Assembly: GCA_032622095.1 (NCBI GenBank)
Contig: CP136068.1
Location: 57,124,025-57,188,024 of the forward strand
Length of the DNA: 64,000 bases
Direction of reading: 5' to 3'
DNA from: Siphonodentalium dalli
Taxonomy: Eukaryota > Mollusca > Scaphopoda > Gadilida > Siphonodentaliidae
Below are positions 1 to 64,000 of the stretch, piece by piece. The first letter of the stretch is position 1. Each line of letters begins with the position of its first letter. The notes beneath the pieces were generated by a model that saw nothing but the letters and a program-made list of their open reading frames with translations, did no database searches and was not told where the DNA came from. The translations under genes were made by a program, and so were the position numbers.

Positions 1-164
1 GAAGGGTTCCTCTATCATAACGTTTCGAACAATTAATTTTCAGTTGTCTAGCTTACAATTTTAAATATTTGTTAAATATGGGATTTGTGTGTCATCTTGA
101 ACAAGAAAGGCATATGGTCGATGAGTATACAAGCTTAAAGAAGGTCATCTCTATGTATGTGTCT

Positions 165-1378
165 CATACCCCATGGGGATAACGACATGTACCCCTGGCG
201 AACCAGTTAGCTAGTCACTTCTCAATAGATGGTTCGCCAACTCACAAACCTAGCGAACGCATTGACATACGTGGACAACTTCGGCAGTGTTTCGGAGGTT
301 GCTAGCTGTCTCATTCCCTTGGACAGATGCCTACCTGCTAAGGAGAAGACCATAATGTACCGACTACCCACACTTCTTGACCATGATCCTAAGCAAACTG
401 TGTGATGTCCTGCAGTCGTCTCATCGAATAGCTCCCAGCAGAGTAGAACAATACTCGCGGTGCTAGTTTGTGGACATGAATGAAATGAAATGGGCCACGG
501 TATACACCACCCATATATGTTTTTATATAAGAACAATTTATAGTCTCGATGGCAATGGCTGTGAACATTGGGTAACGTGACCTTTATGGTCATATAGCTT
601 TATATATATAACTTTAGAATATAGTAGTTAATTTATGTCATGCAGGAAAATGGTCGGAATGGTGATGTTACCAAGAAATCACTTGGTGTACTCAACGTAT
701 GTTGAACTGAATGCAAGATCTCATCAACTTAACATTCCTCTGGATGTTCTTCACGTTGAACATTTCACCCTTGTGTTGATTGCATTTGTACTTTCTTGGA
801 CCATACCGACCACCACCCAGCGTTAGTATGACATATCAACCAACTATCAACAGCATCACCTTTAAGACTACACCCCAGTCTGGGTGGGGCTTATATAGTA
901 ATAGCCAATGGTACACGCCTTGTCCAGTTGATTAAGAATGGCTTCCAAACGGATGGGAAGATACAATCGTAGCATACAAGGAAAGCAAAGCCATGCATGA
1001 GATCCTGTCTGAATATAAAACATGGTGCAGTCATGGTCCAATTTCATTTACACTACCGTGACACATGCCCACAAACTAGCACCGTGTGTATTGTTATTAT
1101 CTGCTTGGATCTGTTCGGTGAGACGATTGCTGGATGCCAACAAGATTGTTCTTGGGATCATGGTCAAGAAGTGTGGGTATATTATGGTCTTCTACGCCTT
1201 AGCAGAAAGGCATTTGTCAAATGTTAGGCTTTCAACATTCGAAGCCATATACAGAAGTTGTCCGGGTACGTCAGTGCATTAGAAGAGGGTATCTGAATGA
1301 TGAACCATATATTGAGAAGACAGAGAAGTGGCTGGCTGGGAAGATCACCAGTTGTCCGTATTGTTATCCCCATTAGGT
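165..1378. repeat. foldback repeat with ~420 bp imperfect inverted arms
   Basis: The left arm (about 170-600) reappears inverted at about 960-1,378. For example CATGGGGATAAC at 171 pairs with GTTATCCCCATTAGG at 1,364-1,378. The 'CACAAACTAGCACCG...GATCATGGTCAAGAAGTGTGGGTA' tract at 1,070-1,180 pairs with the minus strand of 360-480. The arms are diverged, with small insertions, around a ~350 bp centre. Open frames in the arms (for example 222-593 on the minus strand) have no recognisable domain. It is most likely an old foldback transposon or an inverted duplication; I saw no target duplication. Confidence 0.6.
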
Positions 1379-1379
1379 C

Positions 1380-2045
1380 ACCAAAGCTGAAAATACGCAG
1401 ATAGAGAGGTATACACATCGACCGCATACCTTTCTAGTTTATCGCACAAGATGACGCTCAGATCCCATATGTAGCATCTGAATTATACCATAAGCTATAC
1501 CACGAATGAAGCTCGCCAAGAATAATGATAAGAATTCCCAGCTTTCGAGACAAACACATGAGCTGGACACCGGCATATGTATTGTTTGAAACATTCCGAT
1601 TAGTGGGAGCCTTCTACAAAGAAGTGTAGAAAACTGTGTTGGTGTGAGCGAGATAGATTAATCTGACGAAGAGACGAGAACTGGTCCAGATAATGCTGAA
1701 TGTGGCAAATCAGAATAAGCTCAGGTACTGTTGTTTTGATTCTTGGAAGTCATAATATGACTATTCGGTGCAATTATATATGGTTACGGCCATTATGGGC
1801 GCTTAGTGGAGAATGGATTTCGAAATGCCACATCGCGATTATTAATTGTGGGTTTTCATCCTTCCAGAAGGTTATGACTAATAGAGGGCTTATATTATGT
1901 ACCGTTTCGTCCATACATAACGATATTATGACAAAGTTGAAATTAGTATGTGATAATATTGACTTCTTTTCAATTTCTGGCCATCTTGACTGTGAAAGTT
2001 TGCCAAACTCAAATGAATACTTCATATCAATGTTCCATATAAACA
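1380..2045. other. no recognisable feature
   Basis: This stretch is AT-rich, without a convincing exon, RNA gene or repeat boundary. The open frame at 1,700-2,050 has no family resemblance, and its start and end are not supported by splice or promoter signals. Confidence 0.4.
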
Positions 2046-2049
2046 AGTA

Positions 2050-3030
2050 AATGTGGGCAGAATACCCGTAACAATAACGCCCATCGTAAGAAAGTAAAGG
2101 AATGTGAGCTTGTGTCCAAATTTTGGCCACCATTTTGGCCGCCATCTTCGATTTGGAAAACAATTTCTTGCATGAGATGCAAGGTAATTACTTTACCTCA
2201 GTATTTCCAACTCAACTGTCAGCATGTGTGCAGTTGTCTCGACAATAATGCCCAATGAAGTGAAAATGAGGGAATTTCAGTGATTTTTCAAAATCTGTCC
2301 GCCATTTTGAATTTGGGGGACTTTTATTTGGATATGATATAAGGACAGTTCTTCGCCTAAGTGTTCCCAACTCACAATAGTAAGCAGGTGTGGAGTTTTC
2401 GTGACAATAACGCTCACTGATGTTGAAATCAGCGATTTTCGGCGATTTTTCTATTTCTGGTGGCCATTTTGGCCACCATCTTGGATTTGAATATTCCTCA
2501 ACTCAGTTATAAAAGGAATCCTAGCTCGAGTATCTCCTGCACATATATATGCATTGGGTGTTGTTATGCTAGCAATAACATTCATTGATTCGAAACAATA
2601 CATCGCATTATTAGCGTCGATTTGGCTTTGACCGGATTATACCGGCATTTGGGAAAACGTGATATCGGACAAAAGTATCCCACAATGAATGTATATTATG
2701 GTCCCTGTGTGTTCGTCAATGACTCGTCTATACAATACATGTATAACATCGTGCTAAGATGCCAAAATTTTCCCACAGAGACAAATGAAAGGTGGTGAAA
2801 TGTCAGAAAATAGCATATTTTCACATTTCGGCAGCCATTTTGGCCGCTATATTGGATATTGGTGTCGGATTTTTGGCTAATTTGTAAGGGTTGTATATTA
2901 GCATAACGAATCGAGTGGAAAGTAAGACCGCATGTAGTGTGATATCATCTTTACTATAATGGCGATCAAAGAGACCTGGTGCATATAAAAACAATGACCG
3001 CCATGATGGACGCCATCTTGTCTGGAGTCT
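2050..3030. repeat. degenerate tandem repeat with CCATTTTGGCCGCCAT motif
   Basis: A unit of roughly 170-190 bp recurs with strong drift. Each copy holds a 'GGCCGCCATTTTG'-like box (about 2,128, 2,290, 2,460, 2,830 and 3,000) and phrases such as 'TCCCAACTCA' and 'ACAATAACGC'. Relatives occur at 32,480-32,780 and 35,940-36,330. No coding capacity is seen. Confidence 0.55.
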
Positions 3031-3195
3031 CTATATATACGGCCACTTCTTTTTCTTGTTAACAACCGAACAAAATTAGAGGAGACATTAAGAAAGAAAA
3101 CTGGTGGGGTGAAGTTGAGTCCTGGTGGGCCCGGGTGGGGGATGCAGAGGTTGACCAATATCTCCTGGACTAATACCATATATAAGAATGCTTAC

Positions 3196-3289
3196 TCTGG
3201 CCATCTCTTGGTATCTGAAATCAGCATCATATAGCTCCTCCCTTAGCTTCTTAACTTGTAAGTTAGCATTTACTGCTGCTGATTCACGT
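3196..3289 (-). CDS. CCDC89: CCDC89 near-C-terminal exon
   Basis: The exon is 94 bases, acceptor TTCCAG and donor GTAAGC. One base completes Glu, then 31 codons (RESAAVNANLQVKKLREELY... to ...RYQEMAR) end in phase 0. The stretch ESAAVNANLQVKKL matches vertebrate EAVAVDSNLRVRELQRKV closely, which places this exon about 35 residues from the C-terminus of the vertebrate protein (374 residues in human). The last coding exon should lie further toward the left edge or outside the window. I looked on the minus strand between 1 and 3,190 for a KKHS..LL.KEREL-like tail and did not find one. Confidence 0.9.
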
Positions 3290-4502
3290 CTGGAATTAAA
3301 ATATTACCAAGACAAAAATTAATAAATTCAAAATTTTATGGATACATGTCATAATATATCCATACTAGTTTATATACAGCAATCCAATGTTAGAAGGAGG
3401 CAAGGAGCACAAATAATGAGTTACATAGCAATTATTCATATTTCGAAAATCAACTCATAGGACAGTGCAGCAAAATACATCAAGATACCAAATTATATAT
3501 ATATATCTATCCTGATATACAACACAATTTGACATCAGACTGAGTTGGAATGCAACACATTTTTGCCATGGCATAGGTACAAATTTACATTTGGAAAACT
3601 ATAATTCGACTTTACCCACTCTTAGTAAACTGCAGACCATCAAATGTATTAACAGTGTGACTGACCTAGGCTCCTGCGAATATTTGAACATGATCGAATC
3701 AAATACCGAATCGAATACTACCAAGTATTTGGGAATCAAATAGAATATATCAGTTCGGTGACAGGTAGTGATTAGCGAGAATACCCCATGTTTTGAGGGC
3801 GGTAAATAACATCGTATACAACCATGCATTCTTCATATAGAAATCGGAAGTTTATAAATTTTACAGTTTGTGTTGAATGAATTGTTGTAATATTCGTATT
3901 AGATCCCCGAAAAGAGATCAATGTTCTATGTCGGGAAATTAGATACAACAATCAACCAGAGGACAGTATACATTTAACGATAGTCATCATGTTTAGGTAC
4001 CGTACATATATATATATATCTGCGTTATTACAGAACCGTTGTTTATGCACCAATAACTATATTGAAAAACCTGATTCCAGGTCAGATGGCAATGATAACC
4101 ATTACAGTCCTATTTATTGAAATAGATGTGAATCTATTCTACATGTTCATGTATCAAAGTATGGTATATATCTGGTTCAGTACGGAGTTACATTTGGATT
4201 GTTAACACACACAGAATGAATTTTGAAATGATGTCACTATGTTATTGCTGTCCATATTTAAAAACACAGGTACACCCCACACGCAATCAGAAACAGACAG
4301 CACGTAGATGTTTAGTAATTAAAGTTCCATGTGTATGTTCTGTGTTGGAATGCTGAGATGTGACCTATTTGAAGCTTAGCATTTCACAATTTAATGTGAT
4401 CATATGTATTCCAGTCTGAGCATCAAGCTTAAAAAGATTCACATGAAGACCACTATTTAGTACTGAATGTTGAGTTTCGAATGTTATTATCGGCGATCTT
4501 GG

Positions 4503-7057
4503 TAGTGATGTACCGATTATCGGTATCGGCTATCGGATCGGGCCGATATATGCAAGATATCGGTATCGGCAAAATTTAGTCTCCAGACCAATATCGTTAA
4601 CCGATACATGTCGCGTCCTTTGTGAACGTTGTTACACCAATTCCTACTTTAATATTAAATAAATGACGGGAATTTCCAGAAAAATTAGCGACTATTTTAC
4701 GCACAGGTCAGCCCTCCATCACATACAGTGATATACTATGATGACAACATCCACAGGAGACTGCTGGTACACTCCTGACCCAAATAAACATTTCAAAAGA
4801 TACCGTAGTTCCATACGCTTAATAATTAAAGTTAAACATAAACTGTATACAATTAAAATTACTTGCGAGTAGTGCCGAGTAGCACACGTTGAATGCGAAT
4901 AACTGACACCCCTGGCATTAGCGTGAGAATGGAATCTTCCTATGACTGAATCAGACTGGTGTATCATTTAGTGATGTATTCATGGGGGTGTGGAATTAAT
5001 TCCGCGCCACATGCGACAGTTAGTTGTAGTGCTGAAACGGTTGACCTATTTTTGTAGCCAGTTAACCGTGACGTGTAACCGGATCATAACCGGTTATCCG
5101 CTATTTTCAACCTATGACTTGACACTGATTATTTACATCATAATATGTTTCAATATATCAGCATAATTTGATTTATTAACTGTATGGCAAACTCGCATAG
5201 TGTTTACACAGACAGAGCTTCTATTAAACGAATGTAAATCACCAAACACGAACGTTACAAAGCCACGACGTGTTGACAACTTTGCAGATGACACAGTGAA
5301 CTAAAACTCGCAGTTTTTATAAATAGACGTGTCATGCTTGACCTGTTTGTACTGCACTTGCAATTGTTACCTGACTTGTGATCATTCTCGTCTTGGGAAG
5401 AATATTGTGTGACCTATATACATGTTCGTACATGCAAATATCGGCAGTGTTTTATTTCCATTATAGTGATTGCGGGACTGGCCGATTATTAAGTCATGTG
5501 ACTCAGGTATTCTAACTGCTGGGTGTTCTTTGGCAACTTGAGATTGATAGCATGACTGACATCGATAAACACAATTATGAATTTTGTGAACTTTATGTAG
5601 TTAACAAATGAAAATTTAAAAAACAGCTGAAAACAGTGTTTTCTGTTATAAGATAATCAAATACTGAGAATTTATAGTCATTAGTTGGATGCAAATAAGT
5701 GCGACTGCACGGGAACACCACTTTGATTCGAGTTCATTTTAACTTCATCCACTGAGATTAATAACTCAAACTCAGTAATGTTAAAAGTATAGACCGAGCG
5801 TATCTAAATAGGGTTGGTTCCCAGAGTTTACATTCTGCCAATTTATCTTTGAAATGTGCACAGGCATTTCTTGGGTATCTATGATAGTATGATGATACTG
5901 TCTACAAGTAGTGAGTCGGAGAGTAGATGTCAAATGACCACGCCGTACTGCATTGAAAACGATTGTATTGATCTTTGCCGATGACCCAGTGGCGTCAGAG
6001 CACGCGGTTTACCGGACATCGGAACATCAAAGATGACGTCATGCATCTTTGATGTTTAGCCGCCAATGCCAGACTATGTAATCTGCCATTCATGGAAGAC
6101 TTTTGATCTGAAGGACCTTAACACGTTAGTTTTTTCAGTGACATTGCATGTGTGTATTACATGGCGGTTGACCGGTTAACCGGTTGATCCTAGTTCAACC
6201 GGTTGCCGATGGTAGCCGGTTGTCAACCGGTTATCCGGATATCCGTTTCAGCACTAGTAAGTTGTCACATAGTTATTATCTTCCCAAGGCAAGATCAAAC
6301 GATTATTTGCATGCATTTTATGTCATCGAGTAGGAATCACTAATAAGCCACGTGTTGACAGATGACACAGTAAACTAAAAATCACAGTGTTTATAAATAG
6401 ACAAGTCACACTTGACCAGTTTGATTAAAGTCGTCGCAGTCGTGACTCGCAATTCCTCAATATATAGAAACATCACGTGTTAACAACATTTAAGTGTGTG
6501 TGTTTAAAGTACTTTTGATTCAAATTGATTGACGTTCTGGTATACGATGACTGAAGATGGAGGAGTTGCTTAACTTGTTTGATGGAACCATCCGAAAAAT
6601 CAGAGTGCTCTATGGGCAGGATTTGTATCTGCTGTCATGGGCACTGGGCAGAGAAAATGTCAACAATTTATGCGGGACATTGCTGGTGTTATCAAACGCA
6701 AGTTCAACTTCTGAACAAGATTGAGTTTGGCAAATTGAAATTGAGTCATTGACTCAAATGGATTATGGACTGATTCGGTAAGGCACAGTAACGGAATCAA
6801 ACAAATATTGAGGAAATCTTTTGAATGCAACGAAATATTTAATCATTTTGCCAGGGTTTTTGGGGAACGTAAACTAAATTAACTTTTTTTGTGACCAGGT
6901 TATCAGTTCTTTGCCGACAATACTTTGCAATTTAAAAGACAAATTGATATGGAGTTTTGTTCACGTAAAAGACTTATCGGAATCTGTATCGGATCGGCCG
7001 ATAATTCTACTGAAAATATCGGCTTTTACCGATAACCCCCGTATCATTACAGCACTA
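4503..7057. mobile_element. middle hAT-type element of the nest
   Basis: Ends TAGTGATGTACCGATTATCGG (first 20 bases at 4,503 on) and, read inward from 7,057, TAGTGCTGTAATGATAC with the same subterminal ATCGGTA/GCCGATA boxes. Perfect 8-bp target duplications GATCTTGG lie at 4,495-4,502 and 7,058-7,065. Removing the inner element leaves about 1.3 kb without coding capacity, so it is a non-autonomous hAT. It inserted in the outer element (3,667-7,437). Confidence 0.85.
5027..6256. mobile_element. inner hAT-type element of the nest
   Basis: Perfect 14-bp terminal inverted repeats TAGTGCTGAAACGG (5,027-5,040 and the complement at 6,243-6,256) are followed by subterminal ACCGGTT/AACCGGTT boxes. 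The flanking 8-mers GTTAGTTG (5,019-5,026) and GTAAGTTG (6,257-6,264) match at 7 of 8 positions. The length is 1,230 bp with no coding capacity. Its interior (about 5,265-5,345) shares 'GTGTTGACA', 'GATGACACAGT' and 'TTATAAATAGAC' blocks with the middle element (about 6,350-6,410), so the two are related families. Confidence 0.85.
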
Positions 7058-7542
7058 GATCTTGGTAATGCGTTCCATTTCATCGGTCCTGTTTAGGTGT
7101 ATTTCGTCAAAATATGATCTGTAAACACTCAAAGTCACTACTTTCTAAGATGGATGGAGGTTGGTCAATAAGCCGAAAGGGACCCTCAAGACGAATTACT
7201 CTCATATTCAGGGATGTTTACGTCTCTATTGCAATGTCATGGATGTGTGCTTCTTGCAGAACAATGCATTTCAACCTTCACATTCATGTGTGGTGAATAT
7301 TCGGACATAAAATAACATCGCAAGGATAAACGGAAATATTAGATAGATATTTGCCGCCGATTGTTGAAATGAATACGAATCGAATACTCAGGTCAAATTT
7401 AATATCATTTCGATTACCGAATATTCGCAGGACCCTAGACTGACCCATCATGATAGTTTATATTTGTGAAGCCCGGATTTCGAAATCATTTGTGCCAATC
7501 AGATCTCACTCTAAGAAGAAAGCATCCAATGGAAACGATTAA

Positions 7543-7780
7543 CCCTTCCATGACTGGAGTTTCCTGAAATTTTGCGAAAACTCTGTGCCAATGCATTCTC
7601 TTATGTATGCGAGTCTCCCATAGGTAGCCTTGCATATATAAGAGAATACATTGGCCTAACAATATTTACATTGATCTTGTAAGCCAGTGCATTCTCCTAT
7701 AGGCTCCCTATGAGAGACTCGCAAATAAAAGAGAATGCACTGGCACAGGATCTTTAAATGCTGCACCAGTCATGAAAGGG
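7543..7780. mobile_element. TTAA-flanked piggyBac-type MITE, copy 1
   Basis: The ends are CCCTTCCATGACTGG and the complement of CCCTTTCATGACTGG, flanked on both sides by TTAA (7,539-7,542 and 7,781-7,784). TTAA targets and CCC-starting ends are typical of piggyBac-like elements. The interior carries inverted segments related to 'GTGCCAATGCATTCTCTTAT'. It has no coding capacity. Relatives lie at 38,942-39,105 (opposite orientation) and 45,188-45,431. Confidence 0.8.
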
Positions 7781-7840
7781 TTAACATAATATAATTTTGG
7801 GAAATCCCATATTTATTAAGTGTAATTAAAAAGTACTCAC

Positions 7841-7923
7841 TCAAACTTCAATTGCATATCCTTAACTGACTTCTCCATATCCTGTACTCTGTTCAGAAGC
7901 ATTTTATTCTCACCCTGCTCTTT
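7841..7923 (-). CDS. CCDC89: CCDC89 coiled-coil exon
   Basis: The exon is 83 bases, acceptor TTCTCAG with a good pyrimidine tract and donor GTGAGT. It encodes KEQGENKMLLNRVQDMEKSV...MQLKF and ends in phase 2 with GA, completed to Glu by the next exon. It aligns with the vertebrate NKQAEICQLEEKLE...ERFE segment. The intron that follows (about 4.55 kb) holds the three-level hAT nest (3,667-7,437) and a TTAA-type MITE (7,543-7,780) that ends only 60 bases from this exon. Confidence 0.87.
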
Positions 7924-8094
7924 CTGAGAAGAAAGAAAAATTGACATAAATATCACAATAATTTTTCATGACTCAAAATTCACAAAGGCACACACTATCT
8001 GAATAAGCTTTCTAGTTGCACACTGTTACCTGAGTAATTTTTGTTTTCTGTTTTTCTACATAGACATAGTATCCTAAAAATGGAATACACTTAC

Positions 8095-8231
8095 ATGGAC
8101 AAGTTTCCCGCGAGACATGGCTAGATCCAACATTTCATCTTTCTGTTTTGTCAACTGCTGTATTTTCTGGTTGGCTTCAGTATCTCCACTCATTTTACTA
8201 TCAATTTGGTTTTGCAATTTGTATGTAGCAC
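8095..8231 (-). CDS. CCDC89: CCDC89 coiled-coil exon
   Basis: The exon is 137 bases, acceptor TTTCAG and a consensus donor GTAAGT. Two bases complete a Gly codon from the previous exon, then 45 codons follow (ATYKLQNQIDSKMSGDTEAN... to ...LDLAMSRGKLVH). The end, LDLAMSRGKLVH, matches the vertebrate LQLSIERGKVLQ segment. The exon ends in phase 0, in step with the next exon 171 bases away. That short intron holds no mobile element, unlike the others of this gene. Confidence 0.88.
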
Positions 8232-8439
8232 CTGAAATGATCAATTCACATTGAAGACCCTGCAACAGAACGCGGGATTTAAAATCTGCCCATGGCTTGT
8301 GATCTAACATTGCTCACAGTGATGAATTTATACAATGGTTGCACGGGCGTATAATAAGTTATCTTTAGAATCATTGTTCCTCCAGGGCCATACTTCACCA
8401 TATCCTGGGGTTCATGTTCAATATATGTTAACCAAACAG

Positions 8440-8880
8440 GAAAAAATTATTTTTTATTAGCCCGCAAAAAATGCTGTAGAGAAGACAGGTTTATTGGGGC
8501 AATATTTCTTGTATCCCCTTGTAAAATTGGTATTACCCCGCAAAAAATGCCGTGTCTATATAGAGAAGACAGGATTTACTAGGGTAATATTTCTCGTATC
8601 CCCCTTGTAAAATTGATATTATCACACAAAAAATGCCATCGCTATACAAAGACAGAATATACTAGGATAATATTTCTCGCATACATGTTGTAAAATTTAT
8701 ATTCCCCTAGAAAAATTTCAAGCAGCTATATTCCCTTCATTGTACATGCAAACAATATAACAGATAGATATTAGCCCACAAAAATGTCATCATTATATAG
8801 AGAAGACAGGATTTACTAGGGTATTATTTCTGGTACAGTCCTTGAAAAATTGATATTACCCTGGAAAATGTTTGCCTTCA
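8440..8880. repeat. degenerate ~80-90 bp tandem repeat
   Basis: About four to five copies share 'CGCAAAAAATGC', 'GAGAAGACAGGATTTACTAG', 'AATATTTCT.GTA' and 'TTGTAAAATTGATATTA'. Clear starts are near 8,455, 8,530, 8,620 and 8,770. Spacing is uneven, so copies have gained or lost sequence. It lies in a CCDC89 intron. Confidence 0.65.
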
Positions 8881-8954
8881 AAGGTCATTGTGTAAAGCCA
8901 CGTTGATTTCTGGTGTGTTTGGTTATACTAATACTATTGCCTGATTTATTAAGG

Positions 8955-10192
8955 TTGTGTAATAAAGTAACAAATTTCACCTCCTGGCGAGAATAAGGGA
9001 TTATATTTTTAAATGATATGCTGGAGAATAATGATCGCTTTCTTACATGAGACGATTTACTAAAGATTTATAACATACGCACAAACTTCATCACTCTTAA
9101 TAACATTCAACATCAAATAAAATTACTCACAAAAAAACTTGAGCAGCCTATAACTCAAACTTGCAGCCCCATTTTACCAAATAATTTCATTAAACTGCTT
9201 AAAAACTGTCAAGGAGGACAGGACTTTTATAACATCTTAATCGATATTCCAACTTCTGCAGTAGCACACAGAAAATGGCAAGCGTTATTTCCTGACAACA
9301 CAATTCAATGGTGTAAACTAGATAAACTACCCTTTCTCACGACGCCTGACACAAAGCTACAATGGCTACAATTCTGAATAAACTCACGAATATTATCAAC
9401 TAACATGTTTCTTAAAATGTCCAATTTACAACAAGATGATAAATGCGATAGATGTAAAAGTGAGACAGAAGACATCTCCCACATATTTTGGAACTGTGTT
9501 CACGTTCAGAAATTCATTAAGGAACTCAGCGATTGGGGTAAAATTAACAGCATTGACCTCTGTCCCCAACAGATGACAATGATTCTTGGCTCATCACCAA
9601 CGAATCCGAACTTTATAACGAATATGCTATGGCTTCTAATTAAACAATACATTTATAGGACCAAATTCAAGCCAATTAACTTATCGCTAAATGTTTTTCT
9701 CAAAGAATTGAATTATAGATACCAATGTGAGAAGTATACCGCACGATGCCAATTGAAACAAGAAGAAATTTCGAAAAACTGGTTCCTTTTAGAAAAGGCT
9801 ATACATATACGCACGAGTCAACACAAATAAACTTGAATGTCCTGGAAATTATCTCTTCACCAGTTCAAAAACTCACTCAATTACTATACCCAAGAAATAC
9901 TATTACTGCCCCCCGAGACCAAAATGCCGTCTATAGTTGGATATCGTACCGATGTGCCATACACAGGAACAAAGTTCAAAAGATTAAAATTTTTATTCGA
10001 TTTATCCCTATTCACAATTTCACATGTAAGTCACTGGGAGTGCATATGATGTACGAAAGACGTGTAAATGAAGTGAGCGAGATGTGAGAGAATTGGAAGA
10101 ATGTAACTTTATCTATAATAACATGTACCATGTCTGTATTCACATTCGTTCATTGATGTCTGTTTATTCCAACAAAAAAAAAAAAAAAAGTT
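8955..10192 (+). mobile_element. 5'-truncated L1/Tx1-like non-LTR retrotransposon
   Basis: One plus-strand frame, broken by stops, reads like the C-terminal part of L1/Tx1-clade ORF2. It has FTSWRE*GIIFLNDMLENN, then LLKIYNIRTNFITLNNIQHQ, then a WQALFPD segment and KLQWLQF*INSRILSTNMFL. A cysteine-histidine knuckle follows, CDRCKSETEDISHIFWNC (C-X2-C-X7-H-X4-C, about 9,444-9,497). The open part runs to 9,827. A ~340 bp 3' region then leads to a run of A (10,173-10,189), the likely 3' end. The reverse transcriptase and endonuclease domains are missing, so this is a dead copy. Stops at about 8,989, 9,049 and 9,376 confirm decay. Confidence 0.75.
9405..9830 (+). pseudogene. ORF2 C-terminal remnant of L1/Tx1-like element
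   Basis: This is the longest uninterrupted part of the decayed ORF2 above. It begins inside the protein (the ATG at 9,405 is internal, just after an in-frame TGA at 9,376) and ends at the natural-looking stop after HIRTSQHK. It carries the C-X2-C-X7-H-X4-C knuckle and the downstream MILGSSPTNPN...LLIKQYIYRTKF segment common near the end of L1-clade ORF2 proteins. Confidence 0.7.
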
Positions 10193-10319
10193 GTGTTATT
10201 CATTTACCAATAACATTTTTGAAGCATCTTGCTCTATTTTATATCCACTATCAGATAGTTTCCAAAAGTAAACGAGACCACCAACATCTTGTTAATAGAA
10301 ATTGGGGATAAATATGATA

Positions 10320-10436
10320 CACAGCTTGTTCAGGGTGGGGGGGGGTACGGTGTGGTATGCCCCGGTCGACTTTCATATCTCAACTGGGCCATACCACACT
10401 GTACCCCCCCCCCCCCCCCCCCCCCAACAAGCTGTA
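10320..10436. mobile_element. short foldback element with G/C homopolymer arms
   Basis: ACAGCTTGTTCAGGGTGGGG at the left pairs with CCCCAACAAGCTGT at the right, and GTACGGTGTGGTATG pairs with CATACCACACTGTAC. The two arms close over a loop of about 30 bases. The right arm contains a run of more than 20 C. A TA lies at each edge, compatible with a TA target, but the ends are not identical. It is probably a tiny MITE. Confidence 0.6.
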
Positions 10437-10439
10437 TAA

Positions 10440-11540
10440 ATTATAATTTATGAAAACATAACAATTAATTCTCGAGGTGCATCGCATCCACTCAGTAATT
10501 AGTAGACCTATGGTCACACTATGGAGAATGACATCAGCCCTGGCACATTATTGCATCAGATTCAAACCTGCAATGGTCTAAATTACATGGAGTTAAACCA
10601 GTGTTAGATCAGACAGATGTACCAAACAGGGTGGAGTGATCGCGCATGATATCAGCTCCCATGGGAAATATATTAATCTCAGAGTGTTCCCCGGTGCAGA
10701 TTTAATACCCAGAGTTCAGCATCTATAGATACTACAGTAGCACTGGTCAAATTATTACTAAATTGATACTTAGTGACAACTTTCTGACAATTGGACACTA
10801 TAACAAATGTTACTACTTTTCATAATGAACCAGCACTTTAATATATGAAGCCTGGCCATTTCCTAATGAAATTGAGTCCCATTATCCATCTAAGCTCCTA
10901 AATAATACCGCTCTATAGAATTACTAGAGTAACACTCCAAAGATCACCACCAGATGATGTTACATGAAGCTGTGATGATTAAAAATCTAGAAACTACTTG
11001 CCAGTCTTCATTCTTGGATGGTTACTAGTACCCACAATGTGAAGCCCTATTCTACACAATATATCTGCAGTTGACTTAACTTTGTTGCGAGTGATCTTCA
11101 GATGAACAGGATTCAGATCTATCTGATATCTATTTATAATTAGAATGTGATATGTTTGATAACACACAAAATTTGTCTTAAAATATATATTCCAACTGGC
11201 AACATATCGAAAGCTCTGCGTCGCAGTTGCGATTAAGGTGAAACAAAGACAAAGGAAGATGCCACCGCACCAGAGATGCTGTAGTCAAGTTATGGCATTA
11301 GGAAATTTGTGCTCGAGTACAATAATTACAGTCAAAATCAAATAAAATTTGTTGGAATTCAAACGGAAGTGCGGAAAACAATCTAGAGACATATTTCATG
11401 AAATAAAGTTCAGAAATGACAGGTTTTCAATTTTTAACTCATCCAAGATAAATTCATGAGTAAATTGGTCAAAAATTTATGTCTGTTGGGGTTATTGAGC
11501 TTACGTCACAAAATTTGCACCATATCACACTTACATATGT
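10440..11540. other. CCDC89 intron without recognised feature
   Basis: Intronic AT-rich sequence between the foldback at 10.3 kb and the minisatellite at 11.5 kb. I saw no exon, RNA gene or element end. Confidence 0.5.
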
Positions 11541-11543
11541 ATG

Positions 11544-11618
11544 TTGCAACACAGGTGGACAGTGTACGTCGCAACACAGGTGGACAGTGTGGGTCGCAAC
11601 ACAGGTGGACAGGCAGAT
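11544..11618. repeat. 25-bp minisatellite, three copies
   Basis: The unit GCAACACAGGTGGACAGTGT plus five bases is present three times, with a fixed 25-bp period and few differences. It lies about 110 bp from a CCDC89 exon. Confidence 0.85.
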
Positions 11619-11728
11619 GCACACAAGTCATTCATCAAACAATAAATTCAGTTTGCTACACAACTCATCCAAATATAAACCAGTGATCACTTACTATGTT
11701 GATAAAATGAGTGTGCATGTTGTCTGAC

Positions 11729-11859
11729 CTTTTAGCCGTTCCTCTGTATCAGATAGTTTAGCCTGAAGTTCTTTGATTTGCATCACTGTAGTCTCCTGTA
11801 TTAAATCTATTTTGTGCTTGTACATGTCCTCTTTAAGCTTGAATTCCTGTTGCGCCTGT
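11729..11859 (-). CDS. CCDC89: CCDC89 coiled-coil exon
   Basis: The exon is 131 bases with acceptor ATCACAG and donor GTCAGA. The first base joins the AG left by the previous exon to make Arg. It then encodes 43 codons (QAQQEFKLKEDMYKHKIDLI... to ...LSDTEERLK) and ends in phase 1. The composition is Gln/Lys/Glu-rich with regular hydrophobic spacing, so it continues the coiled coil. In vertebrates this is the variable middle of CCDC89, and assignment rests on frame continuity between two strongly matching exons. The intron upstream (about 3.1 kb) contains an 809-bp element with 9-bp target duplications and a 92-bp foldback. The intron downstream (about 3.5 kb) contains an L1-like fragment. Confidence 0.85.
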
Positions 11860-12459
11860 CTGTGATGTACAAAGAAATTTTATTTGCACGATAGTTATAG
11901 TAATACTCGATCCATTTATATAGTCATATTCCATGGTATATTTGTATCAATGCACTTTATTATCCTGGCTATAGGGCATTTACATAATATATTATTTTCA
12001 CTTCCATCATCTGATGAGGTAGCAACGCTGTGTTGCAATGAAAATGTATGCATACAGGATTATCATTCTGGCAATATCCATCAACACCCACCTGCGACTT
12101 GTTGTGAGGCAATTGTGACCGAAGTCTCTTACCCAAGGAAACAAATTTCAAATAATGATAGGACACTGCGGTCGCAGTTTAATGCAATCCATATAACACA
12201 ACACTAATCAACAAGAAATACATGTGATACCTGGAATCTCTCAAATAATTGTCACCTATCCAAGCCCATGACTGATATATATTTATTTTGGTCGAAATGT
12301 GTAATGGTAGCTAATATTTGATGAATGTTGGTGGGCGTGTGTGTGTGTCAGTCAGTGTTTATCAAATGTAATCTGATTTTGACCGAATTTAGATCATAGC
12401 TTCTACTCATGAATCAGTCTTAGATGAAATCCAAGAACAGTCCTATCCAGGTTTGTTTT

Positions 12460-12540
12460 CTGATTTAGAATTTTTTGTAATCTGATTTAGAATTTTTTAC
12501 TTAATTTTACTGATTTAGAATTTTTTACTTAATTCAGCTA
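12460..12540. repeat. short tandem repeat of CTGATTTAGAATTTTTTA
   Basis: CTGATTTAGAATTTTTT occurs three times, at about 12,460, 12,481 and 12,509, with ACTTAATT spacers after the last two. Confidence 0.75.
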
Positions 12541-12559
12541 TTCAGCTTGTGGGTTCATC

Positions 12560-13360
12560 TCAAGCAACCATTTTTACTTAGAATCAATTAATACATGTAG
12601 AAAAACATTTTATCACCATTATGGGTCCTGACAGTGCACAATGTGGAAGGGGGAGAGATATATAGTTTGGCAAAAATATATAATTTTGTTTCTGTACTGT
12701 TTGGCCCAAAATTGTTAGAAAGTTTTTCCAATATGTTTCAAGTCATAATGAATAAGATCAGAAACAATTTGTCAGGTTGGTCGGGTGGGAGGCAAACTTT
12801 AGACCTGGGTACCTTCCCCCTCCCCACACCATCATTGATTACTAAACTGCACTGCTGAGTTTCAGAACATACAAAATTATGCTTTTCAGCAAGTTTTGGA
12901 TGATATGGAACTTCAACATGTTTTGGGTGATATGGAACAAGATCCAATGAATTTTTTTCTTTCTTTTTGTCATATCGGGTTAACATTGTGGAAGTATAGA
13001 GTCAAGGAGGTGGGCCTCTCTACTTTGACCAGGCCTGGGTATCCCCCCCCCCCCCACTTGACCCGAATGCTCTTAGAGCAATGTTAAGTTGATAAAAAAT
13101 GTTTTTCTCACATGTTAATTAATTAATTTCAATATTTATTTCCTCAAATAACCAATGAAAACAGAATAACAATATATACATTGAGGAAGATAACTTAGGT
13201 ATATGAACGAGAAAATGAGATTATTGTATTGGTTATTTGACTGGGATATGTATGACCATCTTGTCGTCTTCCTACACATCCCTGATGCATGAAAGAGATA
13301 TATGATGCCAAACACACTGAAAATCTGGATGTTTAATAATAAAATTGTTTCATTTACTTA
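12560..13360. other. intron sequence with no recognised feature
   Basis: CCDC89 intron DNA with homopolymer C and T runs near 13,040. The open frames here lack domains and splice support. Confidence 0.45.
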
Positions 13361-13370
13361 GGGGTTGATA

Positions 13371-14179
13371 CAGTCTGGGTGAACGTCGACTCTATATTTG
13401 AAATATAGAGTCTGGAGCTAATGTCGCCAAAACCATTTCTATTCAGCGAAGAGCTTCCCCAAAATGACGTCACGGATTTTAAAAAATACATCGATGATTG
13501 ACAGGTGTCCCCACGTGTTATTTGTTGTGCTTCGCAATAACAAGGCCTTTGTCGCGACATAAACTTACAGAAGATAATATTTGTCGTGTGTGCGACTATT
13601 CTTTTTCGGGAGATGAACTCGCTGCATCAACGGGAAAGCTGCATCCGAGAGCAAAAAATAAGGTCGTCATCAAAAATGATGCTTTAGAACTATTTAAAAG
13701 CATAAAATTAAGTCATTTTCTCGGTGTTTAACTTTCAGATGACTTTTTTAGTTTTACGACAAATAATTTGATTTGCAAACCATGTTACAATAAAGTAAAT
13801 CAAATACACGGACATGAGTGAGTTCTATTTATATTTATGGGAGGCCAAGTTGGTACCATACGCATGCCTATCTATCAGGTCCAGCACATCCTTCAAATAA
13901 ATCGGAATCGTACCGAATATATAATTTCGAAGCCATTGTTTCTATCTCTGTTGTATTTGCAAGCGCCGCTCTGTTACTATATTTAGAAGTGACACTATGG
14001 GAGTCTCCACCCACTAACACTTGTTTATTAACCCATACGGTTTCATTGGACGGAAAATAATTTACGCAATCAATCAGATTACGGAATCCCGAGGACTTGG
14101 AAATGAGATAGCGATGTTATCCGTCAGACCTAATATTCAATGTTGTAATGAATATTTAGGTATGAGTTTACTCAGACTG
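13371..14179 (+). mobile_element. 809-bp inverted-repeat element with 9-bp target duplication
   Basis: The left end CAGTCTGGGTGAAC and the right end, read inward as CAGTCTGAGTAAAC, form 14-bp inverted repeats with two mismatches. Perfect 9-bp duplications GGGTTGATA flank it at 13,362-13,370 and 14,180-14,188. A 9-bp duplication fits Mutator-like elements, but I cannot assign the superfamily. A second palindrome, GACTCTATATTTGAAATATAGAGTC, lies just inside the left end. A broken cysteine-rich coding remnant lies inside (13,560-13,815). Confidence 0.75.
13498..13815 (+). pseudogene. cysteine-rich zinc-finger-like coding remnant
   Basis: In one frame the element encodes LTEDNICRVCDYSFSGDE..., then HPRAKNKVVIKNDALELFKS, then a stop (13,729), then DDFFSFTTNNLICKPCYNKV. 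The pair of CXXC motifs (CRVC and CKPC, about 55 residues apart) suggests a two-part zinc-binding domain of the sort seen at the start of several uncharacterised invertebrate transposon proteins. The in-frame stop between the pairs and the absence of a downstream catalytic domain show it is a remnant. I cannot name the family. Confidence 0.45.
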
Positions 14180-14538
14180 GGGTTGATATAGACAAATGGT
14201 CAAGATATATATATAAAAAAAATATATATACATGTATATATATATCAGTCATGGTTGGAGGGAAATACAGAGTGGTAGATACCCTGTTATACTGGAGTAC
14301 CGGACCACTTATATAATGACCCACATGAGTTAATCCAACTAATAACATTTTTCTGTTCATCATTTCATCATATACCACTAACAATATGTTTAACAAGGCA
14401 ATGAAGGAGAAGCTCTCAAAACTTATTTGGACGGAATAAATACCAATTGGCTAAAACAATTCAGTTTGAATGGAGAGTGTAGAGTATCATTTCAAAATTT
14501 AATAATGTACATGTATCATGGATCAGACATTTGCCACA

Positions 14539-14630
14539 CAGGGGCGCCGGAAGAGGGGGGCAGAGGGGGGCAGCTGCCCTTTTTGTAGGCTCTGCCCCCC
14601 CCCTGCCCTTGGATGCTTCCGGTGCCCCTG
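14539..14630. mobile_element. 92-bp CAGGGGC foldback MITE
   Basis: CAGGGGCGCCGGAAG at the left pairs with CTTCCGGTGCCCCTG at the right, with GGGGGGCAGAGGGGGGCAG / CTGCCC... inside. GCCACA is present directly on both sides (14,533-14,538 and 14,631-14,636). It is a miniature foldback, possibly hAT-derived given the CAGGG start. Confidence 0.7.
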
Positions 14631-14982
14631 GCCACATGCCACTAATGGCTCTTGATTTTGTTATTGCTTGATAAAAAAATTTAAAGACTAAACATAATGC
14701 CAGAAATAATAAGAATCCATATGTCAAGTACTTAAAATCAGATAATATATAGTAGTAAAAAGTAACATGCAGTCAAAATGATCACCATCTATGTTGAATA
14801 GTGATGTCTCATGTAACTTTATAATGGTTCTCACACTGCACATGGGATATTTATGATAGTTCAATCATCAACAGATGTCATATCAGCAGATTCAGATGAG
14901 TACTGTATATTAAAAGGCCATTTACAAATAAATGCACACAAACATACATGCATTGCTTCCTAATAACTTGACCTTAAATTAC

Positions 14983-15455
14983 CTGAGTCTGTTCTCGAGA
15001 CCACAATGCTGCTCTTTTAGGCTATGATATTTTGTATCTAATGCTGTGATTTCCTCATCTTTCTCTTGTATAGCTTTTGAGAAGAGTTTTCTATTCTCTT
15101 CTTTCAGGGTTAAGTTTTCCTGTCTCAAATCTTTATTCACATTTTTGTATTCATCTTTTATTTTAATCATTTCCTCGTGATTTTCTGCAAGTTCTTGGAA
15201 TCGCTTATCCAGAATTTTGTATTTCCTAATTTCCATATCAATAGTTTCTTTGGCACTATCTCTAAATTCGATTAGTTCATCGTTAATTCGCTCAACTGTT
15301 CTCATTCTCATTGTTGTATTGTCAGCCTTCTGTTTCAAAATCATAATCAGTTCACACTGCTCATCTATCCGAGATCTCAGCATTCCATTCTCTGATTTGT
15401 CATCATCGGACAGACCTTTCAACTTTTGCATGTTTTCTTTCATAGCTTTCATATC
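14983..15455 (-). CDS. CCDC89: CCDC89 central coiled-coil exon
   Basis: The exon is 473 bases (157 codons plus 2), with acceptor TTCCAG before GATATG and donor GTAATT. It carries the most conserved part of coiled-coil domain-containing protein 89. GLSDDDKSENGMLRSRIDEQ lines up with the vertebrate GLSEEE..SEKAMLRSRIEEQ block and is followed by a LIMILKQKAD segment. Further on come ELAENHEEMIKIKDEYKN and LKEENRKLFSKAIQEKDEE, matching the vertebrate LAANHE...KDEYK and ENSSLFSQAL segments. The whole exon is heptad-rich, charged and uninterrupted, so it should form a long parallel coiled coil. CCDC89 (BOIP) was described as a HEY1/Bc8-interacting protein and is testis- and cilium-associated in vertebrates; its biochemical role is unclear. 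The identification rests on recalled family sequence, not on a search. Confidence 0.92.
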
Positions 15456-16351
15456 CTGGAAGCATAAATATAGCATGATATATATGTACATGTAGAACTA
15501 CAATCGCACAGGCATTGGCAAAACCCTCACATAATTGAAACCTTTTCTCCAGCATGTAAACAAGTACTGGCATACACAGGGTTCATACAGGTTCCCAAAA
15601 ACTAAATTTAAGCACTTTTAAGCACCTTTTTAATGACCTTTTAATGACTTTTCAAGCACCCTTTTAACACTATCACGGGCAAAACAAAATGTTAAATATT
15701 GTTTGTTGATTATGATAACTTCACATACATGTACATTTGCAGGCTCCACTACAATTAAATAATCTAATTTACTAATTAAATCAGTTTAAATACTAAGACA
15801 TGGTGTATATATTGAAGCTGTTATTGGTGGTTGGGAGATGGTTCAATCACAGAACCTCATATGTATTGTTTCAAAACCTAAAAGTAACAGAAAAGAACCC
15901 AAGGAAAATTTAAAAGCATTGAACTTTTCAGACACACACATATAATATAAATTATATACCCAATATACATTATTATATATTAAATGAATAAAGCTACACT
16001 TTCAGTCTCTGATTTTATCATTTAATAATAATTTACTCAAATACTTTGCCACTGTACATAGTGACATTTTAGCTTAATTAATATATTTTAATATATTTAT
16101 ATAGTATAATATAGTATTTTATAGTACTGTATTATATAGTACATATACACATGTATATATAAATTATCTGCTTGAATGTATCAATGCTTTGGTTTGATTG
16201 GTACTGTAAGTACTGTTTTGTTACTGATTGGTGTTGAGACAATAGGCATATGTGATCCTGTGATAACGATAATTTTTTTTTTTAAATAACTTAATTTAAT
16301 AAACAGTAAACAAAAACAAGTTAATGTCATTTCATGATTAAATCAAATGAT

Positions 16352-16456
16352 AAAAAACCAACATTGAAAGATTGGTTAACGATTAAATTTTAATGATTGG
16401 TAATGGTTAAAGATTAAATTTTAATCTTTGACCAATCTTTCAATGTTGTTTTTTAC
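16352..16456. repeat. hairpin just 3' of the hAT transposase stop
   Basis: CAACATTGAAAGATTGGT (from 16,359) pairs perfectly with ACCAATCTTTCAATGTTG (about 16,431-16,448). The pairing extends on both sides through 'GATTAAATTTTAAT'. On the transposase strand this hairpin starts 15-20 bases after the stop codon, so it would lie in the mRNA 3' end. It could be a nested foldback instead. Confidence 0.6.
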
Positions 16457-16471
16457 GCCTTCAAGTTTCGT

Positions 16472-17486
16472 TTATTTTTCTTTAATAGATTGTCGATACA
16501 GATTGAATTTAACAAGCCAATCACAGTGGCCAGTTTCTTCGAGTTTTTTTGCTGCCTCGTCGGAAGAGTCCTCAAGACAAGCTATGTCTGCACACAGTCT
16601 TTTTTTAGCAGTAGTCATTTCTTGCATGCGTTCCACCTTCGCCTTGCGCTTCTTGTCGTCGGATTTTCCCATTCGCTCGTATACCAGATGATTCTCATAT
16701 TTTTTTCGAGCACCCTTACAGTACTGAATTATGGAACTGTTGATTTTTATGTTTTTCGTTCCACCTTCTCTGGCGATTCCGTCGCACACTAATCGTTCCG
16801 CGCAAAATGTCTCTTCTTTCTTGTTTTCAACAAGAATTTTAGAATTCACCGAAAATCCCCTTTCGACCGAGGCCTGTCCATGTGACAGGACCAGAATCAT
16901 CTTTAAAACACACCATAAGTCAATATACCTCTCGGAGTTAATGAATTTGATCAGGAATTGATCAACCCGAGTTTCCTTGTCCTTGTCAGTCAATTTGGCA
17001 TAGGAGAATTCTTTGAATGCAGAATGCTCCTTCTTCGCGTCGGTAAGAAATTGGTCATACTGCTGTATGGTATCATCACACTTTTTTGCCGCAATCCTTT
17101 TGTTGTCAACGAGAACACTGAGTACACGTGTCAGTTTACTTTTGCACTTGGCAGGGTCGGATGCAATGATGCGCGGAGAAAAGCAACTAGTATTCCTGCA
17201 TAACACAGAACTGAGTGGTGTCTTGGTCAATAAGCGTGTGGTCAAAACTTTGAGGGCCTTTCTACAGTCCATTTTGAAGGTGATTCTCAATCGTCCATTG
17301 TTGACTTCCGCCAGGGTCCGTTTGGTATTGAATCCAAGTTCCACTTTGTTATACGAAAGAACATCATCGTCATTCTCTGCAAGCTTATATGAGACCAGTT
17401 CCGCCTTTGTTTTCAACGAGTCTAATGCAGATGGTTTTATTACTCTACTCATAACCGTTCTGGTCATGTCCTCGTATTCATCCGCG
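16472..17486 (-). pseudogene. hAT transposase, C-terminal part (interrupted)
   Basis: This is the continuation of the transposase after the inserted element, beginning with IADEYEDMTRT. It contains a helical insertion region and the C-terminal hAT dimerisation motif, seen as SHGQASVERGFSVNSKIL followed by CAERLVCDG. It ends with a basic, Lys-rich tail (KKRKAKVERMQEMTTAKKR) and the stop at 16,472. No other frameshift or stop is seen, so the insertion is the only visible lesion, and it must be fairly recent relative to arrival of the hAT copy. Confidence 0.88.
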
Positions 17487-17492
17487 ATAAAT

Positions 17493-18815
17493 GAGGGCCC
17501 CTTCCCCCTCCCCCCTTGAGTCCGGAATCCAGTTTTAAAATGACGCTGGAATCCGGAATCCAGCTTCAAATTGATCCTGGAATCCGGAATCCAGTTTAAA
17601 GAACAAACACCGATTTCACGTTCAGTTTACATGATATTATAGATTAGTTTTGTGATACCCATAATATATGAGCAGGTGGATGCTCGCATCCCGGTCCCAC
17701 ATATAAAGGCACCCCGTCTTGAACCCCGGTAGTGGAAACTTCACCAATGAGGTCCAGAGCAGTCTACCTTGCGGCAGTTTACAAAATGTTAGGATAAGAG
17801 TAACAAAGGTATAGAATATGCGTCTAGACTTCCTTGGATTAACCGATCTTGATCACATTCCAGTGTAAAAACTAATAAAATAAACGCTCTTTATATGGGC
17901 GTGATATATTGACCCAGAATTAATACCCCGATGTGATAACACATGTAAAACCCTCGGGTGGACTCCAAACTCGAACCCAACCTGCACCGGATCAGTAATC
18001 CCAGTAAAACCAGTTTGGATTTACCCATGCCGTCACATGGGGACGCACATGGAAGGAAATCCCAACAAAAAAGGGGGGCCCTATTCTATAGCGGCAATTG
18101 GCCGACTGTCACCGAACACGTGGTCCCGGCCTGCACTCTGTGTTAGAAAACCCAAATACTAAATTAAGTTTAGAAAGTTGATACGTATCTTAAGCCACCA
18201 CACATAAACCAATACCGAATGATGGATGGACAGACGGTCGGACATATCAATAACATAATACGCACGCTCCACTAGAAAATTGGGGATTAATCTATGATTA
18301 CATATTGATTTTGATATATAAATATATGCATGTAGCACGGGAGTTGGAGCTCCCGATAATATGTATATATCCACTGGTAGTCAATATACTGGTAGCACAA
18401 TATAACATACATATTTTTGAATTGTGGGTTAAGTTTATGCCCACAGCGCATTTTCACGGAAATATAATTGGCAGTCCATCATCCAAATTGTTTTGCTATG
18501 TCTTTGGGGCAATTTTTGAGATATGTTGCCGCAAATAATGACCGAAAAGATAAAGAGCACCGTATACAAACGAATATATACGGACTAAGTCCTATAAGAT
18601 TAAGAGTGTGCATCAGATTGGATCCCATATAAAATTCATGATATTATGATCTATTATGACCAAATGAGGAACCAAATCGCAATATTTCACCCGAAATGGA
18701 ATCCGTTTATATAAATACATGAATCCGGAATCCAGCTTAATTTGTGTCTTGAATCCGGCGTACGGGTCCAAAATGGGTCGAATCCGGCGTACGAAAAGGG
18801 GGGGAAGGGGCCCTC
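17493..18815. mobile_element. 1.3-kb inverted-repeat element inside the hAT transposase
   Basis: The ends GAGGGCCCCTTCCCCC (left) and its complement (right, ending at 18,815) are perfect for 16 bases. The target duplication is ATAAAT (17,487-17,492 and 18,816-18,821), or ATAAATG if the first G is shared. Subterminal repeats GAATCCGGAATCCAG occur three times near the left end (17,519-17,595) and once at the right, with GAATCCGGCGTACG twice at the right. There is no coding region, so it is non-autonomous. The superfamily is unknown; a 6-7 bp duplication is unusual. Confidence 0.88.
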
Positions 18816-20089
18816 ATAAATGGAATCATAGGATGATCTGTTTGCATCATTGTGAGGTAAGGTGTCACATCCTTTGATAATGTTACGAAAAAGTACAGTT
18901 TAGCGAGGAGAAGAGGGTCTTTGATGTGGGTTTTCACTGTAGAAAAAGCTTTAGATGTTGGAGTTGTGTAGTTTTTGTTCCTTTCCACTTCGGTCACAAA
19001 TGTTGAGACGTCATCGAGAATTTCAATCGCCCTCTCCGCCACACGAGTATTTTCCACCCAACGGTGGGGGCAGAATTTCAATGGGAATGTGTCGTGAGCA
19101 GTAATATCCTTATAGTCATCACGTCTTGCGGGCGAGTTTTTGAATAAGGAAAACAAACATTTCAGGAATGAATCTAGCTCCCACTCGGTTTGTTCCATTG
19201 CAGCGCGAAATGAGTTGTGCACGGTGTGGAGACTGCAAGTACCAATGTCGACCAAAGTTTTGTCAGTATGTTCCGTAAAGACCTTGGTTTTAAAATCTTT
19301 GAGGAATTTCAGATTTACGTTAGGGCCGTCCATTGAAATTTGCAGGAGCTGGGACAGATTTAAGTTGTGTGTGATGTGTTCAAACTCTTTGAGACAGTCA
19401 TCCGCTCGCCCGTGTCCCATAAATGTGGAGTCAAAATAGCTACTAGACACTAGATTTGTAGAGGTATCCATGAATCTGATGTGCATGTCCATTTGTTTGT
19501 TTTGTAGGGTTGAATTTAAACTTTCGTCAAACAGGAGGACGTATGTATCGGCGTTCTTCAGACGTGAAGTCATTTGCTGTCTGAAATATGGAGCCAAACC
19601 ATATTTGGTGAGATATGCCGTTTTGCGATCGCCACATGAAAACGATTTTGCTATGTTGGAGTCGGGAAACATCTTCGCAAACAGTTCTGCGGTGTGTGTC
19701 GAACTGTTGTAGCTATAATGTGACTCAACAACTTTCATCGTCCACAAGATTTCAGATTTGACCACTTCCTCTGTTCTCACAAATGGTGTCACTGTTGGGC
19801 CTCTGGATGTGGATGAAACTGATGTCGATGTGGAGTTTGTGGATGTTGTGGTCATGGCATTCGTCGCATTGTTCATAAACACCGAAATGTCATTCGACTT
19901 TTGACTCCGGTCGATGTGTCTTTTTGACAAAATGTGGCTTTTCAGGGCCGCCTCGCCCATACCGGCTATTGTGAAAGTTTTCGCGCATATTACGCATTTT
20001 GCCGAATGAATGTCTTGATCGAGCGACAACCACTGCTTATACTTTGTTTGTTTACACCATTCGACATTGAACTTGCACTTTCCCGGCAT
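18816..20089 (-). pseudogene. hAT transposase, N-terminal part (interrupted)
   Basis: The ORF starts at ATG (MPGKCKFNVEWCK). A BED-type zinc finger follows, with C32, C35, H52 and H58 (CVICAKTF...ALKSHILSKRH) and a preceding W20. A Ser/Thr-rich linker (about 75-100) leads to the RNase H-like core. The likely first catalytic Asp is D188 in YVLLFDESLN, and a second candidate is D254 in SMDGPNVN. The frame runs clean to IPF, where the 17,493-18,815 insertion begins, adds about 25 foreign residues and ends in a stop inside the insertion (18,737). Transposases of this kind cut and paste hAT DNA, leaving 8-bp duplications. Removing the insertion and one copy of its 6-bp duplication gives an uninterrupted frame of 762 codons with the part at 16,472-17,486. 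Confidence 0.88.
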
Positions 20090-20699
20090 ATTTATTTGTT
20101 CAGCCGGTTAAATTTTCTATTAACTTACATGATTGGCTGGTGTAAATTTTCCCTCCAATCAGAGCGAAGCTTACATATGCTTTGCGGAGAGCACACAGTT
20201 TCGTACTATTGAAAAATCGTACGTATCGGAAACGATGCTATTTTTAGCGATTACGCGATGTCTCCCTCACTTCCGCCGCAATGTTCCGTTCTATTTTTAC
20301 GATCATATCGGCGATGTTAACAGTTTTCTAGGTATAAGACCGCCCATGCCTTGTTGTTTATTCCCAGGCCCGGTCTTATACCAGAATTTAAGCACTTTTA
20401 ATGACCTGAGTGGTATTAGGGTGAGAATTTAAGTACTTTTAAGGGCCTTGAAAATAGAAAATCAAATTCAAGCACTTTTAATGACTTTAAGCACCTGTGC
20501 GAACCCTGCATACATCAAATTATATATGAAATAATACTCTATCACCCTTTTCAAGTCAATATTGATTTATAAATTGATTTATTGATTTATATATTGATGA
20601 TCAATAAATTTAACAAGTGGAAAAGGTGAGCATTACAGTATTATTTCATATATCATTACTGGAGACTGGAAAATGGATATCATATTTATTCAACCATAA

Positions 20700-21300
20700 A
20701 ATTGTCTCGGAGACAAGCTTAAGTACATAAAACATGAAGTTGTGCCAAAAATCTACCATATATCTAAGTTCTAACACAGAGACTTTAAATTGTGCATATA
20801 CTACTAGTGTCCTAAGTGTGATGTCGGAATACAGTGGCCATTTGAGCTTCCTTTTTTGGGGTCGCTTCAGTGGCCATGTTTTAATTGAGTTATTTATTTG
20901 TCATGCATGAATTTGACCAGGGATAAGAGGAATTCAACTCCAGTTATTGAAGTTTGACTTTTTGTTGTTTTAATTATCACTATTCACTTTCAATCTTTCG
21001 AGTGAATATTCAACTAGTTCAACACCATACATGTCGGTGCCGGGTCGGCGATCTGTATGGCAGTATACTGTCATAATCGATTGGCGATTGCCATAGCCAA
21101 ATGCGAGGGCTGGATATTGTCAGGGCAATGCTTGGCATGTCTCGGAGACTAGTATATATATGCTGCTGTGCCAAAATTCTACCATATATACCTAACACAG
21201 AGACCTTAAAATGTGCATATAGTGTGCTAAGTGCGACATCGGAATACAGCGTCTATTTGAGCTTCCTTTTTTGGGGGACGCTTCAGTGGCGGTGTGGTAT
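20700..21300. repeat. two direct copies of a ~180 bp segment
   Basis: The segment starting TGTCTCGGAGAC and ending TTGAGCTTCCTTTTTTGGGG...CGCTTCAGTGGC is present at about 20,703-20,876 and again at about 21,137-21,292, at high similarity with small indels. A TGTCGGTGCCGGGTCGG-containing spacer lies between. No coding capacity. Confidence 0.7.
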
Positions 21301-21638
21301 TGACACGTCAAGACTTTTTTAGTAGCATTGAACAATTTTATTCAAATAATGCTAATATAGTAATAATAATAACTAAAAAAATAAACTTGGAAATCAAAGT
21401 TGGAAATAATAATTAATACCACATACACATAGAATTAATGTACCTCCATGCACCCACAAATCCAATTTCACCCCGCTATTCAGCTTTTTTGGACCTGTGT
21501 TCATTTGTGTTTGATTATGTTAGTTTATGTTCATTGTTTACTATATACTAGTACAACTTTTACCAGAATTAATTCCTGAAATGAAATATCTAGATACAGT
21601 TACTAGTACTACTACAAGAGAAGTCAGTAGCTGAGAGG

Positions 21639-22615
21639 TACTCTCTCCTGCCAAATAAACGTGACGTCACGTTTATTTATTTAAAGAAAAATACGACAGC
21701 ATCACGATTATTAGGCGCCATCACGATTATTTAAAGTTCTTGCAAAGTCGCGGAATTTTCAGTCAAAAAGTTAGAAAAAACGTGCAGCTCACTAAAAAAA
21801 ATAGAAGTGCACTTGACAAGTTGACAGGAATGTGGGAGAATCTCATTCCTAACAGGATTTAGGCCTCTAGATCATGATGTCCGTGTATAAACAGACGGAT
21901 TATCGCAGTTAATTACAACTCATCAAAGCTTATAATCACACAGTGACAACTAATTATCGTTGGGACGGAACCGACTTCTACTATCAAAACGGGACTTAAT
22001 GCTAAAATCACATCACCAGGCTTATATTATAAAATAATCAGTGAAACTAATCTGAGTGACAACTGATGAACTAATTTAACTTGACGTGGCCGACTTCTCC
22101 AAACAATACTGTTATCGTGACCCAATTATGCGCTATCATGAAGACACAGAAGCTGTGAGTCGTGTGCACACATGCGTGACTGGTTTTGGCTATAAATGGA
22201 AAGTTACGACACCGCAGTAGCTTCTGTGTGTACACAGGAACATGTATTTAAATCTATGCAATAAAGCAATACAATAACATGTCCGTGTATTCAAAGCACA
22301 GTTTAATTATGAATGCGATGACTTGGCAACAGTTCCACATTATTAACCACAACTTACGTTTTATGTCGGATTTAAGTTTTATGTCGGATTTTAAATAGCC
22401 GATGTGCGACATAAGAAAGATAACTCTAATTTACATCTCGAGCGAAATATTGATGGATGATGCAACCGATATGCCAACTAATTTCCCGCAAGTTCCACCT
22501 TTTACTCATTGTGCGCCATCACTATTATTTGGCACCATCACTATTATTAATAACACCCGAAAATGTGCACCATCACTATTATTTGGCCATCACTATTATT
22601 AGGCAGGGGAGAGTA
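21639..22615. mobile_element. 977-bp element with TACTCTC ends and CRE-like palindrome
   Basis: The left end TACTCTCTCCTGCCAAATAA and the right end, read inward as TACTCTCCCCTGCCTAATAA, match at 18 of 20. Just inside the left end is a perfect 26-bp palindrome (21,653-21,678) centred on TGACGTCA. The right end carries four CCATCACTATTATT boxes. The interior contains an imperfect ~130 bp repeat. I could not identify a clear target duplication, so the exact boundaries are provisional. Confidence 0.55.
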
Positions 22616-22619
22616 GCGT

Positions 22620-23255
22620 ACTGGGTCTATCGTGCTAGCAAGACCACGGATCGCTACCTGGTCAGGGTATTCTGAAAAAATGGTGATGAAACTAAACTTG
22701 CTATAACTGAAAGCCTTACCCAAAACATGAGGCTATTAAAAGGTATTAACACTCATTCCAGCGTCAAAAATGATGGGAAAATAATCGCCCTATTTCACAA
22801 TGGCAAAAAAACACGAGTGAAAGCAATGAATGACTTGGAATATGTGGATGATGAGACATGAATGCAATCAGGCCAGGCTACATGTGTAAATACAAATATC
22901 ATTCTCTGTGCATGACCTATCACATCACATTTCATATCTGTTTGTGCTATTCTCTGGATCAGAGTGAACCTCCCATCTACAGTCATGTTTCATGTAAATA
23001 AATCATTCTTTCATCATATCTGACCTACATGTACCATCATCCCTCATATCTGTGATTGTTCTATTCATTGAATCAGAGGAAAGTTCCCAACATACTACAG
23101 TGATGGTTCGTGTAAATAAATCATCAACCTTGCTCCATATCTGTGACTGTGATTCTTCCTGGAACAGTGAACTTCAATCATGTTCCACCTGTGTTTTCAC
23201 CTTCTCTGCATAGATCTCAAATATTTGTTTTGTTCAGATTCTGCTTAAAATATAT
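22620..23255. repeat. imperfect ~70-bp repeats upstream of a CCDC89 exon
   Basis: Three or four diverged copies of a unit containing 'ATATCTG.GA.TGT', 'TC..TGGATCAGAG' and 'CATGTTTCATGTAAATAAATCAT' run from about 22,910 to 23,200. No other feature is recognised. Confidence 0.5.
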
Positions 23256-23261
23256 GTTTAC

Positions 23262-23335
23262 CTTTTGTTCTACATCTTGCTCAGTGTTTGTATGTTGTTC
23301 CTTTTGTACATACATGTTGCTACTATCGGAAGCTT
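23262..23335 (-). CDS. CCDC89: CCDC89 N-terminal coding exon
   Basis: This 74-base exon is flanked on the minus strand by an acceptor ending TATCAG and a donor GTAAAC. It reads ASDSSNMYVQKEQ... to ...DVEQK, 24 whole codons, polar and acidic, and ends in phase 0, which matches the phase-0 start of the strong CCDC89 exon at 15,455. It starts with two bases that complete a codon begun in an unseen upstream exon. In vertebrate CCDC89 the region before the conserved GLSEEE-like block is poorly conserved, so the assignment rests on position, splice signals and phase rather than similarity. The polypyrimidine tract of the acceptor is weak. The intron that follows is about 7.8 kb and contains the hAT element. 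Confidence 0.5.
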
Positions 23336-23339
23336 CTGA

Positions 23340-24690
23340 TACACATAAGTATATACATGTAAGTGCCTTATAAATAGTATAGATTCCCTGAATGATAGTA
23401 CACATGTATATGTGTAGATTACCTAAAAGTTCAAAGCAGCTCGACTCATAATGATCGTAAAATGACCAAACATACAATGATTTAAATTATTAAACAATAA
23501 TCAACTAACTCATATTGTGAGTTATTATTTTGAAAACTTATAAAGAATGCAGCCATCTGAGAATTATTACTTTACAGTAAACATTTCCTGAAAGCTTATG
23601 GATTTAAAATAACTTATTCTGAGAATTTACATCAAATTAATAATAGATATTGCAACACAACACAATGTCTTGTTCAGCTTGTGTCTATGCTTATTTAATT
23701 TCAATTTAGGAAAAATGCAAAAAACCGGTCCGCGGTCGTGGCCTTGACCAGACCGCCGCCACTGGACCGCTTTGGACCGGTCCAACCATGCCAGTCCGGT
23801 ACTGTACCATTTCTTGAACTTGAATACATATATATATATATAGATGTAATAATGCCTAGCCTACATGTGTAAGTACTGGCCCTACTGGAGTTAAACAAGG
23901 CTGCTTTAGAGGCAAGATGTTTTGCGATAGACTTTCTAAAACACATTTTAAACAGCCATCATCTCTAACTTTCCATGTTGCATCCAGGACAAAAATAACG
24001 ATCCTTCATGATATGAACACTTTAAATATTTATGTCGAGCTCATTTCAAGCATTTTACAGAAATATTCCCTTTAACATTTGAACTCTGAAAAGACAATGT
24101 CTGACATTACAAAACCACAAAACTGAGCACTATGTTCTCAACTTTTTAGCCTTTATCTGACACATTGTGATGCATATTGCTAATGGCAATGATTGATGTC
24201 AGACAAGATAGCGGATTACCATCAATACTATGTTAACTAACCCTCATTTACATTTCAATGTTGCGAATCATGATATACTCGCCTATAGTTGGCAATATCT
24301 AACTTCAAGTAACTACATCCAATACTGATATGGCGGTACGCATACCTGCAAGTCGGAAATTGACCAATCTATCTGGAATATGTCAGTTGGCATTGCTAAG
24401 AACAAAACGTTAAGAGTGCTGAAAGACTTGGAGCATTTGCTCTCAGCCCAATCATGGGGGATAGCGGAAATGTGAACTACAGCTTGACTCTTCACTGAGT
24501 CACAGTCACAAGTTTTAAGCACATCTATTCGTTCTCTAACTTCTATACAATGATGGAGATAAGACAATACACTATACATGTCCACAATGTGCATATAGAC
24601 AATGTATTATATATTATGTCCAGAGTTTAATACAAGCTTGCCCAGCAGTAACTTGATGCTTTCTGCAACACAAACGCGTATACCAAAGTA
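23340..24690. other. no recognisable feature
   Basis: AT-rich DNA with a TATATATATA run near 23,830 and a GC-rich patch at 23,725-23,800. A possible small minus-strand exon ends at a good donor (CTTGCAG|GTATGC at 24,345), but its frame does not join the CCDC89 exons, so it is not called. Confidence 0.4.
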
Positions 24691-24699
24691 AGATTTAAC

Positions 24700-25440
24700 A
24701 CATTGATTTGAGCTTACAAAGAATATCTGATATACGCCTAATTTCAATGCCAAAATGCAGTCAAATGCTAAGTCGGAAAATGGCTGTAACTCATGTGAAA
24801 ATAATTGGACACAACCTATATTCGAACTTGCCCTGTAGTTTTAGCTGGGAAACACACATACCAGCTTTGGTTCAGATAAAATAATCCAAACTGGAGTTAT
24901 CTGTCAGAAACCGAAATGTTATGAAATTGGTCAAATTCTAAGTCGAAACAGGGCTGTAACTATTGTAAAAATAATTGGACGGAAACCATATTCGATACTG
25001 GTCTGCATCTTTAGCTGGGAAATACACAAACCAACTTTGGTTCAGACCAAATAATCCAGACTGGAGTTATCGGTTGGAAACCAAAAATGTTAACAAACGG
25101 TCAAATTCTAAGTCGAAAAATGGCAGTGACTCATTAAAAATAATTGGACGGAACCCATATTCGAAACTTGCCTGTATCTTTAGCCGGTAAATACACATAC
25201 CAACTTTGGTTCAGATCAAATAATCCAAACTGGAGTCATCGGTCGGAAACCAAAAACGTTAACAGACGGTAAAATTATAAGTCGAAAAAGGGCCGTAAAT
25301 TCCCCGTAATTCATGTAAAAATAATTGGACGGAATCCATATTCGAAATTGGCCTGTATTTTTAGCTGGTAAATACTCATACCAACTTTGGTTCAGATCAA
25401 ATAATCCAAACTGGAGTTATTGATCAGAAACCAAAAATGT
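24700..25440. repeat. ~168-bp tandem repeat, about 4.3 copies
   Basis: AATTGGAC begins copies near 24,805, 24,973, 25,141 and 25,323. Each copy contains 'CATATTCGA', 'TTTAGC.GG.AA', 'CCAACTTTGGTTCAGAT', 'AAATAATCCAAACTGGAGT' and 'GTCGAAAAA.GGC'. The phrase style (accessory 'actttggttcagat') resembles the degenerate repeats at 57-63 kb. Confidence 0.75.
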
Positions 25441-25503
25441 TAATGGACAGACAGGTGGCTGGCTAGACAGATGACTGATTACATAATATATGTACGACCT
25501 TTT

Positions 25504-26500
25504 AAAAAAAAAAGAATGCTTCCTGATGGGAGGTTTCAACATAAACATAAATATTGATAATACCAGTGGAAAGAATTTCTCAAACCTATTGAAGTCATTT
25601 ATGTTTCTACCAACAATAACTAAACCCACCAGAATAACATAATTCAGTGCAACCCTCATTGACAACATATTCTCCAACTGTCATCTCCCTTCATCATTTT
25701 ACGTGGGTATTCTTGTGGAAGACATAAATGATCACTTGCCTATTTACCTTCTTGTGGATAATGGAGCTAAAAAGTAACAAACAAAGATGTTTTCGTTTAC
25801 CAAAGAGAATATTCAAAGAGAAACATGCAAAATTTCATCAACGATATCTCAGTGGTTGACTGGAGCACAGTACTATATAACCAGGACTGCAATGAAGCCC
25901 ATAACATATTTCATGGTAAAATAATGAGCATTTGTTACAATCATAACTTCCCAAAAAGAAGAATGAAAGTCCAAATATCTAATAATCAAAACCCATGGAT
26001 AACAACAGGTCTACTGAACTCCATCAGAAGAAGGAATAAACTTTATAAAATATTCATAAAAAAAACAGAACAAATTATAATAATGAGCAATACAAGCAGT
26101 ATAGCAATAAAGGGAATTCAATTATTCGAATTTCAAGCAGCATTTTTATCATAGATACCGGTAGTTCCAACAGTATGAAAGTAACATTAATGCTACATGG
26201 AAACTAATCACAAACATTCTCAACTAAAAATCAAGTAATGACACCATAACAGAGTTTTTAAGTGATAATAAATATATCAATGATAAGAAGGAAATTGCTG
26301 CCAAATTTAATGATTTTTTCATGAATATTTGGACCAAACCTTGCTGCCAAGATATCATCTTGTGAAAATCCTTCAGACTTGAGATATTTGATTTACTCCA
26401 AAATATCAATTCAATGAAAATGTCAATGACACTGTAGCTATGAATAGAGCAATGAATAGAATGATAAAGAAGAAGGAAAGTAAACAAGAGGTCACCCCCA
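25504..26500 (+). pseudogene. non-LTR retrotransposon endonuclease remnant
   Basis: Translated in overlapping plus frames, the sequence reads LMGGFNININIDNTSGKNFS, then FMFLPTITKPTRIT*FSATL, IDNIFSNCHLPSSF...GILVEDINDHLPIYLLVDN, DWSTVLYNQDCNEAHNIFHG and QNPWITTGLLNSIRRRNKLY. GDFN-like and SDH-like steps (GGFN, NDH) are the late motifs of the apurinic-like endonuclease of CR1/Rex1/Jockey-type elements. The segment then continues into the linker (TWKLITNILN, IAAKFNDFFMNIW). Stops and frameshifts are common and the reverse transcriptase is missing, so it is a dead fragment. The 26,590-26,940 tail may be its 3' region. Confidence 0.75.
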
Positions 26501-27105
26501 AAAATCCATAAGATGTTTGGTGATGATCGGATGAGGGATTTGTTCTGTAAAATCCAAGATGGCTCAAAGATCAAATAAACATATTGAATTTGAATTTAAA
26601 TTTGACAAAAATTAAATTCGGTCAGATACCAAGTTTGTCTCATTCGAGATCACTGAATAAAGATCTGATTGCGATCGGGCATGGACATAAATGGCTAACA
26701 CATGTACATGCCTCGGTGTGTGCACGTTAAAGAACGATACTGGTAGGGATCCAGGCCAGCTTGTCCCAGGGCCCACTCAGTCCAGACAGTTTTTGGAATG
26801 AGCTGGCCTGGCTTTTGTGGCCGTGCGAAGGATTGTATATTCTTCTACAAACTTTTGTTGAACATCCGTCAACTTAGAAACAGAGAGTCGCTCAGCATAC
26901 ACATATACAAGAAGAACCAAATAAATCAAGAATTCATTAAACCTATGTGTTAATTTTTATATAAATTATGTTCGTATGTTGTTCATCATGGGACACACTA
27001 TAAAGTGTAAGCCGAGGCCGGCTCCAAATAAAGGTGTAAGCAGGGTGCTATGTGGCGTTAGGTCCGCTGTTTCTCAATGGATATGAATGAAATTTGGTAC
27101 ATATA

Positions 27106-27535
27106 CTCTCAGGCTCCAAATAAAAGTGCAGGCCCAAATAATTGTGCAGGGGGGAAATTCCATTGAAAATTAATAAAAGTGCAGACCCAAATAATAGTGC
27201 AGGGGGAACTCTGAGCAAAACATCAACATAACTGTGGTTAAATAAACTATTTTTATAGTAGGTAAAGTATAGGAATCAACATAGTATGTGTCATGTGGTG
27301 TTTTATTCAAGATTAAAAATTAAATGTTGATATGCATACCAAATACTTGAATATGTACATGCATAGACGTCACCATTTTGATATCAGAATCATATAGAAA
27401 TCTTGAGATTGTGCTGATTTCAATTTTTATGGCTTCAATATTAATAAATGTGCAGACCCAAATAAGCACTGTGCAGGGGGGAATTTTCCCATGAAATTAA
27501 TAAACGTGCATGCATATTTATTTGGAGCCCAAGAG
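27106..27535. mobile_element. 430-bp TA-flanked MITE inside the left arm
   Basis: The ends CTCTCAGGCTCCAAATAAA and, read inward from the right, CTCTTGGGCTCCAAATAAA are flanked by TA (27,104-27,105 and 27,536-27,537). The other arm (near 42,095) reads GGTATATACCGTATGTCCGGG without the insertion, which is an empty site confirming the boundaries. TA targets indicate a Tc1/mariner-type element. The interior is built of repeated 'GTGCAGACCCAAATAAT.GTGCAGGGGG'. Confidence 0.75.
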
Positions 27536-27918
27536 TATATGTCCGGGCTGAGACATGGAATACACTAACATTTGAATTGTTTTTAAATTCACAAATTTGT
27601 TGATTTTATTCAACTTTTTCGTTCTGGAGCACACTAAAAAGTGTAAGCGGCCGGCTCCAATTAAAAGGTGTAAGCGGCTTATGTAAGCGGCTTATGTGCT
27701 CAGCGTTATAGGTAATCGGATTAACTAATTGGCGACTCTAGAATATTAGCATTAGGTGTTTAAATTTGTATCATTGGAGGTTTTTGGGGAAATAATATTT
27801 TAGAAAGTGAATACAGATGTATTTTACATGATAAAATAAATTTAATCACAATGCATAAAATAATATAAAGACATTAAATACATAGAACATAACAAACATA
27901 CGGCATACATTTTCATGT

Positions 27919-28271
27919 TCATGTACGGTGCTGGGTGGCACCTCTCAGAATGCGTTCGATTCTCCTTTTATACCAGACGATTCCAATATTCTGTACTTTG
28001 TTCTTGGGCTGGTAGAGTTGTATCAGGTCAGAGGGGTCGAAGTTGGCAGAATACCGGATGTCGGGAAAGCGGACGAATGTTTTCTTCAGTTTTTTTCTAT
28101 ATTCATATGTTGATCTTCTATCTCTGGTCTTCGACATCCTCCATTGAGATATTCCTTCACCTTTTCCAAACCATATCTCTCTTTTGCCTTTGTTGAGACG
28201 GTTGATTCATTAACCTCTTTGCGATGTCTGTTGGTTTTGATCCTTCGGGTGATTCCACTGTAAATGAGCAA
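27919..28271 (-). pseudogene. unidentified coding-like remnant in the left arm
   Basis: Two overlapping minus-strand frames read coherently as basic protein: NRHRKEVNESTVSTKAKERY...GLEKVKEYLNGG and then SKTRDRRSTYEYRKKLKKTF, VRFPDIRYSANFDPSDLIQL, NKVQNIGIVWYKRRIERILR. A frameshift near 28,130 separates them. The composition (Lys/Arg-rich, hydrophobic periodicity) is more protein-like than the neighbouring repeats. I do not recognise the family. It is missing from the other arm. Confidence 0.3.
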
Positions 28272-28603
28272 AACCCTGCCCCACGATCTTAGTTCATCAT
28301 ATAAAAGACAACAGATGTCCCAGTAAAATAGGCATGAAATCGTTCACCGACGCCTTGTACGTTTGGAGTAAATTCACAAAAAACCCTAATATGTCGCATT
28401 ATGCCCCACATTACCCTAGCGATGGCGACGTTGTCGGCACTTCGGGATTTGATACCGAGACCATTATTTTTATATTAATGTGGACTTCATAAACTTCATT
28501 GAGTTTGATATCTTTGTCATGCATTGAGTTTGATATCTTTTTTTAACATTTTATAAATCATGTTTGTATGTATGGGAGGCCAAATTCACATTTATTAATA
28601 ATT

Positions 28604-28912
28604 GCGCTGAAGCGCAATTCAATTGCGCTGAAGCGCAATTAATTTATCATATATGGTTAAACCCCCCAGTTAATTAATGAATAAATCCAATAGAAAAATA
28701 ATTGCGCTTCAGCGCAATTCAATTGCGCTTCAGCGCAATTATTTTCCCAACTAAAACAGAAGGTACCGGTATGAATAAATCCAATAGAAAAATAATTGCG
28801 CTTCAGCGCAATTATTTTCCCAACTAAAACAGAAGGTACCGGTATGAATAAATCCAATAGAAAAATAATTGCGCTTCAGCGCAATTCAATTGCGCTTCAG
28901 TGCAATTATTTT
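28604..28912. repeat. short-palindrome cluster 1 (AATTGCGC...GCGCAATT)
   Basis: Seven copies of the 20-bp palindrome AATTGCGCTTCAGCGCAATT, or its complement with TGAA at the centre, occur singly or as pairs joined by C or a few bases. They are embedded in a ~70-bp unit 'ATGAATAAATCCAATAGAAAAAT ... ATTTTCCCAACTAAAACAGAAGGTACCGGT' (the part after the palindrome also starts the minisatellite at 29.2 kb). The two orientations occur on either side of about 28,670. Each copy can form an 8-bp stem with a 4-base loop. No coding capacity. Confidence 0.85.
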
Positions 28913-29209
28913 CCCAACTAAAACAGAAGGTACTGGTATTTCTATTACCTTCCGCCATATTCCGGTGCTAGTTTTTAGAACAACTGTTTTTCCAGATATT
29001 ATTTTTATCGCCGGGGAAACCCAGCGCCCACACAGAAAAATAATTTCGATTAGTGCCGGTATTCTTGCAAAAAGAAGTCGCCCAACGCGACAATAAAGTC
29101 TACCCAAACAACCACATATAGAAACTTCAAATATAACAGACGAGCATCACGACCAGCGTATTCAGATTTGCGTCGGGGAAATAATAATGCCAATATTATG
29201 TACAGTGCT

Positions 29210-30025
29210 TAGCCATGCAATGCAATTTTCGTACTGGACAAAACAGAAGGTACAGGTATTGCAAGTCACCCCGACTAATACAGAAGGTAATACTATTGCG
29301 AGTCTCCACGATTTATAGAGAACATAAAGAATAAAACAGAAGGAAATGCTATCGTGAATTGCCCTGATCACTAATACATAAGGCAATGGCAATGCCATCA
29401 CTGGCATCAGGAGCCGCACCGATTCATACAGTTGTTAATGGTATCATGAGTCACCCTGACTAAAACAGAAAGTACTAGTATACCGGTATCGCAAGTTACC
29501 CCGACTAATACAGAAGGTAATGCTATCACGAGTCGCCCTGATTAAAACAGAACATAATGCTATTGCAAGTCGCCATGACACTGACTAATCAATCCTATCG
29601 AGAGTAGCCCAAACAAATAAAGAAGATAATCCAAAAGTGAATCACCCCGACTAATACAGAAGATAATGCTGTCGCGAGTCGGCCCAACTAAAATAGAAGA
29701 TAATGCTATTACGAGTAGCCCCGACTAAAACAGAAGCTAATTCTATTGCGAGTCTTCACGATTAATGGAGAATGTAATGCTATCACGAGTAGCACCGACT
29801 AAAACAGAAGGAAATATGCTATTGTGAGTACCCCTGATTAATACAGAAGGCATGCTATCACGAGTCGGCCCGATTCATACAGATTATAATGCTATCATGA
29901 GTTGCCCCGACTAAAACAGAAGGTACCGGTGTCGCAAGTTACCCCGACTAATACATAAGGTAATGCTATCGAGAGTCACACCGACTAAAACAGAAGGAAA
30001 TGTTTTGTGAGTCGCCCTGAAGGGA
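29210..30025. repeat. ~37-bp minisatellite, about 20 degenerate copies
   Basis: The unit is approximately CGAGTCGCCCCGACTAAAAC followed by AGAAGGTAATGCTATCG. Copies vary by substitution and small indels, and some contain an ACCGGTAT variant. The AACAGAAGGTACCGGTAT phrase is shared with the palindrome cluster just upstream (28,750-28,940), so the two repeats share an origin. Confidence 0.85.
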
Positions 30026-30031
30026 ACGCTA

Positions 30032-30520
30032 TTATGTGGTGCGGCAGGGGAAACTTAGTCTCCTTACCTCTATTCCTTCTGTATGTGACTGAAGACTTCT
30101 AAAGAATTTTCTGAGATGTGGTTTTAAACGAATATAAAATGACTCAGTCCATAAATCATTTGATATTACTAGTATCCTCTCAGCCCTTAATGTAAAAGGT
30201 AGGGGTGCTCTCATGATTGTTTACTGTCTTTAGTTAACTCATAATACTCATGATAAGAGGCAAGGAAGCAGTCTGAAGCACAATTGGTTGGTATCGCATA
30301 TGAATTTATGATAATGGAATAACCCACATATTCAGGGAGCAAATTACTTTTGAAATTTTGATTAGCAAATAACCTCATAATGACATAATTAGATAGCATT
30401 GTTCTGAAATCATATAAAATTCATACCAAATTGCATAGCTATTATCCAAATTTGGGTAGCAAATTGCGATGCGATACCAGTTAATTTTCTCCCTGCACCT
30501 ATTCAACCCAACTTTAATAA
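30032..30520. other. no recognisable feature
   Basis: AT-rich spacer between the minisatellite and the second palindrome cluster. The phrase 'TATCGCATATGAATTTATGATAATGGAATAACCCA' near 30,290 recurs within cluster 2 (30,640), showing local duplication. Confidence 0.4.
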
Positions 30521-30521
30521 T

Positions 30522-30805
30522 AATAATTGCGCTGAAGCGCAATTGAATTGCTTGGGTAAAAATTAATTGTGCTGAAGCGCAATTAATTTAGAATTGCGCT
30601 GAAGCGCAATTGAATTGCGCTGAAGCGCAATTGGTGGATATCCCATATGAATTGATGATAATGGAATAACCTATCTATTCAGGGGTGTAAGCTTGTAACA
30701 ATAATTGCGCTTCAGCGCAATTCAGCTGGAGCATTGCTTCAGCACAATTGGATTGCGCTTCAGTGCAATTGGATTGCGCTTCAGCGCAATTGAATTGCGC
30801 TTTGA
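30522..30805. repeat. short-palindrome cluster 2 (AATTGCGC...GCGCAATT)
   Basis: Eight or nine further copies of the 20-bp palindrome, some decayed (ATTGTGCTGAAGCGCAATT, ATTGCTTCAGCACAATT). The copies up to 30,632 have the TGAA centre and those from 30,702 the TTCA centre, so the orientation flips within the cluster as in cluster 1. Confidence 0.85.
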
Positions 30806-30899
30806 ACAGCACAATCTATATCTATATTTGCGAATGTTTGTCTGTGTTCTATAGAAATTCACAGGGGACCATCTAGATGATGCCAAAGAGGTCTACTAG

Positions 30900-31970
30900 G
30901 AGTAGATTTTTACGAGAAAGATAATGGTCGGGGTTAGAATTTTCTAAAGTGACGCCGTTGTTGTCAGGGGCGGAAAAGGGGAGGGGGAGAAAAAAAAATT
31001 GTCGCCGATTGCCACCAAACTTATATATAATCATCCCCATAATATGAGGAATCTAATGGTGTGGTTTAAATATGGCAAAAGTCGCGCCGTTCGCGTCAGG
31101 GGTGCCCGGAAGGGGGGGGGCAGATTTTTTTTCTGTCGCCGATTGCCACGAAACTTACATATAATCATCCCCATGATATGAAGAATCCAACAGTGTTGTT
31201 TAAATATGTCAAAAGTGGCGTCGTTTGAGTCAGGGATGAACGGAAGGGGAGAGGGGCACCAAAATTGATAAAACTAATTTTAGCGCCGATTTCCACCAAA
31301 TTGATATATATTCTTCTTCATGATACAAGGAATCTAATTGTGCGATTTAACAACGCCAAATTGTTGTTTTTGGATGAGAGATTGGGAGGGGGTGGGCACT
31401 AAATTTGATACTAAGTCGCCGATTGCCACCACACTTATAAAAAATCATCCCCATGGTATGAGGAGTCTAATGGTGTGGCTTTTATCTGTCAAATGTGGCC
31501 ACATTCGAGTCAGGGTTGCATTGAAAGGGACAGGGGCACCAAAATTGATGCACAATTTTCTTAGTGCCAATTTCCACCAAATTGATACACGTTCTTATCC
31601 ATGATACGAGGAATCTAATCGTGATTTAAAGACGCCATAGTGGTGCTGATTGGGTGAGAGATGGAGAGGGGAGGGATTGGCACCAAATTTGATAATAAAA
31701 AATTGTTTAGTCGCCGATTATCACCAAACTTATAAACAATCATCTCCATGATATCAGGAGTGTAATCGTGTGGTTTAAGGATGTCACAAGTGGGGCCATT
31801 CGAGTCAGTGGTGTATAGAGATGAGAGGTACGCAAAAAATTATATCTATATGTTTAGTGCCGATTTCCACCAGATTGATACATATTCTTCTCCGTGATAC
31901 GAGGAATCTTATCGTGTGGTTTAGATACACCAAATTGGTGCCCTATGGGTGAGAGATATAGTCTAGTCGT
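30900..31970. repeat. ~130-150 bp tandem repeat, about 7-8 copies
   Basis: Recurring phrases are 'GCCGATTGCCACCAAACTTATA', 'TAATCATCCCCATGATATGAGGAATCTAAT.GTGTGG', 'GTCAGGG.TG..CGGAAGGGG' and 'GGGGCACCAAAATTGAT'. Copies begin near 31,005, 31,135, 31,290, 31,417, 31,565, 31,710 and 31,860. A further degenerate stretch lies at 36,840-37,500. Confidence 0.7.
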
Positions 31971-32269
31971 AATTCTCAGAAAAGACATTTCTAGAAGCAT
32001 TTTCGCGGAAAAGTGTCAAACCAACTTTTTTACCATAATTCGAAGGTGCCGAACACGAATAGACTGCCTGTCGCACGATTGGATGAACATAGGGTTCAAT
32101 AAAAGGCTTTTAAAATCTTTGTGTTTTCTTCGCTGGAGGGTTGTTGATACGACGCACCGTACAACGTCATATCAAATCACGTAACTGGCCTTGAACTTAC
32201 TCAAACTTATATACTCCTCGCGGAACGTTCAAAGCCGCGTTGTATCATGATACTATCACCACAGTAATA

Positions 32270-32401
32270 ATTCTGAAACATTAACATCATATTAATCAGG
32301 TACCTACGGTAAGACATTGCTGTTTTGTATATTTAATTCTGAAACATTAACATCATATTAATCAGGTACCTACGGTAAGACATTGCTGTTTTGTATATTT
32401 A
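32270..32401. repeat. exact 66-bp tandem duplication
   Basis: The sequence starting TTCTGAAACATTAACATCAT and ending TTGTATATTTA is present twice in a row with no difference that I can see, at 32,271-32,336 and 32,337-32,401. The identity contrasts with the strongly diverged repeats around it, so this duplication should be very young. Confidence 0.85.
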
Positions 32402-32479
32402 TCGACGATTCTCGTAAGAATTCTCATATAGTCCGGGAGCCTATAGGGGTACCCTTGCACCCCCAGGACTTAACTTCAC

Positions 32480-32780
32480 CCCGCTCATTTTGTTCCTTAT
32501 TATGTGTTTCAACTTTTAAGCAATATTAACAAAAAAAGTGGCCGTGTAGACTCCAGACAAGATGGCGTCCATCCTGGCCGCCATTTTTCAGATCAGACCC
32601 TAAGTCAGTTTTATGCAAATTATAGTGGGAAAATCTAGTAAAATGTATACAAATGTATATATTTTCGTGAAGCTAAGACATTATGACACTTTTTTGGCGC
32701 AAAATTGAAACTCACCCTCCAAGATGGCCGCCGGAAGTTGAAAATATGACGTGTTTTCACAAATATCTTCTAGATCAGTT
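32480..32780. repeat. relative of the CCATTTTGGCCGCCAT repeat
   Basis: Phrases 'CAAGATGGCGTCCATCCTGGCCGCCATTTT' (split around 32,560-32,590) and 'CCAAGATGGCCGCCGGAAG' (32,720) place this stretch in the family of 2,050-3,030. No coding capacity. Confidence 0.45.
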
Positions 32781-32884
32781 CATGTTGTTTGGAACTGGTT
32801 GAGTAATATGACTTTATTTTGTGTTTTGTATATTAACTGATCATTGAAGTGGCGTGTATGAGTACAGTATACAGTGAGTTGCTG

Positions 32885-35600
32885 AATTGTCATGTGTGAG
32901 GTGTATATGCAAGTATGGAAGGTATAAGTGGTCGTATGTGTGGGTATTGGTATATTTGGAAGGGCTCACCATTGGTGAGGTGTATATGTATACCTGGATT
33001 GACTATATGGTCATGGGTATGGCGAATATGTATACACGTAGTGGCTGTATGGTCCATAGTGAGGTGTATATGTATACATGTACACTGAGTGAATGTATGA
33101 TCGTGAATGTGGTGAATATGTATACATAGAGTGACTATATGGTCATGTGCCAGGTGTATGAGTATACCCAGTGTTCATGCATGATGAATCGTGGCTGTAT
33201 CGTCATTTGTGGTATGTACGGGTATAACCATTATGTTCTAACTCGCTAGCAGCTCGAACGAACATAAAGTATTTATGGAATAACTACAACGAATGCATGA
33301 TGTTAAATGTAAACTTTAATGGACAAACATGAAGTGAAGCGATAAATATCGTTCGCAGACTATCAGTCATATAACAAATAAGACATGAAATGATGAATAT
33401 TATAGTGTTACAAGTGTTATAAGCATCTCCCAATCATGGGGTGGGTGGGGGGGGGGATACATGCAAAACTGCAAGAGTAGAGTGAAACTTGACCACAGTG
33501 TCAAGCGAGTTAAACAATGCAAAATCAGTCGTGTGAATAAGCTCACACGAGCTCGTCGTTACGATTGCCTTGAGCATCGTTCAGACGGCGCGGTAATGAC
33601 CCAGTTTGAATGACCAAAACAAACTGGACAACTTCGTTAACTCGTTACCGGCCGTGCACTATGCACACGTTGGCGAACATCAATAAATATATAGTGTGGC
33701 TGTATGGTCAGGTGTACGTGTATAAAGTGGATGACTATATTGTCATTTGTGTGGTGTTTATGTACATATGGAGTAACTGAGGTAATGGGTGGGTTGTACA
33801 TGTGTACTTTGGGTGGCTATCGCTTTCCACAATAACTCAAGGATATGTTAATCAATAGAGAGGTCATGTCAGAGAGTTCCCCATCTTGATGGTGTTTATG
33901 TACATGGGGGAAACGTTAAACGTGGAAAGTGATAGCCACCCATTACCACACAGTCCTTCCATGTATACATAAACACCACATACATAACAATATAGTGACC
34001 CAATGTATACACGTACACCTGACCCATGACCGCGGATGACCATACAGCCATGAGTCACAATGGAGACACACCGGGTATACTCCTAAACATGACCCATAAC
34101 CATATAGTCACTCCGTGTATACCCATGCATTCACCTCACCATTGGCCATACGGTAATCCCCTGTATACCTATTCTCCACACACATGGTCAAATAGACATT
34201 CAATATATACATCAACACCACAACAATGACCATAGAGTCACTCCAGGTATACATATGCACCTCACCAATGGCCATATAGCCACTCGCTTCATACACATAC
34301 CCTCGCCATGCCACCTGGTATACTCCTTCACCTGACCTATGTCCATATAGTCACCCTGTGTGTACATATTCAAAACATTCATACATGATCATGGTCAATT
34401 CTTGTATACATATTCACCTCACCATTGGCCATGTCACTCCCTGTATCCCTATGTGTCACACAATAGCCGAATAGCGACACAAGATATACTAATACACCCC
34501 AGCCATGTCAGAAAAGTCACTCCATGTATGCATATGCACCTCATCCATGGCCATATAGCCACTCGCTATATACACATACCCCTCGCCCATGACCATATAG
34601 CAACACGTGTGTATACCTGTATAACCTACACATGACCATACCGCCACGAGTCACCAAGCAGGAACACCAGGTATACTCATACACCTGACACATGACCATT
34701 TAGTTACTCCCTGTATATATATTCATTACATTTATGATCATACAGTCACTCCTTGTATACCTAAATGTACTCATCTCACCATGGACAACACAGTCACTAC
34801 ATGTATACTTATTCGACACACATAGTCATATAACTACTCCATATATACATATGCAGCCCTATGGCATAGAGTCAATCCAGGTATACATATACACCTCACC
34901 AACGGCCATTCAGCCCTTCCAGATATACAAAACACCTGCACACACAACCACTCATACCTTCCATACTTGCATATACACCTCACACATGACAATTCAGCAA
35001 CTCAGTGTATAATAATACACGGCATCCATGATCATACAGCTAATCCCTATACACCCACCAATGATAATACATCCACGAGATATATAAATATATCCTGCAA
35101 GGACACTCCATATATACCCACACGCTCGATAATGTCCACACAGCTTACTCCAGGTATGCATATATACACTTCAATCATGACCGTACACTCATTCCATGTA
35201 CACCTATACACATTACCCGTAACCATAAAATAACTTCCTATTTATCCACACACCCCATCCATGATCATACAGACAACACATGTACATCCCACCCATGACC
35301 TTACAGATGACTATGTAGCTATATCCATACACCACATCAATGTACATACAGGCACATCGGGTGCACCCGTACTGGATAGACACAACGTCACACCCATACA
35401 CCATACAGTCACTCCATTCATACCGATTCACCTCACACATGACCATGACCTCTCCCTGTATACCTATACATCTTACCATGGACAACCCACACATAACCAT
35501 ATAGTCACTCCTTGTATACCTATTCACATCATTCATGACATACAATAACTCCATGTATACCTATTCACCTCACCTATTATCATAGAGTAACTCCCTGACT
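32885..35600. repeat. ~43-bp satellite that changes orientation at ~33,876
   Basis: Degenerate units of about 43 bp read 'GTGAGGTGTATATGTATAC...GTGGCTGTATGGTCAT' on the plus strand up to about 33,860, and as the reverse complement ('CATGACCATATAGTCACTCC', 'GTATACATATGCACCTCACC') from about 33,890 to 35,600. At the switch, GGGTGGCTATCGCTTTCCAC (33,811-33,830) pairs with GTGGAAAGTGATAGCCACCC (33,922-33,941). The right side has about 38 copies. A ~450-bp unrelated stretch (33,235-33,685) interrupts the left side. Long open frames across this array come from unit periodicity and are not genes. Confidence 0.85.
33235..33685. other. non-satellite insertion within the 43-bp array
   Basis: About 450 bp without the satellite unit, starting near TTCTAACTCGCTAGCAGCTC and ending near GTTACCGGCCGTGCACTATG. 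It contains a G-run at 33,440-33,456. No inverted ends or duplicated target could be recognised, so it may be an old insertion or original unique DNA. Confidence 0.45.
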
Positions 35601-36460
35601 ACCATCTTGGCATCCACCCTGTATCCAGTGGATATTTTTTTTATCATAATGGACCAGATTAGCCACAGGTTATGGTTCATCTCGGTTCCGTCTCAAAGTT
35701 CTTCCCATTTCCTTTCAATAATATGGCCAGAATCACAAAAGAGGTTCTCGGCAAAATTCCATACTTTAAAATTAATTTGTCATGCCCCATACGGAACTGG
35801 GACAACCAGAATAGAACATATAGTTCTCAGTTAATTAACTAACACGTATAATAACCATGTGAGTCACAATTTACTACCTTTTATGATAACACAGACAACA
35901 ATGTTCGGGATATATGTAAAACAAACTTTTTACAAATTTGGTTGCCATTTTGGAAGCCATCGTGAGCAATTTGGTCTATACATACCGTAGTGTGACACAT
36001 TTAAGATAGACCAAAACAATAAACACATTTGAATCCAAAGACAGTTACATTTTACTTGAAAAAATGGTCCATACCTGAACAGTTTATTTTTGCCGATATT
36101 TATGTCAAGTTTTTCAGAGAAAAGTCCAATATTTTTTGTGATGTCAGTGGTGACAATAGTAACAATTGACCATGGTGCATCAGACATGTTAGTATTCAAT
36201 GTATAGGAGGCAGAATAGCCAATTTTATACATCAACCACAACTTGTAAGCGATTGCAGGACACGCTGGGGCAATATTTACCATTTTCCATATTTTGGCGG
36301 CCATTTTGGCAGCTATTTTGAGCCAAAGTAAGAATTTTGGTGCCAATGAGTTGGAATATTCATATGTAATGATATGCCTCACTTAGATTACAAAGAAGTT
36401 CTGTTCAGATATTTGTGAAAAAACGTCATATTTTCAACTTAATCCTGAATCACAGAACTT
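35600..36460. repeat. diverged repeat block with CCATTTTGG motifs
   Basis: After ~300 bp of unremarkable AT-rich DNA, 'GTTGCCATTTTGGAAGCCAT' (35,940) and 'GGCGGCCATTTTGGCAGC' (36,295) recall the family at 2,050-3,030. No exon is seen. Confidence 0.4.
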
Positions 36461-36839
36461 TCAACGGGGTGTGATTTCATGAAGAGCGTTTATTTATTAA
36501 ATAACCTACTTGTCCATATATGTATAGCAGATGATGAGATAGTTCTGACAGAAAGGTCACGAGGAGTGATTCAAATAACAAAGTATTCCCATATTCATGA
36601 GATTATATGTATAACGAGTGTGAAATATGTCTCGATATTGACTTACTGTATATTCGCAGCAATAAAAACAGTATGTGACTTTAAGTTGATTTTATGGGTG
36701 AAATATGGATCACAGGCAGCGACAGGCACCCTCATTGGATTCAGCATACTTCAATTATGCTAGAAAACTAAGTTTCATGCTTTTCCCCAAAAATTCCTCT
36801 TGGGTTCTAGTATTCCACAAATGTAGCTTTTCCGACCAG

Positions 36840-37500
36840 ACTAATATGGGGACCTTAAATTTGATACAAATTTGTATACTCGCCAATTTTCACCAATTTC
36901 ATATATATGCATCTCTAATCTCTAATGAGTCTTAGTGTGTGCAGCTTGAGTCCGAAATAGGGACGGGAGGGTCACCAAAACTTATACAAAATATTTTTAG
37001 TACCAATTACCATCAAATTCAGACACGTTCTTCTCAAATGATACAGGAAATAAAATCGTGCTGTCTGTCTGTCTTTTTGTCTGTCTCACAGTCTGTGTGC
37101 GTTCTATATATAACTTCACGTGGTACAATTGAGATGGCACCAAGGCGTTCTAAGAGGGGTAACTTTTTTACAAGGAAGATAACGGTGCGGGTTAAATTTT
37201 TCTAAAATGACGCTGTTGGTGGGAGGGGAAATTAAAAAAATATGGTGAAATAGTTTTGTCGCTGATTTCCACCAAACGAATACATAATCACCTTCGCAAT
37301 ATGGCGTTGTTCGAGTCAGCGTTGCATCAACAATTGATTTAATAAACCAAATTCCACCAAATTTATTTGGCACCAATTTCCACCGAATTCATACACGTTT
37401 TTCTCTAATGATATACCATGAATTAAATCACATTTGGTGTCGTTTGCGTCACGGATGGCGAGCGGATATGCACTATCATTGATAAGATTGCTATTCGCCG
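36840..37500. repeat. relatives of the 31-kb tandem repeat
   Basis: 'CGCCAATTTTCACCAATTTCATA', 'CCAATTACCATCAAATTCAGACACG', 'GCTGATTTCCACCAAACGAATACATAATC' and 'CCAATTTCCACCGAATTCATACACG' are degenerate copies of the unit at 30,900-31,970. A CTGTCTGTCTG tract lies at 37,060. Confidence 0.55.
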
Positions 37501-37509
37501 ATATCCACA

Positions 37510-38530
37510 TATAAGTTATATACAGTCACCAGGCCATCTCCATATCATTTTAAGTAGTTGGGCATTCACATTTCACAATCCCGACATATGGTGACCCACA
37601 TAAGTCACTTGAACAATTATATCTTCTTAACAGTCATATTTATATGGGAATGGCAATCAAGGCATTCACACAATGAGCTAGCAAAAAGAGATACATGTAA
37701 CTAGAAGAAGCATTAAACGTATATTTATCATTCTATTGAAGAGATACATATATTCGTGCAAACTGAGAGACCTCGAACCGTCAGAGGATTGCATATATAT
37801 AATAACAAAATTTAGTCTGTTCCATTCAATACAGTTTCCACAAAAAGTTACAATTTGTCAAGAGATATGGAAGGCCTGTTCAAAAATAGTGGTCACAGTG
37901 TGCAGTCAAATATAGTTTCTTCTGATATACAAGAAAATGCAGTTAGTAGTGGACACAAGACTTTTCAGGATCCTACCAATACTGACATCTGACAAGGGTT
38001 TTAGAACAGACTCATCGACTGACATAAACAACTCAAAATCTCGCTCTGTGCCTGGCACATGTAGCTGATATATTTGCGCAGCAACATTTCGTTTAAACTA
38101 AGAATATGTAGCCAATATATTGCACCATGAACAGAGGAGCACCTGGAAATTTCTTTGAAACATCTGTATCTTCATGGAGATATGATAGCCAGGTGTCCTC
38201 GAGATCTTAGTCCAACCCACTAGATTGATTGATACATCTCAATATGTAAAACCCAATTATCATCTTTTATCGAACTAATGTGTTTATGATGTTCATCATC
38301 AATCATGTATCATAATATAACGTCTAATGTATACGCAGAACTTTGTAAATAAATAAATACTTCATTATTGGTGGAATGGATTAATCGCGATAAACAGAAT
38401 GACAATTGACAAGGTGAGCCACTACTTATATTCCATGACTGTAATAATCATGTATTGTGATGCTATTTCAATATACAATTTATGAGAAAACGTATAACAC
38501 TTTAAGCAAGAGCATTCTCTATTCCCAACA
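37510..38530. other. no recognisable feature
   Basis: AT-rich DNA without convincing exons, RNA genes or element ends, leading up to the Helitron-like 3' end at 38,578. Confidence 0.4.
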
Positions 38531-38941
38531 AATACCCACAGCATACATTAACCTGGGCAACGCCGGGTAACCCTGCTAGTTATTAATAAATGTGAATTTG
38601 GCCTCCCATATGTATGCACATGTCTCATGTTTGTTATATATTTTATGTGTTTATTATATACGGTATGCATTATGATTAAATACAGTTATCATTTAAAATA
38701 AATGTATTCACTTTCTAAATTATAATTTCCCCAAAAACCTAAAATGCCCCAAAACACCTAACACAATAGTCTAGAGTCGCCAATTAGTTAATCCGATTAC
38801 CTATAATCAGGGATGGATCCAGGGATTTTTTGGGGACACCTGTTTTGGGACCACGATATGCCGAAGGTATATCCCGAGGGACGTAGGCCCGAGATGGGGG
38901 TAGGTACGGGAGGGGTCACCCCTCCCTTAGGTGCAGCATTA

Positions 38942-39105
38942 AAGATCCCGCTTAAGAAAATGCACTGGCTTTCAAGTTCAAGATAAAGGCCAATGTATTA
39001 TCTTATATATGCGAGGCTCCTTAGATGGGAGACTCTCATTTATATAAGAGAATGCATTGGCACAGGATTTTTGCAAAATTTCAAGAAGCCCCAGTCATGA
39101 AAGGG
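38942..39105. mobile_element. TTAA-type MITE, truncated copy 2
   Basis: Read on the minus strand from 39,105 this begins CCCTTTCATGACTGG, continues with 'TTGAAATTTTGCAAAAATCC' and 'GTGCCAATGCATTCTCTTAT', and follows copy 1 (7,543-7,780) for about 160 bp. TTAA lies at 39,106-39,109. The other end has lost its terminal repeat. Confidence 0.7.
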
Positions 39106-39285
39106 TTAAAATATTTCTCACTGGATTAAGCAAATAAAGGCTCTATATCAGTGTTAAATCCACTATTTCCCTCACAAACAACTTACTAAATGGCATCTAA
39201 AATGATAATAAATACCACCTGCATGTATACTTTGTGCAATTAATTTTTTCGGGCTGGAACATAATGACAAAATAACAATTTGAAT

Positions 39286-41466
39286 CAACACAATTCTATT
39301 TTACTCCACGCAATCATTGAAAAAGTTAAACCTCAGTCACCGATAAACGACAGCCAATGGATAAAACACTATAGTTCATTGCTATGTTCAAATATGCCCG
39401 AAAATAATAGTAACGAAGAGTCAGTAATATCTAATATTTCAAACCTATATGAAGAGGATGAGAATAATCACCTGAATACTCCTATAAATTGTGCTGAAAT
39501 TAAAAAAGCAGTAACTAACTTGAAAATGAATAAAAGTGGGGGTCCAGACTTGATCATAAATGAATTCATTAAACATAGCTCAGACACAATGTCTTTGATT
39601 TTAGCGAAGTTTTTCAACAAAATTTTAGATTGCGGAATATTTCCCTCAGAATGGAATCTTTCCCTCCTAACATCTATCCACAAATCAGGAGATCCAACAG
39701 ACTGCAACAATTATAGAGGGATAAGCATATCTAGCTGTATCGGAAAGTTATTCACAAATATACTACAAAGAAGACTTGGGGAATTTTTAGAAAGTGGAAA
39801 CGGTTTATCAATGAATCAAATAGGATTCAGACAGAATTGTAGGACAACTGATCATTTATTTGTCATGAAAACTTTATTAAATAAATATATACAAAAAGAA
39901 GATAAGCAAATATACACAGCATTTATTGACTTGAGAAAAGCATTTGACTCTGTATATAGACCATACTTATTTCAGAAACTGAGAGAGAAAGGAATAAATG
40001 GAAAATTTTATCATATTGTGAAAAATATGTATTCCAATACCTACTATTCGTGTAAATTACAGAATGGATATAGTGAACCATTCAAAGCAGATCTAGGGGT
40101 GAAACAGGGTGATAGTCTCAGCCCCATACTTTTCAATCTATATATAGATGATTTAAAAGACTACATAGACAAGAACCGTTCTGACCCCGTTACTTTAAAT
40201 TCTATTCATTTCAACCATCTCCTATATGCTGATGACTTGGTTTTAATTTCAGAGACACCTGAAGGCCTGCAGTCATGTCTTGACTCATTTCAGAGATACT
40301 GTATAGATTGGAGACTATCTGTTAACTCAAACAAATCAAAAACTATCATTTTCTCAAAAAATGGAAATACTAATTTTAATACCAACTCTTTTTACTATGG
40401 ACCTCTAACACTAGAAATGGTCGAAGAATATAAATATTTAGGGATAATATTTCACAAGAGTGGTAAATTGATATCAGCCGCATCAAACCTGTCAGATAAG
40501 GCAAAGAAGGCATATTATGCACTGAAAGGTAAATTAAAAGAATTTCCAAACTTATCTGTCAGAAATTGGATGTGTCTAATTAACTCGATGATTCTCCCCA
40601 TACTTACTTATGGATCAGAAATATGGATATCTGATTTTAAAATTAACTCTAACTCACTTAAAAACCTCTTTAGCTCTTGCGTTGACAAAACATACACATG
40701 CATATTGAAAGATATACTGGGAGTTAACAGCAAGTCTACAAACATAGCAGTATACTCAGAAGTGGAAGCATTGCCAGTACACCTGACAATACTTCATGGG
40801 ATATTTAAATTCCACAAAAGGTTGATGGGCCTAACAGTCAAACATGGCGAATCACAACAACATAAACTCTTAATTGCAGCTTTTAAAGAAGACATGGAAC
40901 TGAAAAGAATAAAACCAGCTTTCTCGTGGTCAAACAACATAACTAAAATTGTAAAATTTGTAGACACCAGAATAGATAATTTTGAAGATTCACAATTTAA
41001 AGATGTAATAAGGAACACTTACAACAAAAAGATAGCAAACGAATATAAACGAATGAAAACCTCAAACGAGGGGAAATTAAGATTCTACAGTAAAATCATT
41101 ACAGGATCCAAATTTAGAGACTATCTTAGTTTCAATATACCAAAAGATCTCAGAAAAGAACTAACTAAAATGAGAATAAGTGCACACACATTGAATATAG
41201 AAACTCTGAGATACACAAAACCAAAACCAATAGATGAGTTAAAAAGATTTTGTCCACATTGTCCGGATAAGGTTGAAAACGAAACTCATTTTCTATTACA
41301 TTGTGGGCTATATAATGATATAAGAAGTAAATACAACATTTTCCACATTAGTCATTATATGAATAACGCCAAAGCCATACTGAATCCATCAACCTTCACA
41401 AGTACTAAACAAGTATGTAAATACATAAAAGAAGCTATGAAAAAACGATTATCTATTCAAACATAA
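39286..41466 (+). CDS. reverse transcriptase of non-LTR retrotransposon (N-terminally truncated)
   Basis: About 726 codons are open, to the stop at 41,464-41,466. There is no native start: the frame runs in from the flanking duplication, where only a TTG occurs at 39,280, after a TGA at 39,265. Reverse transcriptase steps are plain: NYRGISISSCIGKLF, QIGFRQNCRTTDH, FIDLRKAFDSVYR (about residue 215, first catalytic Asp), GVKQGDSLSPILFNLYIDDL, YADDLVLISE (about residue 316, the catalytic Asp pair) and the thumb motif YKYLGIIFHKSG. The C-terminus has a knuckle CPHCPDKVENETHFLLHC (about residue 658). This family copies its RNA into nicked DNA in the nucleus. Loss of the endonuclease makes the copy defective. 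Positions count from 39,280. Confidence 0.9.
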   Translation, partial: QHNSILLHAIIEKVKPQSPINDSQWIKHYSSLLCSNMPENNSNEESVISNISNLYEEDENNHLNTPINCAEIKKAVTNLKMNKSGGPDLIINEFIKHSSDTMSLILAKFFNKILDCGIFPSEWNLSLLTSIHKSGDPTDCNNYRGISISSCIGKLFTNILQRRLGEFLESGNGLSMNQIGFRQNCRTTDHLFVMKTLLNKYIQKEDKQIYTAFIDLRKAFDSVYRPYLFQKLREKGINGKFYHIVKNMYSNTYYSCKLQNGYSEPFKADLGVKQGDSLSPILFNLYIDDLKDYIDKNRSDPVTLNSIHFNHLLYADDLVLISETPEGLQSCLDSFQRYCIDWRLSVNSNKSKTIIFSKNGNTNFNTNSFYYGPLTLEMVEEYKYLGIIFHKSGKLISAASNLSDKAKKAYYALKGKLKEFPNLSVRNWMCLINSMILPILTYGSEIWISDFKINSNSLKNLFSSCVDKTYTCILKDILGVNSKSTNIAVYSEVEALPVHLTILHGIFKFHKRLMGLTVKHGESQQHKLLIAAFKEDMELKRIKPAFSWSNNITKIVKFVDTRIDNFEDSQFKDVIRNTYNKKIANEYKRMKTSNEGKLRFYSKIITGSKFRDYLSFNIPKDLRKELTKMRISAHTLNIETLRYTKPKPIDELKRFCPHCPDKVENETHFLLHCGLYNDIRSKYNIFHISHYMNNAKAILNPSTFTSTKQVCKYIKEAMKKRLSIQT

Positions 41467-41754
41467 CCCACCCTAATGTCAGCTCTTATTTAAAAGTCAA
41501 ATAGAATAATATAGATGTTATTAGGACATAACCTGACATAACTATTTTTTTATGATAACTATAATCTTTCTCATCCTGAAACACACCTTTTATACAAGTT
41601 ACAACATTAACAATTTAATGAAATACAATATGTTATTTACAGATATAACTATTAGTGTTTATATATGTCTGTTCATTTGTGTTCAATGTTATGTTTATAA
41701 TACATGTATTTATGGATTACGTCGAAATGATAATTCCAATAAAGAAATTTGAAA
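39286..41754 (+). mobile_element. 5'-truncated non-LTR retrotransposon
   Basis: The unit is flanked by AATTTGAAT at 39,277-39,285 and 41,755-41,763, a 9-bp direct repeat expected from target-primed reverse transcription. It begins inside the coding region, so the endonuclease part is lost, and ends with an A-rich AATAAAGAAATTTGAAAA tail that includes an AATAAA signal. It lies inside the CAGGG-ended hAT-type element. The uninterrupted ORF suggests a fairly recent insertion. The clade cannot be assigned with certainty from these motifs alone. Confidence 0.82.
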
Positions 41755-42309
41755 AATTTGAATATCGACTGTATATTGATGATTTGCATTGCATGTTGTT
41801 GAATTATAATAGAAGATTTCCTTCAAAACATGGAAAATTCAGCTTTAATAAAACTAACCATCTGCAATTTGGGGACATTTAGGCCACCAGAGTTTGGGCG
41901 CCCAAACCTGTAACAGGTATCAAAAGAGCCCTGGATCCTTCCCTGCCTATAATGCTAAGCACATACTAGTAAGTCGCTCACACCTTTTAATTGGAGCCGG
42001 CCGCTTACACGTTATAGAACAAAAAAAATAACAAATAAAATCAACAAATTTGTGAATTTAAACGTTAATGTATTCCATGTCCTAACCCGGACATACGGTA
42101 TATACCAAAGGTAATTCATATCCATTTATAAACAAAGAGGATAATGTGACATCAAGTCTGCTTACCCCTTTTATTTTGGAGACGGCCGCTTGCACTATTT
42201 AGTGTGTTCCAGAACGAAAAAGTTGAATAAAATCAACAACTTTGTGAATTTAAAAAAATTCAAACGTTAGAGTATTCCATCTCTGACTCTCAGGCCGGAC
42301 ATAGGAAGT

Positions 42310-42785
42310 TTTAATATTTTTTAAAAATAAACTAAATTTCACCACAACTCAACACGATCTACCGTACGTGTATCTCAAAGCTTTATTTTCCAACTGATGC
42401 ACAGCAGTTGATCAATACTGCAAAGTTTCTGTTGAGACTATGTACCGTGCGAAAGGAAATAAGATAATATTTAATATGGATTTTATTGTTATCATTATCA
42501 TAACTTACATAAGTCTGCATAAGTTACATGCATCTGATAATTCATATTATCATATATATCCTATTTTCTTGAATAGAATGAAAACACATACTTATGTAAT
42601 TAATTTAAGTTATAAACAAAGCAGAAAATACATTCATACAGTATAGTAAATAATACTAATAGTTCGACGCGAATTCGGTCAATGGTGAAAGTTACACGAT
42701 GACGTTGTTTGTCGACTATCGTTGAAATCGACATGATGACAATTGACATGAACATTATGAATGAAATGAACATCCTGAGTATCTG
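42310..42785. other. no recognisable feature
   Basis: AT-rich sequence between the right arm of the inverted repeat and the candidate signal-peptide exon. No element ends seen. Confidence 0.4.
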
Positions 42786-42792
42786 AACTTAC

Positions 42793-42858
42793 TGAAGCGG
42801 AGAGCTCCCCCAGCACGCCAAGTAATATAATGGTTAGTTTCAGTTCCATCGAATCCAT
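42793..42858 (-). CDS. candidate signal-peptide first exon, unknown gene
   Basis: ATG plus 21 further codons read MDSMELKLTIILLGVLGELS followed by AS, and stop at a strong donor TCA|GTAAGT in phase 0. The peptide looks like a signal peptide: a charged start, a hydrophobic core TIILLGVLG, and small residues (SAS) at the end. A TATAAATA-like box lies about 50-60 bases upstream of the ATG on the minus strand. Together these suggest the first coding exon of a secreted or membrane protein gene running leftward, but no partner exon was recognised. The distance to the neighbouring candidate at 43.5 kb is about 640 bases. Confidence 0.3.
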
Positions 42859-43189
42859 GCACTCTCGACATTGTCGAGTCGACAACATATATAACTATTT
42901 ATATTTTATAATTACCCCACCAAACATAATTTAAGGCTTAAGCCTTAATTATGCATGCATGTGAATCTTATTTGGTGGGAATCTATAAGTTGTATAAAGT
43001 GATTTTGACAAGAATTGTTTTAAAGTTTAAACGCTATCAGTTATGACAGTATCATCGGCAGTATAGTAATATGTTGACATTGTTGTACTTGTAAGTTGTA
43101 TGCAGAAACCCCTATGTGATTGATTTATAATTAGCTTTGCCTTTGGTTCATTAATTACGCTTGCGTATGATCATATTATAGGCCTAGCC

Positions 43190-43235
43190 ACCACTGCGTG
43201 ACCACTACCACTGCGTGACCACTACCACTACCGGT
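43190..43235. repeat. CCACTGCGTGACCACTA tandem repeat
   Basis: CCACTGCGTGACCACTA occurs twice in a row (period 18), followed by CCACTACCGGTACC. Nearby 'ACTAGTACTAGTACTAGT' (43,283-43,300) is a second small tandem repeat. Confidence 0.75.
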
Positions 43236-43493
43236 ACCAGGTAATGAGGTATATGAAGTTATGTATACTATAGTACTTACTAGTACTAGTACTAGTCCAA
43301 CGAGAGAGTGATCACAGACACAGAACACAACAACTCGGGGCGTGGTACCTGGACCAGTGCATCTTACTGTATCTGCAGATATTTCATTGCAGGAACATAA
43401 CCTTCACTGAAATATCTACAGTTCAGATACAGATACCATCATACCATAACCATGTACTATCGTATCGTTTCGGCGGTTGGTATCGTCGCCTAC

Positions 43494-43556
43494 CTTGCTA
43501 CTTTCTGACAAAATGTCTTCGATATTCCCTAAACTGTTCGTCGTGTTCCTTGACAT
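43494..43556 (-). CDS. candidate first coding exon, unknown gene (possibly CCDC89)
   Basis: The minus strand offers ATG followed by 21 codons, MSRNTTNSLGNIEDILSESS plus K, ending exactly at a good donor AAG|GTAGGC in phase 0. The peptide is polar and Ser/Glu-rich, as expected for a cytosolic N-terminus. It lies about 20 kb upstream of the first CCDC89 exon seen and on the same strand. Its 21 residues plus the 24 of the 23.3 kb exon would give about the vertebrate N-terminal length. Against this, the 23.3 kb exon needs a phase-1 donor, so an extra exon or another acceptor would be required. It could equally start another gene or be chance. Confidence 0.3.
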
Positions 43557-44295
43557 CACTGTAATTTGTAAATTAATTAATCTACAAGTACAACGAGTAA
43601 AGTCATTAAAAAATAGATATGTACTGATAGCACAGTAATAAAAAAGCCATTTCAATTTTTAGTATGTTTTTGGCAGATTTTCTACTTTATATAAATGCTT
43701 CCGTTTGCATGACAACCTGACGCGGTATGTAACTTTGTTATTTGAGTATTTATATTTATTTTCGTAAAAAAAAGATCAGTTTTAATAAATAATGACAAAC
43801 AAACATAGCAATACATTAAAATAGTAAATAAGCCTACTGTTGTATTTTTTCAACATCGTTTATTTTTGTATGAAATTATTTATATTCGGACTCAGTTTCG
43901 AATCCGGAAGTATAAATGAGGAAATTTTGGAACACATTTTTATTTTCATAAAAGTCGAAGGTAAAACATTTATAGGGGAGACTGGGGAGAACTGGGACAG
44001 GGGTGAACTGGGACAGGGGGCGTGGCTTGAAATTGGAGTGACAATTCAAACTCACGTTTCATGCAAAATGATGCACGATGAATTACTCAAACAAAATTAA
44101 TATTTCAAGTTGATCAAAGTTTTTATTCATTATTGGAGGCAAATTTAATTGCATGCGTAATAAGACATCAAAATCATCTTTTTAGACAGACACTTTGATT
44201 TTAGTGGCCTGTAGGTAGAAAGCATTCATATAACTTAAACATATCAGTTACGCCGCAAACACGTACGTCCATCTATAAAATGAAAAATGTATGTT

Positions 44296-47200
44296 TCATA
44301 GGAGTGCCTGTATCGGAGGCTGTATTTCTGGCCAACTTGGGATATATACGATCACGCCAGTACGTATGGGCCGTAGGACGGCGACATGTCACTCTGTGTC
44401 CAAAGGTTCGCTAATCCAGGCCTTTAGATTAGGCTAATTTGGGGACATTTTGGGGGACAGAGGTGATAGGTTTGAGTGAGGGGGGGTACCCCCTTGTGAC
44501 TATTGGGGGTATGGGGGTTTCCCCGGGGAGAATTTTGTTTAAAGTAAACCTAAAATGGGGGCTGTCTGGTTGTTCTGAAGCATATGAAAGGTGAAAGAAA
44601 TGAACCAATGGCCCCCATATCATTTCCTGCAACTTGGGCTTATATCAGCATTCAGCAAGTTATGTTACATATGTACCCTTATATTTTCAAGTTTTGTAGG
44701 TCACAATTTATTGAATATTGGGAATATTGGATCATTTGACATCAACAAAGCCATTTTATAGATGTATGGTGCTTGAAAGTTCACCAAGCAGTTCACCAAC
44801 ACACTGATCATGGGTATTTCCAATTAAAATTTAATTTAATCTAACTACTAGTACATGTATATTTGTTGTGGTCAAATGAAGCAATATACACACACAAACA
44901 GGTCATAAAAATGGTGATTTTGCGGTGACATTTTGTCAAATGTGCCCTCTAATTTGGGGACATTTCTATAATTTGGGGACATCGGTAAACGCTGTGAGTT
45001 GTGGGGAATATTAAGGCCTGGCTAACCCAAGGTTCATTATACCGAAGTTTCGCCATTCCCAAGGTTCTCTATATTCCTCGATATTCAGAAGGTTTTTATA
45101 ACTTTTATTTTGAAGTTTCTTTCTATATTCTAAAGTTTTGAGAGGTTTCTTTATCATAAGACTCTTTTTATGAAGGAAATAACTTAACCCTTTACCCAAC
45201 AAACCGGCCAAAACCGGCCAAATAAAGCTTCAACAGCCTAAAATATCTTCGGTCTGTCTCAATAGAACCATACAAATATGGATATCATTGGAACCGGCTC
45301 CTTGACCACATTGTGATAGTTACAGTTATGCCCTGTGCCAATGCATTCTCTTATATATGCGAGTCGACCATAGGTCGACTCGCATATATAAGAGAATGCA
45401 TTGGCACAGGGCCCTTATGTTGGGTAAAGGGTTAAAGCCATAAAGGTACTCAATCCGATAAGACGCTGCTAAATTACTCCTTCCTTGGTTTGGGTGGGGA
45501 AAAAAATATTTGATTAGTGTCGAGGAACCCACCCATCAAAGCTCAGAGTAATTAGATATCGATCTTTGCAGTTTGCTATTTTTATTGTTTCTGGGCCTGA
45601 TCGTGCCAGAAGGACGAGGTCAAATGGGCGGTCTTCCAGATAAAGATGGATAACTGTAAAATCGTGGTAATAATAACTACATGGTATTAGAGTTGTCCAT
45701 CTTTTCTGGTTAAATACGCCCAGAATAGCAAACCTTCAGAATAGCGAACCTTCGATGTCTGAATAAGAACCTTTGGAATAGCGAATATGGAATCTTCGAA
45801 ATAATGAACGCGATCCTGTATGAAGAGCCCATGACACGTCCATCATTAAATGTATACATGTTTCATGAGACTGTTTATATATACATATATAAGACTGGAG
45901 TAAAGTTGAGACCAACATGTCTTTGTTAATTTTGGTGCCCAGATTTCAACGAAATTTGGTGTGGTGACTCAGGGTGCCCTGGCAGAGTGTATAATGGCGT
46001 TAGTTTTTCAAAATTTTGATTTAAACAAATTTAAATGAATAAAAAAAAATGAACATATGTGAATATTCAGGTACAAATAAACCTATTTGCACGAGAATAT
46101 GTTGCAGCACCAGATATAGAGGAATGTGGGCCACAGTTAGACATGGGTCAGAGTGAGATATTGCCTCTAACATTTCTCTAATTTCCAGACCAATATCCAT
46201 GGCGCCAGTCAAGCGATATTAGCCATATAGCACATTTTACTATATTTCTTCAAAATGCAATCATCAGGTGAAGGTTGAATCTGGCCAAGCGACCAATTTT
46301 CAAGGCAAAATTATTTTAATTAAATTTTTGCAATTTTAAAGGTACTCAATCCAAATTAACCCTCGCAGATTATTATTTCCTTGACTTCGGAGGTGAAAAA
46401 TATTTGATTCAAGTCGAGGAACCCACAACATCAAAGCTCATAGTGATCAGATACCGATTTTTAAAATCTATCATTTAAATTTGTTAGTGGCCCAGCAAAC
46501 AGCAGACGAGAATACTTTTTCTGACCAAATTGCAGATGAAGATGGATAATTCTAAAATCAACTGTTTTTTTGTGTGTGTCAGATGTTTGACAATTTATCA
46601 GCAATATTCGTTGAGCAAAAAGTTGATAAATTACAAGTTTTTGTCAATTTTATGCTATAATTGACTGCAGTTTTTTTTTAGCAATTAATCGATTCTGTCA
46701 ACTGAAGCGGCATTTCAAAAAATCTTCTTGTTGTTGGAATCTGATGATATGGGGACTATTGATTCGGATTGAGGACCTTTAAGGAAAAATATCTTTATTG
46801 GATAAATTTACATATAATACTGAATACATTTTTATGAAAACGGGTTACGTGGATGGGGCACAATGACTCAATGAGACATAATTTATGGCCTGTGGTAGGA
46901 TCCAACTTCAGTAGATGATAGGCACTTCAAAAATGAATGAGATAATTTGCCAAATGACTATTGTTTTGGGGCTGGAGTGGATAAATATTTTAGATCAAAC
47001 AAACTGATGTCATTGTGCAATAGTGATATGTTTGGTGCATTTCCTATATGGTTACTACTTAGGGGTGACCCCTTCTGTGAAGTAGATGATAAGAAACAAG
47101 TATTAAGGGTGGTCCCAGCTCGAGATTGCATGCTTGTTCGTGACTTTTGTGAGCTTTTATGGCTAGAATTGTATTTTGACCTGAGTCACATTCACAGTGA

Positions 47201-48380
47201 GTGGGTGAGGCTGAAGTCGTTGATAACTAAATTTAGTAATCTGTAATCACTAAATTGACTAATACAATCCTAATATTATTAGATTAGTAAGCCACATGAA
47301 CGCTTTCACCGATTACTGCGTCCACAAGTTCCAGCTACGCGCTACGTTCAACGGTTCATGATTGAACTATACTGTGTATAGTAAATCAGTCAGCTCTAAA
47401 ATGTCCATTTTCTGATTTCCTTGACACAAGTTGAGGTTTGACATGACAGTGTTAGATATTAACAATTAAATTTACTATTTAGAGAAGTAGTTAGTAGATT
47501 GAACGATTTGCCGCTTGCAGTTGAAACTCTAAGTCTAACCACTAAACCAGTCCAGGTGAAAACAGACTTAAAATTGAACAATAACAGAACAAGTCAAATC
47601 GCCGTGGTGAGCAGTCTGCACAGACCAGTCCACATTCCATTCCAGTGACCTTCATTTTCATATTTTTTTCAGTCACAGATTCGTCATTGAGTTTCTTTCC
47701 GACTGACTGATTTTCACTTTGAACACAGTTCACTTCAACTTCAAAACAACTTAACAAGTTGTTGTTGTTGACATGTTGTTGTTATTCTTCTTCTTCTTTT
47801 GACTGCTTTGACTCTAAAGTCATTCCAGTAATTGGCTCGTAGTGCTATCTTCGCTTGTGCTTTCTCGTTTGTTCTCAACGCTTACGTGCTGTGATACCGT
47901 TGTACATTTAAAATACGAGCGATAACAATAACAATCAATTCCATTTCAAATTTCGCAAACAAGAGAGCGCCACCATCTTGTAACGAAATTACGTCATCAT
48001 TTCCAACGTTGCTATGGCCTGCCAGGGGACGTAATATTCTAACTGTAATGGTACGGAATCTGGCGAGGTTTGCCGAATGCTATGCGCCCGCGTCAGCTAA
48101 ATCCACATGAAGCATTTAATTTTGAATAAGGTTGATTTTGTTTTTCAAATTTAATAGTGTTGCTATAGGGAGGCTGATCGAAGAAGAAAAATAAATTCGT
48201 TTTATTAATTTGACAATTCTATTCCAACATGGCGGCCACCATAGGGCCCCATAGGTCTGAATCGCCCAGATGTAAACAAAAAAATTTCATGTTGATAGGG
48301 TATAGAAATTACTGACGTCACAACTATACTTGCGTCGCTTATGTTACTGTAAAACAACCCTTTGGGTTGTGATTAGTTAG
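44296..48380. repeat. segmental duplication, copy A
   Basis: Blocks at 44,300-44,360, 45,700-46,330, 46,785-47,200 and 47,170-48,375 recur in the same order and orientation at 52,005-52,060, 52,228-52,915, 52,915-53,600 and 54,605-55,625. Examples are 'TCTGGCCAACTTGGGATATA', 'GAGAATATGTTGCAGCACCA' and 'CCCAGCTCGAGATTGCATGC'. Similarity in the best blocks is high, with small indels. Copy A has gained the MITE at 45,188-45,431. The sequence has no coding capacity that I recognise. Confidence 0.8.
45188..45431. mobile_element. TTAA-type MITE copy 3 with perfect 40-bp palindrome
   Basis: CCCTTTACCCAACA at the left and its complement TGTTGGGTAAAGGG at the right are flanked by TTAA (45,184-45,187 and 45,432-45,435). 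Near the right end lies a perfect 40-bp inverted repeat (45,330-45,369 and 45,373-45,412) separated by only ATA. It contains 'GTGCCAATGCATTCTCTTAT', shared with copies at 7.5 and 39 kb. The ends are piggyBac-like; no coding capacity. Confidence 0.85.
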
Positions 48381-49667
48381 TCACTTAGTGACAAAATAAT
48401 TACTTAGTTCAATTGCTAATGTTTATTCTTGGAATTAAGATTGATATATATTTTGAGGTTGTGGGGAGAACTGGGACATTGTCAGTTTGTCAACATGTGA
48501 ATCAAGGATGACATGGGGGTTGGGGTGTCGCATTCCCAACTTTGGTCAAAGTTTTCATTAGTTCGAGATTTCATGCCTGACACAACATATTAAGCTGGAA
48601 ATATGAGACCAAAGATAAGTTGAATTATTTTGGTAGTATCATTTCCAACCAGTATTTAGTGTGAAATGTGTTATTTTATGAAAAAAATTGAATTGCCTGC
48701 ACTTGCGGCCAATATATTTGAATCAAATGATTATCAGTAGAAATATTCCAACCTTAGGGGTGGAGTCAAGTCGAACATTTGCAATAGTTGGAAACCTTGA
48801 GGTACCAGTTGGAAAATTCCAACCCAAGAATGGTGCAGATAGAATTTATAATATGTGGACATTTGTGGGTCTGGTTATGGAGGGGGTGCATGGAAATTCT
48901 AAAGTGGACCCCCAATGGAGATGCTCTAGTCACGCCTGGCTAGAATCCATTCAAAATTGGTAGGCTGTTAAATTGGCCGAGCATGCCGTATGCAGGATTA
49001 CATGTACATGTATCTAGTCAAATGTATTGGTCTAATGAATGAAAGTCATTGCCATCATATGCAATTCATGCAAATTAGTTACATATATACTAGGTCAACA
49101 TGACCGCTTTCGCCGATTGCTGCTTCCAGCAGAAGGATACGGTACGCACTACGTTCATGACTGAACTACATATATACTAGCTACATGCATGTGCATATAT
49201 GTTTTACAAAAAAATATTGTTAATGAGAATGTAAATCATGGGCCTCGTGTGAAATTATTAGGTATGTTTGGCTACAACTTTAATTTGTCCTCTCGGCAAA
49301 CATCTCTCATATCTTTGATATTCAATATCTCCGTTATGATGATTTTTAGCATCCAAATTAAAAAACGTTTGGATTAGAGTTGAGAATATTGTTTTTTTAA
49401 AGCAGCACTAGACCGTCCCACTTTGACCAACCAAATGTCAGACCCACATCTCCCCACACTGGCCCAGTTCACCCCCAGAAAACATTTCATGTAATTGAGA
49501 GTTATCTCCCTTGTAATATGCTAATCAGACAGAATATCTTCCCTTGTGTTCGTATATCCAGTGTGTTTGTTAATACCTTGGAGCCTTTCAGCATTTATCT
49601 AAAATTACCAAAATAATTGGTTACATTTATAAATTGTCCCAGTTCTTCCCAGTCTCCCCTACTATTA

Positions 49668-50549
49668 TAGTGGAGCGGACGGAACCGATTTCAGAAAGTT
49701 TAGTCCATCGGGACCACACACAAGCTTTTGAAGGTTATGACATTCCGCATCGGGTTGGACCCGGTGTGAAATATACAAATGATGCAAAAGATGATTTTTA
49801 GCGGATTAAGTGCCAAAATTCTGCAAAAATCCCTGTTTTTGTAAAATGCGGCAAAATGAGAAATAAAAGTATAGAAACGCAAACATTTTGCACTAAAATA
49901 TTGTAGTCTACATACCTCTAGATATTTACTACGATAGTGTTACGATTTCTCTGATATAACGAAGATTTTTTTTTTAGATTTATTGTAAAAATAGACAAAA
50001 CAGAGCAATTTTTCATTTTTTTTGCCTCACTTAATGGGCGATATATCAATATTGTTTTGACCAGGGATATCGTATATGGTCTAGAAAAGTGCGGATATAT
50101 ATACCGCATACGGCAATATGCTGAATATGTCATTATATTTAACACGTGCTGTGTTATGTAAGATTATTTCAACCCTCACCCCAAAATTCAGCAAAAAGTA
50201 ACTGTTTTAGGGGAATTCGGCACAAATGAATACAAAAGCACAGGTATTCGGGATATTTTTGTGCTACGATATAGCAGGTTACATACTTATAAATACAAAG
50301 TATTGAAATGCCATGATTGCGGTGATAGATGTAAAAAATTCTTAAATTTACTTGGAAAATAGACAAAAAATCATTCATTTTCAGTTGTTCTATCAAAATC
50401 ATCTTTTGCATTATTTGTATATTTCACACCGGGTCCTATCCGGTGCACAATGTCATAACCTTCAAAATGATGTATCACAAGCCCTTGTGTGGTGCCGATG
50501 GACTAAACTCCTACTTCTAGTAAGCTTTTTGAGTTTGTCCGCTGTACTA
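49668..50549. mobile_element. 882-bp Tc1/mariner-type element with long inverted ends
   Basis: The ends TAGTGGAGCGGAC and, read inward from the right, TAGTACAGCGGAC are flanked by TA (49,666-49,667 and 50,550-50,551). Inverted similarity continues for about 130 bp with gaps: 'TTTAGTCCATCGG.ACCACAC', 'GAAGGTTATGACATT' and 'GGTGTGAAATATACAAAT.ATGCAAAAGATGATTTT'. A second internal inverted pair with 'GTACA...AAAAGCACAGG' reads less clearly. It abuts the 5.7-kb element directly. No transposase seen. Confidence 0.75.
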
Positions 50550-52000
50550 TATTACAAACAAAAGTTAATATGATTACGTTAGTACGTATGGACAACCCAA
50601 AACAAGTACGTCCATCCATAAAATGGGGGGGGGGTCATCCACTTTTTTCCATACAGTAGGCCGGTGTGGGTGGGTGGTTCATCTGCGAAAAAGTAACTTT
50701 TTTCCTGAGTGGTCGCAATTTTTTCCTCTTACAACATTTCTGCAATATAATTGCCTCAAAGTGTTCAGCATCATTGTTATTCATTTATAGCATTAATATT
50801 TACTCATTATACCTGATCAGACCAGATGACCCAGTCAAAATTGTATCAGAACTCGGACATGGGACTGTAGACTGCAACAATGCATATCACTGAGATAACA
50901 ATCTTGAGATGGTGGGGGTCGTGGGACCCAGATAAAAGATTGGGCGAGCATACATAGAACTTGAATGTGTAGATATGGAGAAGGCTGCTATTAAAGTGGA
51001 ATAAACAGAATCAGAACAGACGAGTGAAAAGAAGGGAGAGAAAATATAATATAACTTAATATATATGCAAGTCTAAAAATAATGTGCTGGTCATCAGCAA
51101 AATGATCGAGGTCTGCAGAGGGTGATACTACCCGGCATAGCATCAACAAATTCAACCTCTGACGACCTCATTCTATTTTGGTCTCGACCAACCATGGAGA
51201 ACTAGCTACAAAATGATGGTAACATATGGTGAATTTGGTAATGCTATAGCCCCCTATGCTGTGTAGCATCACTAAAACTCACCCTCCTTGGAGCTTATTG
51301 TGCAGGCTGCATATGACCGTCTTATTTTCAAGTTTCTATTTACACGTACATATATGTGTCTGAATGCTTGACCTGGGTCTGGCCTTCGCACAGTACCTAG
51401 CCCATGAACTCAGCTCATGGAAATGAAACTTAGTTTTGTGATACATGGTGGATTTCAGCTGAATACCTGTATTGTTAGAGAGTTAATTGCCAGGTGGTGT
51501 TGCCCTAATAATTTTTCAAAAATCATAATTGACATAAAGTCATGTGATACTATGGATCACATCTAAAGTTACACTTGCTGTGATGAAAAGACGGCACACT
51601 AATGCTTTTATACTTGTTTACATGTATAATGAGCTACCTCAGACAATATTTGGGGACGAAACAATCAATAATTTACTGATCAGCACATGTATTCTGTGTG
51701 CTATTTTGGGTTTTTCCAGGTTTTTTTAGGTTTTTTTTTAGATCCTGTTTCATGTTATTACAAAAGTTGGAATGACTTAGAACAACCAGAAACGGAAATA
51801 GGGTAACTGTAATACTGACCATCAAGCTTAAATGGTGTGAGACTACAGATTTGGAAGTAAAAAAGGGGTGGGTACCGTACCCCGCATGAAATTGGAAAAA
51901 ATATTTTTTCCTTCAAATATGGGGGTGGTGTGTACCCAAGAGCCGGAAAAATGTTTTATCAGCCTACTGTCATGTCACTTTTTTCCGACCCCCCCCCCCT
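50550..52000. other. no recognisable gene; homopolymer-rich spacer
   Basis: Contains a G-run at 50,622-50,632, and at about 51,125-51,180 a segment ('CATAGCATCAACAAATTCAACCTCTGACGACCTCATTCT') that recurs near 58,470-58,530. Nothing else was recognised. Confidence 0.4.
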
Positions 52001-52081
52001 GGGAGGCTGGGAGTGCCTGTATTTCTGGCCAACTTGGGATATATGATCACGTCAATACGTATGGACAGCAACATGTCCCTA

Positions 52082-52370
52082 TTCCGAAGGTTTGCTATTC
52101 CGAATGTTCACTATTCCCAAGGTTCGCTATTCCGATGGTTCTCTATTCCGATGGTTCTCTATTCCAAAATTCCTCGTGTGGTTTTTGTGGGGGGGGGGGG
52201 GGGTGGGGCTGCAAATTTAATTAATTTCTGGTTAAATACGCCCAGAATAGAAGACCTTAATAGAAAAACCTTCAGAATAGCGAATCTTCGGAAAATAACG
52301 AACATTTGGAATAGCGAACCTTCGGAATAATGAACCTTCGGAATATGGAACCTTCGGAATAATGAACCCG
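52082..52370. repeat. GGTTCGCTATTCCGAA minisatellite in two opposite orientations
   Basis: About five units of GGTTCGCTATTCCGAA-like sequence (52,082-52,168) are followed, after a G-run and an 80-bp spacer, by about seven units of the complement (TTCGGAATAGCGAACC; 52,255-52,370). A decayed counterpart exists in copy A at 45,025-45,100 and 45,725-45,815. The array can fold back on itself. Confidence 0.75.
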
Positions 52371-55300
52371 ATCCTGTATGAACATCCCACGACATCAATA
52401 AATGCATAAATGTTTCATGGGACTGTTTATATATACATATAAGACTGGAGTAAAGTTGAGACCAACATGTCTTTGTTAATTTTGGTGTCCGGATTTCAAC
52501 GAAATTTGGTGTGTGGTGACTCAGGGTGCCCTGGCAGAGTGTATAATGACGTTAGTTTTTCTAAATTTTGATTTAAACAAATTTAAATGAATAAAAAATA
52601 TGAACCTATATGAATATTTATTTAGGTACAATATAAACCTATTTGCACGAGAATATGTTGCAGCACCAGATATAGGGGAATGTGGGCCACAGTATAGGGG
52701 AATGTGGGCCACAGTGAGACATGGGTCAGAGTGAGACATTGCCTCTAACATTTCTCTAATTTCCAGACCAATATCAATGGCGCCAGTCCAGAGATATTAG
52801 CCATATAACACATGTTACTATATTTGTTCAAAATGCTATCATCAGGTGAAGGTTGAATCTGGCCCAGCGACCAATTTTCAAGGCAAAATTAATTAATTTC
52901 ATTTTTGCAATTTTAAGGGAAAAATATCTTTATTGGATAAATTTACATATAATACTGAATACATTTTTGTGATGTGGAAAACGGGGATTTATTACACTAT
53001 TTCACATAGCCACATTTGATTTATTTATAGACGTTTATGTATGCTTGACTTTCAGCGAGTTACTAGGGTGGGGGGGCACAATGACTCAATGGGACACAAT
53101 TTCTGGCCTGTGGTAGGATCCACCTTCAGTAGATGATAGGCACTTCAAAAAGGAATGACATAATTTTCCAAATGACTATTGTTTTGGGGTTGGAGTGGAT
53201 AAATAATTTAGATCAAACAAACTGATTTTGTGCAATAGTGGTATGTTCGGGGCGTTTCCTATACGGTTACTACTAATTAATTAAACGTGCATATATGCAC
53301 GTTTACTGAGTTCACCTTAAAAGACCATCGAACCACAAAAATTACTAGATCATGTCATGAATCTCTGCACTAGATATGACCGTACTATAGACCATATTAC
53401 ACCAATTGCACTGTACAAAAACCTGGGAACATTTTTATGTTCTGACAGGGAAATTTATAACAATGAATAAACAAGAAGGGAATATATTTCCCTTTATTGT
53501 TAATACTTGTTCCTCAATAATCTACTTCACAGTAGGGCTGGTCCCAGCTCGAGATTGCATGCTTGTTTGTGACTTTTGTGATATTATATCATACTCTCAG
53601 GTGTCCTATCATTGTGATGGGTCAATAATATTGATAGTGGAGACTTAGACTGAAATTAATAATAGTGATGGAAATTTAATTCTATTTAATTCTATTTTAA
53701 TTTAATTCTATATATGTCTCTGTGCCAAATAATTTACTGATCATTGAGAATTTTCTAATTGCCCGGGAGGAATTACATTAGAGTAAGGGACGCAAGCAAA
53801 ATCAACCCACAAAGTCACTTAAATCTTGCAATTTCAAAGTTAGACCTTCACATTCTATGACTGACACACATTATTAAGAAACAGGTATTTCATAATTTAT
53901 TACCTGTACTGTTTTTTCATTACCGGTATTACAAACTTCCCTTTCGCAACAGCAAAAACTTTGTACTGCTGGAATATATCATTCTCAACGGGCATAGATA
54001 CATAGAGATTAATGGCATGGTCTAAGAAAATGCTACCAGATTAAACATTTATATGACCATCTGCGATTGCCCCATGAGTCATGTAGAACTGGAAGGTCAT
54101 GACAGTTCGAACAGCTTGGCCTGGAATTATTATGTTTAGCATACAGATTATACCAATACCAATGTGTCAAGTCGACAATAGCAAGTATGCAGGGCTATAT
54201 TTAATAAATTTTCCACAAATAGCCACTAGTATATATGCTAGCCATGCTGACCGAGCTCCCGCTTAATGCTTAAGGTTTAAATAGAGAACACAGTGTTAAA
54301 ATCATGAAATATTTATTATGTGAGAATGCTGAAACAAATCACCGTTAACTTAATGGTGTTATTAACGGTGCATTATAATTATTATATTTAACTTGATCTG
54401 TCCATCACAGGAAACAGAATTCATAGATGGCAAGTTGAAAGCCTATCCTCTCACCAGTCACTACACTCTGCAGTGTGCCGAGACCAAATGGGAGATGTTC
54501 TTCTTTTCCTTCACTCACCAAGTTAATTGACTCACTTTGTCAGTCACCAATTCACTGGGCTTCACATGTTTGTCACATCTGTGTGTCAACTGCTCTGTAG
54601 CTGGCTATAATTGTATTTTGACCAAAGTCACACTCACAGTGAGTGGGTGAGGCTGAGCCAGAAGTCGTTGAAAACTAAATTTACTAATCTGTAATCACTA
54701 ATACAATCCTAATAGTAATAGACTAGTAGTACTAGTAGTAAATCAGTCAGCTCTAAAATGTCCATTTTCTGATTTCCTTGACCTGACAGTGTCAGCTATT
54801 AACAATTAAGTTTAGAGAAGTAGACGGAACAATTTGCTGCTTGCAATTCTAACCAGTCCAGGTGAAAACATACTTAAACTTTAACAGAACAAGTCAAATC
54901 ACCGTGGTGACCACAGACCAGTCCAACGTCCACAGTCCACTCCACTGTCTCCACTGACCATGACAGACACCATCATTTCGATTTTCATATTTTTTCAGTC
55001 ACAGATTCATCATTCAGTTTCTTTCCGAATGACTGAGTTTCACTTCCACTGTTCAACCAAGTCCGGAGGCTTCACACACAATGTATGCCCAATCGATTGG
55101 CTTATACCAATAAAATTCAGCACGAGAACAACAACAACGGAGAATTTCGAATATGCACTCGCCGGTAACTTCTTGCACCTGGGTGCACCCATTTTGTAAT
55201 GAAAATTACGTCACCAATCGCAACGTTGCCAGGGGACGTAATTTCAAACAAACGGTTTGGAATCTGACGAAGTTTGCCGAATGCTATGTGCCTATGTCAA

Positions 55301-55452
55301 CTAAATCCACTTCAATCATTTAATTTTGAATAAGGTTGATTTTGTTTTTCAAGTTTAACAGTGTTGCTATGGGGAGGCTGATCGAAGAAGAATATAAATT
55401 CATTTTGTTAATTTGTCAAGGTTATTCCAACATGGCGGCCACCATAAAGGCC

Positions 55453-55502
55453 ATATAAATTGGATATATAAAGACATTGTCTTTATATATCCAATTTCTA
55501 TG
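55453..55502. mobile_element. 50-bp foldback with 9-bp target duplication
   Basis: ATATAAATTGGATATATAAA plus GACA pairs with its near-perfect complement up to 55,502 (arms about 24 bp, two mismatches). ATAAAGGCC is duplicated at 55,444-55,452 and 55,503-55,511. Copy A of the segmental duplication (48,236 on) reads straight through this site without the insertion, confirming its boundaries and that it arrived after the duplication. Confidence 0.8.
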
Positions 55503-55639
55503 ATAAAGGCCCCAGTGGTCCGAATCGCCCGGATGTACACAAAAAATTGAGGTTGATAGAGTATAGAAATTAGTGACGTCGCTTACGTAACCGTAAAACA
55601 ATCTTTGGGTTGTGATTATATTGTGGTTATTCAACTTTG

Positions 55640-56885
55640 AACTTATTGACTTAAATTACGGTACTTAATAATATTAATAATATTTTTTTTTTATAATTAT
55701 TAGTGTCGGCACACACAATCCCGATTGTGCCCGGTTAAATCCGGCTGCCGGATAAATCGGGCCCGATAAAATCGGGGGGTCAGCGTACACAAGTCCGATT
55801 TTCACTCCGGTCATATGCATGCTATGGTCACTGTAGTATATAGCCAACTGGTGTTGCCAGCCTATCTAGCCATTTAATATAGCTAGTCGTGGTGATTTAT
55901 ATTAATATGTATTTCTAAAGACTAATATTTATTAATAATAAACTAAATAATATATTAAAAATAATATATTGAGCTAATTTGAGGTCACGAGCAATACTGC
56001 CAATAGCTGTAAATTGGCACAGGGTAAGCAAAGTTTCGCGAATTATATATCCCCGTTGGGGAAACTAGAAGGGAATTAATAATATTTTCGTTGGAAGATG
56101 ACAGAAATCTTAACGATATTCACAATAAAATTAAGACTTTTCCTAATTTGTGCAATGACACGTGTTTCGTTGTTCAAAAATTTTTGTTTTACAATTGATT
56201 GAAAAATTTGTATAGCAATTGTCGAGTCTGTCTTAAGTGATATTAGCGTGTGATTTCTTCACGTAAAATCATATCCACATACCAACTCAGATCTATTAGA
56301 CATAAATCAAACAAACTTTTGCCAAAAAACAAAAACAAAAAAACAACCGACTTTCCACATTGTCGATATTGCATATTTAGTATCATCCATTCGACACCAA
56401 ATTGTTATGAACGTTCCTCTATAAAAGGCACTTTCATCATTCACTGGGTTTAATTTAAAAGTTGACAATTCATTTGCAAAATGCGTAAAATGCAGAATTA
56501 TCAACCTTCACATTATTCCATTGCTACGGTTTGTTACCATAGCAAATACTACTAGTATAAGCTTCACGGTATTAAACAATTATGAACTATAGTCATTGTT
56601 ATACCATAATGCAACATCCGATGATTTTTACACCGGTGTAAACTTTGACATAAACTTTGGCAAGACAACAAATGTAACGTTCTACCAAAGCACCTCTAGC
56701 CTATCCGCAGATAGTATTCTGTGGTCGGGAGAGTGCAGTAAAACCATACTGGTCTTAAAATCCGACGAGAATCTGAATCATAATTTTCATTTTGATTCTC
56801 GTAAAATGTCTTGAATCCTGTAAGATCATAACTGTTGCCGTCAATCCCGGGTCCCCATGTTTCCCAGAATATTGTTAACCTTTTT
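55640..56885. other. no recognisable gene
   Basis: AT-rich, with a GC-rich patch at 55,715-55,800 ('GATTGTGCCCGGTTAAATCC', 'CCGGATAAATCGGGCCCGAT') that looks like the edge of an inverted-repeat element, but no second end was found. Confidence 0.4.
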
Positions 56886-59200
56886 GGACTACACGTCAAT
56901 TGGTTTTTAGCTCACCTGAGACGAAGTCTCCGGTGGAGCTATAGTCATCACTCCTCGTCCGTCGTCCGTCCGTCTGTCTGTCCGTCTGTCTGTCTGTCCG
57001 TCAACTTTAAAAAAAAACATCTTCTCCTCTGAAACCATCATACCAAATTAGTTCATATTTGGTGTGGATGTTCCCTAGGTGACTCTCATTCAGATTTGTT
57101 CAAATGAGGTCACTGGGTCAAATAGTTGCGAAACCAGGGCCATAATTCTATTCCTCCACAGTAATTCTTACAACAACTTCTTGTCCATAACCATTGTGCC
57201 GATTTAGCTAATATTTGGTATGGAGGGTCCTTGGGTGACTGGTGTTCAGATTTGTTCAAATGAGGTCACCCGGTCAATTAGTTGAGAAACCAGGGCCATA
57301 ACTCACAGTAATTCTTACAATGACTTCTTCTACAAAAATATTGGGCCGAATTAGCTTATATTTGGTACTGAGGGACCTTGGGTGACTGGGAATCAGATTT
57401 GTTCAAATTGGGTCACTGGGTCAATTAGGGGCAGAGCCAGGGACATAACTCTAAAAACCAAAAAATTACATTTTTGCATTTTGATCATATTTGGGGTGGA
57501 TGTTCCCTAGGTGACTGTCATTAATATTTGTTCAAATGAGGTCACTGTGTCAAACAGTTGCGAAACCAGGGCCATAACTATATTCCTCCTTGGTAATTCT
57601 TATAACGACTTCTTGTCAATAACCATTAAGCCGATTTAGTTTATATTTGGTATGTGGGGTCATTAAATGACTGGGGTTCAGATTTGTTCAAATGGGGTCA
57701 CTGGGTCAAATAGTGGTGGAGCCAGGGCCATAATTCCCCAAAAAATAATAAAAAATTCAGGAACTCCTTGATCAATTTAACATACAAAAAAAAAATATCA
57801 CCCCCCACATGACCCAGAACCCCACCCTCAACCAACAGCATTCCACCCTATCTCATATCCTAACTCACAGGTAAATAAAGTATATTTATTTAAATTCCCA
57901 TTACAAGGCAACTCTCCTATGAACTGATAGACATCACACATGGCAAGGCAGATAGAGAGATAAAGAGAGCTTCTGCAGCCTTAGACAGAGTCCCCAGGGA
58001 GTGTATTCATGTCATCCATAATTTAAATGAGATTAATGGTGTTATCAATGAAGCACCCTTGTTGTTTATATTATCACTCAGTGGTCATTAAAATCAGATT
58101 AATTTCATTTTCTCAAAGAGTGCCTGGCATTTGTAGAATGAGGTTCCCAGAGGGTGAATTTATTGACGCTATCCTACACAGCAGGCTAGCATAACCAAAT
58201 ACACCCTCTGAGAACCTTATTCCGCTTAGGCCTCATCTTCTGGGAAGTATCTATAGTATCAAATTTACATTGTTAGTTAAATTTCCCTTCTAGGAAGTTT
58301 TTGTATCCCTTAATTTGCAGGATAGCCTTACTAAATTCACCCTCTGGGTACCTCATTCTGCAAATGACAGACACACTAGCACACTATTTCAAGGCTTGTT
58401 GTATAATACATTGTGTTGCTTGAGGCCAGGCATACACAATGTAGGAACAGACACGCTTTTTGAGATGCTATCCGGCACAGCAGGCTAGCATCACCAAATT
58501 CACCCTCTGACGACCTCATTCTGCTTAGGCCTCATCTTCTGGGAAGTATCTATAGTATCAAATTTACGTTGTTGTTAGTTAAATTTCCCTTCTAGGAAGT
58601 TTCTATATCCCCTAATTTGCAGAAGATAAAATTCATAAATGAGGTGCCCAATGGGTGAATATCACCAACTTCAACTGGGGAACTTAATTTTTATCCTTAT
58701 CAGATTTGTGAAAATGGGATCACAAAGTCAAATAAGGGCAGAGCAAGAGACTTAACTATTTCACTACATAGTAATTCTTAAAATATGTTTGCAAGAACTA
58801 GTTGGCTTATATAGAATGGAATGTTCTTCCTTGACTGCAATTCAGATTTTTTTAATGGGGTCACCTGGTCAAATAGGGGCCAAGCGAAGGACAGTTTCCC
58901 TCTTAATATGCTTCCTTCACAAGGACCATCAGGTCTATTTGACTGATATTTATGATATGTATGAAGGGTTCTTTGGTGTCTGGGATTCAAATTTATTCAG
59001 ATGGGGTCACCAGGTTAAAAGGGTGGGACCAGGGACATAACTATATGTCTCTAGTAATTCTTAAAATGTCTTCTCAAGGGATTTTGGACTATTTAGCTTA
59101 CATATAGTATGGAGGAATCAGGAAGATCCTTTAGTGACTGAGATACAGATTTGTTAAAATGAGGTCAACCTGTCAAGAAATGGCAGTCTATGGGGAGTTA
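56886..59200. repeat. mollusc-type dispersed repeat with ~145-160 bp degenerate units
   Basis: AGCTCACCTGAGACGAAGTC...GGTGGAGCT forms a short hairpin (56,911-56,942), followed by a CGTCCGTCCGTCTGTC tract. From 57,030 a unit recurs containing 'AGATTTGTTCAAATGAGGTCACTGGGTCAA', 'GAAACCAGGGCCATAACT' and 'AGTAATTCTTACAACGACTTCTTGT' (copies near 57,092, 57,249, 57,390, 57,527, 57,686, then more decayed to 59,200). A ~95-bp segment with 'CATCTTCTGGGAAGTATCTATAGTATCAAATTTAC' is duplicated at 58,227 and 58,530. No coding capacity. Confidence 0.65.
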
Positions 59201-59209
59201 ACACTTTTG

Positions 59210-60480
59210 TGTCTAGTAAAATCATTGAAATACCAAATTCATTAAAACATCTACCTTGGAACCACCTGACTGATTGGTCTGACATACATGTATTGTGTTT
59301 TGAGTCCATGGATAATTGGGCTTCAAACATGTTTAAATGGTTTTAGAAAAAGGCGCTTGTGCGATTGGAAATTTCCAACAATTGAGAAAGTTTGAGGTGT
59401 CGGTTGTGAAATTCCAACCTAAGACTTGGGAGTCTGGATGACCGGTCGGGAGGGGACTTGTTGAGCTGGAGGAGGGGGGTGATCAGTAGTGTACAGTTGG
59501 CAATTTCAAGGTGGTTTTTTACCAAGCTACATACTTGAAGTCTCTCTAGCCACATATCCTGTTTAAATCTACTTCTTTTAAAGTGATTATGAAAAGTGCT
59601 CACTGTTTTGGTCTCCAGAGTCCCAGTCTTATCAGTCTTTGCAGTCTGGTGAGCGACCCCACAGTCATTGACTGTCTTGTCTTAGAATACAATGGTCGCT
59701 TGTCAATGAACAAGCGCCTCCTTTATCTACCTTAAATTCATCAACCTTTTTGGACAATGTGTCAATCGGTTTTCTAGAATTAAGTGGTTCATCTGTATTG
59801 TGAATGATATATAATCCATAGCAATAATCAGACTCCCCTCCATTCCTTTAGCCCTGAAGAATGCTTTTGTTCTAATATGTCCCGTTTGCCACAGAGGATA
59901 AAACACCTTCTGAGACAAACGAGGGTCCCCAAAAGTCAATGAGTCAAGTGGGTTCAGATCTCTGAGCTCGGGGCTCCGGCCTATGGTATTTCCAACAATC
60001 TGAACCCGCGAGGAGTCCACCAAAGAAAAAAAAGGTTGACTCACTTGTTCTCCTACAACAGAGTAGGCATTCCGATGATGAGTTGGTTTGCCAAAACACT
60101 CGCCAGACCAAGTAGGGTTAAGACACCTGAAATGGCAGCAAATGCACAACCCTCAAATCTTCCATATGTCCATGCCAATATGAACGGGGACAGGTGCTGG
60201 TAGTTTATACTCATGTCTAAATGATTCCTCAGGCGACACTTGACACTGAGTCAATCTATAAACTTTTCCAGAAATTTATAGAATTACCATGGCGATTCGG
60301 CTGCTTTCGCAGGAATCAACCAAAAACCTCAATTGTGATTCTCCCCAGATGTTAAGGAGCACTAGAATTAAGTGGTTACTATGTATTGCCACTGATTATG
60401 TCAAAGCATCAATCAGTTGTTCCCATGGTACTCTAAACATGAAGAGTATGATACGCACATATCTGTTGCTGTCAATCACG
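59210..60480. other. no recognisable gene; part is duplicated at 63.8 kb
   Basis: The stretch 59,680-59,800 ('AATTCATCAACCTTTTTGGA', 'CAATGTGTCAATCGGTTTTC', 'TAGAATTAAGTGGTTCATCT') recurs at 63,770-63,895. The rest has no exon, RNA gene or element end that I can support. Confidence 0.45.
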
Positions 60481-60499
60481 GGGTCCCCATGTTTCCGAG

Positions 60500-63400
60500 A
60501 ATATTGTTAACCTTTTTATGTGTACACATAGTGGTACACATAGTGTCGACGTCTGGATTGACCACTCGTCCTTTGTCTGTCCGTCTGTCCATAGACACTT
60601 TACGCATAATGCGACAACTCAAGCATTTCCTATCTGATCGGAACCAAATTTTTTATATGGGTTTTTTTGACAGAGTTATGGCCCTTTTTCGACTTAGAAT
60701 TCACGCATTCTGCATAACTCAAACAATCAAGTTCGAATATGGGTTTGATCTGATTTTTATGTGTACACATACCTTAGTATGGTACACATAGTGTCGACAT
60801 CCGGATTGACCACTCGTCGTCCGTCCGTCTGTCTGTCCGTCCGTCTGTCTGTCCGTCCATAGACACTTCACATGTAATGCGATAACTCAAACATTTTCTA
60901 TCCAATCAGAACCAAATTTTGGATATGGGTTTCTCAGCCCAAAATACAGATCGATTTCGAATTTGGGTTTGATCCGAGTTTTTGTTACAGAGTTATGGCC
61001 CTTTTTCGACTTAGAATTCATGCATTCTGCCATAACTCAAACATTTTTATCTGATTGGAACCAAATTTGGTATGTGAGTTTTACAGCCCAAAATACAGAT
61101 CGAGTTCGAATATGGATTTGATCCGATTTATTTTAAAGGAGTTATGACCCTTTTTTCGAAAGAAAAAAAAAATCCAATGCTATAACCGAAGTAATTTTTG
61201 TCCGATTATGTTCATATTTGATATGTAGGTTTATGATGACACACCCCTCACCTGTATAGTTTTTGGTATTGATTGGTTGATCGGTTTAGAAAATAATTAA
61301 CCCTTTACACACATGCTATCCAATGCAATAAGTTGAACATATTTCTTCTGATCTGCCTCATATTTCTTACCTAGGTTTTTCTTAGCACGTTCTTCGTCTG
61401 TATGGTTTTTGGTATTGTTTAATATTTAACCTTTTTCACTCTTATGTTTACTAAGAATTCACCCAAGCTGCTATGACTCAAAACATTTTTCATCTGATCA
61501 ACACCAAATTTGGTATATGAATTTATCACCCCTAACTACAGATCAAGTTCGAATATGGGTTTGATCCGATATATTTTAACAGAGTTATGACCCTTTATAA
61601 TTCAAGTAATTACTGCTGGGAATTTGAAGAGAACATATCCCACAGACCATGTGTGTTATTGAAATGAGTTAATGGACAATATATACTACATGCTATAAAG
61701 CCTGATAGTGGTACCACTGGCTGGCAGCACTTGTTTATCAGATGTCAAACTGTGATTGATGACTCTCTGACCAGTGGAGTTCTGTGTTCTGTGCAATATT
61801 AAGTTAACCCCTTTGTTGAAACAGGTTCATTACATTAGTTAATGTACACACTATATGACACCTATTCTAAAATAATAAATTGGAATAGTCCATTGTTACT
61901 TTGTAGGGATGTTTTACAGACATTGTTGTTTACAGACACTGTTGTCTTATCTTAGACAAAAATTAATCCACACATTCCCTAGTTCGATGATATGATGTCA
62001 TTGAAAATGATTAACCCTCTCCACACATCATATGGTTTTGATGCTTTTCATTTGATCATTCTCCTATTTTATGTCCAGGTTGATGGTGATCCACTTTTGA
62101 TTTGCATGGATTTCGGATTAAAATTAAATTAAACCATTCCATAGACACATATTATGTGATAGACAGATATAATATTATCCCTTTCACTTTGGGCCAGGTT
62201 CAGTAAGGGTTTCAATAAATCACCAATTGAATATTCATCATTAGAGGAAATGCCTTATTTTGAAATTCCCTCAATTGCATTTGGGCTCCAGGATAATATT
62301 AATGGTGCTGGTATTCTTGAGACTGACTTATTGTATGGGTTTCTAAATCCAATGACATGCTTTTTGTAGACTATTTTGTGTTTATCAGTTCATTAGTTTG
62401 GGTAAGATAAACCCCATTCTATCCGATTTGATAACTCAAATATTTCCATTGATTATGTTTATAGTTCTTGCCATAGTTGATGATAACACACCCCTAACCT
62501 GCATAGTGAGGGTCATTTGGTTTATTTGCTTAAAAATATTAACATCCTCCACCAATCCTGTTGACACAATGTGATAACTAAATATTTTTCACATGATCAC
62601 TATATAAAGTGTGAATTGTTGAAATTTTTGCACTCATGAAAATGTTGGTGTAAGGATTTCTAAAATTTATAAAAATAGCTAATCACTATCGCCAAGGTAT
62701 GGGTTAAACATCTGCCGATCGTGATCGGCCGATCGTTTTTAATGGTGTTATGGCCCTTTGACATAGAATTCACACATACTTCGATAAATCAACCATTTTT
62801 CATCTGATATGAACCAAATTTGGTATGTGAGTTTCTCAACTCAAAATACAGATCGAGTTTGAATATGGGTTAGATCAAATTTGTTATACCAGAGTTATGG
62901 CCCTTTTTCAACTAAGAATTTAACAGATTTGAGGTTTGATAATAACCCAAGTCGCTTACTATTAATTGCCAGTAATACAAGCTTATAGAGAGACCAGCGA
63001 TACTGTTGTCTTGTTGAATTAGAGTTATTTTTAGCCATATATATATACCACAAAGCAGTGAAGCTGTAACCCATTCATGATTCAGTGGACTCTCCCATTC
63101 ATTTCTAAAAGTTTTAATTGGAATAGTCTATTGTTCATTTGTAGGGATGTTCTCATTATATTTTCAATTGATCATTCTTCTATTATATCTCCAGGTTTCT
63201 CCTCATTCATTTGCATGGATTTCTGTAGTTAAAAATTAACACTTCTCAACATTCCTGATACTTTCATCTGATATGTCTCATTTTATATTGGTTTATTTTG
63301 ACACACTTTTTGCCCCTATTGATTGATTAATTTATTTTTCCGGTAGAACCTTTATACGCATGGTGCGATAACTTAACAAATTGTTTATTTGATCGGAACC

Positions 63401-63660
63401 AAATTTTGTATATCTGTTTCTCAGCCCAAAATACAGATCGAGTTAAAATATGGGTTTGATCCAAGTTTTTTTTATATGGAATTATGGCCCTTCTTTGACT
63501 TAGAATTCAATCATGCTGCAATAACTAAAAAAAAAAAATCTTAAATCAAATTTGGTATGTGAGTTTCTCAGCCCAAAATACAGATAGAATTCGAATATGA
63601 GTTTGATCCAATTTTTTTAACAGAGTTATGGGCCTATTTAAAAAAAAAATTTCTAATCTT
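60500..63660. repeat. degenerate ~160-170 bp repeats with GAGTTATGGCCC motif
   Basis: Recurrent phrases are 'ACAGAGTTATGGCCCTTTTT', 'CGACTTAGAATTCA', 'GGAACCAAATTTGGTATGTG', 'CAGCCCAAAATACAGATCGA' and 'GTTCGAATATGGGTTTGATC', at about 60,650-61,140, 61,490-61,600, 62,750-62,930 and 63,390-63,650. A leader 'GTGTACACATAGTGTCGAC...CCACTCGTC' with CGTCCGTCTGTC occurs twice (60,522 and 60,762). A segment 'AATAGCTAATCACTAT.GCCAAGGTATGGGTTAAACATCTGCC' is present at 62,672 and 63,706. Between 61,620 and 62,690 I see little structure. Confidence 0.65.
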
Positions 63661-63894
63661 TGGAGATTAACATTGAATGTTAGGGATTTTAGATTCCTAG
63701 CTGAAAATAGCTAATCACTATTGCCAAGGTATGGGTTAAACATCTGCCGATCGTGATCGGCCTCTTGTTGGACTACATGTCAATCGGTTTTCTTAGAATA
63801 CATTGGTCGCGCCTCCTTTATTCCCATAAATTCATCAACCTTTTTTAACAATGTGTCAATCGGTTTTCTAGAATTAAGTGGTTCATCTGTATTG

Positions 63895-64000
63895 CCAATC
63901 TCCTATATATTTTGAAGACCTCTGTCTGTCTGTATGTCTGTCTGTATGTCATTTATACAAATCTACGATTCTCGACCGATCGGGACGAAACTTGGTACGT
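63895..64000 (+). mobile_element. possible Helitron-like 5' end, cut by the window edge
   Basis: ATCTCCTATATATTTTGAAG followed by a GTCTGTCTGTATGTCTGTCT tract and 'GATTCTCGACCGATCGGGACGAAACTTGGTACG' resembles the 5' part of Helitron-like elements common in mollusc genomes. The rest is outside the window. Confidence 0.35.

Follow-up and report, generated by a model that had tools for sequence, protein, structure and literature searches.

Three nested hAT-type elements with differing subterminal motifs in a scaphopod intron

Background

The question raised by this locus is how three transposon-like elements came to lie one inside another within a single intron of the scaphopod mollusc Siphonodentalium dalli. 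A preliminary description of the same DNA had seen in them three related families of non-autonomous hAT type, amplified perhaps by one transposase and prone to insert into each other. We analyzed the whole stretch of 64 kb in which they lie (hereafter the window). The explanation that we consider quite probable is a plainer one, namely three separate non-autonomous hAT-type transposons of differing lineages, which entered one intron by ordinary cut-and-paste insertion.

The nest and its host intron

The coordinates of the intron and of the three elements, called outer, middle and inner, are collected in Table 1. The intron is flanked by exon-like frames on the minus strand (7841-7923, and from 3289 downward) with GT and AG splice signals, and the reading frame continues from one to the other. 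The nest together with one duplication makes up 3.78 kb of the ~4.55 kb, and without the nest and the neighboring inverted-repeat element at 7539-7784 about 0.52 kb of intron is left. The intron reported by the preliminary description is thus supported by frames and splice signals, but the name CCDC89 that it gave to the host gene is without database support; the one frame searched (172 aa, 14979-15497) gave weak database matches and one Pfam match below the cut-off, none of them named CCDC89.

All three sets of borders can be read directly, as had been claimed. The outer element is bounded by GACTGACC followed by TAGGCTCCTGCGAATATT on the left and by AATATTCGCAGGACCCTA followed by GACTGACC on the right, the middle element by GATCTTGG and TAGTGATGTACCGATTATCGG on the left and TTACAGCACTA and GATCTTGG on the right, and the inner element by GTTAGTTG and TAGTGCTGAAACGG on the left and CCGTTTCAGCACTA and GTAAGTTG on the right. 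The duplications match in 8/8, 8/8 and 7/8 positions for outer, middle and inner, and the first 14 bases of the inverted ends in 13, 11 and 14 positions, respectively. The stripped sizes proposed earlier (1.2, 1.3 and 1.23 kb) agree with those measured. A second copy of the outer, middle or inner element was not found within the 64-kb window.

Table 1. Positions in the window of the host intron, the nested elements and their sequence features
Feature	Positions	Strand	Details
Host intron	3290..7840	-	~4.55 kb, with an exon-like coiled-coil frame on each side; direct reading
Outer target-site duplication, left copy	3659..3666	.	GACTGACC
Outer element	3667..7437	.	3771 bp including its guests, 1208 bp without them; inverted ends TAGGCTCCTGCGAATATT / TAGGGTCCTGCGAATATT
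Outer inverted arms	3666-3684 / 7420-7438		95% identity
Outer target-site duplication, right copy	7438..7445	.	GACTGACC
Middle target-site duplication, left copy	4495..4502	.	GATCTTGG
Middle element	4503..7057	.	2555 bp including its guest, 1317 bp without it; ends TAGTGATGTACCGA / TAGTGCTGTAATGA
Middle, left TATCGG subterminal array	4518..4606	.	7 hexamer matches
Middle, segment shared with inner	6355..6423	+	contains TTTATAAATAGAC (TATA-like)
Middle, right TATCGG subterminal array	6975..7034	.	5 hexamer matches
Middle target-site duplication, right copy	7058..7065	.	GATCTTGG
Inner target-site duplication, left copy	5019..5026	.	GTTAGTTG
Inner element	5027..6256	.	1230 bp; perfect 14-bp inverted ends TAGTGCTGAAACGG (5027-5040 / 6243-6256, 100%)
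Inner, left AACCGG subterminal array	5077..5095	.	3 hexamer matches
Inner, segment shared with middle	5282..5349	+	contains TTTATAAATAGAC (TATA-like)
Inner, right AACCGG subterminal array	6172..6232	.	8 hexamer matches, palindrome AACCGGTT counted twice
Inner target-site duplication, right copy	6257..6264	.	GTAAGTTG (7/8)

Probable membership in the hAT superfamily

Non-autonomous hAT elements are the best reading of the outer, middle and inner elements. The inverted ends of hAT elements begin with the consensus YARNG; we found TAGTG in the inner and middle elements and TAGGG at the right end of the outer element, and the outer left end, TAGGC, deviates at position 5. The hAT assignment of the preliminary description is likewise supported by the 8-bp duplications, matches of this kind being more numerous in the window than in shuffled sequence, and by the short inverted ends. 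Arrays of subterminal repeats, a feature of hAT elements that is not strictly defining, are clear in the middle and inner elements and weak in the outer one. The Buster group has the duplication consensus nnnTAnnn, which is fitted by none of the three duplications of the nest, and none fits the consensus nTnnnnAn that is given for the Ac group in the consulted part of PMC8961557. As described in an excerpt of PMC3942097, hAT elements have 8-bp duplications and inverted ends of 10-25 bp.

A Pfam scan of 11 of the 44 listed open reading frames of at least 30 aa gave no match, and hence no transposase remnant and no hAT dimerization domain was seen in them, as is expected of non-autonomous elements. 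Comparison by tblastn of the two transposase-like frames of the window with the three elements gave weak matches to the middle (E 0.22) and inner (E 0.37) elements, and an Rfam search gave none. Searched as exact patterns, the inner, middle and outer ends and the segment shared by middle and inner had no match in viral_contigs, nor had the shared segment in genome_contigs, results that say little since these are viral and prokaryote collections. A full-text literature query with the short end sequences returned no related title among the matches listed, and one for hAT elements nested in each other, or preferring each other as targets, returned no title on such a nest among those listed. The observed/expected ratio of CpG was also tried as a ranking of age and rejected, because it does not separate the elements: it is 1.0 in both outer and inner and 1.08 in the middle, against 0.69 for the whole window.

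Subterminal motif arrays

The ends were characterized by the most frequent hexamer in the 120 bp at each end of an element (240 terminal bp), and its count was compared with the top count in each of 1000 shuffles, which allows for the picking of the hexamer; Fisher values for the same hexamers are optimistic, since these were chosen after the ends had been seen. The top hexamer of the middle element is TATCGG, with 12 occurrences at the ends and none in the interior, and that of the inner element is AACCGG, with 11 and none; neither count was reached in any of the 1000 shuffles. Each half of the palindrome AACCGGTT enters the inner count, and the 11 matches therefore represent 7 sites; the shuffles were counted alike. 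For the outer element the top hexamer is CGAATA, with 5 occurrences at the ends and 2 in the interior (CAAATA also occurs 5 times), a weak signal reached by 68 of the 1000 shuffles. None of the hexamers tested for one element occurs at the ends of either of the others.

The two strong motifs have CGG in common. Of the terminal CGG sites, 15 of 16 in the middle element read ATCGG, and 16 of 22 in the inner element read CCGG, 11 of them AACCGG; the CGG content of the outer ends is not significant (6 in 240 bp, p 0.10). A sliding count over the 64 kb places the densest 300-bp stretches for each hexamer on the elements of the nest. A stretch at approximately 45151-45500 also reaches 3 AACCGG, the count of the left end of the inner element alone. 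One stray TATCGG lies at 4488-4493, one base beyond the left duplication of the middle element, and another lies within the interior of the inner element.

These arrays resemble sites read by known hAT proteins. In Hermes, according to an excerpt of PMC10368747, BED domains bind subterminal sites at the left end that are repeated and asymmetric and include a palindromic pair, and no BED domain is bound at the right end, so that an array need not serve at both ends. The available portion of PMC8097297 describes CGGBP-type hAT-derived domains, most of which recognize CGG, each with a specificity of its own, and some of which read AT-rich motifs, and four hAT proteins whose motifs match their own subterminal regions.

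Relatedness of the three elements

The stripped elements were compared by local alignment on both strands, with 200 shuffles for each comparison. The outer element aligned with the middle and with the inner one at the level of shuffled sequence in both orientations, the observed scores being reached by 37 to 165 of the 200 shuffles. Between middle and inner a single segment is significant; it lies on the same strand, spans 69 columns at ~86% identity and scores 86 against a shuffle maximum of 34 (n=200); on the opposite strand the observed score was reached by 23 of the 200 shuffles. The segment, which has a TATA-like core, extends weakly under looser alignment and may be a promoter remnant of lost transposase genes. 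The right end of the middle element and the inner element also both begin with TAGTGCTG, the first 8 bases, and only these outermost bases are common to them. Of the relationship proposed earlier, then, a single segment common to middle and inner survives; the several shared internal blocks are reduced to that one, and the outer element falls outside any family of three. The alignment also rejects a single family inserted three times.

The shared segment lies ~255 bp from the left end of the inner element and ~615 bp from that of the stripped middle element, and this inequality raises a serious rival: the 69 columns could stem from a third repeat, a fragment of which entered each element, or was captured by each, independently, in which case middle and inner would not be kin. 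We regard this account as plausible, if not probable. It would explain why the significant similarity is limited to one segment at unequal distances from the left ends and why the remainder of the two elements aligns weakly, but the segment has the same orientation in both, its TATA-like core is accompanied by CGG-type ends in both, as fits shared ancestry, and a third copy of it was not found in the window.

Chance of nesting and order of insertion

A preference for mutual insertion is not needed to explain the nest, and a single example cannot test such a preference. We modeled three insertions into the intron by size only, taking the other intron sequence as 523 bp, or as 773 bp with the element at 7539-7784. 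A second insertion then falls into the outer element with a probability of 0.70 (0.61 if the element at 7539-7784 was already present) and a third into the middle element with a probability of 0.43 (0.40), so that both steps together, and thus the nest by size alone, have a probability of 0.30 (0.24). After the first insertion the intron is mostly transposon, and nesting follows without targeting. The presence of a second nest likewise indicates that nesting is not special in this window.

The order of insertion was said to be readable from the nest. What can be read is that each host copy predates the entry of its guest; where that entry took place cannot, and to this extent the order was overstated. 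The middle element may have brought the inner one along into the outer element, so that the inner insertion need not be the youngest event of the intron, and the outer element may have brought its guests into the intron. In the first of these cases, the middle element gained the inner one elsewhere, and the two entered the outer element together as a composite of 2.55 kb in which the middle ends were intact. We rate this as unlikely, even though the inner element sits in the interior of the middle one, both ends and arrays of the middle element are intact and the topology of the nest would be compatible with it. On this account the inner insertion would predate the arrival of the middle element, which fits the one mismatch in 8 of its duplication against none in the other two, and the mismatch, described earlier as odd for the youngest insertion, would be no paradox. 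One mismatched duplication is, however, common anyway. If the three duplications have diverged equally, by 1-10% between their copies, the probability that exactly one of them shows a mismatch is 0.20-0.44, and the specific pattern observed has a probability of 0.07-0.15; the supposed oddity therefore disappears.

One transposase or several

In the account closest to the preliminary description, one transposase mobilizes three non-autonomous families that are related and insert preferentially into one another, first the outer, then the middle and last the inner. It draws on the similar stripped sizes, on the TAGTGCTG that starts both the inner element and the right end of the middle one, and on the segment common to these two. 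We consider it very improbable, because the outer element is unrelated to the others, the subterminal motifs are distinct, size alone gives the nest a chance of 0.24-0.30 and the second nest of the window is made of other element types. Inverted ends and subterminal motifs shared across all three, as one transposase would predict, were not found, the motifs being a proxy for recognition. With top end hexamers that differ, those tested being absent from the ends of the others, the suggestion of a single enzyme is not upheld. By analogy with the known hAT proteins, a different transposase would seem to have acted on each of the outer, middle and inner elements, which is not proof. The start common to the inner element and the right end of the middle one makes cross-mobilization possible but unproven. 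Moreover, hAT elements of pandoraviruses whose termini share 5-8 of 10 bases with an autonomous element were assigned to it, as stated in an excerpt of PMC6004678, and differing internal motifs therefore do not strictly exclude a shared transposase.

Ends compared with shuffled sequence

The window was scanned for YAR-type ends with an inverted match of at least 11/14 and a duplication of at least 7/8, with 40 order-2 shuffles as the control. The scan gave 8 matches, the outer, middle and inner elements included, against 0-3 in each shuffle (44 in total, n=40). The best inverted match was 13/14 in 1 shuffle, 12/14 in 7 and 11/14 in 20, with no match in the remaining 12. The 14/14 of the inner element was thus reached by 0/40 shuffles and the 13/14 of the outer element by 1/40. 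Because the 11/14 of the middle element was reached by 28/40, it is the perfect duplication and the motif array that carry the call of this element. When the left 150 bp were aligned with the right 150 bp with gaps allowed, each of the three elements scored below the highest of 500 shuffles (44 against 51, 43 against 67 and 48 against 52), which indicates that the inverted repeats are short. That the nest is a chance pairing of short repeats is rejected by the scan and next to impossible: although a match of at least 11/14 with a 7/8 duplication does occur in 28/40 shuffled windows and the inverted match of the middle element is weak by itself, the window exceeds every shuffle in the number of matches, 14/14 and 13/14 are among the three of the nest, two of its three duplications are perfect, and the motif arrays lie directly inside the named ends of the middle and inner elements.

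Other elements in the window

Several further repeats were seen in the window. A hAT-like element of 3138 bp at 38808-41945, with CAGGGATGGATCCA ends and a perfect 8-bp duplication CCTATAAT, interrupts a repeat of which an uninterrupted (empty) copy, reading CCTATAAC at the insertion point, lies ~11 kb away at 27538-27884. This element contains a frame of 732 aa (39268-41466) with a reverse-transcriptase domain (Pfam RVT_1, E 2.4e-37) as well as a stretch matching the inverted-repeat element at 7539-7784. The latter has ends TTAACCCTTCCATGACTGG / CCAGTCATGAAAGGGTTAA and related stretches at 38953-39113 and 45330-45412, and we take it to be piggyBac-like by its TTAA. On the minus strand at 16472-20107, two frames of 456 and 384 aa appear by eye to be one transposase-like gene; a Pfam search at 0.01 gave no match for either. 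The stretch that separates them carries a perfect 18-bp inverted pair (17491-17508 / 18800-18817) with ATTTAT on both sides. A candidate element of 163 bp at 30333-30495 has CAGGGAGCAAATTA-type inverted ends (13/14) and a duplication CACATATT/CACCTATT (7/8). A duplicated stretch of several kilobases occupies 45724-48375 and 52294-55618, in collinear pieces that are 70-97% identical.

Proposed origin and significance

In the explanation that we favor, three hAT-type elements would have been inserted by cut-and-paste, each with an 8-bp target duplication; with their own transposase genes lost, they were presumably moved in trans. The middle and inner elements probably derive from related but distinct hAT lineages whose transposases would read CGG-containing subterminal repeats; they retain one homologous segment, perhaps the promoter of the lost transposase gene, behind the different end codes TATCGG and AACCGG. 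The outer element, with ends richer in CGAATA, would come from a third, unrelated lineage, and separate transposases may have served the elements. A more specific version, which we hold with little confidence, makes middle and inner sister lineages in which one transposase promoter was kept and the end code was switched between TATCGG and AACCGG; if it is true, the nest preserves two stages in a shift of binding specificity within one transposase lineage.

The nest as such is ordinary and its value modest. It brings together three hAT-type ends with differing subterminal codes, two of them in elements with a homologous internal segment, and offers a compact test case for changing end recognition by hAT transposases. 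It also cautions that nesting alone is a poor guide to insertion order.

Comparison with known systems

The closest parallels are found in three known systems, each described here from excerpts of its source. Like the non-autonomous deletion derivatives of BuT2 (PMC3942097), the elements of the nest have 8-bp duplications and short inverted ends and have lost the coding part; they differ in being ~1.2-1.3 kb each, with no two sharing both ends and interior. The middle and inner elements resemble hAT-19 and other CGGBP-type hAT elements (PMC8097297) in having ends dense in CGG motifs that differ between elements, but the DNA-binding domain of the nest's transposases is only presumed and the outer ends are not significantly CGG-rich. 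Although the motif sequences differ from those of Hermes (PMC10368747) and the binding sites are putative, the nest resembles Hermes in that its inverted ends are followed by several short repeats, distributed unequally over the two ends and in part palindromic, and the arrays of the inner element are Hermes-like in their asymmetry, with 3 matches on the left and 8 on the right.
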